Made by a program: the position numbers and the translations under genes. From NCBI GenBank assembly GCA_007449985.2, contig VIIQ02000043.1:328001-392000 (forward strand): a stretch of 64,000 bases of DNA, written 5' to 3'. This document shows positions 1 to 64,000 of the stretch, piece by piece (position 1 is the stretch's first letter; the number at the start of each line of letters is the position of its first letter). Under the pieces are notes generated by a model that was given only the letters and a program-made list of their open reading frames with translations, ran no database searches and was not told the DNA's origin. Origin of the DNA: Desmodesmus armatus (Eukaryota; Chlorophyta; Chlorophyceae; Sphaeropleales; Scenedesmaceae).

Positions 1-2
1 GC

Positions 3-159
3 GAGGGCTGTTACACATACTGCAATTGCATCGGGGAGGGGGTGGAGGGACAGGTAGGCTTGCAACGTGATACAGCATGGCTACTGGCGTCAACCGCTGC
101 AATTGAGGGCTGTTGCGCATACTGCAATTGCATTGGGGAGGGGGTGGAGGGACAGGTAC
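3..159 (+). repeat. Two upstream echoes of the glycine-loop exon
   Basis: Positions 3-51 and 105-159 repeat the 3' end of the glycine-loop exon (263-300), each ending in GGAGGGACAG followed by a GTA donor. The third copy (251-300) is taken as the real exon because it reads [12 protein letters not shown] in frame with the next exon. The other two could be alternative exons or relics. Confidence 0.7.
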
Positions 160-250
160 GCCAGGGCATGCCTCGTGCTGAACAACTACTTGATTGGTAC
201 CCATACGTGGCACGGGACTGCATGGCTTACTTGTTGGCTGCTGTTGCTGA

Positions 251-3200
251 GACGGCTCTACAGCCTGGGCGAGTGCATTGGCGAGGGGGTGGAGGGACAG
301 GTAGGCCAGGGCTCCTCCATTCAGGCATGCCTTTTGATGAGTCACCAGTCACCACTTGACTGCCATTCAACTGTAATGTCAAGGGACTGCATGGTTGACT
401 TGTGGGCATGCAGTCATAGATAAGGGATGTTTGATGCTGCTGTCATGTTTGTCTTGTTGCAGGTGTACCTGGCAACCTGCAAGGCCTCGGGACAGCAGGT
501 GGCAGTCAAGCTCGTGGAAAGGTGCGGAGGGATGCAGCATGGGTAAGGGCAGGGGTTGCGTGCATGTGCGTGTGTGTGTGTGTGGGGGGGGGTTACAGGG
601 ATTTTTTTGGTGTAAGGTGTGTATGAGAGAGGGGTGAGGTGTTGTCAGTTCGGGAATTTCATGCCATGGAGTCTCTACCCGGTTGGCTTTGAGTGCGCCA
701 AAGTGTTCCCCTCACCAACTTGCTGAACAGTGAACTTGTGGCGTGCTGTGCTGTGCTGTCCCAGGGGTCCAGACCTGGGTTTAGGGCCTGAGAAGGTTCG
801 GCGGGAGATCCAACTGCAGGCACGCCTCGACCACGTCAATATTGTGGAGCTCAAGCAGGTGGGGAAGAACTTACACAAAGGGGGGGGGGGCGTACAGGCA
901 CGGGGGGATTAGGTGGCCCGTGAGTCAGCAGGCTTATTGCAACGTCCCTGAAAAGGCCTGTCTCAAGTGCACCAGTGAGGTCTCCAGGACCAAAACGCAC
1001 CTTCCTTACGCTCCATATCATGGCAGCTAACCCAAGGTGTCAGAAGTAGACACAGTTGCCACACAGCAGTGACATTGCCAATTGGGATTGAGCATGGGCA
1101 CCCCTCAATCTGTGGCAAGTAGTGGCCGGCTGCCATGTGCCGCTGCCTTATGCGCGCAGCTGGAGCCGGCCTCACAGGTCGTAAGACCCATATGCAGTAA
1201 ACCCAGTATGCATCACCATTGAACATGGAGTTTTCTCGGCCCCTAGATAGCAGGGTTTGCACAGCGCATTCTATCTGTACATGTGGCCAGTCAATCGGCT
1301 TCTCCCCCTCTTCCCCCTTATCGCGCACAGAACAACAGGGTGCCACACGGCCTTGCCTTCATTTACCTGGCTTCAGTTCTGTCTGTATTGTGTGTGCAGG
1401 TCCTGCTGACGCGGCACCACCTGGCCATTGTGATGTCATACGAGGGTGGGGGTGACCTGCACACCTACGCACGACAGTACACCATGACCGAGGAGATTGC
1501 TAGGTAAGCAGAGTGTGAATGCACTGTGCTTCAGTGGAACCTGGAATTGGGAAACCAGTGGAATCCAGAACCACTGGGGGGGGGCAAGGTCGTGCACCCA
1601 GTGTGTTTCAACCTAGTTACAAGGGTACTGGCGAGGGAAGAAGGGGGCAGGGAGGATGAGATGATCATGCAGATAACAGCTGTGCACGGCAGTACACCAT
1701 GACCGAGGAGATTGCCAGGTGAGCAGGGTGTGTATGCACTGGACTTCAGTTTGACCAGTGGAGTGCAGGGCTGTATTAAAGGGGGGAGGGGGGGGCGAGC
1801 CCCGGCGAACAGTTGATGTTGGACGGGAGGGTGAGGGGCGAGGCGGTGTCTGTGTTCAACTCATCCACAGGGGTTATGGGTTTTGTGACGGTGGCAGGCA
1901 GGATACAACACCTATGCATGACAGTACACCATGACTGAGGAGGTGGCAAGGTGGGCAGGGTGTGACTGTACTGAGGTTGAGTCAAGCCTATATTACTGCC
2001 ACATTCACCAACTGCGGTTGCATGCGCTTGTCATTGTACCCGCAGCAGCTAGCCACAGATCTTCGTAGTGACCCAACAATGCTCATGTGCTCCACTCTGA
2101 CAAACCGCTCATATATCCATGCAGGTACTTCTTCCGTCAGATCGTTGAGGGTCTAGAGTACTGCCACACCCACCACGTGGCCCACAGAGACCTCAAGCTG
2201 GCCAACTTCCTGCTCACAGCAGACAAACCATGCGGTGAGTGTCTGTCAACACATGAAATGTGTGTGTGTGGGGGGGGGGGGGGTCGTTGATTTCGAAAAG
2301 GTCTTGTGGCTTTGTGCCTAGGGTTGAATGTAGGGGAGGGGGGCTGGGGGGCGGCAAAGGCAGACCCATGTAGGAGGGGGGGGGGGTTGAAGAGGGCTGT
2401 TGGGGGCCAAAAGGGAGTCTCTGTTGGTCAAGGTGGGCTGGGTGTCTCATGCACAGGGACCAAGATCTGGCCAACTCCCTGCTCACAGCAGACAAACCCA
2501 TGCGGTGAGTGGGGGCGGGGGCGGGGTGTGGCTTGATCATATCTGCGGCCTGATTGTGTGAGGGGCTTGTGGCTTGTGAGCTTTGAGATAGGTTCTTCTT
2601 TCCAGGCCTCCAAGGTCCCTTTCCTGATGGTAGTGGTTTGGCCTTGCCGATTCAACCAAGTTCAACCTTGGATGTGAATGTTGATGGATGTGGCCGCTAA
2701 ATGTGGATGTGTGTTTCTTCCTCCTTTTGACGTGAGAGACTGGGGTACGACAAGTGGGCACCCTCATGAGCCCTTGGCTCGCTGGCTAGTGCCGAGCTTG
2801 AAACTTCGTCCCCAGTTACTGTACTGGACTGTACTGTAATGTAATGTAATGTAATGTGTTGTACTATACCTGCCTTTGTTCCTGCAGGGTGAAGCTGTGT
2901 GACTTTGGTTGTGCGCGGCACTGGGAGACCAAGGCGGTGCCGGAGAGGAAGCTGGCACGGTTTGGGACATTTGCAGGCACACCAGCTTACATGAGCCCCC
3001 AGGTGGGTGAAGGGTTGGGTGGGGGCTGGGGGCAGAGGCAGATAGGTCAGAGGATAGGGGGGGGGGGCAGGACATTAGGGGAGGGTTTTGGTAAGAAACT
3101 ACACGCGGGGGGGGGGGGGGGTGTTAGGGGAAGGCAGTCATGCATCTTGAAGGCGCATTTGCTTACTGGGTATGCAGGCACACCAGCTTATATGAGCCCC

Positions 3201-6200
3201 CAGTTGTGTGAGGGGTGCGGGGCAGGCTTGGGAAGTTAATTGCAGTGTAAGCTTTCGAGGGTGTGAGTGGGTTGGGGGGCTGGAGGGGTTGTATTGTGTG
3301 CAAGCACAAGTGCACACCAGGTTTGTTGACACCTGAGCCCTGACAAGTTGAGCCCTAGCGAAGGACTTGGGTTTAGAGCTCTTGCTGGCCCTTCACAATC
3401 TGCGTGCACCAAGTATTTTTGTTGCATGTGTGTGTCTGGTGCCCTGTTGTGCTGCACTGCAGGTGTTGCAGTCTGCCTTCTACCCCACCAACACATACAA
3501 CGCAGTGGAGGCGGATGTGTGGGCGCTGGGGATCGTGCTGTGCCACCTCTTCTTTGGAGCCCACACACCCTACTGGTGAGCTGCTTTGTGGTGTGCATGC
3601 ATGCATCCTCATGTCACACATTCCCAGGAGGTGCACTGTGCAAAAGCAGCAAGGCATGCATGCATGCATCAGCAATGCATGCATGCATGCATAGTATCAG
3701 CTGACATGAAATGTACATGTCTGCAATGGCTCCACACAGTCGAACACAGCATGTGTTTCATACTGGTCGTGGATCAATTTCACCACCAAGTCGATGTCTC
3801 GCCAACACCACAACAGACGACTGATGTATAGGTTTGTGGATTGCACTTGGAGGATGCACCAGGTGAGAGTTTGAACTAACATCCCAGCGGTGCGGTACCG
3901 CTCCATAAAATCCTCCACCACCACCACCACCACCACACACACCCTACTGGTGACCCCCTGTACAGTGTGCATGCACCTCTGGGCACACGCACACATCACA
4001 CACTCAACATGCGCACACGCACACACCGTGTCCTCTACTACGTGGCTATCGGATTGCTGTGGTTCAATTGCAAGAAACTTTCAATCACCATCCGAGCGCA
4101 ATGCACAAGCACCCCCCCCCCCCCCCCAAACACACACAGCGCAGCATCAACGTTGCAACATCACTAGCACCACCAGCTCCACCACCTTCCCTCATCACCC
4201 TCTCCCCCCTCCCCCCGCCCCCCGTCAAAGTCATGCAGGTTGGAGCCCACTGCGTTCCGCAATGAGGGTCAGACCGTGCAGGCGCGCATCTCAAACTGCA
4301 CCGATGCCCCAGTGTGCCCACCCCCCCCCCACACCCCCCCCCCCCCCACACACACACACACATTGCTGGATGCACTCCCTTTGTCTACATACACGCACGA
4401 TCTACAACAGGACACCATCACTATCACTGTCACTACCACTACCACTACCCCCACCACCATCAACGCCACACACGCCACACACCTCAAACCCTCGATGAAT
4501 GCAGGTTGGAGCCCACCGCGTTCCGCAATGAGGGCCAGACCGTGCAGGCGCGGATTGACGCCATGAAGAAGCAGAACTGGAGTGACAGCGACGAGTTTCT
4601 CAAGGTGTGATGCATGTTCATGTTCATGGGTGCATGGCATTTTCATGGGTGCCATGTAATCACCAGTGAGCAGAAGGATATCACATGTGCGTAGGGTACA
4701 TCTGACTGTTGGCAGTGTGCATGGCCAGATCCCAGATATTTTGGCATGTTCATGCATGCATTTCAGGATACTGCAGGACTGCACAGCTCTGCATCGGGGA
4801 GGGACGGAGGCATAACCTTCCTCCAATGCAGTTGAGGTGGCCTCAGTGGCTCCCACCCAGACAATGCACCAGCAACACAGGGTATCATCATGTGTATAAG
4901 CAAAGCACTGAGTCAACGGTACGGCTCTGCATGTAGTGACTACTGTTGCTGCCGTACTGTTGCTGATGTACTGCTGCTGCGCAGGCCAACGCTCCTCAGC
5001 TGAGTGCAGAGCTGCGTGACATGCTGGACAAGATCTTTGTGGCGGACGAGTTTAAGCGCATCACAATACAGGTACGCAAACGGCACAGCGCAATTTGTCA
5101 CGTTTCTGGATGAAGTGCAGTAGAAATACAGGTGAATACAGGTGCCTAATCAATGATGCCGCTACGGCGTCAGAGTGCAGTGCGTCACAGTTGTGAATGC
5201 AGTGCGCCTGCAGTGCAGTGCAGTCACAAAGAAAACGGGACTCGACAGTGCAGTGCAGTGCATGCAACGTAGCTGGCGACAGGGTCCTGTTTCTAGCCCT
5301 GGGGGAATTCATACTTCATGCTTGCTGGGCGCAGCGGCGGGGGCAGGGCAGGCTGAGTGGCTGAGGGCGCGACCGTTGGAGCAAAGGGGCTGTTGGCACG
5401 TAAGCGGGATGGCACAAAGCTCCTGGGGTCCCTAAGTATGGGGGCCGCTTGTACTAATGTGTGTGCTGTGTGCTGCGGTGTGCTGCGGTGTGCAGGGCAT
5501 CAAGGCACACCCATGGTATGTCAAGGAGCTGCCGCCCTTCCTTCAGGATCCACTGGACAAGATGGCGGCTGAGCAGGTGTGTGGGTGGGCAGTGAGCTTC
5601 ACAGCACAGTGTTGTGTTGCTGTGACCAAAGTGCTTCTCTGGTTCTCTGCAGATCTGGCCAGACGTCTCAGATAGTGCCAGCACATGGCACCATAATCCT
5701 GTGCTTCACCACCACGCTGCTTCTCCATGGCTATGCTCCTCCATGCCACAAGCTCGTTGGGCGAGCCTCCAGCGAGCCACTGTTGTGTCGTCAGGTCAAC
5801 AACATGACACTCAAATATTGGTAGTGGCTGCTGCTGCTACTGCTGCTGCTGCTGCTGTTGCTGTACCATCCCCACTGCAGGCTCTGCGTGACAGCCTGCA
5901 GCGAGCCACCGTGTCCCTGGCAGCCAACAGGCACGACACAGGCAGGGGAGGCACAGGGGACTTTGCCACCATTGACCTACTGGTGGACCTGGCACAAAAA
6001 CACAGGTAAGTTTCAGCACGATTGCTATTCAGCCTTGGGGAAAAGGCCACACCAGGTTCACAGCAGTCGTGGTCATCAGTTGTTGATAGATCTTCTGGTG
6101 GACCTGGCTGGAGACACACAGGTGGGTTTCAGCACAATTGCTATTCAGCCCAAGGGCCAGCTGCCACACCAACTTCACAGCAGTCGTGGGTCATCAGTTG

Positions 6201-7272
6201 TTGATAGATCTTCTGGTGGACTTGGCACAGAAACACAGGTGGGATGGTGCATAGGCTTTTGCAAATGTGGCGTCTTGACTGCTGGCTTGTTGGCCTGCCA
6301 ACTATCAGCCAGCTGGGTGATTCTGCAGTCAATTATGTAGCTCAGGCTTGGTGGGTTTGCTGTCCTGCGAGAGATCTACCTGCCACGTTGACTCCAACAG
6401 CAGTTGTTGCCGGCAGTTGTTGAAGCTAAGCCGCAGTTTCAGGCGCCACCTGCTGCCCTGTTGCTGTCAAAATCCACTTACCAAAGCTTCGATGTGTACA
6501 TCACTTTGATACTTGCAGGAAGATGCCTGGAGGCAGCGAAGAGCGAGTGTTCTGCCTCGACATGGCCCACATGGAGCTCGGCCCTCTATCACAAACATCG
6601 GTCAGCACCATCGAGTCCTACAAGGCAACCTCCCCAACAGCAGCAGATGCCTCTCGCAGCAGTCACCAGCCCTTCCGGTCCGATTCTGCTAACGGTGCTG
6701 GTGTGTTGCCGCACAACGGCTCGCTGTACACCGTGCCGGTGTTGGCCCGCGCACCTTCGAAATCCCCAGCATTGACAATCGGGGAGGACGAGGCAACAGA
6801 TGGCGAAGATAACACGCAGCACAGCGAGATGAGCTACAGCAATGCTTTGGATCGTGTCGCAGCTACTGGCGACCGTTCGAAGCATCTGTCCCGCATCTCG
6901 GGCGAGGGAGAGGACAGTGCTGCGCTGTCTGGGCGTTTCAGGAAGACGCTCTCCCTTCGGCGGTCCTCTACTGGGCTCGTGGTGGGCTCTTATGTGCTGG
7001 AGCGGAATGACTCTGTGCCGGACAGGTCATCATTCTCACCAACAGGCTTGGTGCAGATGCTCACCGGCGACAATGCTGCAGCGCAGAAAGCGCGGTCAGT
7101 CCACAATGGTGCAGCTTTCTTCCGAGAGGCGGCATCCAAGCCAGAGAGCAGCATGCACGGCTCACGCCCGGTGTCTGCCTGCACCAGCAGGACCGTACAT
7201 GGCGGGACAGCACACGCAGCTGCCTTGGCTGGTCAGCAGCCGGGAGGCATCTTCTACCAGGGGCACAGCTGA
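251..7272 (+). CDS. SnRK2-like serine/threonine protein kinase, multi-exon, 5' end not resolved
   Basis: Exons read as about 251-300, 463-521, 765-858, 1400-1503, 2125-2234, 2888-3002, 3463-3575, 4505-4604, 4985-5071, 5496-5576, 5881-6005 and 6519-7272; all but one junction keep frame. Visible kinase motifs in order are the glycine loop IGEGVEGQV, the ATP lysine in VAVKLVE, a helix C with RREIQLQ, the hinge segment [13 protein letters not shown], the catalytic loop [11 protein letters not shown], the activation segment ending AYMSPQ, and DVWALGIVL. The lobe end (FKRITIQ, then [12 protein letters not shown]) is typical of plant and algal SnRK2 kinases, which act in stress and nutrient signalling. 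The last exon gives a Ser/Thr-rich tail of about 250 residues that I do not recognise. The first exon and start codon may lie upstream of the window. The junction 2234/2888 is out of phase by one base as written (see findings). Family assignment is firm; subfamily is by resemblance. Confidence 0.85.
1685..1955 (+). repeat. Two intronic echoes of kinase exon 4 3' end
   Basis: 1685-1722 and 1915-1955 repeat the end of the exon at 1400-1503 together with its donor (core CAGTACACCATGACCGAGG). The second copy is more diverged. Both lie in the following intron. Confidence 0.8.
2452..2513 (+). repeat. Intronic echo of the catalytic-loop exon end
   Basis: This stretch repeats 2185-2243, including the donor. 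It encodes HRDQDLAN instead of HRDLKLAN, so the catalytic lysine is lost. It carries one more C before the donor than the real exon, which would restore the phase to the next exon. Confidence 0.8.
3173..3211 (+). repeat. Intronic echo of the activation-loop exon end
   Basis: It repeats the last bases of the exon at 2888-3002 (core GGCACACCAGCTTA, then ATGAGCCCCCAG) about 200 bp downstream of the original. Confidence 0.8.
3590..3693. repeat. ATGCATGC-rich simple repeat
   Basis: Three clusters of GCATGCATGCAT lie within 100 bp of an intron. They are self-complementary and could form small cruciforms. No other function is visible. Confidence 0.8.
3924..4291 (+). repeat. Echoes of kinase exon 7 end and exon 8 start inside the intervening intron
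   Basis: 3933-3950 repeats the exon 7 end (CACACACCCTACTGGTGA). 4222-4291 repeats the acceptor and first part of exon 8 (4501-4556) with few changes. Runs of C and CA (4111-4136, 4321-4362) separate them. Confidence 0.75.
5756..6240 (+). repeat. Echoes flanking kinase exon 5881-6005
   Basis: 5762-5795 resembles the exon start (CAGCGAGCCAC core). 6063-6123 and 6182-6240 resemble its end (the part encoding DLLVDLA) plus the donor. Copies therefore lie in both neighbouring introns. Confidence 0.7.
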
Positions 7273-7607
7273 GCAAGGTGGCCACCATGCTTCCATTTGT
7301 CCCCTCTATCTCTGCTATTGTATCTCTTTAACCCCTGTTTTCTCCCTGTTTTTCTTGCTGCGTGTGTTGAGTATGTTGGTGTGTGTGGAGGGCGTTGGTT
7401 GCAGTGGCTTGTTTGCTGTCGCCGCCAGCGTCACATGTCCACAGCTGACTGGAGCTGCGCCATACAGTACATGCCAGTCACGCGTGTGTATGTATTCGTG
7501 CGTTAGTGCCGGTTGTTGTAGTGTCTTCCAATACTTCCCCACATGGCACCCTCTATCAAGGCCTAAGGTGCCCTGGGAAGCGCAGCAGGGCACCCCCCGG
7601 CTCTGTG

Positions 7608-7612
7608 TGTAA
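7608..7612 (+). terminator. Candidate polyadenylation signal TGTAA for the kinase gene
   Basis: TGTAA is the usual polyadenylation signal in volvocalean algae. This is the first plausible plus-strand copy after the stop at 7272, giving a 3' UTR of about 340 bp. The stretch 7273-7607 holds nothing else I recognise. Confidence 0.4.
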
Positions 7613-7628
7613 GTGTGTGCATGTGTGC

Positions 7629-9197
7629 AGGTGCTGTTCGTGGTGTTTGCAATCATGGTTGACGAGGTTTTATTACTTGCTAGGTTGCCTTCAAGCTGGC
7701 AAGGGGCATGTTGGGCCAAAGACCAGGGCCACAGCAGGTCTCTCTGTGCCACAGGGTGTGTATGTGGCATGCGAGTGTGTGTGTTGCTGGCTCCTGCAAT
7801 GTCTCTGTGGTATGAATTACCACGCTGGCAGATGACAAGCCTGTAGGGGCACGCCAGGAGTGCATGCCGGCTCTTTTCGTGTGCGCGTGTAAGTGTGTGG
7901 GTTTGGTGGCTCCTGTGATGACTCAGTGACGTCTTTTGTCACCGTTGCAGCTCACCAAAACCGCGGCCTCAGCGTCAGCAGCAATTGTGTGTATGGTCAG
8001 TGTATGGGTAAGTTTTGTGCTGACTGCAGTGGGCTAGGGCTAGGGCCTGTCCTGCACCTGGATTGCTGCCTTCAGTAACGCTGCAGCCACCAGAACCGTG
8101 CCATTTATTGTTGCCGGCTGTATGAGTGCATGTGTGTGGGTGATTGGGCCCTGAGTACGTTCGTGTGGCTGAGTGGGCCCTGAGTGTGTGTTGGGGGGAG
8201 GGGGGCACATGTTGGGGTGTGGACTGCAATGGCCTGAATACCTTCCCCGTGTTCTGTTTCAAAAAAATTGTCCTCTGTAACGGCTACAGAGAGACCAGAG
8301 GTACTCCTTCTCAGTCTGAGGCAGTGCCGCCCGCTCTGTGTTGTGTGTGTGTGGGGGGGGGGGGGGGCGGTTGGGTTTGGGTGTTGACTGCAGTGGGCTG
8401 ATACCTGGATGTTCTGGCACCTGGGGTACATCATCTACCAGGGCTACAACACACCAGAGTTGTCCCTCAAGGTACTTGAAAGTACTGCCGACTCTGAAAG
8501 CGTTGGAACGTGTGGTTCGGTGCGTTGACTGCAGTGGTCTGAAATGTGCTAGGCACCTGGTTTGCATCCTTTGTTGGGTCCACAGTGTCCCTGAATTGCG
8601 CCGCTAACCCTCTATGTGTGTCATGAGCGTGTGGGTGAGTGTGTGTGTGGGGTGGGTGGGTGTGTCTGGGGTGGGTGGGTGTGCGTGGGGTGGGTGGGTG
8701 TGTTCTGATACGCCCCTTGTGTTGAACATCACGGCGCTGGGGGTCCGCTCCCAGTGCTGAACACGCATCGCCCAATGCTGCCCATGATGCATTTGCTGAT
8801 GGGGGAAGATCCAGCACGCTTGACATGCCCACACGTGTCGGGTTTTTCTTATGTCGTTGGTTGTCCACAGGCACACTGACCTCCCCTCAGTCTTGGAGTG
8901 CTGTGGTGCGAGTCGATGGGATGGGGTGGGGTTGTGTCATCATGACAGCCGCCCGGCGTCTTTTTCAAGTTTCAGTTGTGTGGGTTGTAGCGGCAGAAGC
9001 CTGCTTTGTAAGGACAGATACTGCAGGTTGCTGGCAGTTGCGCTAAGCGCTGGTGCAGCATGGGTACAGCTGTATGTGTCTAGACTTTGGTGGAGATGAC
9101 CCATTCTGCGGCTATCATAGCGGCTGCAAGGGCGGTGGTGGCTATGCCGAGTGCTACCTTCAGGTTTTGCGGTCCTGGACCAGCTGAAGCAAAATGA
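7629..9197 (+). CDS. Scattered candidate exons of an unidentified membrane-type protein
   Basis: Four stretches between good splice signals read like protein: 7629-7664 (VLFVVFAIMVDE), 7948-7992, 8391-8471 (TWMFWHLGYIIYQGYNTPEL) and 9084-9197, which ends at a TGA and contains THSAAIIAAARAVVAMPS. Composition is hydrophobic. I could not verify phase from one to the next or recognise a family. They could belong to one gene downstream of the kinase or be relics. The exon at 8391-8471 is the most convincing. Confidence 0.25.
8018..8600 (+). repeat. Four diverged copies of a unit beginning GACTGCAGTGG
   Basis: Copies start near 8022, 8222, 8388 and 8527, about 140-200 bp apart. The copy at 8388 includes the plausible exon 8391-8471; the copy at 8222 aligns with it loosely over about 70 bp. 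The pattern matches the exon echoes of the flanking genes. Confidence 0.5.
8626..8702. repeat. GTGGGTGGGTGTG minisatellite
   Basis: A unit of about 21 bp built on GGGGTGGGTGGGTGTG occurs three to four times. The strand is very G-rich. Confidence 0.85.
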
Positions 9198-9569
9198 CAG
9201 GCGGTTTGGCAGGGGTTGTGCTGCTGTTTTGGCTCTCGTTGCCTCTTGTGTTTGACCTTGTTGCATTTTCCTTGGTGCTGCCTGTCGGTTCTGCCCTTGC
9301 ATTGACGCGCATGCAAGTTGGTTGCTTTGTTTGTGGTGAGGGATTCAACCTCCCACCCACATGTTTCGGGGTCGGAATGTCCATGCAAAGTTACCTTTTT
9401 GAAGGGACCATGTGTGCATGGGCTCGGTTGGGCCGTGCCATGACTGTGTCACACCTGCTGACAGTGTTGCAGCAAAACCCAACCTGGTGTTGGCTGTGCT
9501 TTTAGCTGCAAGCATGTGCAGCACACTAGCTTTCGTGCTCCATGGCCCACTGCTGGGCACGTCCCTGTG

Positions 9570-9725
9570 TGCAGGGCACTAGCTGGTGTCTGCACACCCG
9601 ACTGTGTGCAGGGCACTAGCTGGCCAAGATGGTGGCTGCACACTCCAGTTTGTCACCAACTGGCCACGGATGGTATCACACACATTTGTCCCTGTGTGCA
9701 GGGCTCTAGCAGGAGGTCCCTGTGG
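9570..9725 (+). repeat. Imperfect repeat of GTGTGCAGGGCACTAGC
   Basis: Copies near 9569, 9604 and 9695 share GTGTGCAGGGC followed by (A/T)CTAGC. I see no coding function. Confidence 0.6.
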
Positions 9726-11210
9726 ACCCCTTGACCAGGATGGACCATTGATATCTGACTGATGATTGTTGATTGTTGATTGCTCTTTTAGGGTTTCGCA
9801 AAGCAGATGCACTCGCCACCGTCCAAGGTGTGCGTATTTATGATGGGGTCAACTTGACGTGGCATGCAGCTGCTCAGGGAGTGCTGTGCTTGTCACAAGG
9901 ATTGTACTACAGCCCACCACGCACACACATGACTGTGTATGTTGTGCCAAGGCCTGTGTGTTGACTGTTCGGGTGTGATATAGCAATGTGTTTGCCAAAT
10001 GTTGACAACAATCATGTGATAAGTGGCCAGTAATTGCAGGCTTACTGACTGGAGAGTGACCAAGTCGTCCAGAAGCTGCAAACAAAGTGTGTGCGCCTGA
10101 ACACTGTGTCACTTACACGTGTCAACCATCGTGCGGCGAATGTCGCAGTGCGCACCAGGCCAGGACACAACACCATCGCACTTGCCGACAATCAGCAAGA
10201 GCAAGCACAGCATCACAGAGATGCACTAGGCCTAGGAGCCACAACAGCCAAGTGCACATACTGCAGGTGGCTGCCCACAGCCTGTCAGGCTTTGCGCAGC
10301 GCTGCAGGGCAGTCGCCCCGCACATTCGCAGTAGCAACCAAACATCCACCATTGACCTTCCAGGTCCACAGTGTGGCCCACCCGACCTCTACTGCGACAA
10401 AGAATGACTGGAGAGACCACACCATCGGCCTGATGGTTCATTTCTGCTAGGGCACTGGCTGAGTCATCATGTGTCACTGGGTGGGGCACTCATCAACTGC
10501 AACACAAACAACTCTTCAGACAACCTTACAAAAAGCACTGTAAACACCCTTGAGAAAACCTGCCTCACATGCAGGAGCATGAAAACTGACTTCATTGGAA
10601 GCTGTACCAGCAGGCACAGACAGTTAGCCCCTGCATGCCCTCCTACGAGCAACACACCTCCACATTGACCCCTGTGGCGCCACTGCCACAATCAGGGCAC
10701 CTTTGAAAACCTCCTGCCTGCGATGTAAGCCAACACTGGGACTAGTAAACGCGCCACTAAGTACAAGGCTGTGCATCTGTACACTGTGCAGTACACCAGG
10801 AGCAGTACACCTAGTGTACACAGTTGCTGCTGGCGCACATGCCTTGTATCTGTCAGAGACGAAGCTGACCACAAGCACTACACAACAAGCGACCATATGC
10901 ATCACGCACGTAAGAGGTCCCCTGCAAAATAAACAACAGAGACAACATAACCGACAAAACCCGCATGCGCTCGCGGCCGCGCCAAACCAACTGTACAACA
11001 TGTGGCGGCACAGCCAGTGGGCTATGGGCTGGCACACACTGGCGCTCTGCTGCTCGAGGCTGCTTGCTTGGTTGTACAGCTGGACAAATACACCTACAAG
11101 CCTCACTCTGCCTCAAGCCTGACCTACCATCCTGCAAAAATGCGCCCCACGGAACGCAGCATACTTCCTGCTTTATGTCTCAACTCAGACCAATCCATAC
11201 CCTATATTGC
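9726..11210. other. Region without a recognised gene
   Basis: Short plus-strand reading frames with CxxC pairs occur (10091-10450, 10471-10668, 10703-11122), but none has clear splice context or family resemblance. The 3' end of the minus-strand ABC1 kinase gene should fall here. TTACA (TGTAA on the minus strand) is present near 10525. Confidence 0.4.
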
Positions 11211-14200
11211 CTAACCTCCAAAGATCCGCTGCCCAACTACTGAAGCGCCCTCGTACAAACACAGAGCAAATGCTGGCAGCGACAGCCCCTGACCACCATG
11301 CGCAGCCCCAAACAGATACACGCCGCGCATGCACACACAGAGCACCTCAGCTGATACCCCAAGCGCGCAGAACGTTGCAGCCCACACACGCACACACAGA
11401 GCCGACACTGCACCAGCCATCTTGCAAGCCACATGCCCAATCATATAAAACAAACCAACAATGTCGCTCCTGCTGTTGCCACATCCCGGCCGGCTCGCCA
11501 AACAGTCCGGGAGACACGGGAAGGCTGCCGCAGCAGCGCCCTGCAGGCTACTGCTGCTGCTGTTGTGCCTGCTGCCATGCTTGCTGCAGTCGCCTGTGTC
11601 AGGCCACTGCCCGTCAAGATCAGTACATGGCCACAGGCTGCCCGAAGCATACAGTGTTGCCAGCAGCGTCCTGTTGAGCACAGTGTTGAGGGCCACGTAG
11701 CTGCGGATGAGCAGCAAGCGCGCCCGCACGTTGAGCCGATATCCTGCCTGGGCAAACTTCCTGTCTGCCTCTGTGGCCGCCTCCTGGTTCTGCAGGCAGC
11801 AAGGCGACAAAACAGACACCAGGAACCAAGCTGTGAGCAACACGGACAGTACTTGAAGCTGCTGCCATACACATTGCCGCTGCTCCGACACTGGAATGAC
11901 TCCGTAGGAAGAAACCAAGCTGTGCATGTGCAGCTCAGAGAGGCCTCAAGATTGCAGCGAAGGCTGTTGAACACAGCACTCCTCATGCTGTAGGACTGCC
12001 CCGCAACAGAACACCCCTCAGTAACATTTTTGCAGCAAGGCGCCCGCATGATGATGATGCTCTAGCGATGGCGCACCTGTGTGTCAGGTGACCAGTAACC
12101 AGGCAGTCCCTTGAAGGCCCAGGTGCCACTGATGCGCAGCCGCTCAGCAAGCGTGCAGCTCAGCGACGCCGTCACGTTGCGCACAACAGCTGCAGATGCA
12201 GGAGGAGGGGGTCGACAACACACGATTCAGCTTGAGAAGCCAAAAGCTGGCTAGTGTAGTGTGACATGCAGCCGCTCAGCCAGGGATGCAGGTCAGGGAG
12301 ACCATCACGTTGCGCACGACAGCTGCATTACCGGGGGGGGGGGGTGCCTTAGCCTCAAATTCTGACAGGAAGCAACAGTGAAGTCATAGCAGTGCGATGC
12401 AAGCATATCAATCGGCAGTTGCAACATTAGCACAGCCCTCACCTGCAATGCGCAGCAGCTCCACCACATCCCTGGGTGCTGTTGACAGCAGCTGCGCCAT
12501 GTCACCAAACGATGCCACACCAGCTGCTCGCTGCATCTGCTTCTGCTCCTCCCTGCAGGCAGCAGCAATCGCAGGATGCAGAATGGGGTTAGTCATGTGA
12601 CTGAAGAGGTACTGAACTTGCAGCTGGGGGTAATTACCCTTATAAGTGGACGGCGGGGAAGGGCGTTCATGAAACAGTTTGGGCTTGAGGCAGATTGACT
12701 GCGGTTTGTGGAGGACGCCGTAACAGGGCGTGAAGATCTCGCTCGCTGTGCATGCTGCACTGCATGCCGGCAGCCAGCAGCAAACCCCGCCGACTTCTTG
12801 GCCCAAGGTGTTGCCCCCCTGTCCAACATTGCCCTTGCCCTCCCTGACCCACACCACAGCCCCCCGCTCTCCTACAGACCCAGACCCCAGCGCACTCACT
12901 TTGTCCGCCCGCGCTGCGTAAGGATGATGGGCAGGATCTGCCCCGCCCGCTGACCCCCCAGCTCTATCGCCACGCTGGCCGCCGTGGCCGTGTCCCCGAC
13001 AAACAGGCTGCACCAGAGCTGACAGTACTGCTGCCGCAGCCTGTCTGCAATGCTGAGGTATGTCCCATGGTCCAGCAGTACAACCTCAAAAGGCTGCCAA
13101 GTGCCCCGTGTGAGCCATGACAGGATCCCTTTGCGGCCCTTGGGCCGCACCATGACGTTGCCGGGGTGGGGGTCGGCGTGGATAAAGCCATGTATGAAGG
13201 TCATTTCGGCGAAGGCGTCGTCGACCACGCGGCCAACCTCACGGGGGTTGATTTTGGCGGCACGCAGGCCCTGCATGTCGTTGACCTGAGAGCGAAAAGA
13301 GAGCAGGAAAGGGCAACGAAGGCCAGTTATGGTGCTGGATGGCGAAAGCAGGGTGTAGGGAGGGGAGAGCGGAAGGTGCAGTGCAGTGCAGGCAGGGAGC
13401 AGTGGGCAGACAGAGGGTGCAGTGGACCTGGCCACCATGAGTGAAGTGTGTATGAAGCCGTGGATCAAGGTCATCTCAGCAAAGGCGTCGTCACTACACG
13501 GGCAACCCCACTGTGGTTCATGTTGACGGCATGCCGTTCACCTCCGCAGTGCGAGAGGATTGAAGGTGTGTGACGCACGTGGCGCGGTAGAGAGAAGGGC
13601 AGGTATGGGAAAGGTGCATGCAGGCGCAGTTTTTTTTCCTTAACCAGGGGGGCGGACTCCCACCGGGGGCAGGCGCAGTTGGGCACACGGCGCACAACCC
13701 CGGCAGGCAGAAAGCAAGAAACCGCAACCATGCCCTGCATGTCGCTCAGCTAAGACTGGGAGAAGAGCAGCTCACGCTGTTAAGCAAAAGTGGCGCAACA
13801 ATTCAACCCTGCCTGTCAATCAGCGAGACACTCAGATGACCCTGAGCAGCATGGGGAGAAGTGAAGGCGTGGTGCGAGCATGGCGCAGCAGAGCGTGCAA
13901 CAACAGAGAGGTATGCGCGCCTTGGCACATCGCCCTCTCACGCCATCATCGATCAACAAAGCCACAGTTGACCACGCGCGGTCCAGCGCAACGCTCACCC
14001 ACCTTCAACCCGTCAATCCATGGTCAGGATCTTGCCGGTACACAGCGCCACATTAGCCTTAGGCACAGTCTGCGCCCAGATTGCACGGCGCAGCAGAGCG
14101 TGCAACGACAGAAAGGTACGCGCAGTCTGGCACATCGCCCTCTCACCCCATCACTAATCAAACCCCAGTTACCCACACTCCATTCAAAGCGCCGTTCACC

Positions 14201-17200
14201 CACCTTCAGCCCGTCAATCCACTCCATGGTCAAGATCTTGCTGGTGCACAGAGCCACATGAGCCTTAGGCACTGTCACACAGTCTGCGCCCCGCTTGCCG
14301 CCCCTGCTGCTGATGCTGTTGCTGCCTGCGTCACTGCTGCTGCTGCTTGCGCTGCTGCTGGCGCCGCTTGGGTGCAGAAGCGCCATGATCTTTTGCGAAT
14401 TGTGCAGCTCGATCTGGAAGTCTGACAACAACAAGCAGCAGAAAGCAGCAGCGCACAAGGTAACAGTAGGGCCCCCAAAAACGATGCAAGGTCAACGGTA
14501 ACAGTAGGGGAAAAGTACAATTTCTGCTTGTGCGCACAACACAGCGTCTATGCGCGACAACAGCATTCATGTAAACAGGCTCCTCTAAATCAACACATGT
14601 ACTTTTGAAAGTGGCCACCTTACCTAGCTCCTCCACCAGTTTCAGCCGCAGCTCATCGTACAGCCAGCTCAACCTGAACTCCGGGAACAGCGCCGCTGCA
14701 GCCGCCGACAGCATGCTGAGTGTCGTGAGGTCTGCGTTCGCAGCACCCCGCAGGCCAGGGTACTGCACCTTCACAGCGACCTGGTGCAGAGGATGAGGCA
14801 GTGACTCTGTCAGTCATCGATACCTGGCTGTTGTAGGGACGCATTTTTGACATAAATTATGGGCCTGGCTTTGCATTTGAAGGGGAGATTGGCATCACAC
14901 CACACCTCACAAAGAGTTGCATCTTCACAAACAAAATGCACACTTCATGACAAGCCCAACATGACTATTGTTGTGCAATGGTCAACCCCATCGCATGCAT
15001 GTTGTGCATGTGCAGTCAAGCTGCAGACAGAGCACGACAAGACAGCACCGCGTGACCCACCTGCCGCCCATCCATCAGCCGTGCTTTGTGGACCTGTGCC
15101 AATGAAGCTGCTGCTGTGGCTTCCGCACTGAATTCAGCAAACACCTCCTCAGCTCCTGCCCCCAGCTCCAACCGCAGGCTGCGGTCCACAACACGGAAGG
15201 GACGTGGCTTGGCCTTGTCCTGCAGGACGCGTAAGACCCGTACACACACGTGCGCCAAAATTCTTACGCACGTATCGAGTGGGGCTTGTGCATCAATACT
15301 ACTATGCAGCAGCGGCGTCAGCAATAGCGCTTGGAGGCCTTGGGGGGAAGAAAAACATGCAAGCGTTTGAGAAGTTCGAAAGTGAAGGTGAAGCCTGCCA
15401 GCACAGCTGCGGGCAAGTCCATGTATTGCCCCTCCTCTCAGGGATCCCAAGCCCGCTTGCATGTGATCATCATGCACAGCTGAGCTGCGCATTGTGTTGC
15501 AATCAGTGCCATCCAGCCCAGCACACACCTGCAGCAGCGCCAAGTGCTTCCGGTATTCTGGCGGCACTGCGCCAAACGCGGCTGCAAACTGCCCTGCCTT
15601 GACGTACACGCCCCCATTGGTACGGCAGACCTCCGTCAGTTTCTGCACGCACGGAGAAATGCAGCATCACCCAGTCATGAGCAGGCAAGCAGGCAACCAA
15701 CAGGGGTACCCATGAAACGCAACGCATACCAAAGGCTTGTGCGTGACATGGTAATGCAGCAGCACGTGCAAAACGTGGCAACGCCCTAGCCCAGCCTGCA
15801 AGTCAAGCCCTGCAGTGTTTGCGCATATGTAAGGCGTGCGTGTGCGACTGCGGCATGAGTTTGTGCGCAGGTGTATCCGTCATGAAACACCTATACTTCC
15901 AGGTCCATACGCAACAACGACACCATGTGCGCACCTGCGCCCAGAAGTCATGAAGCCTGCTCAGCTGCACAGCATATGCATCAGGGTTTAGGTTGGGGTC
16001 TAGGCCTGACAGCAGCCGCTTGTAACCAATGCCTGCCTGCAACGCCCACTGCAGCGTGCGCATCGTGCGCGGGATGGACGCTATCAGCGCCATGATGTCA
16101 TCACCCATCTGCAGATGCAGTTTGCGGTTTGCAGTTTGCGATTTGCAGTTGGCGGTTTGCGGGGGCAAAAGTGCAGAAAAGGGTTCGACTGGGGCCCTGG
16201 GTGCGCCAGCACGCTGCTCAGCTGGCTACCACCGCTTGCTACCATGCCACTGGTGTGAAAGTGCAGGACGAGCTGCACTGCTTGCTGGAAGATGTATGCG
16301 CAAAATCAGGATCACAAGCATACAAGTGGCATCGCTGTTGCACCTGCTGAAAGCGACATAGACACATGAGGTTGCACCCCTGCTCTGCACAAGGACAATA
16401 GCACCTGCACACTCATACGCTCAGGCACGATTAACGTTTGCCGCGCCGAGCTGCATTGTTGCGCACACACCTTGAGTGCGGCTGCACCTGCAGGACCCAA
16501 GTAAGTGGCACTGCGCGCTTTGAAGCCTGCGACACATTGCAGGACCGCACAATGCAGCATAGCACAGCACAGCACAGCTTATCACGTCACAACACAGCGC
16601 GGTGCGTCCAGGAGATCTGCAACTCGCATTGTTACTGCTCAGCAAAGAAGCTCCGACGCCATGAGGGCAGCCATGCAATGCTGACCGCAACAACCCCGGC
16701 TGCCGCACACAGGCGCTTTAGTGAGCTGTTTTGAACTTGCTGCTAGTGCCAAGCACAGAGCCAGTGCCACCCCCAGAGGAGCACCACTGATGTCACAGGA
16801 AGCACCATAACTGTGCATACAATGCACAGCAATTGCATGCACAAAGCACATACAAGATGCAAATGCACCATGCTGTGCCAGCGTGTCTGCGCTCCCCACC
16901 TTTGCTCACGGCCTGCACAGGTGCTGTGGCTGAAACTGACGCGCTGCTGCTTGTGCTGAAGTCCATGGACTGCTCTATCTGCTTCAACGTCAGCGGGTGA
17001 GAGGTAGGGCCGCTGTGCGCTGCCTGCAGGACACCTGGCGGCCGCATGGGCAGGCCCTGTTGTGCTGGGGCTGCTGGGGCTGCTGCTGCCGTGCTGGCCT
17101 GTCCTGCAGTGGCTGCTGCTGCAGGAGGCACAGTGCCATTCATTGCTGCTGCTCCTGCCTGTGCTGACCCCTGCTGCTGTTGGTTCTGCTGCGGGGCGTG

Positions 17201-17458
17201 GTGGTTGCCTGTGCGGTGCTTGTGATGCAAGGCGCCCCCCAGCCCAACATACCAGAGAAGGGAGCTGCTGAACCTGTTTATGAGCGGAGGGCCCGACCCA
17301 GGCCTGGCTTTGAGGGCTGTGCTGCCTGCAGCACTGCTGCTGTAGGTGCTGTTGAGCCAGGCTGCCACTTTGCCATACGTTGTGCCCAGCTGCTGCTGCT
17401 GTGGCTGCCTTGGAGGTAAGGCAGCAACAGGATGGAGCTGCGTTGGCTGTGCTGGCAT
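11211..17458 (-). CDS. ADCK1-type ABC1 (UbiB-like) atypical kinase
   Basis: Minus-strand exons: 17458-16900, 16487-16471 (17-base microexon, inferred), 16108-15935, 15642-15529, 15219-15061, 14780-14624, 14421-14204, 13285-12900, 12552-12443, 12189-12077, 11789-11211. Their lengths sum to 2586 bases, an open frame of 862 codons. ABC1 hallmarks are GGVYVKAGQ (KxGQ motif), AAASLAQVHKA (Ala-rich loop), VAVKVQYPGL (ATP lysine), FIHADPHPGNVMV (catalytic loop) and VVLLDHGTY (metal-binding DHG). It resembles the human ADCK1 and plant ATH9 group, tied to mitochondrial lipid or membrane homeostasis. The first exon encodes a Gln/Ala/Ser-rich N-terminus with one hydrophobic stretch (SSLLWYVGLGGAL, near residue 66). 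The C-terminal 140 residues after the last conserved exon may include read-through. Confidence 0.85.
12268..12328 (-). repeat. Intronic echo of ABC1 kinase exon 12077-12189
   Basis: It repeats 12136-12195 (GCAGCCGCTCAGC core, then CACGTTGCGCAC) in the intron just upstream of that exon in gene orientation. A run of ten G follows at 12335. Confidence 0.75.
13436..13756 (-). repeat. Intronic echoes of ABC1 kinase catalytic exon
   Basis: 13440-13545 repeats part of 13180-13270, the segment that encodes the HADPH region. 13731-13752 repeats its acceptor end (CCCTGCATGTCG). Both lie in the intron upstream of the exon in gene orientation. Confidence 0.75.
13887..14290 (-). repeat. Tandem duplication of about 200 bp covering an exon-intron border
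   Basis: 13887-14085 and 14088-14290 are related along their length: the CGCAGCAGAGCGTGCAAC stretch, then CACATCGCCCTCTCAC, then the exon end with CCGTCAATCC. Only the second copy carries the exon in frame (14204-14421). Confidence 0.75.
16121..16163. repeat. TTTGCGG / TTTGCAG heptamer array
   Basis: About six TTTGC(G/A)(G/T) units lie directly upstream of the exon at 16108-15935 in gene orientation. Confidence 0.7.
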
Positions 17459-17785
17459 CGCTGCTTTGTGCCGCTCGCTCCTGCCTGCTATTCAGTCACA
17501 CTTGTTTGTGTGCTGCCCCATAGCAGGTCTCCAGGCTGTCTGTGCTGCCAGGAACTGAGACTCAGTCCTATGGTAGGTTGATGGTGGCGAATGCAGCCTG
17601 AAGTGAGCTCTGCTTGGTGCTGGGTAGGAGTCAACAGCAGCAGACGTGTCAGTGCAGTGTCCACCAAGCGCACTCAACAGATGCCACGCTGAGAAAATTC
17701 ACCCACACAGCGATCAAGCATGTACTTCTTTTGAAACGTCAAGGCGACGGTGCTTCTGACGGCAACGTCAGAACAACGGAAATTC
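17459..17785. promoter_or_regulatory. Promoter-side region of the ABC1 kinase, duplicated near 34.4 kb
   Basis: No gene is visible. 17575-17785 matches 34380-34585 with indels (shared GGAGTCAACAGCAGCAGACGT). It probably holds the ABC1 kinase promoter on the minus strand. Confidence 0.45.
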
Positions 17786-17931
17786 AATGAACAGCCTGTT
17801 CTGCGCCGAGCTGGAAAGACGGTCTGTACAGTGACGCCTTTGTATAACATATTCGGATGCTGTTGATTGCAGTGCGCGATCTGCTGACTAATGTTGACAT
17901 AATGGTGGGGGGACTGCCCTGTTTCACTCGC
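17786..17931 (+). repeat. Short copy of repeat R1
   Basis: It starts at AATGAACAGCCTGTT and ends at GACTGCCCTGTTTCAC. It matches 19219-19376 and 34587-34755. In the copy at 34.6 kb the ABC1-side duplication runs straight into R1, so here a block of about 1.3 kb appears to have been inserted with a duplicate of these 145 bp. Confidence 0.75.
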
Positions 17932-19218
17932 CTACACAAACAAGCCGTTTTCGCTAGTGTCTTCCACTGCAGCCATTGCTTCCGTGGCATCCCACAGGCT
18001 TGCACACAAGCCCACTTTCCGCATGCTTGCAAGCAATTGACACCTGTTCCGGCGCTATGTTGGGGCGCATGCCCGCTGGCACCACAGTGCCCCTGAGTTG
18101 TAAGTGCTCCCAGCTGCAAAATTCCGGTTATAAAGGGTGGTGCTACTTGGTGGGTCAGATGACAGCACACAGTGCACAGATGCTTGTCACACCCGTCTGC
18201 CCAAAAGGCCGCCTGGATCTGTGCCAAGCCAATTCTTGCAAGAAGTGGGCTAGATCTGCTTGCTCCCTGGAGCCTGAGGCGGCCGATACTGGAGGGATGA
18301 AGCCAGAGGAAAGGCACAATATTGGTCCTGCTGAAAGCCATTGGCAACAACATGCTGTCAGTCAGGACAGTCAAAATGTGTAACAGGTGCCCAGACTCTC
18401 TGACTCAGAGACCCAGAGACCCAGACTTTTTCGAAGGCTGTGGTCGTCGGACGTTCTTTAGCCTTCTGCGTCTTCTGTAACGGCACAGCTGGTGTTCAGC
18501 GGCTTTAGCCATGGGCTTTAGCCATGGGCTTTAGCCACCCTCCACCAGAGGCAAAGTCCGTCTCAAGGAGCAGGTCGCTAACTTCCGCAGGGATGCGTCT
18601 TGCACGAAACAAAAAATATAGCAGCAATCTAAGTCTTAGTACAAGCATTCTAGGGGGCTGTGATGGCCGTTAGAGGCCTTTACGTAAGCCTTGAGTTCGT
18701 GAGGCCCAGAGGGCGATCCAGTCTGTTCTTGGCGTGCTATGTTGTTTCTGTATGTGCTCTGAGATATTCTGAGTGATCCTGGGTTGGCTGCACCCCCTTC
18801 TGGGGGCATGCTGGCTGCAGCTGTGTCCATGGCCTGCTCATGGGCAGAACCCACCAGCTGGGCGTCTGCAGCCAGCTGCTGGGCCAGCTGAGTGGAGAAA
18901 TTAGCGTTTCAGACGATGGAGAAAAACTTGTATAGAATTGTTTCGGCTGAAAGGGGCTCACAAGGAATCGAGAAATCATGTCTGACCAGCCGCTGGCTCT
19001 CAGGCCGCTTTGAATCTCAAAAAGGAATCCTTTGGTAGTAACGGTAAATCTGTATAGAACGTATTCGCCGTCCGTGCAACTTTTCCTTATTGACGAATTT
19101 TTTGTAACACCCCCTGTGAGACGCACTCAGGATTTTTGTGGGGCGGTGGAGGGTCCCATAGCCAGGGAGCACACCTGAAATTCTGACATATATATTCTGA
19201 CACAGAAACAACGAATCA
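17932..19218. other. Unidentified block between two partial R1 copies
   Basis: There are weak open frames on both strands and no recognisable domain. It contains the direct repeat GGGCTTTAGCCAT near 18510-18535 and runs of GACCCAGA near 18410. It is probably inserted DNA. Confidence 0.35.
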
Positions 19219-20721
19219 CAATGAACAGCCTGTTTTGCCGAGCTGGAGAGATGGTATATACAGTGACGTTGTTGTTTGACTGGAACATAATTCACCTTGG
19301 ATGCTGTAGATTGCAGTGCGCGATCTGCTGACTAATGTTGACTATTAATAATAATGGTGGGGGACTGCCCTGTTTCACCCCTGGGAGTTGGCATGGCATG
19401 CTCCTATACAACCACACACACTGACAAGCAAGTCAACATTGCAAGCAAGTGAGCAGCACAAACAACGCCAGCAGTGCAGGCTGTGCCACTGGCTGTTGAC
19501 CAGCGCTGTTCCTGCTAGCATGTAGGGGTGGGCCGGCCTGTTGCACCCGTGGCTTGCAGAAGCCAGGACTCAGGAGACGCCATATTGCACAGTGCGTCAT
19601 GCACACTCCAAGCCTGCTGCTTTGCTGCTGATGCTGGTGGTGCTGCTGCTAGGAGCAGCTGACGCTGTAAGCCAACCCAAGAGCAGCTGACAGCCTGTGA
19701 TGTCATCAATGTTGCAGTTCTTGTGAGAGGAGCAACCTGTTGCAGCAGTAGTGATGGCAGCAGCTGCGCCGGCAGTACAAGGGACAGCAGTCCAGCCCAG
19801 ACTGCCTAGAAGGATGGCAGCTTCTGCCTGCTGCATTGCTTCCATGCTGCGATGATGACTTCCAAGTTGATTGTGCAGGGCCAGATGTACACCAACAGCT
19901 GGTCAACACGGTGTGTAAGGGAGGGAAAATAAGGGTGGAGCCATGAAGCAGGAAGGGCAATTCAGCAGCAGGGTCAGTAGGGGCAGCACCACGGGGGGGG
20001 GGGGGGGGCACATACCATGTGTGATCAGCATCAAGGCGATGATCACTCCCAGACAAAGTCAACCCCAGATTCATTTGCAGGTTCATTTCCAGGTCTGACC
20101 CAGCGTGCAGCAACACTGCCGTTGACAATCCCTGGCAGCACATGTACAGTACAGTCACCTAGGCCTGTTTGGTGATGCTGGCAGCTTGCGTGCCTTTTTC
20201 AGCACATCTCACTCAATGTGAGAAAGCTTCCAAAGGTAAAAACAACGCGGTGGGTGCGTTCACCAGAGGTGCAGCTACTGACAGATACAAGGTAATTGTA
20301 AGGACGCTGAGGATTATTGCCTGCACCACTATTGGGATGTTGGTGCATCCTGCTTGCGCCTTGGAGACCGGGAGGTGGCGAGAGACGAAGCATGGTGGAA
20401 ACTCAAGGGGACAAGCCCGCTTACAGCCCCTTTTGCTGAGGCCCTGACCTGGTCAAAGTGTACGACAGGTAGGACCCAGGCTTAGAAACGCACGCACAAC
20501 TGCCTATTTAGGCTGATGCAGTGCTTCAGACGCGTCATAAACCAGGCCAGTCGTTTGGTAGCAGCACTCGTGTACTATCTGGGACACAGTTTGCCCCAGT
20601 CGTCTCTCGATACTCTCTATCGCAGCCGGTGGGTCACATACCTGCAGTCGTTTGCCTGTTTTGTGACAATACCAGTGGTATCAAGCGGCTGTAGTCAAGA
20701 ATCACAAGTAAAGCTTCGACG
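19219..20721 (+). repeat. Repeat R1, copy 1: duplicated 5' region of the disintegrin-like gene
   Basis: It matches 34587-35713 joined to 49664-50077 (copy 2), and its distal part matches about 60080-60933 (copy 3). It ends at the start codon of exon 1, so it is best read as the duplicated upstream region of this gene family. It holds a run of 16 G (19993-20008). A short signal-peptide-like frame (ATG near 19638, MLVVLLLGAADA) is present here but broken in copy 2. Confidence 0.75.
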
Positions 20722-20848
20722 ATGGGCTTACATGTACCGGCCAGGCTGTGCGGTGCACTGCTGCTGCTTGTGGCTGCATCAGCGGCACATGCCAATCTGG
20801 AGAACTGTGGTTCCAACCCTTCCGCGTGCAGAGTGACTGGGGCAGCAG
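20722..20848 (+). pseudogene. Disintegrin-like secreted protein, copy 1, exon 1 (stranded)
   Basis: The 127 bases encode a signal peptide (start MGLHVPARLC, then a Leu-rich core, VAASAAHA) and the conserved start of the mature protein, ENCGSNPSACRVTGAA. It ends in a GTGCGT donor in the same phase as copies 2 and 3. Homology to copy 2 continues to about 21133 and stops there. Exon 2 is not found, and exons 3-5 lie nearly 9 kb downstream, so this exon is probably not spliced into a working gene. Confidence 0.75.
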
Positions 20849-21711
20849 GTGCGTAACGTCAAACGATGGATGGCAGGAAGCAACCGTACGCAGTCAATCA
20901 GGGCATGTGCAATGAGGGCATGTGTAAACTTTGTATGCTCTCAAGTCACTCTGAATAAATCGGAGGTGCATGGGAGGTCTGGCACTATAGTGGGCCACAG
21001 ACTCATCACCCTGATGTTTACTTGCAATTGCCTCTGCTGTGATATTATTGTTGAAAAGACAGCAGCATAGGTTGGCGTGCAGTGACTTCAGGAGTAAAAG
21101 TGACTTGTGCGACCTTGCTGCTGTCTGTTTACGGATCCCAGTAAAAGGTCATCTAGCAGTTTTTGGGGCAGTTTTTGGACCCCCATATCTCAGCAAGCAC
21201 GGGCGCGCGAGCCTTGCAACTCCGTGTGCGTTTTAAGGACATAAAAGTACCAAGAGACTTTTCAATTCAGCCACTATGCAAGCTTGAGCTGCAAATGCGT
21301 TTTCGGATGTAAACATGTGCATGCTCTGCCCAATGCAAAATAGCTTGTAAAATTCGTTTTTAAGGTCATCAATGCACAGAAGCGACTGGACGGTCACACA
21401 GCAGCAAAGACAGTGCATACCGGAGGACAAAAATAGAAAAAAAACTCTGCTAAATTCACACAGTTCCGTGATCGGCCTGTACTCGAAACAGTACATTTCT
21501 GTACTATGTGTGTACGTTTGAGTGCATTCTCAAGTGGTGCAGGCGAGCAGGTGAGGCACTTGTCCTGACCAGTAACAAATGACACTTCGCCGCTCGATAC
21601 ACATCCACATGAATTAAACGTGTTCTGCAAATAACGTTGGCATCGCAGAACGGACAGATCGAGTCCCCCAGACTCACTTACAACAAGCTGCGCGCCATTG
21701 ATTAAGGCAAC

Positions 21712-22695
21712 ATGCAAGGCACTTCGCTAGGGACAGTCAGTATAGCACTTATCTTCTTAGCTTTGGTTTCGGTTTCAACTGGAGCTGTCACGAGGAGCAG
21801 GCGTGCTGCTGACGTTGAAACACCAGCAGACAGCACAGATGGACCACCAGCAGCAGCCCCTGCTGCACCTCACCGGTCTCCTCCGGGGTCAACAAACAAC
21901 AACAAGGGTAAAAGACTTGCGTCACAAAGGATGCACGCTCTTTCACGGGAGCAAACAACACCTTCCAGTGCTGTCAATGTGATGGGCAGTCCTTTCGTAT
22001 CATGCCCAATCAATCTGCCTGTTGGGCCAAGGCAGGCCATGGACATGGCGCAGCAACAGCAGCAAGCATTCACCACACTGGCTGTCAACCTTTCTACGAG
22101 TTGTGATATGGTGCAGGTTCCTGCCAGTGCCGCAGCGGATGTTATTGATGGGGACCCTTACAAATCAACTCCAGTCCTGGCCACTACTGTTGCGGCACAA
22201 GCAAACATTCCATCAAGGGTAAGGGCAAACATGGCAGCAGAGAACTCCACTTCCAGGGCTAGGCAGGCGCGATCAGTGCGTCCTGCATTACCAGTTGTGG
22301 ATGCCATGGTGCAAGACACAGCCAGTTGCAGCATGCACCTCGACGCCCACACAAACAGCACAGTGCCTCGTCGCGTTGGTCGCCCTGCTAAAGCAAAGCA
22401 ACAGGAACAAACAGCGCCAGCGTCAAACCGTCCTGGGCGTCCGCGCAAAGACAAGCAGCAGCCACCACATGCAGCTGCAGCATCTGTGCAGAAATCAAAA
22501 GCAGGGCGCCTGCGGGACGAAACCGCACCATGTGCAATGCACGTGCTGCAGAAGAAAGGGCAGCTGAAGAAGCTGACCTTCAGCGGTTGGGTGCATGGAA
22601 CCCAGGACAAGAATGCAGGCCTGCTTGTGGTGAGTGGCATGGGCAGCAGGCGCAAACATCATGCAACCTATGCATCAAAGGACTCACCAAAATAA
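21712..22695 (+). CDS. AT-hook protein, probably transposon-encoded
   Basis: An open frame of 327 codons begins MQGTSLGTVSIALIFLALVS, with a hydrophobic start that could be a signal or anchor segment. Two AT-hook-like motifs, RVGRPAKAK and RPGRPRKDK (residues about 222-250), suggest binding to AT-rich DNA. A GTGAGT donor at 22630 may end the exon before the stop, joining it to the zinc-ribbon exon at 22817, but the phases do not match simply. An overlapping frame near 22640-22700 reads CNLCIKGL, so a frameshift is possible. I do not recognise the family. Confidence 0.45.
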   Translation: MQGTSLGTVSIALIFLALVSVSTGAVTRSRRAADVETPADSTDGPPAAAPAAPHRSPPGSTNNNKGKRLASQRMHALSREQTTPSSAVNVMGSPFVSCPINLPVGPRQAMDMAQQQQQAFTTLAVNLSTSCDMVQVPASAAADVIDGDPYKSTPVLATTVAAQANIPSRVRANMAAENSTSRARQARSVRPALPVVDAMVQDTASCSMHLDAHTNSTVPRRVGRPAKAKQQEQTAPASNRPGRPRKDKQQPPHAAAASVQKSKAGRLRDETAPCAMHVLQKKGQLKKLTFSGWVHGTQDKNAGLLVVSGMGSRRKHHATYASKDSPK

Positions 22696-22816
22696 CAGCA
22701 GGTGATGTAAACATGCAGCAGCTGGCTGGCAGCTAATGCATAAGCAAGGGTGTGCTGCACAGGACAGCATGGGTAAATATAACACAGCATCTGACACAAC
22801 GCTGTTTGACTGTGCA

Positions 22817-23605
22817 GGTGGCCACACCAGGGAGGAACTTGAGTTCATGGATGCAGCTGGTGCTGATTGGGACCAACGCTGCAAGAGTTTTGTCAAAAAC
22901 ATGCGGGCATGTGGCTGGTGCGGTCGTGTGGCATTTGCTGCTGAATCAAACCCTCTCTACACAAACATGCGTCAGCTCAAGTCAAACAGCACACCCTGTG
23001 GCGTAGCAGCAAACCCAATCCTGGAGCCCATATCAAAGGCCAAGAGGGACAGCAGCTGGTGGGCGTGTGCAGCATGCGGCAACAGCTCCCAACGGCGCAA
23101 AATGCAGAAGAAAATCCAGCAGCCCCTCACCGATGACGATGTTCACACAATCAAGGCATTGCTGCAGCTGCCTCCTGGTGCTGCCCTACAGGTGTCTGTC
23201 CTCAAGTGTGGGTTGCGTGTGGTGCAGCGGGCTTATGGATATTGGCAAGCAGAGCCCATGGCCAAAGCACCACTCATGTCAGGTCCGCTGGCTGTTTACA
23301 ACACACAGTCAAGGACATGGAGCAAGGTCACCACAGACGCCATGCTGCAGCTGATCGTCAAAGCACACCTCAGCAATGGCCACCCTGTTTTCACACAGTA
23401 TGAAACCATGTGGGAGAAAGACACTGGAACAAACTTGGCAGGTAAGCACAGGGAGGGACCAGAAGGGGTTTTGAGGCAACGCCTTTGCAGCACACACAGA
23501 TTCTACACTCTAAAAAAAGGAGCCACTGCAGCTGCAACGTTGCTACAGCAGCAGTCGCAGCAGATCTGTGCACACATGACAACAAACATGTGTGCTGTGT
23601 GGTGA
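22817..23605 (+). CDS. Zinc-ribbon protein of unknown family, probably transposon-encoded
   Basis: An acceptor GACTGTGCAG precedes GHTREELEF. The open frame carries CGWCGR followed about 50 residues later by CAACGN, a CxxC...CxxC pair, and a conserved-looking core ending HPVFTQYETMWEKDTG. It may continue from the AT-hook frame upstream. Zinc-binding CxxC pairs in N-terminal parts of Helitron or KDZ-type transposon proteins look similar, but I cannot place it. A donor-like AGGTAAGC at 23440 would end the exon earlier. Confidence 0.45.
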   Translation, partial: GGHTREELEFMDAAGADWDQRCKSFVKNMRACGWCGRVAFAAESNPLYTNMRQLKSNSTPCGVAANPILEPISKAKRDSSWWACAACGNSSQRRKMQKKIQQPLTDDDVHTIKALLQLPPGAALQVSVLKCGLRVVQRAYGYWQAEPMAKAPLMSGPLAVYNTQSRTWSKVTTDAMLQLIVKAHLSNGHPVFTQYETMWEKDTGTNLAGKHREGPEGVLRQRLCSTHRFYTLKKGATAAATLLQQQSQQICAHMTTNMCAVW

Positions 23606-23639
23606 ATGCAGATCTCACAGAGGCCAGTGAGGACTGTGA

Positions 23640-23760
23640 CTCTGACACATCCTGGTTGCTGATGGGCCAACCATCCTGGTTGCTGATGGGCCAACTGTGA
23701 CTCTGGCACATCCTGGTTGCTGATTGGGCCACATCCTGGTTGCTGATGTGGCCCTGTTGC
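23640..23760. repeat. ATCCTGGTTGCTGAT minisatellite
   Basis: The unit CATCCTGGTTGCTGATGGGCC occurs four times with small changes (23648, 23671, 23709, 23733). Confidence 0.9.
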
Positions 23761-23860
23761 ATGACACCTTGGTAGCTTCAGCACACCCTCTGATGCCTTC
23801 CCACTCCCTGCGGCTGGCTGGCTGACTGTCTGTTGAATCCGTTGCACTAAACCCGCACAG

Positions 23861-25288
23861 GCCCACCGCGACATGTGGCAGCATGGCTGCGAGGCTGCTG
23901 CTACCTAGCAGCAGGCAACTTCAGGCAGGCCCTGCAGGATGCACGCACAGCCCTGGCCTACGCACCAGCACCGGCAACAGCCACTTCACCAGCAGCACCT
24001 GCAACAGCACCACCAGCAGCATCGCTAGCAGCAGCAGCCAGTGAACCAGCACAACCAACCCCAGCAGCAGCAACGGATGCAACCGTATCAGCAGTGACCA
24101 CTGTGGCAAGCATGCCAGTGGTGGCTGCTGGCGTTGCATCAGCCGCAGCAGCGGCACCGACAGGGGCTGCTGTGACTGCAGAGCCTGCTGGGCGTAAGAG
24201 TGGTTGGCTGCCTGCACTGCTGCTGGCGGGGCAGGCTTATGCTGGACTTGGGGAGCATGCTCAGGCTGTGGTGTACCTGGCACAGGTGTGAGCCTATCAA
24301 TCAGGCTGTTCAACCCCCAAAAAAAACAGGCTGTTCAGTCACTGAGGTTAGTAACACAGTACCACAGAGTTTGTGAAGGCATCAGATTACAATTCGTGTT
24401 TGGAATGCCAGCATGCCATACAGTACTGAGTACATACATCAATTTGATCCCTTGAAGGGACTGCAGACGTTGCACTCTACCCCCATAAATCTGGCCTTTC
24501 TATGTCACACAGTCTGAGGCTGTGCCTTGATGTAAAAGGGTGTGTGCTGCATTCCCGCTGCACAGGCTCAACGAACCTCGCCTCCCTATGCAGCCCGGCT
24601 GTATCCAGTGCGCTGCGTCTGTCAGTGTCCCAGCTGACCCCTGACCAGGGCTATGCCTGGGCTACTGGGGGCTGGAGGGGCTGCAGCAGCAGCTTCAAGA
24701 CGAGGAGGATCTCAAACTACCAGAGGTCATGAGGCCAAGGCCAAAGTGGTGAGCATGTGCAGCTAAGTGTTTGCGCTCAACCTTCCATGGGTTGCGTGAT
24801 AGGGTATAGCATGCTAAGGCAAATTTACAGCCTACAACGTAAAGAGGCCCCAACGGGCACCAGGCGCTCCGTGCTGGACATGTGCAGTATGTTGACACAA
24901 TGTGAGGCACAACATGCTCCTGCTGCCATTGGAACCCGGTTCCAATGGCAGTGCACTAGCAGTAAAGCGCATTGTGTGCGTTCACCACAGGTACTACTAC
25001 ACTCAGTGGATGAAGCAGCGCATCCACTTGGCACTGCTAGAGCTGAACCTGGCAGCCAGCCTGACCACACACCAGCACCCTCACGCACTGGGCGGCAACA
25101 GCATCAGCAGCAGCGGAAGTGAAAGCAGTGCGAGGGGTGCAAGGGCAGAGACCAGCATCAGCAGTGCCCGAGGAAGGCTGCTGCTCAGTCTGTTGGCAGA
25201 AGGGGTGGATGAGGCACCTGTCGTGGCAGCAGCAGCAGCAGCGGGGTTTGCCAGTCAATCTGGCATTGGATCTGGACACCTGCGGTTG

Positions 25289-25320
<32 letters not shown>

Positions 25321-26568
25321 GGCGGCGGCGGCGGCTGGCAGCAGCTCCAGTGGCAGCAGTGACAGCCTGGTGACGACTGCTGCTGCTGAGGCTTCGGGTG
25401 ACGCAGGACTCAGCAGCAGCGGCAGCAGTGGCGGCGGCTTTGGCGGCAGCAGTGGTGGTATGCTGCAGCTTCCTGCTGCTGTGTTGGACAAGCTGTTGAG
25501 TATGGATGCTGGTGACCTTGACCTGATGGTGCAACACCCAGTGGCACTGCAGGGCCAAGTGTATGAACTGTTGGATGTGCTGCAGGTGCGTGGTCTCATA
25601 CATATGGTATACCTAATAGACTGCTTGCATGTGACCTGCATGTTCATAGCCTATCGCATGGTGCTAGCTACACATGCATTCTCTGTGCCTAACACACTGT
25701 GTGCAAGTTGCGGCACGTTTGCATACCAGTACTGTAGTGGGGCGCGCCACAGAGAGCCCCTCTGTTGGGGCGCTGCTGAGCAGAATGCAGGGTTGCATCA
25801 AATGCAGAGTGGTGCCACTAGCAATTAGTAGAAGCTCTCTGTGTGTGTAAGCCGTTGCTGCAGCGCTGTCCTCTTAGCAGTGCTCTGCTGTCACTTACCT
25901 GTTGCTGCTGCTGCTGCTGCTGCTGCCCTGCTGGGCGACAGGCTCATGGTTCAGACTCCCTGGCGAGCTACCCCCTACAGCCCCTCAGCTGGGAGGAGGT
26001 CCAGGCACTGGCAGGCCCAGGCACTGTGGGGCTACCCTTGGGCTACACACCCTCAGCTCCACTGCTGCCACCACAGCAGCCGCCACTGCTGCCACCGCAG
26101 CAGCAGCAGACATTGCTGCCACCAGCAGCAATGCAACCTGAGGCCCTGCCCGCGCCCACACCAGCAGTGCAGGCAGTTCTGACAGCGCCCCGGGCACCCA
26201 ATGCAGTATCTGAGGGGTTGAATGATGTTCCAGCAGCAGAAGAGATTTCGAGGGAGAGCGTCACTGCATTACGTAGTGCTGAAGACGCTGCAGCAGCTGG
26301 TTTGACGTTAGCAGTTGGGCCACTTGAGATGTCAGCGTTGAGTGCAGCAACAAGTCTGCAGGCTCTGTCAGCAGGAGCACCGGGAGCACAAACTCTTGCA
26401 GGGTGGACCCTTGCTACTGTCAGGGCTGGTGGCAGTGTTGTCCCATGTGCCAAGGCTGGGACTGAGTGCCTCTCAAGGTCCAACTGGCATAGGCCTGGGT
26501 GGAGGAGGGCCCAGTACGTGCAGGAGGCTGCCGCAGCAGCTGCCGGTGTTGCAGCTGCAAAGTCGTAG
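23861..26568 (+). pseudogene. Fragment of a TPR-containing gene
   Basis: Exons at 23861-24285, about 24650-24748, 24991-25585 and 25942-26568 have good splice sites. The first reads AAWLRGCCYLAAGNFRQALQ and later LLLAGQAYAGLGEHAQAV, both like tetratricopeptide helices, separated by an Ala/Pro-rich linker. The third starts YYYTQWMKQRIHLALLELN and contains a long Ala run; the fourth ends at TAG. The join between the first two exons is out of phase and the frame there has stops, and no 5' exon is seen. It may be a captured or decayed gene piece rather than a complete host gene. Confidence 0.45.
24924..24950. repeat. Perfect 27-bp palindrome
   Basis: TGCCATTGGAACC, one C, then its exact reverse complement, in an intron of the TPR fragment. 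Confidence 0.95.
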
Positions 26569-26619
26569 CCGTGGGCTGTGTGGCTGGTTTGATCCTTGAG
26601 AAACGAGCAGTGAGGATCC

Positions 26620-26730
26620 AGCATTAATTTGTTGTGATTCCCTCTAGTTTGCTCTCCCATCTCCGTGATATCAGTGACAGCTTGCATGAGCTCTCCAGCA
26701 TTACAGCTACATTTGTCACCGTGATGACTC
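26620..26730 (+). mobile_element. LINE 3' end remnant
   Basis: It shares CTCCGTGATATCAGTGA, GCATGAGCTCT and ACAGCTACA with the 3' end of the LINE at 51029-52263, here in plus orientation and diverged. Confidence 0.55.
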
Positions 26731-29389
26731 ATTGGCTCATTGATTGATGTTATGCTGGCTGTTGGTTTGCAAGTATCAGTACCAGTGGACTGCGGCCAGA
26801 GGGGTGGCTCTGCCTTGAAAACTGCATGTGATGTTGATTTGACGCATGCCATCCAGTGCCACATTGCGAACTGCAGCCAAGCTCAGAACACAGCAAGAGC
26901 CAGACCGAGGCATATTACACATTATGTTTTGTGTGCAACAAGCATACCACAACCTGATGGGGCGTGCATAGGTGCAACCAGTCGGCAGTTCGTTGGCGCG
27001 CCCACTATCAGCAACTGTACTAAACCCTAACCAACACACCGCGCGCGCGTACACACAAAGGGCTCCCAAACTGCTAAGGGGCCACCTAAAAGAAACCCAG
27101 TGCCGGCCTATAAGCATTATGGCCACCTCAAGAAGGGGACAGCACGCATGTGCAGGTATGTATGTCAAAGACAAGACTTGGACACAGACACAAATTCGGC
27201 GGAAAGCTCCACACCGCCTCAGAGAACAGCTGCAACAACAAAAACATCGTTCAGGGCCAGATCCAGTGCACATGTATCAGACTGCATGTCATTGAAAGAT
27301 GTCAAGCATGATGAATATATCTTCCCAAGCAAACAGGGAAGGGGCCGTTGGTTTCAGGGTCTCTCCCAAATGCACTGCTCCACACTTGCACACAGCTACT
27401 CCAAGAAGTACGTGACGACCGCTCCCACGCGCACCAACCCCCAAAACCTGCAGCCGCTGCATGCAAAGGTATCAGCAGCCTATCAAGTCAACAGCAAGCT
27501 GCAGAAAGTGCATAAAGTGGGAAGGCGGTCCGACAAGCTCACATCCCAAGATCTGCCAAGCAATGCACAACTTTCCAGCCATCACCAGCACCGCTGCAAG
27601 TGACTTGAAACAAAGCTGACGACCGCTGCGGCTTGAATGCAGCCATCACTCTGTGTCACAGCTGAGCTGCTGAACCGATGGTGCAGCCACCTTCATGATC
27701 TCCCCCCTATAGCCCTCAAACCCACATCCAACCACCTTGTTGGTGACCTTTGTTGCTGGCCCCTCTGCTGCCTGAAAATCTGCAGGACAGCACCTTTGAA
27801 ACCAGAGAGCCTTGCAGTGTGACACAGAAACCACACTCAAGGCACACACACCCACCCCTTCAGCACAGCATGCACAGGGAAAAGGCCCCACAGCAAACTT
27901 TACGCAAACCCCCAAAAGCCCCACATCACAGGCAACTACTGCCGGCAAACCCACCACTACTGATATGGGGCCGCCTTGTATGAATTCTGCACAAGCAACG
28001 GACCAAGCTTCATAAAGAGGGGAACATATGTATGCGACTTGCCTGAGCACACAAACCTCAGCCGGGATAGACAGGCTGCAGCACATCTGGGCCACAGCCA
28101 AGGATAACCGGCATGGGTTTGCTGCTCCAGCAGCAGAAGGGTGTAAGCTGAGACAGGAGCACACACAACAGCTGTGGCATGTCATGCAGAGGGAGATGCG
28201 TGGTGGACTATCCCAACTCTGGCCAAGCCCAGACTCCAACACGTGCATGAAGAGACACGATACGGACGCAAGGCGTGAGCAGGACACAGCAGGAAGTGTG
28301 ATACAGGGAAAGACAGGGCAGCAGCAAGCCACAACCCGAGACTGATGTCGACCCAAGGCAGCAAGCAAGAGCAGGCGGCAAGCACAGCCGAACTCTGGAT
28401 ACAACGCTATCAAGGCAGCAACAGGTGCACAAGCCTATGCAGGACAAGCAACCCATGCAATAGCCAAGTCCCAGAGCCCCTGCTTGACCAAGTCAGTGCT
28501 GCTAAAGCCCTTTCTTTGGGCAGCAGCACCGCAAAACCCTTCTCTTGCTGCTAAAGCATACACCCCGCCATGCAGAGACGCGTGCGTATGGCATGCACAG
28601 GTGAAGTGTGGATAGGACGACACATACCTACGCCAGGCAGGCATGCACAACCCCCTACTACAGCACATGTCACAGATCCCCAAACAAGCTTCCACTACCC
28701 AGCAGTATCATGGCAGCGATGCAGGGCTGGCGAATGGACGAGGCTGACGGTGCTTGCACAGACTGAGTGTGGAGGGCAGCGCAGGACAGCAGTCAGCAGC
28801 AACAGAGCGTGCATATTGCTGCCTGTGACAGCCACTGCTGGTTGCTTGTACACCAACACACGCGCCCGGAACAGGCTGCAGCTGATCAGCACACCTGCAA
28901 AGAGCACCTCACGCTTGGACACAACCAACAGTGGCCCCGCGCCACACACACATCCACATGCACACAGTGCTGCATGTCGTACAACCAGCACACTGCTGTT
29001 GGTCGGCCGACCAACAGGCTTGCAGAAGTAGCTAGCAGGGCCCACCACGAACGGGGGGCCTGGGCTGCTGCCATGGGGTCGTGGTGATAATGTGCCGATA
29101 GGGAAGACAATGCCCAAGATCACGAACCATCGCACATATTGCCGATACAAGTCTGCACTCGGCCTCAACACACGTCCCAGCACCACCCAGCCAGGTGCAC
29201 ACCTTTCAGACCACACCCTCTGTCACAATATACTTCCTGCCAGCCAACATGAAACGTCCACGCCGTTCGCTTCCTCGACTACAGTATGTCATGCTGCACA
29301 TAGGTCACCATAGCAAGAGGCTCACAAGCACTACGCACCGTTGCCTGCCACGATCCCCGCCGTCGTTGATTGCCAGTGGCAGTGGGAAG
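26731..29389. other. Region without a recognised gene
   Basis: Open frames of up to 255 codons occur on both strands (plus 27100-27603, minus 27646-28413), but none has clear domains. A plus-strand stretch near 27960-28050 reads ALYEFCTSNGPSFIKRGTY and looks protein-like. It may be decayed transposon coding sequence. Confidence 0.35.
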
Positions 29390-29612
29390 CAAGACTCTCC
29401 CCATGCTGCAATGATGCGTTGCAATCCCGCAGGTTCGGCAACCCCTTGTCTGGCTGTCATGAAAGCTGAGGCGACGGTCGACCCAACAGCTGCACTCCTG
29501 TACTGCTCTACTGTTGTTCAACCCTTGTCACATCCAACCATTTTCAAAGGTTGATGCTCAGGCATGCGACACGTGCTCAAAGATACTGCATCTGCTGCTT
29601 GCATGCCCGCAG

Positions 29613-30802
29613 GTTCTTGCTCCCAACCCTTGCGCTGCTGGAGGGGGATGTTGTGCTGACGGGGTCACAAAGAATGGCACCGTCTGCAGGTGCGCACAGA
29701 CATGGGGAGGCGCGTGGAGCACATGGTTAAAGAATTTTTATCGGTTCCAGCTTGAGGGTTGCTTGCTTAGCAGTTGGCAGCGTGCGCAGGCATCCCGGGC
29801 AGTTGCTTGTGTTTGAGCACAATGCAGGGCCGCTGTCCAACACTAGAGCAGCTGCTGGCAGTCGCTGACAGCCAGCAAAGTGTCACTTGCCGGATGTCAC
29901 TTTCAGAACACCTGCCACTACTGCTGCTGCTGCCTCTGCAGGTCTGCCCCCAAGGGAAGCTGCCAGCTGGACAGCGTGTGTGATGGTGTGAACGCTGACT
30001 GCCCTGCGTCCCCCAACAAGCTGCAAGGCACCCCCTGCCCCTGGTGAGTGCAGTGACAAGCAGCGGCCTTATGACCCTAGCAGCTGAATTTGCCTGGTTG
30101 CCGTGTGTGTTGCCAGTTTGTGGGGGGAGGCCGCCCTTTGTAGACACATGTGTACGCTTCAAATCCAGCCAATCGTATGAGCTCTTGAGCTTCATAGCTA
30201 CATGTGTAACTTCGACTTGAAGCGCATCATGGTTCTGACAGCTTTTGCTAAAGCACAAGCTTCAGGTGCACTAAGTGCTGCTGGTGACCTGTGCTGCCTG
30301 GCAGTGGGCCAGCCTGCTGTTGGTTCCATTTGTGTGTGCTCAGGAACATACTCTACTCTCTTGCGCGTTGAAGGTACATTGCGCTGCATGTGCATGAATC
30401 CAGCCGCAGCTTTGACATCAATCTGCAATTGTGAATGGGTGAAGTATTACTGCTGCTGCTCACTCCACCCCTGTGCACAGGTCCCCAAGCCGCTCATGCC
30501 TGATGGGTGAAGCCGTTGAGGGACATGACTCCAAGGCGATGGCTGTGTCAGCACACGACGCCGCAGCATGGCTGACGGGCCAGCCAGCTTACGACACGGA
30601 GTGGCCCGAGTGTAAGGGAGTGTGCATCCAGGGAGGGTGCGCCCTTCGCTGGAACCACCCCGCTTGCTGCTATGTCCGCCCTCATGAGGGCTACGGCTAC
30701 AGGGATGACCGTGGGAGGCCTTATGCGAGCAGGGAAGAAGAGGACATGCCTGTCAGCAGCTTTGGCTACTGGCGCAGCAGGAACTGGTACTGCTGGAAGT
30801 GA
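29613..30802 (+). pseudogene. Disintegrin-like secreted protein, copy 1, exons 3-5
   Basis: Exons 29613-29689, 29942-30043 and 30481-30802 (stop) are open, with the same phases as copies 2 and 3. They encode the cysteine-rich C-terminal half: APNPCAAGGGCCADG, then SCQLDSVCDGVNADCP (disintegrin-like), then the conserved MAVSAHDAAAWLTG block and the end WRSRNWYCWK. Exon 3 is 12 bases shorter than in the other copies, in frame. With exon 2 absent, the gene is probably non-functional, unless a shorter product starts within this region. Confidence 0.75.
30170..30220 (+). mobile_element. LINE 3' end remnant in the last intron of copy 1
   Basis: ATGAGCTCTTGAGCTTCATA followed by GCTACATGTGTAACTT matches the LINE 3' terminus in plus orientation. 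Confidence 0.7.
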
Positions 30803-31079
30803 GGTCTGACCAGAACCAGTTACCGTGTGGCGCGCCGGTTACAGTCATGATGAAGCTTGGTTAGTCAGAGCGGCAGTCGTTTGCAGCAGCCTCGTCTACA
30901 AAAGCACATTTTGGATAATGCAGCAGTAGTCCTGCTAAGTCTTGGCAAGACTTGGGCTTGCTGCTGTGTTGTGTTTTTTGGAGGCCTGCCTTGGCTGCTA
31001 CATGGCATACAAAGTAGCTGGGCGGGGTTGAATGCATGCATTGACCCAGGATCTGCTTGGTTGATGTTATAAACGGGTG

Positions 31080-32766
31080 CAGTGTCACACTGCAGTGGCA
31101 GTCCTTGCCTTATGTTTGGTAGAATAGTGTGTGGTGTGCAGCCACACGGCAAGACGTGATCAATGCATGAACTTAGGCACAGTGGTGCACCTGATGCATG
31201 GAGAGGTGGTTGAGCAGGCCGAGCCTGCTGCATTGGTTGGCGTGTTTGTGGTGTGGTGTGGTGGTCTGCTGATAGCTTTGCGCCACCCTCGGGGGCCCAT
31301 GATTGGGGCGGTCTTGCCTCAAAATTTGTTGTGGGGTCTGCTCTTGCCGCATCCAAGTTTTGTGAGTGCACTAGCACGAGCATACAACAGCCACCGTGAC
31401 TTGTGGTGCTGTTGCACACAAGCCGCAGACTGTGTGCATGGACTCAACTTGATGGTGTGGTACACGCCTAATGAAAAAGTCAAGTGGGGGTAGATGTTTG
31501 GGCACTTTGCCTCTACAAGTGTGACCCTGTGTTATAATAATCCTTGGTGTGTGCGTCAGCAGGGATGGAGCCGCCGCCCTAACAGGGCGTGAAGCAGATG
31601 GGAGAGATCCAATGGCGTTACTGGGTATTGATGGGGCGCTGATGGGTTTTTGTTGTTGGTACAAGCCTGAAGTGCTGCTTGGTTTGCTTGTGGCAAGCAG
31701 ACCAGAAAGAGTCTCTTGTTTACATGGCCGATCCTGGGCGGTGTTGCCAACCAAGGTCAAACCGTTGGCCTGACTTGACAGTTCAGGGCGGCTCACACTG
31801 CAGGAAGTGTGATGCTGCTGTGTCCAAGCTTGAGTGCTTGCCGCATCTTGAGTTGCAGCTGTTACTGTATGCGGTGCACTGTGTAAGGGAGGCTGCTGCA
31901 TTGTGTTGGGTTCACACCAACTGCTAGTGCAGCAGTGACACAGCGCACGATGGTCTGCAGGACCCCCCCCCCCACACACACACACACGCACACACTCCCC
32001 TAAACCCTTGTTACGCACTCACTGGCCAGCTAAGCAACACACACCGCAAATTTCTTTGGCGCTGCTGTCTCTGGTTCAATGTGTTGTGCATAGCTACAAG
32101 TGGCTGATGCCGTCAGGACACGCGACACATAGCAGTAACTGTCAACCAAGTTCGTGGAACACGCTTGCAAAGCACTCAACCTGGGCCCTTTGCACATCAA
32201 GGCCGCCTCAACTCACTCCAGACACTAAAAACAATCAGTGTTACGCATGTAGCTGTGGAAGCACAACACACAAACGTACACTCACACACAGGTGCAACAG
32301 CCTCAGCACAGTGGCGAGCTGCACGCTGTGCCCTTGCTGCACGCATGCTACTGCTGCCACTTGCCCTGCAGGGTCGCAAGGCATCAGGTCCTGCTGCTGC
32401 TGCCCCTTCGTAGGGTTAGAACAGACCCATTGCTGGCAGGCAGTACGGCCATGTTTGCCACTGGCACGGCCTGCTGCTGCTGAATCGGCTAGCCAACATG
32501 CAACAGCGGGCTGGTGAGCAGGTCCTGCAAATGACAGATTAGAGACACACAATCAAACATTCAGTGTGAAAAGGCACTTTTGAAGATATGGCTTGCAGAA
32601 ATGCATTGCTGACAGCGGCGGCAGGTCAGCTGGCAGGGGCGGGGCGGCTGCAGCGCACACATAGTCACTAGCACGGTGCTTGCACTGGTTTGTTTCATAA
32701 TTTACCCTGCTGCTTGTAGGGGGCCTGCCAGCTGCATGCTGTCACCCTGAAGGGTGTTGAGGTCAC
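31080..32766. other. Region without a recognised gene
   Basis: Open frames at 31131-31493 and 31679-31927 (with HCRKCD) lack splice context and known domains. There is a C/CA run at 31966-31988. I see nothing else. Confidence 0.4.
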
Positions 32767-32802
32767 TTAATCAAAGCCATGTCCCCTGGCGGCGATACTC
32801 AC

Positions 32803-33665
32803 CAAGACGGCCTCTGTCGCAACATAACCCTTGCTAAGTGCAGCTGCAATGACGCCTGCAGCAGGTGCTGTGACGGGCAGCTGCCGCCCTGCCAACGTTG
32901 GCACCTGCTGCTGCCGCACCGCAGCTGTTTGTGGCCGGTGCTGCTGTGGCGGTGGCGGTGGCAGCGGCTGTTGCTGCTGCCGCACCGCTGCTGTCAGCAC
33001 CAGCTACTCCTGCAGCTGCTGCCTCCATCTGTCTGCTTCTGTTGGCAGCTGCGGCTGCTGATGCACCACTGCTGGCGCCTGCAGCTGTTGCACCCTGCAC
33101 CCTGCTGCTGCTGTTGAAGTCAGCGGGTGCTCTCAAGAGTGCTGCCATGCTGCTGCTGTTGGCGTCAGAAGTGCCACCTGCTGAGAGGCACTGCCACTGC
33201 TGCTGCTGCTGCTGCTGCTGCTGCAGCCTCTGATGCAGGTGTGCTGGCATGCTCATGCTGCTGTGCTCCTTGTAGTATATGAAGGCTCCTGAAGTCAGGT
33301 TGCCAAACGGGTACACTGGGCGGCACTGCCTGAATACACAGCATGCGGTTGCGCGTGGCAGCGGCAATTGCCGCTGTGTTGAACACAGGCACGTGAGCAT
33401 ACACACACGCATACGAAGCTGGGGAAGGGACACATGGCGTCACCTGCCTTGTTCAAACACGCCGTATGAATAATTGCCCAGTCAGTAGTGCTGCTCACAA
33501 TCAGGTTCCTTGCACGTCAGCAGCATCCTCACTCACCAGGAGTTGGTCTCGCCGATTGGGTCTGTCAGCTGCCAACTGAGACTGCCATAGTAGGCGCCCA
33601 TATGGAGCACTGCCACAGCAGCAACAGCACAGAGCCGCGGGTCCTTGTGCGATGTCGGGCCTCTG
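32803..33665 (-). CDS. Two exons of an unidentified protein with Gln/Ala-rich tail
   Basis: Minus-strand exon about 33665-33537 reads SHKDPRLCAVAAVAVLHMGA and then LSWQLTDPIGETNSW. It ends in TG before a GTGAGT donor. It joins in phase to exon 33329-32803, which starts QCRPVYPFGNLTSGAFIYYK, continues into a long Gln/Ala-rich region and ends AALSKGYVATEAVL before another GTGAGT donor. A frame change inside the low-complexity part (about 33000) implies a further intron or an indel. No family is recognised; 5' and 3' exons are not found. Confidence 0.4.
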
Positions 33666-34119
33666 CTGTTGTAGGCCTCTGCTGTTGTGGGCGTGTAACG
33701 TTATACCGCGCGCAGTTGTGAGCTGGCCGTTCTGCAAGGTCAGGCAGTGAAAGGAAGGCAAGGGGGATTATTGGGGAGCAGCATAAAACCCGCATGCCTG
33801 CTAGCCTGCCTAGCGGCATTGCCTGCACCCCTGCCTGCCAGGAACCTACAGGGGCGTCACATTTCTGTCACATGCATGCAGCTGCAGCAGCTACAGGCTC
33901 GCCGTCTGAGTGTTGGTGGTTGTGTGTGGCACACACAATGCCTCCTGTCCTGAGGACTGCAGCTATTGAATCCCCTATGCTCCCAACCCTCTGCGCAGCA
34001 CGCATGCACTCTGGCTGCTCTGTATGCATACCCTCGTTGCTGTGCCCTGTATCTCTGTTGCTTGCTGAGTGCTATGCTCTGTGCGCTTGGCTGTGGCCAA
34101 ACACTGAGCCACTTCCACC

Positions 34120-34585
34120 CACACAGGAGCACCAGGCTGTCACAGGAAGCACCCTCAACGTTGCATACAACGCATATGCAAAATTCCAACGCACTATGCT
34201 GCGCCAGCATGTGTGCACTCGCACCTTGGCTCACGGCCTGCACATGTGCTGTGGCTGCAACTGACGCGCTGCTGCTTGTGCTGAACTCCATGGACTGCTC
34301 TGCCGGCTTCAATGTCAGCGACTCCCGGTACATTTGATGGATTTCCGCGACTACCAGTCCATTTGATGGATTTGAGACGGTTTATGACGGTGAATGCAGC
34401 CTGGATTGAGCTCTGCATAGTGCTGGGCAGGAGTCAACAGCAGCAGACGTGGCAGGGGCAGTGTCCACCCAGCGCCCTAAACAGATGCCACGCTGGGAGT
34501 GTGTACCCAAGCAGCGATCAAACATGTATTGCTTTGCAACGAAGTCAGAGACACCGTCAGAAACAACGGAAATACTACTACTACT
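34120..34585 (-). pseudogene. Duplicated end of ABC1 kinase exon 1 and its upstream region
   Basis: 34190-34330 matches 16880-16993 (minus-strand protein LTLKPAEQSMEFSTSSSASV versus LTLKQIEQSMDFSTSSSASV). 34380-34585 matches 17575-17785. The middle of exon 1, including its start codon, is missing, and no downstream ABC1 exons follow. This marks the left side of the second segmental duplication unit. Confidence 0.75.
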
Positions 34586-34586
34586 A

Positions 34587-35713
34587 ATGAACAGCCTGTT
34601 TTGCGCCGAGCTGGAGAGATGGTATATACAGTGACGTTGTTGTATGACAGGAACATAATTTACCTTGGATGCTGTACTACAGCAAAAATCTGAGTTTGAA
34701 GTGCGCGATCTGCTGACTAATGTTGACTAATAATGGGGGACTGCCCTGTTTCACCCCTGGGAGTTGGCATGGCATGCTCCTATACAACCACACACTGGTC
34801 ATGACAAGCAAGTCAACATTGCAAGTAAGTGAGCAGCACAAACAACGCCAGCAGTGCAGGCTGTGCCACTGGCTGTTGAACAGCGCTGTTCATGCTAGCA
34901 TGTAGGGGTGGGCCGGCCTGTTGCACCCATGGCTTAGAATTCAGGTCTCAGAAGACGCCATATTGTGCAGTGCGTCATGCACACTTCAAGCCTCAAGCTG
35001 CATGCTGCTGCTGTTTTGCTGCTGATGCTGGTGGCGTGGTGCTGCTGCTAGGACGCTGTAAGCCAACCCAAGAGCAGCTGACAGCCTGTGATATCATCAA
35101 TGTTGCAGTTCTTGTGAGAGGAGCAACATGTTGCAGCAGTAGCGATGGCAGCAGCTGCGCCGGCAGTACAAGGGACAGCAGTCCAGCCCAGACTGCCTAT
35201 GGTTGGCAGCTTCTGCCTGCTGCATTGCTTCCGTGCTGGGATGATGCTTGTGCAGGGCCAGATGTACACCAACAGCTGGTCAACACGGTGTGTGCAAGGG
35301 AGGGAAAATAAGGGTAGAGCCATGAAGCAGGAAGGGCAATTCAGCAGCAGGGTCAGTAGGGGCAGCACCACGGGGGGGGGGGGGGGGGCACATACCATGT
35401 GTGATCAGCATCAAGGCGATGATCACTCCCAGACAAAGTCAACCCCAGATTCATTTGCAGGTTCATTTCCAGGTCTGACCCAGCGTGCAGCAACACTGCC
35501 GTTGACAATCCCTGGCATCCACTGCAGTGGATGCCAGCTGGCAGCACATGTACAGTACAGTCACCTAGGCCTGTTTGGTGATGCTGGCAGCTTGCGTGCC
35601 TTTTTCAGCACATCTCACTCAATGTGAGAAAGTTTCAAAGATAAAAGCGATGCGGTGGGTGCGTTCACCAGACAGGTGCAGCTACTGACAGATACAAGGT
35701 GATTGTAAGGGCG
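34587..35713 (+). repeat. Repeat R1, copy 2, proximal part, cut by the retrotransposon
   Basis: It matches 19219-20300 closely and breaks at the retrotransposon. The match resumes at 49664, so the whole retrotransposon sits inside R1. Confidence 0.9.
35512..35537. repeat. Perfect 26-bp palindrome inserted in R1 copy 2
   Basis: CTGGCATCCACTG followed by its exact reverse complement. R1 copy 1 lacks about 25 bases at the matching place (near 20135). Confidence 0.9.
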
Positions 35714-36261
35714 TGACACGAGCAGCAGCTACACTGACCGATTCCTGCTGAGTGAGCAGTAATCCTCACAGGAAGGTTATGCTGTGTACAAGGCTATACA
35801 ACACATGCCTTAGCAGAATCAGTGTGATAGTTGACTAATCATGTTGAGTCAACAAGGACTCTGGGTGATATCAGATCATGCCAGATACTGCTGCGTGGCA
35901 GTGCTATTATTGGTGGTTAAGTGCTTGGGAGTTGTATGCGATGAGTTTGGTGCTGCGATGCACAGGTGAAGGATCACTGGCGGGTTCAGGGTTTACCGCC
36001 TGCAGTGCCGATTCCTTTGTGCCGCTGTGGTGCTCTGTGCGTCGCACTCGGCTTTGACAGTGCTTGGTGTAAACTTCTGGCAGTGTTTCCCGAGTACTCG
36101 CTCATTTGAATCCCCAATTCAGAGCGCACAGGTGCAGCAACCAGCCCCAGCAGCGACCTGTGGTCGAACCGGGTGCCTGAACATCACTCATACATTCATA
36201 CAGCGCATCAACACTTTGCAAAGGACTACAAGTGAGTATCTGCTACCCTCAGAGCAGCCAG
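35714..36261 (+). repeat. Terminal repeat A1 (5' LTR lacking its first ~50 bp)
   Basis: It is identical by eye to 49062-49609. It contains TGTAA (36068-36072), a likely polyadenylation signal, and a GTGAGT donor at 36232. It ends in GCAGCCA, just before the primer-binding candidate. Confidence 0.9.
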
Positions 36262-36262
36262 C

Positions 36263-36280
36263 TGGCTGCGAAGCATCATT
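36263..36280 (+). other. Candidate primer-binding site
   Basis: TGGCTGCGAAGCATC begins with the TGG expected for pairing with a tRNA CCA end and lies two bases after A1's terminal CA. The tRNA was not identified. Confidence 0.45.
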
Positions 36281-36480
36281 GCTGCAAGCTTTAGGCAGCA
36301 AACCACAAGCCGAGTGCCACATTTGCATTTATACACTTGTAGTAGCTCGCTAGTGCTCAACTGCGGGCGCTAGTGAAAGGGCCACTAGTGGGTGGTGGGC
36401 GCTGCCACGTGCCTGGCTACTGGGGGCATCGCGGCGCGTCTAGTAAGCATTAAGGTGTTTTAAATACTATTATAGTTTAC

Positions 36481-39400
36481 TTGCGTGGGTTTTTGGGAAG
36501 ATCCACTGGTGCATTTCAGAGCTGGCCCATTTCCAGGCTGGCTTCTTCAGCGGGCAGGCGTGGACAGCAGCCATTTCCAACGTCTGGATCGCTTTCGGAG
36601 CAGTTCCAATCGGTGGTTCGGCAAGCTGTTGGTCAAGTGCGTGCGTCGGAGGAAGCAGGTGGCGCTGACAACCAGGAGAATTTGGGCTCTGGACTGATCA
36701 GCTACTCTGGTGACCAGGATCAGCACATTGGCGAGCAGCAGGAGGACAGCACTCTTGTTTTCACCAATCCACTCTTCGAGCAGGCCACCAGCAGCATGGC
36801 TGGCCTTGGCAGTCTGTCTTTTGGGGGCAAGCTGGACTCTGGAAGCAGCAGCAGCAACTCCATGATACCAAAGCTATGGTCTGGACAGCCTGGAGTGGAT
36901 TCCTTCGGAGAATGGCAGCGTGCTGTCAGGTGGAACCAGGGCCAAAAGCGCAATGCAGCCATGGACAAGAAGCTGGACAAGCACTCTGGTGAAGAGATTG
37001 CCGAGATTGCCCAGTTGACTGTCATACGCTCCGATGGTGCCAAAGCAGTGGAGCAGGCTGGGCAGGTCTTGGAGAAACATGTCAGGGCTGCTGACCAGGG
37101 CTGGTATCCTCCACAGGAGCTGGAAGCAGCTGCTCTGGAGTTTGTGCGCAAGCGTCACCCCAACAGTGACTTGGCAGAGCAGACGCTGGCAGCATTGATC
37201 AAGGAGAGGTATGAGAAAGTACACATTGCTGCGGTTGCCAAGGGCTGGGCACTTGAGGACAGTGTTGGGCTGGAGCAGGCGCTGACAGCAAACTCTTCGC
37301 CACTTGTGCAGCAGCAGGACTCAACTGGCAACAGCAGCGGCGGTGGCGGCGGCGGCCTGCCTCCTGCAACAACAGATCCTATGCAAACTGCTATGCTGGG
37401 CTTCTTCAAAACGCTCAGTGACAGGCTGGTCAAGAGCACGCAGGACAATAAATACTTCATGACTGTGGGGATGAGGAAGTGGAGCCCTCACAGCTGTGTC
37501 ATGGAGCTTTTCTGGTGTATGATGGACGCAGCATACGGAGTGGCCAGCAGCAAGGAGCAGGCTGAGTTCTACCAGCTGCAGAGTGAGGGTTCCCAGGGCA
37601 GCAGGCAGGTGCAGGAGTTTGCGCAGCGCGTGGCAGTGCTGTATGAGAGTGTCAAGACACTGGGCATTGTGCCAGCAGGTGCAGACATTACCACCTTCTG
37701 CAAGGGTCTCAGCAATGCCAGCAGCAGGCAGTTTGCACGGCAGCGCAAGGAGGAGTACTATGCGTCCAACAGAACTCACATTGCGCTGGAATCACTAGCT
37801 GACCAAGTTCAGCAATTCGAGAAGAACCTCCACCAGGATGGCGTGCTGGCGCAGCAGGCATTGATTATGGTGGGCAACAGCAGTGTGGGAGCTGGAAGCA
37901 GCAAGAACGCCCGGCGCGCAGGTGAGGAGAGTACACTGGTGCAGACGCTGCTGCGTTCTCGCCGGGAGAATGAGGCTACACAGCAGTACCTCAGCAAGAT
38001 GGGTGCGCGTGAGAAGCTGCTCATCACCAAGGGCTTTGACATGGCGGAGATCGACCCCAAGGACCCCTCTGCTGTCTGCCTGGACTGTCCTGCAACAAAG
38101 CGGCCACACCTGAACCAAGACTGCAAGGGCAGGCGCATGGCGGGGCTGGCTATGGCAGCAGCGCAGGAGGGCAGCACTGCCAACAAAAGCAGCAGCAGCA
38201 TTGGCAGCAGCGCTGGAACCTTGGACGTCAACACGCTGGCAATCATGGTGCAGCAGGCAGTGGCTATGGCAGCAGCAGGAGCAGGCGCAGCACCGGCAGG
38301 ACTGGGGCAAGGGCTGCCAAGGGCTTACAACAAGCCAGAAAACAGCAGGGGTAACAGGGGCTATGGTGGCAGCAACGGCAGGCAGCAGCAGTACGCAGGG
38401 CCACCTGGCTTGGGTGTTGGGTCAGCAGTTATGGCGTGTGTCATCTGTGGCTTTGCCAAGGGCCACTCAGATGGTGTCTGCTATATGGACAAGCCAGAGC
38501 TGGCTCCAGAGAAGTGGGAGGGCCCCACGGAGCGTGCACCTGAGCAGGGGATGGTGCACTACATCTCCCGCTGCATGCAGCAGAAGCTGAAGCCACGGCT
38601 GGGGCGTTGCAAGGAGCTGCTGCGGAGGATGATGCAGAGCAACAAGCTGCCGCCAGCTATGCAGCAGTTCATTGGACAGCACACACAGCAGCAGCGGTAC
38701 ATGAACATGGCTTATGGCGCAGCAGCAGAGCCGTATGGGGCTTATGCAGCTTACATGACAGGCATGGGGTCTGCTGGTTCCAGCTACTGGCCCATGGGCG
38801 GCTCGGCAATGCAGCAGCCAATGGCAGGGCTGCCACCCTCTCACACACCGCTGGCTATCACTGGTGCAGTTGGCGACAGCACCGGTGAACAAGCAGCAAT
38901 GATGGTGCTGCCGGATGCAGGCGGGTATGTGAGTGAGGAGCAGCAGCAGGAAACAATGCACTTTGGGCCCTCTTTCTGTTATGTGGGCTTAGCAGACTGG
39001 CAGCAGGATCTGGCAGGTGGGCTCTTTGACTCAACGGGACATGAGTATGCACTGGTTGGGACACGTGCACAGGCAGGAGCTGGTGCAGTGCAGCAGGGCA
39101 GGGTTGTCAGGCAGCCTGTGCCCAAGGGCTTCCTACCACCCTCAGCTCTTCCTACAGACCTGAATGCCATGCGTTCCATGCCACGCATCACCAATGCACT
39201 GGTTGCTGGCTTAGGAGAGCTGGACGGCACCAGCAGGGGGCTACTGCACACGCTGCTTGACATTCAGCGGTTTGTGGCGAGCAGGGTATCTGCTTTTGGA
39301 GACCTTCTGGGTGTGCAGGAGGCTGGTGGAGCACATGGTAGCAGCAGTGCACAGCAGGGAGGGCAGCAGGCTCTGCAGGAGGCAACAGCAGCAAAGGGTA

Positions 39401-41223
39401 CTGCCAGCATGGTGTCCAGCAGCAGTTCTGGGCGCTGTGGCCCTGTTGCAGCAGCGGCGGCAAGCAGCCGCAGCCTCCTGGAGTCAGTCATGCTGCAGTA
39501 TGGCTTCAAGCCAGTGGCAATCGATTACACCCTACGCCAGTCAATGCCTGTGACGCTGGACTTCCTGGTGGGCACGAACAAACAGGAAGGATTGACACTA
39601 ACAACCCCGGATGGGCGTGATGTGCTAGTAGATATGGCGTTCCAGGACTCAGGTGCCACACTGCTGCTGTTCACTGAGGTGGCTTGTGGCGAGTGGGGTA
39701 CTTACATCTTCAGAACAAATCAGGTGCCGTCTGTCAAGGGCATTGATGGGCTGCCGTCCAAGAAGATTATCGGCAGGACAGGACCGCTGGTTCTCACACT
39801 TGCCAAGGGACACCCACTGGCAGCAGTCCTGCCCGTTCCGTGTGCTTGGGTGCTGGAGGGAGACGCGGGTGGCATGTTTAAGGTGTGCTTGGACAAGAAG
39901 ACACTGCTGCCGGTGTTTGGGTATGTGGATCCAGCCCTCAACATGCTATGCTTCCGTCCCAAGGCAGCACAGGGCAGGCTTGACATTATACACGGCATTC
40001 CCGTGCGTGGCTATGTCAAGAACGGCAACAGCAGCATCAGCAGTGGCAACATGGCGGCTGCCACCATCTGGGAGGAGGACAGCAGGGACACAGAGGAGCT
40101 TGAGGGCTCAGCAGCAGCAGTGCCGGGCATCAACTACAGGCCGTTTACTGCAGAGGAGAACACTCTAGCCAATGCAGAGCTCGAACGGCTGCTTCAGGCA
40201 GGAGTTATCACAGAACTGGATGCTGGGCCATTTGAAGTGAACGATCGCTGGTACTTGGACCACCTGGGCCTGAATGGTGGTGTGCCACAGCAGGTGCAAG
40301 AGGACTTGGACAGCAGCAGCTCCACTGGGTCAACCGCTATGCCTGAGCTGTGCACAGGCAGTGACAGCGACAGTCTCCCAGAGCTGGTGGATGCTTACAA
40401 CCCAGTGACTGCTGACATCGAGTATTTCAGCCCTCATGGCAGTGCAGCAGATGCTTGGCTGCAACAACAAACTGGGGGTGAGCACAACAAGCGCAGGCGC
40501 CGGCGTGGGCGCGGCCGCAAGGGCAGGGGGCGGCAGCAGCAGCAGCAACAGCAGGAGCAGGAGCAGGAGCAGGCAGAAGCACAGCAGCCACTGGAGGAGC
40601 CAGCAGGCAAGCTATGGGGCTTTGACTGGTCCAAGGCTGCTGGTCAGCTGCTGCCGGGCATCAGCTGGATCACGACACACATGGTGCTGCTGCTGCTAGG
40701 CATGTTCCACTTCTTTGTGGACTTGCCGCTGAGGAAGTACCCCTCAAAGATCATGCGTGGATTGGTCAGCATGGCGGGAGCAGCAGTGCGCCCAGGCAAC
40801 CCCATGCGCGCAAGGGAGTATAATGTGGCAGAACCTGTGCCCACTAACAACCTTGGCGACACACGGCGCGCACGCAAGCGTCGGCACAACAGAGGGCCCA
40901 GGCCAGGCCCTGGCTTGCAACCGACGGCAGAGCAGGACGCACCGCAAACAAAGGTCTCTGTGGTCGCCACAGTGCGTCACTCTGGCAAGGTCATCACTGC
41001 GCGCACAGTGCTGATGTGCCTGCTCTGTTTCTTCTCAGTGCTGTGCTCCACAGCAGCAATGCAGGTTACCAACAGCATTGGGGCAGCAGCCACTGGATCA
41101 GCACTGCAAGCTGGCTACTTTCCCCTGCCACATGGCGTCCCACCACACCTCAACATGCACTTGCTGCAGCAGGAGCTTGCCAACCTGCATTGCAGTAGGT
41201 TTCGCTGCTACAGCAGAGCATGA
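36481..41223 (+). CDS. Retrotransposon ORF1: gag, zinc knuckles and aspartic protease
   Basis: An open frame of 1580 codons. The first in-frame ATG is at 36796, so about 105 upstream codons may be untranslated or need another start. The N-terminal half is a capsid-like helical region. Zinc-binding sets follow: CLDCPATKRPHLNQDC near residue 533 and CVICGFAKGHSDGVC from residue 653 (CX2CX5HX4C, one residue longer than the usual retroviral knuckle). A retropepsin active site FQDSGATLLLF has its catalytic Asp at residue 1056. After the protease come an acidic/Ser segment, a basic RRRRRGRGRKGRGR stretch and two hydrophobic segments (about 1402-1420 and 1515-1535). It overlaps the polymerase frame by about 145 bases in the +1 frame. 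Confidence 0.88.
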   Translation: MRGFLGRSTGAFQSWPISRLASSAGRRGQQPFPTSGSLSEQFQSVVRQAVGQVRASEEAGGADNQENLGSGLISYSGDQDQHIGEQQEDSTLVFTNPLFEQATSSMAGLGSLSFGGKLDSGSSSSNSMIPKLWSGQPGVDSFGEWQRAVRWNQGQKRNAAMDKKLDKHSGEEIAEIAQLTVIRSDGAKAVEQAGQVLEKHVRAADQGWYPPQELEAAALEFVRKRHPNSDLAEQTLAALIKERYEKVHIAAVAKGWALEDSVGLEQALTANSSPLVQQQDSTGNSSGGGGGGLPPATTDPMQTAMLGFFKTLSDRLVKSTQDNKYFMTVGMRKWSPHSCVMELFWCMMDAAYGVASSKEQAEFYQLQSEGSQGSRQVQEFAQRVAVLYESVKTLGIVPAGADITTFCKGLSNASSRQFARQRKEEYYASNRTHIALESLADQVQQFEKNLHQDGVLAQQALIMVGNSSVGAGSSKNARRAGEESTLVQTLLRSRRENEATQQYLSKMGAREKLLITKGFDMAEIDPKDPSAVCLDCPATKRPHLNQDCKGRRMAGLAMAAAQEGSTANKSSSSIGSSAGTLDVNTLAIMVQQAVAMAAAGAGAAPAGLGQGLPRAYNKPENSRGNRGYGGSNGRQQQYAGPPGLGVGSAVMACVICGFAKGHSDGVCYMDKPELAPEKWEGPTERAPEQGMVHYISRCMQQKLKPRLGRCKELLRRMMQSNKLPPAMQQFIGQHTQQQRYMNMAYGAAAEPYGAYAAYMTGMGSAGSSYWPMGGSAMQQPMAGLPPSHTPLAITGAVGDSTGEQAAMMVLPDAGGYVSEEQQQETMHFGPSFCYVGLADWQQDLAGGLFDSTGHEYALVGTRAQAGAGAVQQGRVVRQPVPKGFLPPSALPTDLNAMRSMPRITNALVAGLGELDGTSRGLLHTLLDIQRFVASRVSAFGDLLGVQEAGGAHGSSSAQQGGQQALQEATAAKGTASMVSSSSSGRCGPVAAAAASSRSLLESVMLQYGFKPVAIDYTLRQSMPVTLDFLVGTNKQEGLTLTTPDGRDVLVDMAFQDSGATLLLFTEVACGEWGTYIFRTNQVPSVKGIDGLPSKKIIGRTGPLVLTLAKGHPLAAVLPVPCAWVLEGDAGGMFKVCLDKKTLLPVFGYVDPALNMLCFRPKAAQGRLDIIHGIPVRGYVKNGNSSISSGNMAAATIWEEDSRDTEELEGSAAAVPGINYRPFTAEENTLANAELERLLQAGVITELDAGPFEVNDRWYLDHLGLNGGVPQQVQEDLDSSSSTGSTAMPELCTGSDSDSLPELVDAYNPVTADIEYFSPHGSAADAWLQQQTGGEHNKRRRRRGRGRKGRGRQQQQQQQEQEQEQAEAQQPLEEPAGKLWGFDWSKAAGQLLPGISWITTHMVLLLLGMFHFFVDLPLRKYPSKIMRGLVSMAGAAVRPGNPMRAREYNVAEPVPTNNLGDTRRARKRRHNRGPRPGPGLQPTAEQDAPQTKVSVVATVRHSGKVITARTVLMCLLCFFSVLCSTAAMQVTNSIGAAATGSALQAGYFPLPHGVPPHLNMHLLQQELANLHCSRFRCYSRA

Positions 41224-41874
41224 TTCTGGCCAAGTGAAGTGGTACCAGGCCGACCCAGCAGCTCTGGACCAACTTGGGCCCGATGGCGCAACAGAAGATG
41301 TGCATGACGCCAGATGGACAGTGCACGATGAGGGCAAATGGATCTTGGGCAACCACCCAGATGCATCGCCTGCACAAATGGACCAGCTGGTGCAGATGCT
41401 GTTGGAGGAGCGAGGGGCATTTGCTTACAGTCTGCAGGACTTGCCTGGCTACACAGGGGACGTAGCTGACTTCAAACTGATCGATCCCTCCAAACGTATG
41501 TGGAGCGCACCCAGACGCTACACAGAAGAGGAGGTGAAGTTTGCCAAGGAGAAGGTGCAGGAGATGCTGGATGCGGGCATCGTAAAAGAAATTCCAACGA
41601 CCTGTCCGCATGCTTCAGCTATCACGTTGCCTATGAAGCGAGCACCCGACGGTAGCTGGACCGACAAGCGGTTCTGCATCGACCTGCGCAACGTCAACGG
41701 CAACACAGTGGTGGACAGTTACGGCCTGCCACTACCGGAAGAACTGTTTAGGCGAATTAGGGGGCACAAATTCTTGGTCAAGGCGGACTTTAGAGCGGGC
41801 TTTTGGCAGCTCAACCTGAGCGAAGAGGCGCAGCAGCAGGCGCGGCAGCAGAGCGAAGAGCGCGCAGCAGCACG
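41078..41874 (+). CDS. Polymerase polyprotein, first part (reverse transcriptase N-terminal)
   Basis: Frame +1 relative to ORF1, overlapping its end, so expression would need a +1 shift or splicing (TGCATTGCAG near 41195 is a possible acceptor). It encodes the reverse transcriptase fingers and palm start: MLDAGIVKEI, KRFCIDLRNVN and KADFRAGFWQL, the last with the first catalytic Asp. The frame is lost between about 41850 and 41874, where a 33-bp unit is repeated and the second unit has one extra base. Downstream domains continue in the third frame. The annotated end marks this break, not a natural stop. Confidence 0.85.
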
Positions 41875-44800
41875 TGGCCTTCCACGCACCCGACAGTGGC
41901 AAGCGACTGACCTACACGCGGCTGTGTTTTGGTCACGTGAACGCCACGGCAATTTTCCAGCGGGTTATGGAGAAGGAGCTGGCAGCAGCTGGTTTGTCTC
42001 ACTGTGCGGCGCCGTTCGTCGATGACGTTATCATGTGGTGCGACACCTGGGAGGACATGGTGACCAACTTCAGAACACTTCTACAGCATCTCAAGACAGT
42101 GGGCTTGCGCCTGCACCCTGCCAAGACAATCGTGGGTGCAGACTGCTTGCCTTACCTGGGTCACCTGGTATCAGCCAAGGAGTGCAAGCCGGAGCCAGCC
42201 AAGATTGCAGGCATCAAGGCACTGCAGCCACCCACCAGCCTCAAGCGCCTGCAGGCCCACCTTGGCCTGTTTAATTACTACAGGTGCTATGTGCCCAACT
42301 TTGCCATCATTGCCAGGCCGCTTTACAAGCTTATGGAGAAGGGTGCGCAGTACATCTGGAGTGATGACTGTAACCAGGCGTATGAGGGGCTTCGAACGGC
42401 GCTGTGCAAGAAGGGTTTGGGGCTCAGGCAGCCTGTGGATGGGCGCAGTTTTCATCTGTATGTCGACTGGAGCAACACGGGCATTGCAGCTGTGCTGAAT
42501 CAGGAGGCGGAGGATGGGACGGAGTACATGGTGGCCTGTGCCAGCAGGTCCCTCAATGCAGCTGAGCAGAACTATCCCGCCTGGAAAGGCGAGATGATGG
42601 CAGCAGTGTGGGGCGTCAAAATGTACAGGCCGTACTTGCACTCCAGGGAGTTCTATCTCCACAGCGACCACCGGGCGCTGTTATGGCTGCTGACACAGAA
42701 GACACCAGTGGGGCAGCAGATGCGTTGGATTCTGGCACTTCAGGAGTACCGCTTCTCACTGGTGCACAGGGCAGGCAAGTCAAACCCAGCTGATGTGCCT
42801 AGCAGGGAAGCCAGTAGCTGTGTGGCAGACACCACTGGAGCCAGGTTGGACACGGAGCTGCATGACTGGGTGCCCACTGTGCTTCTGCCAGACTGCAAAA
42901 CAACGGACCCACTGGTCTACACACATGACAGTCTGGCACTGGAGCTGGGCATTGGCAGCAAATCAACAGCAGCAGCTGGAGTGGCAGCAATGGCTTATGA
43001 GGAAACACCTGGTGACTGCCCAATCCTTCACAGCCCAGCAGCAGCGCTGGCGGCAGAACCAGCAGACAGCTACAGTCATGAACAGCTGGAGCACGAGGCG
43101 TTGTGTTGTCTACTGTGCAGCAACGAGTCTGCAGTGGACACATTCGCCCCAACCGCCGACTCATTGCTGGGGGGGGAGACAGCAGGACAACTTTTTGCTG
43201 ACGATGGCTGCTGCGTGGACACACAACACCCAGCAGTAGCTTGGCGGCAGCATGACCTACAGCAGGCAGCATCGGCGTGGGTCACATTGGCAGGGCTACA
43301 ACAGCCCCAACCGGACAGCTTCCAGCCAGGAGTGTACACAGGTGCATTGGACCCCTGGGGCGTAAGGGAGACACAAGGGCTGTGCACGGCTACTGTGGCA
43401 GACACGTTCTTCCCGGCAGCGCTGCAGCAGGGCATCGTGCTTTATGAGCCGTTTGGTGGCATCTGCGCAGGGCTGGAGATGGTGCTCAGGAGTGGCATCA
43501 CAGTCAAACAGTACCTGTACAGCGACATCAACCCCATGGCACAGCGGGCGGCGTTACACAGGATCAGGGTGCTGCAAAGCATGTATCCCAAGCAGCTACC
43601 GGAGGATGCTTTGGCTGGCAGTTTCAGCATTCTTCCCATGGATGTGAGGCACATCACCACACAGCAGCTCAGCAAGGCTGTCAGCGAGGCACCAGTCAAG
43701 CAATGGCTGGTAGTAGGAGGCTGGCCCTGTCAAGACTTCTCTGCAGCAGGCAAGTCACAGGGGCTTCGGGGTGATCGGGCTCAACTGCTGTTTGACCTGG
43801 TCAGGGTAGTGGGAGCGTTGCAACAGCTACTCCCACACCAGCCCCCAGCCTACCTGGTGGAGAATGTGCTCTTGCAGCAGCACAGGCTGAGCAGCATCAG
43901 TCAGCATGACTTCAATAAAATCAAGGCGTGCCTAGGGTTACCTGTGGTGCTGGACGCAGCACAGTTTGGCAGCCTTGCACATCGGGCGCGCAACTTCTGG
44001 TCCAACCTGGTTGGGCCCAGTCAACTGCGAGCAGCTTTGGCATTTGTCAAGAGGCCACCCGCACGCAGCGTACAGCTTGCCTTGGGACCTGGCAGGACCG
44101 CGCAACCTGTCAACCGACCAGACGCTGCTCCTCTCTACCCCTGCAACGCACCAGGGCAGCCTCGCGCAGCCTGGCCTACCTTGGTCAGCAGCGCACGCTC
44201 CTACGCCTTCAGGCCTGGCCAGCCTGGCAGTGTTTTGGACACAACGGTGCCTGCTGTAGTCAAGTGGGGCGAGCCAACAGCAGAGGAGAGAGAGGTAGCT
44301 CTGGGCTATCTTCCAGGCAGCACAGCAGCAGCAGGCCTCACACAAGCGCAGCGGTGTGCGTTGCTCGGTGAAAGCATGGATGCCAACACTTTGCAGGTGC
44401 TCATGGCCATCGCCAAGGCTTGGTTCCTGCGGGGCCTGCCTACCTCTACTGACTTGGCGACACGTGCATTCAGCGCACACGAAGGGGAACTGGCGCAGGA
44501 GTGGCCTGGCAGAGAGGCAACTGCAACCCCACATGGCTATCAGCAGCAGCTAGCCATGACAGCTGGCTACCAGGAGAACACTACGGCTACGAGCCAAGGT
44601 GACATCTGGGCCGACGATAAGACCCTGGAGTACATCAGAACAGGGCAACTCCCACAAGACCTGGCAGCCAGCCAGGCAGCACGTATCAAGCGACGTGCAC
44701 GCTCATACTACTTCAAGGACCAGCAGCTGATCAGGAGGATGCCAGATGGCACCGACAGGCTGGTACCTCCACCACAGGCGCGTGCTGGTCTCATACGGCA

Positions 44801-46862
44801 GCAACACGAGATGTGTGGGCACTTTGGCAGGCGGCGCACCTCAGCCATGCTACTCAGTAAGCACTGGTGGTATGGGTTACTGGCGGACGTTGCAACAGTG
44901 CTGTCACGCTGCGAGCACTGCAGCAGGGTGCATGCCAGCTTCACCGCCAAGCCGGAGGAGCTGCGCCCCATTCCAATCAGCAGCATGGGTTTCAGGTGGC
45001 ACGTGGACACAGCTGGGCCACTACCCAAGAGTGCAAAGGGCAACAAGTATGTGCTGGTGTGTGTTGAGGCATTCAGCAAGTACCTGGTGGTGGTGCCGAT
45101 GGAAAACGACAAGGCGGAGACCACTGCATACCACTTCTTGCACGGTGTATTGGCACACTTTGCAGCACCAGGGCAGGTGGTGACAGACTCAGGGACAGAG
45201 TTTGAGGGCGAGTTTGCCAAGCTCCTGGAGGATGCGCTCATCGATCATGCCATCATCAGTGCAGACCACCCTCAGGCCAATGGTCAGGCAGAGAAGGCTG
45301 TGCACATCGTCAAGCGGGCGCTTACCAAAATGGCAGTGGCAAGGCACAGTGTCAAGCAGTGGGATGAGGACTTGGCATGGCTGGCACTGGGCTACCGCTG
45401 CTCTCCACAGGCCAGCACAGGCCACAGCCCGTACGAACTCATGTATGCACGTCCACCGGTCATTCCACCTGCAGTGAAGGAGCTTGTCAGCACACCCCTG
45501 GACATCAGTGCTGAGGCGGCTGTCAAGGACCTACTGCAGCGTAAGGAGCGGCTAAAGCAGCAGGTGCCCATTGCGCTGGAGAACCTGGCGATTGCACAGC
45601 ACAGGGATCAGCGCCGTTACCTGCAGCTGCGTGCGCCTGACTACAAGCCACGCGTTCACAGGTTTATGGTGGGTGACTACGTCTACACTCAGCAGCTTAA
45701 CCGGGCAAGCAAGCTACAGCCCAGGGCCAAACCCCTCATTCTGCGAGTTCTGGAGGTGCGGGACTCTGGGGTACTGCACCTGCAGGGGCGCTGTGGCCGG
45801 ACCATTGAGGTGCACATGTCTCACTGTGCACCCTGCCACTTGCCTGATATCGACGGCGGCATCGACCCACTGCTGGTGGACAACACAGATGATGTGGTCT
45901 GTGAGGTATGCAGCACCAGCGACAACGGGGCCGAGCTCATGCTGTGTGACGTGTGCAACAGCGGATACCATACCTACTGCTTGCAACCACCACTCAGCAG
46001 TGTGCCTGACGGTGTGTGGCTGTGCCCGGAGTGTGTGGACGCTGGCTACACAGAACAGGATGCTGCTGGCAGGGAGCAGCAGCGGCAGCAGCTACAGGAG
46101 CGGGAGGCCAGGCCAAACATATTCCCCGGCGCGCAAATGAAGCGCAGGGACGAAGCAGCACATGCGCTGCATGGCCGACTGGTGCTGAAGGCGTTCACGG
46201 ATCCAGCCACCGGGAAAGGCAGGAAGTACTGGGGCAGGATCTACTTCAAGGATGCTGAGTCACGCCCATACTACTTCCGAGTGGTGTACGAAGATGGGGA
46301 CTCTCACCACGCCACCATGGCAGGCATCAAGCGCTACCTGCAGCCGGAGGATGCAGTGCTGCCACCTGGGGCCAGCATTCCTACACCAGAGTCACTGGCA
46401 GCAGCAGTGGCGTACGCACGACAGCTGGTCAGCAGGGTTGCTGGCGGTTCAGTAGCTGTTCCTTCCACAAGGGTCTCACCGGCAGATGTGCAGTTGCTGC
46501 AGCTTACAGTGCAGATGTCCCTGGTTCAAGCCCTGGTGGACCCACTAACACTCAACACCCAGTGGCAGCAGGTTTTTGCTGGGCGACCGTTCACTGTGGG
46601 CTGCGGGCCTGTACAGCACGGCGCTACAGCCATCATCATTACACCTACAGCACCCTTTGTGCTTCATGCAGTTTTCACAGCACTGCAAATGAGGCCATTG
46701 GTGGTGCTCTGTTACGTGCCTTCACTGGCGTTTCCAGCTGACATCCACCCTCTGTTCAGTGCACTCAAGCAGCAACGGCGAGCAGCAGCATTCAGGGGCA
46801 AGAATGGCTGCTGGCTGGTGCTCAGTAGGCAAGGCATAGACATCGACAACTGGCTGCATTGA
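41874..46862 (+). CDS. Polymerase polyprotein, main part: RT, RNase H, DNMT3-like methyltransferase, integrase, PHD, Tudor-like
   Basis: 1662 codons. Reverse transcriptase FVDD at residues 48-51. RNase H about 190-310 (YVDWS, KGEMMAAVW, HSDHRALLWL). Cytosine-5 methyltransferase about 520-840: motif I EPFGGICAGL, motif IV GGWPCQDFSAAG (catalytic Cys 619), motif VI VENV, motif VIII HRARNFW, motif X LGESMDANTL; HRARxFW and the motif order resemble DNMT3. Integrase: HHCC-type zinc region near 970-1020, then D (WHVDTAG), D1105 (TDSGTEF) and E1140 (GQAEK). A C4HC3 PHD finger starts near 1340 (CEVC, LMLCDVCNSGYHTYC, WLCPEC). Next is a stretch with YFRVVYEDGDSHHA like Tudor/Agenet-type readers, and a C-terminal 150 residues of unknown role. 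The upstream end is the frame break within the reverse transcriptase. Confidence 0.9.
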   Translation: MAFHAPDSGKRLTYTRLCFGHVNATAIFQRVMEKELAAAGLSHCAAPFVDDVIMWCDTWEDMVTNFRTLLQHLKTVGLRLHPAKTIVGADCLPYLGHLVSAKECKPEPAKIAGIKALQPPTSLKRLQAHLGLFNYYRCYVPNFAIIARPLYKLMEKGAQYIWSDDCNQAYEGLRTALCKKGLGLRQPVDGRSFHLYVDWSNTGIAAVLNQEAEDGTEYMVACASRSLNAAEQNYPAWKGEMMAAVWGVKMYRPYLHSREFYLHSDHRALLWLLTQKTPVGQQMRWILALQEYRFSLVHRAGKSNPADVPSREASSCVADTTGARLDTELHDWVPTVLLPDCKTTDPLVYTHDSLALELGIGSKSTAAAGVAAMAYEETPGDCPILHSPAAALAAEPADSYSHEQLEHEALCCLLCSNESAVDTFAPTADSLLGGETAGQLFADDGCCVDTQHPAVAWRQHDLQQAASAWVTLAGLQQPQPDSFQPGVYTGALDPWGVRETQGLCTATVADTFFPAALQQGIVLYEPFGGICAGLEMVLRSGITVKQYLYSDINPMAQRAALHRIRVLQSMYPKQLPEDALAGSFSILPMDVRHITTQQLSKAVSEAPVKQWLVVGGWPCQDFSAAGKSQGLRGDRAQLLFDLVRVVGALQQLLPHQPPAYLVENVLLQQHRLSSISQHDFNKIKACLGLPVVLDAAQFGSLAHRARNFWSNLVGPSQLRAALAFVKRPPARSVQLALGPGRTAQPVNRPDAAPLYPCNAPGQPRAAWPTLVSSARSYAFRPGQPGSVLDTTVPAVVKWGEPTAEEREVALGYLPGSTAAAGLTQAQRCALLGESMDANTLQVLMAIAKAWFLRGLPTSTDLATRAFSAHEGELAQEWPGREATATPHGYQQQLAMTAGYQENTTATSQGDIWADDKTLEYIRTGQLPQDLAASQAARIKRRARSYYFKDQQLIRRMPDGTDRLVPPPQARAGLIRQQHEMCGHFGRRRTSAMLLSKHWWYGLLADVATVLSRCEHCSRVHASFTAKPEELRPIPISSMGFRWHVDTAGPLPKSAKGNKYVLVCVEAFSKYLVVVPMENDKAETTAYHFLHGVLAHFAAPGQVVTDSGTEFEGEFAKLLEDALIDHAIISADHPQANGQAEKAVHIVKRALTKMAVARHSVKQWDEDLAWLALGYRCSPQASTGHSPYELMYARPPVIPPAVKELVSTPLDISAEAAVKDLLQRKERLKQQVPIALENLAIAQHRDQRRYLQLRAPDYKPRVHRFMVGDYVYTQQLNRASKLQPRAKPLILRVLEVRDSGVLHLQGRCGRTIEVHMSHCAPCHLPDIDGGIDPLLVDNTDDVVCEVCSTSDNGAELMLCDVCNSGYHTYCLQPPLSSVPDGVWLCPECVDAGYTEQDAAGREQQRQQLQEREARPNIFPGAQMKRRDEAAHALHGRLVLKAFTDPATGKGRKYWGRIYFKDAESRPYYFRVVYEDGDSHHATMAGIKRYLQPEDAVLPPGASIPTPESLAAAVAYARQLVSRVAGGSVAVPSTRVSPADVQLLQLTVQMSLVQALVDPLTLNTQWQQVFAGRPFTVGCGPVQHGATAIIITPTAPFVLHAVFTALQMRPLVVLCYVPSLAFPADIHPLFSALKQQRRAAAFRGKNGCWLVLSRQGIDIDNWLH

Positions 46863-47037
46863 GCACTGGATGCTCGGTTCATTATCTCGGTCCGGTTTCG
46901 CTAAGACGGCGCAGTAGTAGCTTAGCACCAAGGGGCTTCAAGGAAGGGGGGGCATGATAGTGCATACTGCAGGCTGACTAAGCAGGTGATTAGCTGACAC
47001 GCTCAACCTTCTGTCCTGCACTGCTAACCTCTCCACT

Positions 47038-48273
47038 GTGCAGGGCGTGTTCTCATTTATGCCCGACACAGCACCTGGTGCCAGCAGTGTAATAGAGGAG
47101 CAGCTGGACTACGGGGAGGACTCCTGGGAGGAGTTGCAGGAGCAGCCAGTCAGTGAGGAAGTGGCACTGCTAGGATCTGGAGAGGAGGAGTTGCCTCAGC
47201 AGCCAGACAGTGAGGGTGCAGAGCAGCCGGACTTTGGGGGCGAGGGCTTGCCTGAGGAGCCCATGCAGCAGGACATAGCAGCTCACATGGACCTGCCTGC
47301 AGCAGTAGCGGAGGACCCAGCCGGCCAACTGGTCACGAGGGTACGCGCAATCTACCATGGGCTTCGGCGGGACAGGGATGAGCTGAGGGGTATTGACAGG
47401 AGCTTGTGGCAGCTTACACTAGAGCAGCAGCGATGGGTGGAGCGCGAAGCAGCAATGGACGTGCTTGGCATCACCCGTGTTGCATGTCACCTTGGCGGCT
47501 ATGCCAACGGGATGTCAGAGGACCTCACAGTTGCGGCAAGGCGGGCAAAGGAGGCAGACCAGCACATGCTGCAGAATGCAGATACAGACTTGGAGGCAGA
47601 AGCAGCACGGGCAGCTGCAGCAAGGGAGGCTGCAGCAAGGGAGGCTGCAGCAAGGGAGGCTGCAGCAGCTGAAGCACTTGCAAAGGAGGCAGCAGCGAAG
47701 GCAAGGGCTGCAGAAGGGAACCGCGCAGTAGAGCCGGCAGCAAACCAGGAGGCACCTGCAGCAGTAGGCTTTGATTGGAGTCGCGTGAAACTACCCTTAG
47801 AGTTTGTGCCTCCGCAGCGCGGAAGCAGCAGCAGCGGCAAGGGTAATGATGGGGAGCATACGCAGGAGCGCAGCGGGAGCCGCGGCCGCAGCCCCAATGC
47901 CGACAACAGGGAGCGCAAGCCCAAACGCAGCAGGAGCCGCAGCAAGGGCCGCGGCAAGGACGACAACCAGGACCGTGGTGGTCGCAGCAGCAGCAAGTAC
48001 GACATGGACGGGCCTCCCAAACCCGCAGACGTACCTGAGTACGAGCTCCCTCCTTTGGGCTTTACCCGCAACAACTGCAGGGTGGGCAAGGACGGTTATG
48101 GATTAGCAGGAGTTAGGGATTACCAGGGCACGTGGTTCCCAGTGGCAGCACACGACCCAGCGCACAACCCGGAGAAGAACCCAAAACTTAACGACACATG
48201 CCCAATCTGCTTCCTGCGAACAGCATACAAGCAGGATCGCCTGGCATACCGTTCCAACACCCGGCGCAGGTAA
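47038..48273 (+). CDS. Retrotransposon ORF3: acidic, coiled-coil and Arg/Ser-rich protein
   Basis: It begins about 175 bases after the polyprotein stop; the first ATG is at 47059. The N-terminal third is acidic (Glu/Asp/Gln), followed by an Ala/Glu/Arg helical repeat (AAREAAAREAAARE) likely to form a coiled coil. An RS-like basic segment comes next (KPKRSRSRSKGRGK), and the C-terminus carries CPIC. It is immediately preceded by a good 3' splice site: TGCTAACCT branch-like, pyrimidines, GTGCAG at 47032-47037. A spliced subgenomic RNA from the leader donor at 36232 is therefore plausible. I know no homolog. An RNA-binding or nucleocapsid-like role would fit the composition but is a guess. Confidence 0.7.
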   Translation: MQGVFSFMPDTAPGASSVIEEQLDYGEDSWEELQEQPVSEEVALLGSGEEELPQQPDSEGAEQPDFGGEGLPEEPMQQDIAAHMDLPAAVAEDPAGQLVTRVRAIYHGLRRDRDELRGIDRSLWQLTLEQQRWVEREAAMDVLGITRVACHLGGYANGMSEDLTVAARRAKEADQHMLQNADTDLEAEAARAAAAREAAAREAAAREAAAAEALAKEAAAKARAAEGNRAVEPAANQEAPAAVGFDWSRVKLPLEFVPPQRGSSSSGKGNDGEHTQERSGSRGRSPNADNRERKPKRSRSRSKGRGKDDNQDRGGRSSSKYDMDGPPKPADVPEYELPPLGFTRNNCRVGKDGYGLAGVRDYQGTWFPVAAHDPAHNPEKNPKLNDTCPICFLRTAYKQDRLAYRSNTRRR

Positions 48274-48995
48274 TGATATGGCAGAGACAGCAGGTGCTGC
48301 CGCAGCAATTAGCAGCAGCAGCAGCAATTGCTGGGCCGTCTGGATTGGCCTTTGGTAGCGACAACAGCTTTTGGCAGCAGTGGTTTAAGGCCGTCTGGAG
48401 TGGCCTCTGCTGGAGCGATGGTTTGTGCCAGCTGGGGGTGCCCAGACTGGCAAGCAGCTTTGCAGGAGGTTGGGAGCAGCAGTTGATTTATTGGACATTG
48501 TGGATAGTAGCTTTGCCTTTCACATGCGAACGATGTGGGGGCATCTGTCCTGCTTGCATGTTGGTTGGGATTTAGCAGCAGTGAGCGCAAAGGGCCACTG
48601 TTTGTGCTTGTCAAGCTCAGTGAAATATGCTTCCTGAGTAGTTAAGTGAGTGCTGCATGACTCACTTGTGTGCAGCAGATCCAGCAGTGGCTGGGTTTGT
48701 TTGTCAATTATGTGTGTGTGTTTTATTGACTGTGCAATGCACAAACATCACATGCGTTGTAGTGTGTGTGCCCAGCGTCTGGATGTGCCTAGATGCCGTG
48801 GTGAGAAAAGACAAAAAACAAAAATGTCTGTTGACTTGTGTTGTGTGGTCACAGCAGCATTCTCTGCAAGCAATGTGCAGTTTTCCCCGTGCGTTGCGCA
48901 TCAGCTGTGTGCTATCAGCTGTTGCATGTTGCTTTTGGATTGGGTTGTTTGTAGCTGCTCAATGTGAGTACTGCTGCTGTGTAGTGTTACCCCAG
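48274..48995. other. Retrotransposon 3' internal region without a gene
   Basis: Only short overlapping frames are present. I see no further coding signal before the polypurine tract. Confidence 0.6.
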
Positions 48996-49011
48996 CAGCA
49001 GTGGGGGGGAG
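48996..49011 (+). other. Polypurine tract candidate
   Basis: GCAGCAGTGGGGGGGAG directly precedes TGTACACCCC, a typical LTR start. This places the true 3' LTR start at 49012, 50 bases before A2. Confidence 0.65.
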
Positions 49012-49061
49012 TGTACACCCCTAGCAGCAATCTGAGCAGGTCAGTGTTCTACTGCGTCAGC
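49012..49061 (+). repeat. Terminal repeat B1
   Basis: The first 50 bases of the probable LTR. The segment from ACCCCTAGCAGC to TGCGTCA recurs as B2 at 49620-49663. It ends in GTCAGC, so with A2 it forms the palindrome GTCAGCTGAC. Confidence 0.85.
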
Positions 49062-49609
49062 TGACACGAGCAGCAGCTACACTGACCGATTCCTGCTGAG
49101 TGAGCAGTAATCCTCACAGGAAGGTTATGCTGTGTACAAGGCTATACAACACATGCCTTAGCAGAATCAGTGTGATAGTTGACTAATCATGTTGAGTCAA
49201 CAAGGACTCTGGGTGATATCAGATCATGCCAGATACTGCTGCGTGGCAGTGCTATTATTGGTGGTTAAGTGCTTGGGAGTTGTATGCGATGAGTTTGGTG
49301 CTGCGATGCACAGGTGAAGGATCACTGGCGGGTTCAGGGTTTACCGCCTGCAGTGCCGATTCCTTTGTGCCGCTGTGGTGCTCTGTGCGTCGCACTCGGC
49401 TTTGACAGTGCTTGGTGTAAACTTCTGGCAGTGTTTCCCGAGTACTCGCTCATTTGAATCCCCAATTCAGAGCGCACAGGTGCAGCAACCAGCCCCAGCA
49501 GCGACCTGTGGTCGAACCGGGTGCCTGAACATCACTCATACATTCATACAGCGCATCAACACTTTGCAAAGGACTACAAGTGAGTATCTGCTACCCTCAG
49601 AGCAGCCAG
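49062..49609 (+). repeat. Terminal repeat A2
   Basis: Same length (548 bp) and same sequence by eye as A1. With B1 it forms a complete LTR of about 597 bp (TGTACA...CAGCCA). Confidence 0.9.
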
Positions 49610-49663
49610 TTCCATCTGCTACCCCTAGCAGCAATCTGAGCAGGTCAGTGTTCTACTGCGTCA
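49610..49663 (+). repeat. Junction filler and terminal repeat B2
   Basis: After A2 come about ten bases not found elsewhere in the element (TTCCATCTGCT), then a second copy of the LTR start lacking its first five or so bases. The element ends at TGCGTCA, followed by GGCG. Confidence 0.85.
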
Positions 49664-50077
49664 GGCGCTGAGGATTATTGCCTGCACCACTATTGGGATG
49701 TTGGTGCATCCTGCTTGCGCCTTGGAGACCGGGAGGTGGCGAGAGACGAAGCATGGTGGAAATTCAAGGGGACAAGCCCGCTTACAGCCCCTTTTGCTGA
49801 GGTCCTGACCCGGTCAAAGTGTACGACAGGTAGGACCCAGGCTTAGAAATGCACGCACACCTGCGTATTTAGGCTGATGCAGTGCGTCGGATGCGTCATA
49901 AACCAGGCCAGTCAATTGGTAGCAGCACTCGTGTACTGTCTGGGACACAGTTTGCCCCAGTCGCTCAATACTCAATCGCAGCCGGTGGGTCACATACCTG
50001 CAGTCTTTTGCCTGTTTTTTGACGATACAACTGGTGTCAAGCGGCTGTAGTCAAGAAGCACGAGTAAAGCTTCGACG
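49664..50077 (+). repeat. Repeat R1, copy 2, distal part
   Basis: It matches 20301-20721 and leads directly to the start codon of disintegrin-like copy 2. The retrotransposon has therefore moved the rest of the upstream region about 14 kb away. Confidence 0.85.
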
Positions 50078-53000
50078 ATGGGCTCACATGTACCGGCCAG
50101 GCTGTGCGGTGCACTGCTGCTGCTTGTGGCTGTAACAGCGGCACATGCCAATCTGGAGAATTGTGGTTCCAACCCTTCCGCGTGCAGAGTGACTGGGGCA
50201 GCAGGTGGGTAACGTCAAACGATGGCAGGAAGCAACCACACGCAGTCAAATAGGGCATGTGCCATGAGGGCATGTGTAAGCTTAGTATGATCTCATGTCA
50301 CTCTGCATAAATCGGAGGTGCATGGGTGGCCTGGCACTATAATGGCCCACTACCTGGTATTAGTGGGCCACAGACTCATCACCCTGATGTTTACTTGCCT
50401 CTGCTGTGATATTATTGTTAGATAGACAGCAGCATAGGTTGGCGTGCAGTGAATTCAGGAGTAAAAATGACTTGTGCGACCTTGCTGCTGTCTGTTTGTC
50501 TCACGATGGGTGTTGTGGGACCTTGAGCTGCAGTACATGGGCAGCACTACATGCACAACCCGCCTGCGGCTGAACGCCTGTCAGGGGTTCACAGCTTGCT
50601 TTCTGCATCCTTGTGTACTTGCTGACCTTGCTGCACTCTGTCATGCTGCCTTTTCACCCTTTCGCCCCCCTCGCCACCGTACCCCCAGGCTCCCTTGACA
50701 GCAGTGATGTGACAGCTACAGCCCAGGGTGGCCCCATCGGCGCTGCACAGGACCCCTTCACCGTAGATGGCACCCTCACCTTCAGATTTGAAACCTTCGG
50801 CGGTACATCCGATAACATGTTTGCCTTCCCAGGCACGGGCAGTGCTCCAGATGCCACATATAACCAACAGCTGCCAGCGGGGCCCACAGGCACTTACGGC
50901 AATGAGCTTTCTCCAATCACCGTCCCGATCAGGGACTGGGTTGAGTTTGCCTACTCACCGACAATTACACCGACAATTGCACCAACAATTGCACCGACAA
51001 TTGCACCGACAATTGCGCCTACTATACAAATCAAATCAAATCAAAGTTACACCTGTAGCTATGAAACTCAAGAGCTCATGCCAGCCATTCACTGATATCA
51101 CGGAGATAGCACAATCAACCCAGAAGGAACAACATACTGAAGATCAAAACAGAGAAGCCTGACGCTTTTGTGAGGATGAAAACCAACCCTAAAATCCCCA
51201 AGCGTACTATCTAAGTGCACGAGATGGACAGCCCTCCGAATGGATGCCGGGCAAAAACCTCCGTGGAGGAAAATAAAAAACCCTTTGTGGCAATGTGACT
51301 TTGGGCTGGACCAATTCGGAGGCTCGGCACTAGACGGCTCTCGATACAAAAACACAAAGCTGTCAAATCAGTCAGCTGTCGTCAACGCTCCACTGCCGCT
51401 GCTGCTGCAAAGGACTGTTACTGCTCTCCAGTGATATCAGCTGCAAGCCCAGGTGTTAACGCCATAGAGCTTCCTCCATTGGCCTCGCGCCCTGCAAGGG
51501 CGGCTCTTCTAATGTCCCAAGCGCGGAGGATGTAGTTGGCCATCAAAGGCTGGTTGAGCAGTAGGCGCCATGGGGCCTGTGTGGGGCTAGCTTGGGCACC
51601 TGTAATGCAGTCTGCAATATGCGGCATGCTGCGGGGGATAGAGTAGGCAGGGCACTCCAACAGGAAGTGAGTGGGTGTTTCAGCATGTTGTTTGCAGGAT
51701 GGGCAGAGTTCCCTTGCATTGCGTGCAGCAGCTGTCTCCCTGTGTCTTGTATGGCTATGGAAGGCATTGAGTGAGAGGGTTTCAAGTCGGAAGTGCATGA
51801 ACAGTGAAGCGGCTCTACATGAATCCAGGTGGGGAGTGGTGGTTAGAGTGTGCAGATATGTGCGGAGTTTGGGCCGCCTAGGTGTGAGCTCTCCAATGCC
51901 AAAGTCTGCCATGTACCTGGAGTGCACAGAACCTCCTAGGTTGCGGGGGGGCTGAGTCCAATAAGACCTAAGATAGTTGATTGCACGTGCTTCAACATGT
52001 CCCTTAAAGTTTGCCTTACTGACTTCTTTAGGGGTGCTAGTGTCAATGTTGTACTCAGTCAGTAGCCGCTGCATGTTCTGACCCCAAGGGTGGTACTTGC
52101 CACTCCATGCAGTATGGATCTTGTACAGTAGTCGGTCAGTGGGTGTGTTTTCTAGATGATGCCAGTACCTAATGGCAAGTGTGTCGCATGTTACATGCAG
52201 AGGAAACAAACCCAGTTCTTGTTGCAGGCAGATGTGGGAGGTGTTTGCAGGGCAATGGAAAGCACTATACAGCCTGTCATACAGCCTACGGTTGGCCCCA
52301 TGAGGCCCTCGGTGCGTCAAGCACCGAATCTGAAAGTGCTTGTGGATATCGCACAGGCGGGCAGCACAGCAAGCATCTCCATCACTACACAACAGCTCGT
52401 GCCAATGACACCGCCAAGCACCCAGATGGTTGGTACCCTGGAACTCCAGAGCTCCCTGTTTATCGGCGCAACAGTCAGCGTGGTCCCACAGCGCCTGGAG
52501 GATGTGCTTGCTGACAGCTTTGAGCTGAAGGGCATGCAGGAGGAGGAGGAGGAGGCACAGGCAGCAGCAGCAGCAGCAGCGCCCTCAGACGGTGGTGCAC
52601 GAGGGCAAGCTACAAGCCAAGCCGCACAGCCAGCGCAGTCCGGAGTCAGCGCTGGCGTCGGCGACAGTACAGCTGGCAGGCTGCGCTTCATCCTGGCGTC
52701 ATCTGCATTCACAACAGGCGGCGCCACGCAGACAAACTTCGCTATCGTGAGTGGTTGCCCCCGATCTTGAATGCACAACATTCACGTGGCACAGCTAAAG
52801 CCCACCTGCTGCATCCTCACTTTGCAATGCATCAAAGCCCTTGGAAGCTGCTCTCGTTGCAACTAAGTCAGTCACCTGACTAGCAGACTAAGCTTCTTTT
52901 GTTGCTCCTTTCTCGCGCTTCAGCCCTTGTGATCCTGTTGCTGCTGACCGCCTGCTGCTTGCGCCCCTGCAGACTCTCGTCCCCCAAAACCCTTGCGCTG

Positions 53001-54205
53001 TTGGTGGTTCTGGTGGGAGCTGCTGTGCTGGCGGGAGCTTGATTATTGGTGGCGTCTGCAGGTGCGCTCCTACGTGTGGGGGTGTGGGCAGGAGCATCTT
53101 TTGTAGAGTATAGGCCTCAAGTTGCCCTGCTGGTCATTCTTGCTGGTTAGGGTTACGACTGGCAGATGCCGGGCTGCTGTCCTTCAGTACAAGGCCTGGG
53201 CAGCCGCTGCGTGCAGTCTGCTGACAGCCTGCAAGGTGTCACTCACCCGCTGTCATATGTAGTGACACATGCCACTGCTGCTGCCATTGGTACCACTGCT
53301 GCTGCTGCCGCTGCTACCACTGCTGCTGCTGCTGCAGGTCTGCCCCCAAGGGAAGCTGCCAGCTGGACAGCGTGTGTGATGGTGTGAACGCCGACTGCCC
53401 TGCGTCCCCTCACAAGCTGCACGGCACCCCCTGCCCCTGGTGAGTGCAGTGACAGACAGCTGCATACCGACACCAGCTTGTGCTTGAGGTGCCGCTTGAG
53501 GTGCTGGCAGCATGTTGAGCTGGGTGGCCGGTGCTGCCTGGTGGGGTTAGAGGCTGATGTTAGCAGAGGGTTTTGCAATTGGGTCTTGTGGATAGCAGCG
53601 ATTGTGTTAGCTGCAGCGTAGTCATGAGCCATCGATGTCCATGTGATATCACAGTGATGTTGTTGAGCGACATGAGCTCTCGAGCCTCATAGCTACAGGT
53701 GCAAAAGTGATAGGTTCAGTAGTACTGATTGTTCCACTGAGGGGTATGGGCGGCCGGTCCTGTGTTGAACACCAGCATTGTACATTACAATAATGATTGC
53801 ACGCCAGCTGCACTTCAAGTCTTGATTGCAACTGTTGTGAAGCTCAAACGCAACTCATGCTGCTTCCTCTATTCCACGTACAGGTCCCCAAGCCGCTCCT
53901 ACCTGATGGGTGAAGCTGTTGACACACACAACGCCAAGGTGGTGGCTGTGTCAGCACACGACGCCGCAGCATGGCTGACCGGCAAGCCTGCTTACGACAC
54001 CGAGTGGCCCGAGTGTAAGGGAGTGTGCATTGAGGGAGCCTGCGCCCTCCGATGGAACCACCCCGCTTGCTGCTACGTCCACCCTCGTGACAGTTACGGC
54101 TACAGGGAGGACAATGGGAGGCCTTATGAGAGCCAGGGAGAGAAAGATTTGTCTGTCAGCAGCTTTGGCTACTGGCGCAGCAGGAACTGGTACTGTTGGA
54201 AGTGA
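50078..54205 (+). CDS. Disintegrin-like secreted protein, copy 2, interrupted by a LINE
   Basis: Exons 50078-50204, 50689-51028 plus 52272-52746 (one exon split by the LINE), 52973-53061, 53338-53439 and 53884-54205. Without the LINE and one copy of its 8-bp duplication, lengths sum to 485 codons with no break. The signal peptide is MGSHVPARLC plus a Leu-rich core. Exon 2 contains an in-frame 15-bp repeat encoding APTI units. The Glu/Ala-rich linker near 52535-52580 is longer than in copy 3. The C-terminal half has the disintegrin-like SCQLDSVCDGVNADCP and ends WRSRNWYCWK. In its present state it would be truncated inside the LINE, where the plus-strand frame stops near 51093. Confidence 0.8.
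50951..51015 (+). repeat. In-frame 15-bp repeat (ACAATTGCACCGACA)
   Basis: About four units encode Pro-Thr-Ile-Ala in exon 2 of copy 2. Copy 3 lacks them and has a Pro/Ala stretch instead. Confidence 0.9.
51029..52263 (-). mobile_element. 5'-truncated LINE with (GATTT)n tail
   Basis: The 8-bp duplication ACTATACA flanks it (51021-51028, 52264-52271). In minus orientation the 3' end is GCTACAGGTGTAACTTT followed by three GATTT-type units. The minus-strand frame 52263-51418 is the C-terminal end of a LINE polymerase, with the CCHC-type motif CPSCKQHAETPTHFLLEC and an upstream ETLSLNAFHSHT region. The 1.2-kb length shows strong 5' truncation. The clade is uncertain; short simple-repeat tails occur in CR1/L2- and I-like elements. 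Confidence 0.85.
53645..53712 (+). mobile_element. LINE 3' end remnant in the last intron of copy 2
   Basis: It shares GATATCAC, CATGAGCTCT and CATAGCTACAGGTG with the LINE 3' end, plus orientation, at the position equivalent to the remnant in copy 1 (30170). Confidence 0.6.
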
Positions 54206-54250
54206 GGTAGAAGTAGTTAGTGGCAGTGGTAGTAGTAGCAGTTGTTGATC

Positions 54251-54694
54251 TTGTTGTCAGGCGGCAGATGTTTCAGGAGACCAGATACAGCACTCAATGC
54301 TGTTGGCAACACATCAGCAGGCGAGGCGGTGCCACGCGGTAGGGTTCAACCTGTTCCATCAATACGTTTGTGTTGTTTAGGTTGTGGCGACGCAGTTATT
54401 GTGGCCCAGCAGATGACATAAGGTTATTGTGGCGACGCAGTTATTGTGGCCCAGCAGATATCCTATCTGACTTGTTGTCAGGCGGCAGATATTTCAGGAG
54501 ACCCAGACACAGCACTCAATGCTGTTGGCAACACATCAGCAGGCGAGGCGGTGCCACGCGGTAGGGTTCAACCTGTTCCATCGATACGTTTGTGTTGTTT
54601 AGGTTGTGGCGACGCAGTTATTGTGGCCCAGCAGATGACATAAGGTTATTGTGGCGACGCAGTTATTGTGGCCCAGCAGATATCCTATCTGACT
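54251..54694. repeat. 221-bp tandem duplication with an inner repeat
   Basis: Units 54251-54471 and 54472-54694 are nearly identical. Each contains two copies of a 35-bp segment, GGTTGTGGCGACGCAG plus TTATTGTGGCCCAGCAGAT. It lies just 3' of copy 2. Confidence 0.95.
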
Positions 54695-55430
54695 CAAGAT
54701 CTGCTTGGACTCCAAGAGCGACTCTCCATTTAAGTGACTGAATTCGAGTGCATAAAGTCTGGGAGTCCCAGGCACCGTCCCGCGGAGAATAATGTAGTGT
54801 GCTAGTGGCCTGCTGCAACAGAGCCTGACGGGAACAATGCATGAACCCAGCCCTTGTGGCGCACGAATGCATGAACTCTGGTCAGTTGTCAGGGTCCCAG
54901 GGACCGCAACTGGGGAGTGGATGAACTCAGCCCTTGTTACATGGTGTTACTTGTATGTGGTGGTCTACCAACAACACGGTGCGCCCCTGCACGTGATTGC
55001 GGCGGTCTCTTGCTTCACATCATGGTCTTGGTTGTGGTAGCATGAGTGCTAGTGCACTAGCACATGCATACTGTACTACCTTCAAGTGGCATGTTGTACT
55101 GTGGCACAGCAGGTCGATTGTGCACCAATGCCTGCCAGTGCGCGATTCATGGCAGCATGCACTGCAGGAAATCACTTCCACGGTGTGGTGCTGCTGCTTC
55201 CACTCGGGTGTTTGCCGCATCTTGAGCACTGTACTACACTAGTACTGAGCAGTTGGATGGCACGAGCTCCGAGCTCAGTGAGCTACCAGTGTAATGGTCT
55301 CTGGCTTTGCCTGAACCATGAACAGTCACAGTAATGGTTGATTGATTACTTGGTTGCTTGAGTGACTGATGTGGTCTGTCTCAAGAGTGTGTGCACAAGT
55401 CTACTGCTGCGCAGATCACTCCCAGCCGCC
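54695..55430. other. Region without a recognised gene
   Basis: Only short frames. GAATGCATGAAC / ACAATGCATGAACC is repeated near 54836 and 54869. Confidence 0.5.
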
Positions 55431-56060
55431 ACAACGTTTTGGCTTCAATCTGTCAATGTTACACCTGTAGCTATGAAGCTCAAGAGCGTGCCCTTCACGG
55501 CACGCGCTCCCGCGCAAGGCCCTCGCATGGCCTGAAGCTCAACAGGCACAAGGCAAAATATCTACTTTGCCCTTTGACCAGAAGTCAGCCAGCCATTCTC
55601 ATGTGGCTCTCTCACCCACTCAACCTCCAACCGTCTCTTCAACCTCAAAGCACAACTCTATGCACAACTCTAGGAACCAATCGGTCAGTAGCCACAATCG
55701 GGCCTGACACCCATGCCAGCCAGTCAATGATATCTCAAGATTGGCAGAAAACTTTAGAGCAACGCAACCCCACTAGCACTCCCAGCTGCTGTGAGTGCTC
55801 ATATCACTCAAAATCGTCCAGCTCAGCTGCACATGCATATGCATCTTTACCCACTTCTTTTCGTTGACAGGCACGGCAGCTTCAGCCTCTGCGACCTTAC
55901 TACAACATCACTCAAACTCAGCCAGCCTTGTGCTCAGCCGCTTGTTCTCAGCCCCTACCTCCCTGAATCCATTCACTGTTACATTTGTAGCTGTGAAGCT
56001 CAAACTTCATGCCAGCCATTTGCTGATATCACGGAGGTGGCAAAACAAACCAGAGACGCA
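55431..56060 (-). mobile_element. Two LINE 3' end remnants
   Basis: 55456-55490 (TTACACCTGTAGCTATGAAG) and 55978-56050 (TGTAGCTGTGAAGCTCAA, CTGATATCACGGAG) match the complement of the LINE 3' end. The sequence between them is not recognised. Confidence 0.6.
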
Positions 56061-56257
56061 CTGGTGTGAAATCAGTTCAGCACCTGCCCTTATCATAGAC
56101 TTCCACCCTGCTGCTGATGCCAGTAATGCTGCCAGCAAAACCCTAGCCAGCTGCAACTGCTGCGGCAGCTTTTCCCGCTATCGAGTTGCTGTTGCGTGTG
56201 AAACCTGCAACCACTGCGGCCTTCCCTCTGCAGCAGCAGCGGCTGCAGGTGCCTTTG

Positions 56258-56944
56258 CTACCCTGCCTCCTCCCCTGCTGCAGCAACTGCTGCTGCCGTC
56301 CTGCCGGTAGCAAGCCACAGCCTCCCCTGGGCCTGGCTCCCCATACCCTGCTGCTGCTGCCTGTGGGCCCCACTGCTGTGCTGAGGGTAGCCTGTGGTGA
56401 CCCTGCTGCTGCTGGTGTCACCACACCCTGCAGGCCCACAGCCCTGTCCCCCACACCCCGTCTGACCGTAGCCCCCACCCTCGTGACCTGTGTACCCACA
56501 ACCGCCAACCCAATATCCTGCTGTGTAACCCTCACCCATGTAGCCTGCATCACCGTAGCCTTTGCCTGCGTATCCTGCATAGCCAATGCCCTCACTCATG
56601 TATCCTGCTGCCAGCGGCTGCCAGGCAGCGGCTGCCGTTGCTGCGTCCTGTCCTTGTTTGCAGCAACAGTGGCCCGCACACCCGACTGGCCAAGCTGCTA
56701 CACCCCTTGTCGCTCCCACTGCTGTTACAGGCTGCTGCCCGTTGCTGTGCTTGCCCCTGCCGCTGTCCATGCTTGCTGGAGGCTGTCCCTCCTGCTGCTG
56801 CTGCCTGGGTGCTGCATCTGCCCTGGCCACCACTGGCTGGCAGCCGGCTGCTGCGCACGCTGGGCCTGTTGGTGATGGCTCCTGGAAGGACGGCAGCACA
56901 AGCAGTAGGAATGCTAGTGCGTCAGCTAGTGCAGCCGCCTGCAT
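56258..56944 (-). CDS. Gly/Tyr-rich open frame of the decayed retrotransposon region
   Basis: 228 codons: a hydrophobic start (MQAAALADALAFLLLVLPSF) that looks like a signal peptide, a Gln-rich spacer, then a run of GYxGxGY-type repeats (GYAGYAGKGYGDAGYMGEGY) with paired cysteines, then a Gln/Ala tail. It lies 3' of the gag-protease remnant on the same strand, where the intact element also has hydrophobic segments after its protease. It could be part of that remnant or a separate secreted repeat protein; neither is proved. Confidence 0.35.
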   Translation of the reverse strand: MQAAALADALAFLLLVLPSFQEPSPTGPACAAAGCQPVVARADAAPRQQQQEGQPPASMDSGRGKHSNGQQPVTAVGATRGVAAWPVGCAGHCCCKQGQDAATAAAAWQPLAAGYMSEGIGYAGYAGKGYGDAGYMGEGYTAGYWVGGCGYTGHEGGGYGQTGCGGQGCGPAGCGDTSSSRVTTGYPQHSSGAHRQQQQGMGSQAQGRLWLATGRTAAAVAAAGEEAG

Positions 56945-57234
56945 GGTGCGACTGCCCTGCCACCTACAATGGGGTCAACCTGCTGCAGCAATGGCATGTA
57001 GCAGGACTGGTTTGTGAGGAGCACCACGAACCCTGAAACCTCATCTAGCAAGTCTGTGCCGGTCAGCATATCGTACATGTGAGCGTCCCTGACCCCTTCA
57101 CAGCCAGGAGAACCCCCCTCTGAGGTGAGTGCCACCGCCTGTGCTGTGCTACAGCGCTGTACCCTTGCTACTACTACTGCTACTATACTGGGTCAGGGCC
57201 ACGCCTGACCGCCCTTTCTGGAGCCAAACTAGGC

Positions 57235-58921
57235 TCATAGGGTTTGCACAGTACGATGGTGAGGTGCTCTGTGTGCCCAGTGGCTAGCACTTGCTGCAAT
57301 TCTGGTGGTTCTGCCTTTTTTGGTCAACCCGGTGTAGGTGGTGCAAACCACCGCAGGGGAGACAACTTGAGCTTCACCTGGCTCGATCCTGGTGGGCAAT
57401 GCCATTGTTGTTTGGCGAAAGTGTCCATGTAACATACTCCCCCATAAACCCTCGACAGTCCTGTCCCGCCAATGGTCCTCACCTTGGTAAAGCTCCTCTG
57501 GTGTTGAGTCCCTCACGTGCAGTCCAGCCCTGTTCACCAGCAACTCTCAGATGATGCTGGCACAAAGATTGATAAGGTCTGCAGCTTCCCTTCGCGGCTG
57601 AGCGTGCCGCTGAAAGCCCTAAGGGCCCCACTGCATGGTGACACCGCTGCTGGGCTCACTGCTGCTGACGATGTATATGTGCTGCACCTGCATGTTCTCT
57701 GCATGCTGCGCCAGAAGCATGAGATAATTCCTCCTGGTGTTGCTGTTGCATATGGGAGCATGGGTCCCAGGTGCTCTAACACACAGCACTCACTGAATCA
57801 CAGCGCTCACAGCGCCCAAGCACAGGCTGCTGCTGCTGCAGCCCTGCTGCTGGGGGCCTTGGAGGCTCTGGGTCTCTAGGGGTGTCTCCTGCCTCCAGAC
57901 TGCTGTGCTGGCCATACAGCTAGCAGGACAGCTCCAACAGCCTACGGGGTGAGCGTGGAACGGCTGTGGGGTACAGCTCCAAAGGCACAGTAGAAGAGCG
58001 GCACAACGGCGTCAGCAGCAGCATGTCTCACACGTGGCTGTGTGTTGTCCGCTGGCATGAGACTGTGTGGCTGTCTACCCTACCAGCCACAGTTGCTGGC
58101 ATCACATCTGATGTCAAGTTGGCAAACACAAGCTCTCTGGCTGCTCCCCTTCACCCTCAGGATCACCCCTGCAGCCATCTGTTACACCCTCCGCGAAGCA
58201 TCCCTGTGGCTCACCTGCGCTCTACTGCGGCGCAACATACTCCTCTGGGAAGGGTTCCCACTGCTGATCCCACTTTTCCAAGGCAGCTGCCGACCTCAGC
58301 GCAGCCTGCTACCGCCGGCTCCTTGGCCTGTCTGCCCGCGCGCGCACCAAGTACGCCTGTAGTGCTCCAGCAGCTGCTGGTTAGCCCTGCTGCTGGGTCT
58401 CCTGTCGGCTGGTGCCTGGTCTGGCCGTTCATAGTAGCAGGAGGCGTTCCCGTGGCCCGCCTGCCAGCCGCAGAACTTGCAGGCAGCGTTCATAACAGGT
58501 GTGCTGGCCCAGGGGGCCATTGGAGCCGCTGCTGCTGCTGTTGTTGCTGCGGTGGGTGGCGCGCAGCAGCAGCTGCACGCTGCTGATGTGCCCACGTCAC
58601 CTGCTTGCCTGCACCTGCAGGCTGCATAGCAGCAGCAGTCAGGAAGTCTGTGCTGTGCGCTGTGTCGCTACAGCGCTCATCTGGGGCGAAGCGCAAATCC
58701 TGCTGTGCTGCCATAGCACTGCACTGCTGCTGCTGGCTGCTGGTATGGGGCCCGGGCTGTATACTGCCCAGCAGCAGCACAGTCTGTGCTTTCTCCCTCT
58801 CCCCGCGCCCTGAGTTGCTGTGACCCAGCATGGTGCAGGCTGCGTCTGCATAACCAGCACCATTGATGGCCTCAGCTAGCAGTACGACCTGCCTCTTCAG
58901 CTGTGAGAGGCCCGGTGTGGA

Positions 58922-58953
<32 letters not shown>

Positions 58954-59255
58954 GGCACTGAGCTGGTGGGGTTTAGCCGCCCCTGGTGGCCTGCTGCATG
59001 CGTGCTGCGACCTGTGGTGGCAGTGGACACCTGCAGGTGCTGCTGCTGGTGGCGGCGCTGCCACCGTGTGGCCAGCTCAGCGGTCTGATCGAGGTCCACT
59101 GCACGCCAGGCGCAGGAGCAGAGCTGCTGCTGCAGGTGCTTGGACCACTCCTTATCACTCACACCCTGCACGGACAGCGACACACACAGTATGTATGTCG
59201 TGTTGAACTGAGGCTGGTGCGTGAGCGTGCTGGCTGCACGCGTGATGTGCATCAA
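57235..59255 (-). pseudogene. Decayed Ty3/gypsy gag-protease remnant
   Basis: Minus-strand pieces in order: 59170-59030 (VSDKEWSKHLQQQLCSCAWR, capsid-like helices), 58760-58500 (FAPDERCSDTAHSTDFL), 58490-58300 with CKFCGWQAGHGNASC and the following HYRRTW region, and 57600-57420 with a protease-like LVNRAGLHVRDSTPEEL. The zinc knuckle has the same CX2CX5HX4C spacing and similar flanks as ORF1 of the intact element. Frames change between pieces and there is a stop inside the protease part, so it is dead. Confidence 0.6.
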
Positions 59256-59395
59256 ATCAAATCAAATCAAATCAAATCAAATCAAATCAAATCAAATCAA
59301 ATCAAATCAAATCAAATCAAATCAAATCAAATCAAATCAAATCAAATCAAATCAAAGTTACACCTGTAGCTATGAAGCTCATGGCGCATACTTTG
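59251..59395 (-). mobile_element. LINE 3' end with long (GATTT)n tail
   Basis: About 21 units of ATCAA (59251-59356) run into AAAGTTACACCTGTAGCTAT, the complement of the LINE 3' end. The tail is much longer than at 51029. Confidence 0.85.
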
Positions 59396-60079
59396 CATGG
59401 CGCATTTTGTGTCACCCCCCTTGGCACCCTGCTTGACCTTGCCCAAAGCACAGTTCTACAAGTGCGACTGCCAGTGCTTCAAAGCATAGATTGTGAGGTG
59501 ACACCCCTTCTCACCGTCAACAGTGATGGACGTGCTTGGGTGCAGCAGGCTTGGGGTTGTGGGTGGTGCTCGCGTGCTGAGCAGCATTACAGCCCTGCTG
59601 GTGAGTGATCAGCAGCCTCCATCGCAACGCTGCGCTGCTGCTGCTCAGCAGCCTCCAGCGTGCACAACTGCTGCTGCATGTCGCTGCGCACCATGTCCCG
59701 ATGTGCCTGGTGTTCTGCCTTTGAGTCCTGTGCTGCCTCCAACACAATCCTGCCTGGGTTGACAGAGGTGGTACAGCAATGATTTGGCTAGTGGCAGCCA
59801 GTCACTGCATGCAAACCCGCTCCGTGCCTGTTGATGGGTTGGTTTTCCACAGGACGGTCTGTTAGCCTGAAAGAACCTGGAATTCATAGACGTCGCAGTC
59901 ACTGCAGCCTGTGAACATGTGATTTTGCCCACCTAGCTTGCTATTGAATTCGTCCGTGCCCCATTTGCAGTCCGCATCATACCTGGTCGACAGCTTCTGC
60001 CCTGCTGCCTATGGCCGTGCTGAAGGGAAGGAAATTTCTTCAAGAAGAGTCTTGACTTGCTGGTGCAGGTGCAGTTGTA
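59396..60079. other. Region without a recognised gene
   Basis: Short frames only. It lies between the LINE remnant and the start of clear R1 similarity. Confidence 0.5.
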
Positions 60080-60933
60080 CAGATCTGTTCTAGACAGTGC
60101 TGGACATGGTGCATGTGAGGGAGGGAGCAGCAGGGTGGAGCCATGAAGCAGCAGGGGGAATCCCTTGGCAAAACGCACTAGGCATGGCTCCTCCGTGGGC
60201 AGGGGGGAGGTGCACATTAGTGAGAGATCAGTTCAAGGGCTGATCTCACCTCCACACGCAATCAAACCCGTTGCAAACCAGCTCTGATCCAGCATCCAGC
60301 AACAATGCCGTTGACACCCCCCATCAAAGGCAGCACATGTACATGTACAAGTACTGCTGAAGCAGTCTGTTGTCGCGTGTCTGGTGATGCTGGCAGCTTG
60401 CATGCCTTTTTCAGCACATCTCATTCAATTGAGTGAGCATCCAAACGTGGAAAACAAGAGGCGGTGTGTGCATTCAGACAGCTGCCTGAAGCAGCTGCAG
60501 CTACTGACAGATGCTTGTAATGACGCTGATGGTTATGCTTGAGGCCACCAGTGGGGTGTTGCTGCATCCTGCTTGCGCCTTGGAGACCAGGAGGCGGCAA
60601 GAGGAGAAACAGGGTGGGAATCAAAGGAGACAAGCTCGCTTTCAGCCCCAAGGTCCTGACGGTCAAAGTGTACGACAGGTATTGCTCAGGCTCAGAAACG
60701 CACGCACACATGCGTATTTAGGCTGATGCAGTGCACCAGGTGCATAAATTGTCCATTGGTCGGTTGGTAGCAGCACTGTCTGGGACACAGTTTGCCCCGG
60801 GGCCCCTACACGTGTATCGGTACTCTCTATCGCAGCCGTCCAACCATACCATACCTATTTTCTATTGCGTGTCTTGTGACAGTACAACTGGAGCTAGCAG
60901 CTTTAGTCAAGAAGCACAAGTGAAGTTTTGACG
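60080..60933 (+). repeat. Repeat R1, copy 3 (diverged upstream region)
   Basis: Shared blocks with copies 1 and 2 include GTGAGGGAGGGA(A/G), CCATGAAGCAG, AATGCCGTTGACA, TGGTGATGCTGGCAGCTTGC and CATCCTGCTTGCGCCTTGGA. It leads to the start codon of copy 3. Confidence 0.75.
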
Positions 60934-63702
60934 ATGGCCAGGCTGTGCTGTGCCACATTGCTGCTGCTTGTGGCTGCAACAGCAGCCCACACCAATCTGG
61001 AAAACTGCGGTTCTAACCCTTCCGCGTGCAGAGTGACTGGGGCAGCAGGTGGGTAATGTGCAACGGTGGATGGCAGGAAGTAACCGCACGCAGTAGATCA
61101 GGTTATCGATCAGGGCATGTGCGAGGAGGGATTTTGCAAGCTCAGTATGCTCTCAAGGAACGCTGCATAAGACGGAGGTGCATGGGGGGTCTCTGACACT
61201 GTACACAGACTCAACCACCCTTACTTGCCTCTGTGGTAACAGACATCAGCATAGGTTGGCACGCAATGGCTTCAAGAGTCACCTGAAAGAGCTTGTGCGA
61301 CCTTGATTCTGCTGTTGGGACCACGAGCTGCAGTACATGGGCAGCACTACATGTACAACGTTGTACATGCATGTACATATGTGCAAGGCGGCCGCGGGTT
61401 AACCCGCCTCTCTCACAGCTTGCTATCTGCATCTTGAGCGGTTGCTGCCCTTGCTGCACTCTGTCATGCTGCATTTTCACCCTTCCGCCCCCCTCCACAC
61501 CCGCAGGCTCCCTTGACAGCAGTGCTGTGACAGCTACAGCCCAGGGTGGCCCCATCGGCGCTGCACAGGACCCCTTCACCGTCGATGGCACCCTCACCTT
61601 CAGACTGGGGACTGGACCGACATCAACAAACATGTTTGAATTTGGTGTTAACACCTCACCTGGAGATGCCGTGTATGCCCAGACCGCGCCTCCGGGGGAT
61701 TGGGGGAATTCAGGCAGTCCGACTGGCGTCAACATTGGTGATGGGGTGGAGTTTGCTTCCCAATTCTCCACCCCTGCAACACTGCCGCCGTCGCCAGCCC
61801 GCAGTGGTCCTGTAGGGGAGAGTAAGGCAGGCGGTGCCGTCATCCCCACCCCCGCTGTGGACGGCGTGGCTGCACCAGCTCTTGTGCTGTCGCTGCAAGT
61901 GCGTGTAGATCTCACACCGACGGGGCAAATCATCATCAGCACAGGGAAATCATCTTTCATCGAGCCACAGCCTGGCCTCATTGGAACCCTGCAACTTGTG
62001 AGCCCCCTGTTTGAAGGTGCAACGGACATCATCCAGTCCATCCAGGTCCCAACGCGCCTGCAGGACGTGCTTGCTGACAGCTCTCAGCTGAAGGGTGTGA
62101 GGCAGGAGGGCCAGGCAGCAGCAGCCCCCTCTGATGACAATGCACAAGGAACAGTTACTGCACAAGCCGCACAACCAGCACAGACCGGAGTCAGCGGTGA
62201 CGTCAGCCCCGAGGGCACCGTGACCTTCACATTGCTACCGAGTGCCTTTGTTGCCGTCCCTCAAGTTCAAGTGACAAGCTTTGATGTTGTGAGTGGCACC
62301 CCACATCCTTGCACATATAGTATAAGGCTGCACAGCCTCGACTCCTATGCTGCGGCTCCCATGCTGCAATGATGTGTTGCAGTCTACAGTTTGACAGCAA
62401 ATTCCTTGATCAACAGCTCTCCCGAAAGCTGAAGCCGCCCCAATGGCTGTACCCATTTACTGTTTTACTGTTGTTCAGCCCTTGTCAGACCAAACCACTT
62501 TTCAGAGGTCATGGCTCAGTCATGCGGCCCGTGCTGAATGATATTGCATCTGCTGCCTGCATGCCCGCAGACTCTTGCGGACCCCAACCCTTGCGCTGCT
62601 GGCGGTGCAAGCGGGATATGCTGTGCTGGCGGAAACCCAAAGAGCGGCGGCGTCTGCAGGTGCGCATTCACGCGTGGAGCGAGGGCTTACATCATATTAT
62701 GGCTTCCAGCTTGGGAGTTGACAGCGTGTGCAGCAACTTGGGCAGGAGGTTGTGTATGTTCAAGCACAGATGCAGGGCCGATGTTCAGCATCACAAAGCC
62801 TAGGCAGCTCAGCTGTGCTGGCTGCTTGCTGCCAGCCAGGGAAAAGTCCTTTGCCGGATATGACATTCATAGCACCTACCGCTGCTGCTGCTGCCTCTGC
62901 AGGTCTGCCCCCAAAGGAAGCTGCCAGCTGGACAGCGTGTGTGATGGTGTCAACGCCGACTGCCCTGCGTCCCCCAACAAGCTGCAAGGCACCCCATGCC
63001 CCTGGTGAGTGCAGTGACAGACAGCTGCATGCTGACAGTTGGGCTGGCCTGGTTGCTGTGTATGTTGCCAGTTATTTGGCAGGCCACCCCTGTTAGAATA
63101 CACCTGAAAGCCATGCTGAACAGCGTCATGATATCATCGATGCTGACAGTTTAAGCTTGAAGTGTACCAAGTGTTGCTGCCTGGCCTGGCTTCCGGAGCC
63201 ACGCGTAATGTATCTGCAACACAGACTCTGCTGAGCATCATTTTGGAGGTGATGTGTAGCGCGTCTGGCTGTTGTACATTGCCTTCCATGTGCATGAAAC
63301 GCAATGAAGCTCAGGCGTCAATCTGCAACTGTGCATGGGCTGAAGTGTTACTGCTGCTGCTCGCTCCACCCCGTGCGCAGGTCTCCAAGCCGTTCCTACC
63401 TGATGGGTGAAGCCGTTGAGGGACAGGACACCACGGTGATGGCCGTGTCAGCACACGACGCCGCTGCATGGCTCACTGGAAAGCCTGCTTACGACACCGA
63501 GTGGCCAGAGTGCAAAGGAGTGTGCATCCAGGGAGCCTGCGCCCTTCGCTGGAACCATCCCGCTTGCTGCCACGTCCGCCGTCATGAGACTGACGGTTAC
63601 GGGGAGGACCGTGGGAGGCCTTATGAGAGCAAGGGAGAGGAAGACATGTCTGTCAGCAGCTTTGGCTACTGGCGCAGCAAGAACTGGTACTGCTGGAAGT
63701 GA
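60934..63702 (+). CDS. Disintegrin-like secreted cysteine-rich protein, copy 3 (intact)
   Basis: Exons 60934-61048, 61507-62288, 62571-62659, 62903-63004 and 63381-63702 sum to 470 codons with all phases consistent. Residues 1-21 form a signal peptide (MARLCCATLLLLVAATAAHT). Mature part: ENCGSNPSACRVTG, a domain rich in small residues encoded by exon 2 (QGGPIGAAQDPFTVDGTLTF), a Gln/Ala linker, then cysteine-rich modules. Exon 3 gives CAAGGASGICCAGG and exon 4 SCQLDSVCDGVNADCP, close to the CDG-x(3)-DCP signature of disintegrin domains. Exon 5 has MAVSAHDAAAWLTG and PECKGVCIQGACALRW and ends WYCWK. It is probably secreted or in the cell wall; binding partner unknown. This copy is the reference for the family. 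Confidence 0.82.
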
Positions 63703-64000
63703 AGTGTGACCAGACCCAGTCACCCTGTGGCACAGTAGTAGTCAGTCACTGACTTGGCAAGTAGTAGGAATAGGAGTAGCAGCAGTTGTTGGCCTTGTTG
63801 TCAAAGCAGCAGATAGCTCCAGCATGCCTAGCTACAGCACTCACTGATGTGCCTTACGCATCAGCAGCAGGCAAGGCTGCAGGTTTGCCTTGTTCTCTAA
63901 AAGGCACAGCGCATGTGTTGGTTTGTGGGGCTGCATTTAACGCAGTATCCAGCTGGCCCTTTTCAAAGGTATCCTATTGGAAAAGTACTTTTTGACCCAG
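63703..64000. other. 3' flank of copy 3
   Basis: It shares the AGTAGCAGCAGTTGTTG / CTTGTTGTCA context with the flank of copy 2 but has no tandem duplication. No gene is visible. Confidence 0.5.

Follow-up and report, generated by a model that had tools for sequence, protein, structure and literature searches.

Organization of the element and its Pol polyprotein

The window, a stretch of 64,000 nucleotides, contains a retroelement spanning approximately positions 35714-49663, far beyond the interval 41874..46862 given in the preliminary description; repeats mark its termini, and it is flanked by a GGCG duplication of the 4-bp target. Its features are as follows.

35710..35713: 5' target site duplication GGCG, the same as 49664-49667
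35714..36307 (+): A1, the left terminal repeat, starting with TGAC; 35714-36261 is identical to 49062-49609
36454..41223 (+): ORF1, gag-protease-like, 1589 aa
41015..42025 (+): frame with the N-terminal part of the reverse transcriptase (RT), which is frame-broken in the window copy
41898..42749 (+): C-terminal RT and RNase H (Pfam; match to Ty3 Gag-Pol 7q5b, 1.6e-54)
43377..44399 (+): DNMT3-like cytosine-5 methyltransferase (DNMT) domain, residues 520-860 (EPFGG, GWPCQ, ENV, AHRxRxFW, C-terminal motif)
44766..44933 (+): integrase H2C2 zinc-binding domain (Pfam)
44994..45473 (+): integrase catalytic core, D, D-X34-E (Pfam; PFV integrase match, 1.9e-23; conservation in relatives)
45900..46034 (+): PHD finger, C4HC3 (Pfam; resembles PHD structures that contain the N-terminal tail of H3)
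46173..46307 (+): Tudor-like segment (sub-threshold Pfam match; strands in the model)
46410..46859 (+): C-terminal tail, a probable degenerate relative of an amino-methyltransferase-like domain
46990..48273 (+): ORF3, 427 aa, acidic, Ala/Arg-rich and RS-rich
49003..49010 (+): polypurine-tract-like G run immediately 5' of B1, as also in the C78 and C190 elements
49011..49059 (+): B1 repeat, ending in GTCA
49060..49061: GC spacer, forming the palindrome GTCA-GC-TGAC with B1 and A2 in 11/11 copies; the GC spacer is also present in C78
49062..49609 (+): A2 repeat, without its final 45 nt in the window copy
49610..49620: 11 nt of filler between A2 and B2; together with the first B2 bases it repeats an 11-nt stretch of A2 at 49586
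49621..49663 (+): B2 repeat, the right end, ...GTCA
49664..49667: 3' target site duplication GGCG

The Pol frame (41820-46862, + strand, 1680 aa) gave Pfam matches, in this order, to RVT_1 (4e-9), RNase H (3e-30), DNA_methylase (PF00145; 1.9e-10, residues 630-726), Integrase_H2C2 (1e-10), rve (3e-9), and PHD (8.5e-12). These matches bear out the earlier claim of a single polyprotein that joins RT, RNase H, cytosine-5 methyltransferase, integrase, and a C4HC3 PHD finger, with the methyltransferase between RNase H and integrase, except that the N-terminal part of the RT lies in the other frame. The RT-RNaseH-integrase order of Ty3/Gypsy Pol is present, and the D,D,E integrase noted earlier is near invariant in relatives (D 193/193, D 194/194, E 190/191, with D-X34-E spacing). 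The window copy differs from family members L042 and L043 by a net 34 nt in length and by 2-4 mismatches, with the frame change falling inside the RT. ORF1 contains two hydrophobic segments (residues 1406-1424 and 1512-1532), along with what we take to be two CX2C..H..C motifs and a DSGA protease-like motif at residue 1065; in the Pfam scan, ORF1 had no gag or protease match and ORF3 no match.

The zinc ligands of the PHD finger are intact in the window Pol and in 176/177 relatives. In fold comparisons, MOZ-type double PHDs, which read acylated H3K14, tied with BAZ2A-type PHDs, a result that weighs against the presumed membership of the finger in the class that reads H3K4me0. The preliminary description had also named a Tudor-like segment, for which the evidence is divided: the match to PTM_DIR17_Tudor (PF21743) was below threshold (E 0.0015, 18.7 bits versus a cut-off of 27.2), while the model has a run of strands (block pLDDT 74-83) that suggests a barrel. 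The C-terminal tail reads as a decaying second methyltransferase-like domain. In a few relatives it is amino-methyltransferase-like and its motifs are intact, but it is degenerate in the window family, where an iterated profile detected it and a one-step profile missed it. The best match of the tail profile in the PDB had an E-value of only 0.22, and the fold search gave no match for the tail, whose model has a pLDDT of <50 over much of its length, the structure matches being taken up by the PHD.

Terminal repeats and a proposed route of integration

The anatomy of the terminal repeats is unusual and had been overlooked in the preliminary description. Integrated copies read A-coding-B-GC-A-B between TG..CA termini and do not carry the same LTR on both sides, since the left end is A1 and the right end is B1-GC-A2-B2. 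The extra 45 nt of A1 are also present in A2 of other copies. A 4-bp target duplication was found in 6/8 copies with both flanks, and no primer site for a tRNA was recognized by eye after A1. Whereas the B1-GC-A2 palindrome is invariant, the A2/B2 junction differs by 1 to many nucleotides among otherwise near-identical copies, with filler and a tail-to-tail joint seen. A total of 26 3' ends (11 + 15) were inspected, and the junction could be classified in 19; among the others, C77 and C634 are without B2, C633 is at a contig end, C591 starts inside B2, and for C20, C61, and C718 the place was not shown. C621 and C589, whose 3' flanks are identical or almost so, have junctions that differ by one A, and some one-base differences may be assembly errors. 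The 5' end of the C190 element was not reached, and its repeat anatomy was read without its ends.

We favor, with a probability of about 0.55, the reading that this is a Ty3/Gypsy-type retrotransposon, with a Pol of RT-RNaseH-DNMT-integrase-PHD-Tudor-like-tail, that inserts as an opened circle, its DNMT self-marking the element and its PHD tethering it. The repeat anatomy suggests a two-LTR circle opened by the DDE integrase within an LTR. Reverse transcription would yield ordinary linear cDNA with an LTR of the form B-GC-A (B after the polypurine tract, A before the internal region), although such an LTR depends on the assumption of circle opening. Joining of the cDNA ends would leave the variable A2/B2 (LTR-LTR) junction, and integrase would then cut the GTCAGCTGAC palindrome (GTCA-GC-TGAC) within one LTR, and insertion of the opened circle would duplicate 4 bp of the target. 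If so, an old question, whether integrase makes productive use of circle junctions, becomes testable.

It is also conceivable, though we consider it somewhat unlikely, that the A-coding-B-A-B arrangement forms as in DIRS/PAT elements, with template switching at the internal B1-A2 completing the ends without end joining and integrase taking up the linear TGAC..GTCA product. The repeat order formally equals that of DIRS and KnitGypsy-Dnmt3 (PMC5890265, legends), and the invariance of B1-GC-A2 fits this route. The 2/7 copies of the first set without a target duplication match and the two copies without B2 count against circle opening. Template switching is, however, difficult to square with the variable A2/B2 junction, its filler, and its tail-to-tail joint, or with the position of B directly 3' of a G-rich tract, as expected of an LTR after a polypurine tract. 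At Pfam sensitivity, moreover, no tyrosine recombinase match was found in four window ORFs, and all 8 places with PF00589 in the genome are away from the element copies.

Conservation and possible role of the methyltransferase

The DNMT query matched the genome 94 times, 33 of them at top score across the full query, although some contigs among the 33 may duplicate one locus. The domain is thus family-wide, and 16 of these 33 sit within an open frame of 1937 aa that does not share the RT break of the window copy. It also persists in diverged subfamilies, down to about 45%, and in relatives from other genomes. An apparent pattern of intact RT with hypermutated DNMT in C129, C558, C287, and C687 was dropped: their nucleotide identity is 98.2-99.7% with small indels, and the apparent divergence arises because of frame breaks, perhaps assembly errors. 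The family is young and gypsy-type, with green algal relatives. Names of algae among the best 120 of 139 matches were Monoraphidium and Chromochloris (the latter our own reading of the code Chrzof1), and Scenedesmus appeared as fragments in a separate search. The "volvocalean" label of the preliminary description is unproven; three tandem TTTTAGGG units had 0 matches in the genome. No row was named Klebsormidium among the best 120 of 139 and best 120 of 143 relatives or in the search that yielded Scenedesmus, most rows being without an organism name.

The earlier DNMT3-like assignment held up, as profile searches found a methyltransferase fold and, among cytosine-5 methyltransferases in the PDB, DNMT3 was closest by both profile and fold, with about 20-25% identity to DNMT3A/B in structural alignments. 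The profile scores were nevertheless a near tie (53 bits for DNMT3A versus 51 for the bacterial HhaI-type protein P0209). The motif order is canonical, with AHRxRxFWxNL in motif VIII as in DNMT3A/B; the domain differs from these enzymes in having no ADD or PWWP Pfam match, with a separate PHD instead, and in motif IV, which in relatives is mostly PCQ or ECQ, rather than the PCN of the DNMT3A alignment. Across 209 related polyproteins, the catalytic Cys (206/207), the Glu-Asn (208/208), and the motif VIII arginines are nearly invariant, and in motif I Ala replaces Gly in 21/195. A dN/dS table of 15 chosen pairs, with its main range drawn from six pairs with a DNMT dS of 0.7-1.0 and five saturated pairs omitted, placed the DNMT under purifying selection; it evolves faster than the RT (0.03-0.13) in the compared pairs, and four near-identical pairs gave 0.14-0.32. 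Chance is excluded by the E-values, the conservation over the 209 polyproteins, and these ratios. The family has been shown to carry a conserved, selected DNMT3-like catalytic domain. A viral source was unsupported, since the IMG/VR scan gave distant matches only, at 20 loci with 25-48% identity over the best segment.

The role of this enzyme in the element is our inference. Under the circle-opening reading, the DNMT would act within the same Pol complex, placing de novo 5-methylcytosine on the new insertion, on its cDNA or circle precursor, or on both, while the PHD, presumably a reader of H3 tails that lack K4 methylation, might dock the complex on such chromatin, much like the ADD domain of DNMT3. 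New copies could thus begin marked like silent host DNA, evading detection or deleterious expression. If true, a single protein of a mobile element combines its copying and insertion with DNA methylation and histone reading, a natural setting in which to ask why selfish DNA should carry an enzyme thought to silence it. More tentatively, the whole green-algal clade might integrate via circles, with a DDE integrase cutting the LTR palindrome, a DNMT3-like enzyme (joined in some relatives by a second, amino-type methyltransferase) marking the circle, and a PHD then docking it on H3K4-unmethylated chromatin; the circle-junction route, discarded for retroviral integration, would then be the usual one for these elements.

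A rather unlikely alternative is that the DNMT acts mostly in trans on host chromatin or genes rather than on the cDNA of the element, and perhaps even serves as the de novo methyltransferase of a host lacking its own DNMT3. Consistent with this idea, 60 of 64 genomic PF00145 matches are at element loci, the translated parts of those outside elements at C146 and C11 resemble DNMT1 by eye, and the accessible portion of PMC9998398 reports no DNMT3 in the green algae of MMETSP. These counts come from a six-frame search, however, which misses intron-split genes, and chlorophyte ChloroDNMTs have been reported (PMC12344493). The CpG observed/expected ratio is low both inside the element (0.47) and in the flanks (0.48 and 0.47), a general CpG poverty that favors the trans idea, but the equality of the depletion also weighs against it. 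Since the element matches its flanks, there is no extra methylation-type decay, and excess CpG depletion as a sign of self-methylation was unsupported. This genome also hints that in some algae DNMT3-like genes may belong to transposons and not to the host.

Still more doubtful is the proposal that the domain no longer methylates DNA and is retained because it methylates RNA or plays a structural role in the cDNA complex. In motif IV, Glu replaces Pro in 70/209 relatives, a change linked to ENV becoming ENT (P,V 103; E,T 55) that could signify altered chemistry, and KnitGypsy-Dnmt3 yielded no methylation in yeast, a result its authors judged inconclusive (PMC5890265). Against it stand the near-invariant catalytic residues described above and the standard PCQ and ENV of the window family. 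That the domain is a one-off insertion or dead relic is refuted for the family by the full-length matches and diverged relatives and, despite the broken RT frame of the window copy, can be set aside.

Relationship to known elements

This kind of element is already known, because a DNMT3 within a Gypsy Pol has been published for Klebsormidium nitens (KnitGypsy-Dnmt3; de Mendoza et al. 2018, PMC5890265), and the novelty of the domain combination is smaller than the preliminary description claimed. Compared by description only, both have a Gypsy-type Pol, a non-permuted Dnmt3-like domain under purifying selection, and DIRS-element repeats with Gypsy domains (Fig. 4 legend of PMC5890265). The host there is a charophyte, whereas the named relatives here are chlorophytes; the window element has PHD and Tudor-like modules, neither word occurring in the main text of PMC5890265; and its anatomy is resolved to TG..CA ends, a GC palindrome, 4-bp duplications, and a variable A2/B2 junction. 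Within the open-access literature searched for prior reports, the additions to the text of PMC5890265 are three named chlorophyte genera, the PHD and Tudor-like modules, a tail that reads as a decaying second methyltransferase-like domain, and the resolved A-coding-B-GC-A-B anatomy. Citing others, the accessible part of PMC6338049 states that green algae are among the hosts of Ty3/Gypsy and DIRS retrotransposons that encode DAM or DCM methylases. The two enzymes are not told apart there, and no DNMT-bearing Gypsy element of a chlorophyte is named, but the statement disfavors full novelty. An algal Gypsy with a chromodomain is described in PMC12542154, the accessible part of which mentions no DNMT, and the word "methyltransferase" is absent from the main text of PMC8226300.

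SymbioDIRS-Dnmt3 and SymbioLINE-Dnmt of Symbiodinium likewise carry DNMTs under purifying selection, the former with A-coding-B-A-B repeats, and the SymbioDIRS DNMTs gave de novo CG methylation in yeast (PMC5890265). These belong to other element classes in a dinoflagellate host and have a tyrosine recombinase or LINE endonuclease rather than a DDE integrase. DIRS/PAT elements, some of which carry adenine methyltransferases (PMC5890265), share the split direct repeats; the window element differs in its DDE integrase and 4-bp target duplications, with no tyrosine recombinase found. With Ty3/Gypsy elements and chromoviruses it shares the protease-like motif, RT-RNaseH-integrase, and a chromatin-binding module after the integrase, but that module is a PHD plus Tudor-like segment instead of a chromodomain, a DNMT lies between RNase H and integrase, and the repeats are not a simple LTR pair.

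The element and its reading frame

The DNMT-bearing Ty3/Gypsy-type element in the window is real, widespread, and conserved, and it is a variant of the KnitGypsy-Dnmt3 kind. Its parts are as follows.

35714-49663: the element
36454-41223: ORF with a protease-like motif and two hydrophobic, membrane-like segments (residues 1406-1424 and 1512-1532) between that motif and the RT
41015-42025: frame holding the start of the RT
41820-46862, + strand: open frame of 1680 aa
46410-46859: second, amino-methyltransferase-like domain, at the C terminus
46990-48273: third ORF, 427 aa, downstream of pol, acidic and then Ala/Arg- and RS-rich

The preliminary description had placed RT, RNase H, DNMT, integrase, PHD, and Tudor-like domains in one frame. 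Pfam found RVT_1, RNase H, DNA_methylase, Integrase_H2C2, rve, and PHD in that order in the 1680-aa frame, each above its cut-off; the PTM_DIR17_Tudor match fell below the cut-off, and in this copy the RT starts in the other frame. By sequence alone, Ty3 Gag-Pol was the nearest match of the RT-RNase H segment (1.6e-54) and foamy virus integrase that of the element's integrase (1.9e-23, the best PDB match).

The DNMT, first described from this copy, recurs in the family: the genome holds 33 top-scoring full-length matches to the segment, 16 of them within a 1937-aa open frame, and a 34th on contig C718 (100%), counts that may be inflated where one locus sits on two contigs (C559 and C560 have a common 3' flank). 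The window copy differs from two near-identical copies by a net length of 34 nt and 2 to 4 mismatches. Given this length difference, the frame of the RT start, and the 1937-aa frames elsewhere, the RT of the window copy is broken and intact copies exist.

Among the 33 relatives with >250 aa before the RT, 26 had at least one hydrophobic segment there, compared with 7/33 control stretches, and 16 had two or more. The third ORF had no match in Pfam; ORFs of similar size lie downstream of pol in several other copies.

Conservation among relatives and setting in the genome

Homology searches (E up to 1e-5) gave the best 120 of 139 and the best 120 of 143 relatives, mostly metagenome polyproteins; those with an algal name among the matches listed were Monoraphidium, Scenedesmus, and Chromochloris (as we read the code Chrzof1). 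One row labelled as a bacterial MAG (P0087) was taken for contamination. The conservation set comprised 208 polyproteins plus the open frame of family copy L042, many of them truncated: the DNMT was present in 209, the integrase in 197, the PHD in 177, the RT in 176, and the Tudor-like part in 145, and the order RT-DNMT-INT-PHD(-Tudor-like) held wherever the domains were present. The catalytic Cys of the DNMT was kept in 206 of the 207 rows with a letter at the site, its Glu-Asn in 208/208, the motif VIII arginines in 206/209 and 207/209, the integrase D/D/E in 193/193, 194/194, and 190/191, and the PHD ligands in 176/177. One motif I Gly was Ala in 21/195. The Pro beside the catalytic Cys in motif IV was Glu (GWECQ) in 70/209, coupled to a change of ENV to ENT (P,V in 103; E,T in 55); chemistry or substrate may be altered.

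RT and DNMT distances were correlated (r = 0.72 across 95 proteins, with 0.12 the highest value in 500 permutations). In the six pairs with a DNMT dS of 0.7-1.0, dN/dS was 0.09-0.19 for the DNMT versus 0.03-0.13 for the RT, and 0.09 to 0.60 for the Tudor-like part. The amino-methyltransferase-like domain was common to many relatives (e.g., the tails of P0052, P0057, P0060, and P0055), with both motifs intact in 7/102 and degenerate in the rest, the window family included. A G-patch domain (PF01585) lay beside other modules in the relatives P0053, P0076, P0100, and P0302.

In this genome, a DNMT match accompanied each full-length RT match of ≥44% on its contig, but none of three short RT fragments (C535, C526, and C527). 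In the full-length RT class that ranks next (36%), the integrase follows the RT by ~580 nt, too short a distance for a DNMT, so ordinary Gypsy elements without a DNMT occur in the same genome. PF00145 gave 64 matches, 60 of them at element loci, in a search that can miss genes split by exons; among the four outside elements, the pieces on C146 and C11 are, by eye, DNMT1-like exon fragments. CpG depletion was the same inside and outside the element.

As described by de Mendoza et al. (2018, PMC5890265), KnitGypsy-Dnmt3 has a Dnmt3-like domain in Gypsy Pol, DIRS-like repeats, and purifying selection. The main text of that paper does not mention PHD, Tudor, chlorophyte, Chlamydomonas, or Volvox, whereas the element here has a PHD and a Tudor-like part. 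Passages elsewhere report that no DNMT3 was found in the green algae of MMETSP (PMC9998398) and that Ty3/Gypsy and DIRS elements encoding DAM and DCM are present in green algae, among others (PMC6338049). We saw no account of this element in chlorophytes in the literature searched. The role of the methyltransferase and readers is one that we infer.

Terminal repeats and the proposed opening of a circle

The terminal anatomy is the strongest new evidence of this analysis. A 548-nt repeat, 100% identical, lies near both ends, which nevertheless do not form an ordinary LTR pair: A1 stands at the left, and a second repeat, B, flanks the right-hand A on either side. The 3' side was compared in ten further copies, and the 5' side as well in seven of these. 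The order B1-GC-A2-B2 was found in eight of the ten, C77 and C634 being without B2, and the B1-GC-A2 junction read GTCA-GC-TGAC in 11/11 copies, window included. Five of the seven copies with both flanks had an exact 4-bp duplication (GGCG, TCCT, CTGT, CCAA, and GGAC); C629 and C99 had none. The A1 and A2 of C629 belong to different length types, as if recombined. The C78 subfamily, whose DNMT is ~62% identical, has the same repeat order and GC spacer, TG..CA ends, and the duplication TTGT; in the C190 element, a B-(A)-B pattern was seen as well.

A G-rich, polypurine-like run lies directly 5' of B1 in all three subfamilies examined. If this run is the polypurine tract, the LTR arising from reverse transcription would be B-GC-A, and a two-LTR circle opened within one LTR at GTCA/GC/TGAC would give exactly the integrated order. 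A2/B2 would then be the LTR-LTR joint, expected to be imprecise, with B1-GC-A2 precise. This is what is seen: among 19 classifiable ends, A2/B2 read CACA/GTG on 9 contigs, CACAA/GTG on 6, CACTA/GTG on 2, and CACAAGCCA/AGTG on 1, not all of these contigs being independent (C560 and C559 share a 3' flank, and those of C621 and C589 are nearly the same), and B1-GC-A2 was invariant in the 11 copies compared. Differences of a single A may stem from assembly noise. The remaining end, that of the window, has lost 45 nt and gained an 11-nt filler, which together with the start of B2 repeats 11 nt from A2, as in templated end joining. On C634 (copy L022), two elements lacking B2 meet at their A2 ends in tail-to-tail orientation, as expected if ends of linear cDNA get joined.

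The circle-junction model is reportedly that of Panganiban and Temin. HIV and foamy virus integrases are reported to cleave the palindromic two-LTR junction (PMC1905944 and PMC1180852). A tyrosine recombinase had no match in the four window ORFs scanned, and the 8 places with PF00589 in the genome were all away from element copies.

Two direct-repeat pairs (87-90%) flank the element at nearly equal spacing, 23.4 kb, and may represent an older element hosting the retrotransposon or dispersed repeats; a third pair lies to one side.

29918-30081 and 53314-53477: first flanking pair
30477-30776 and 53880-54179: second flanking pair
54281-54694: direct repeat pair of 192 nt, 99%, spacing 222
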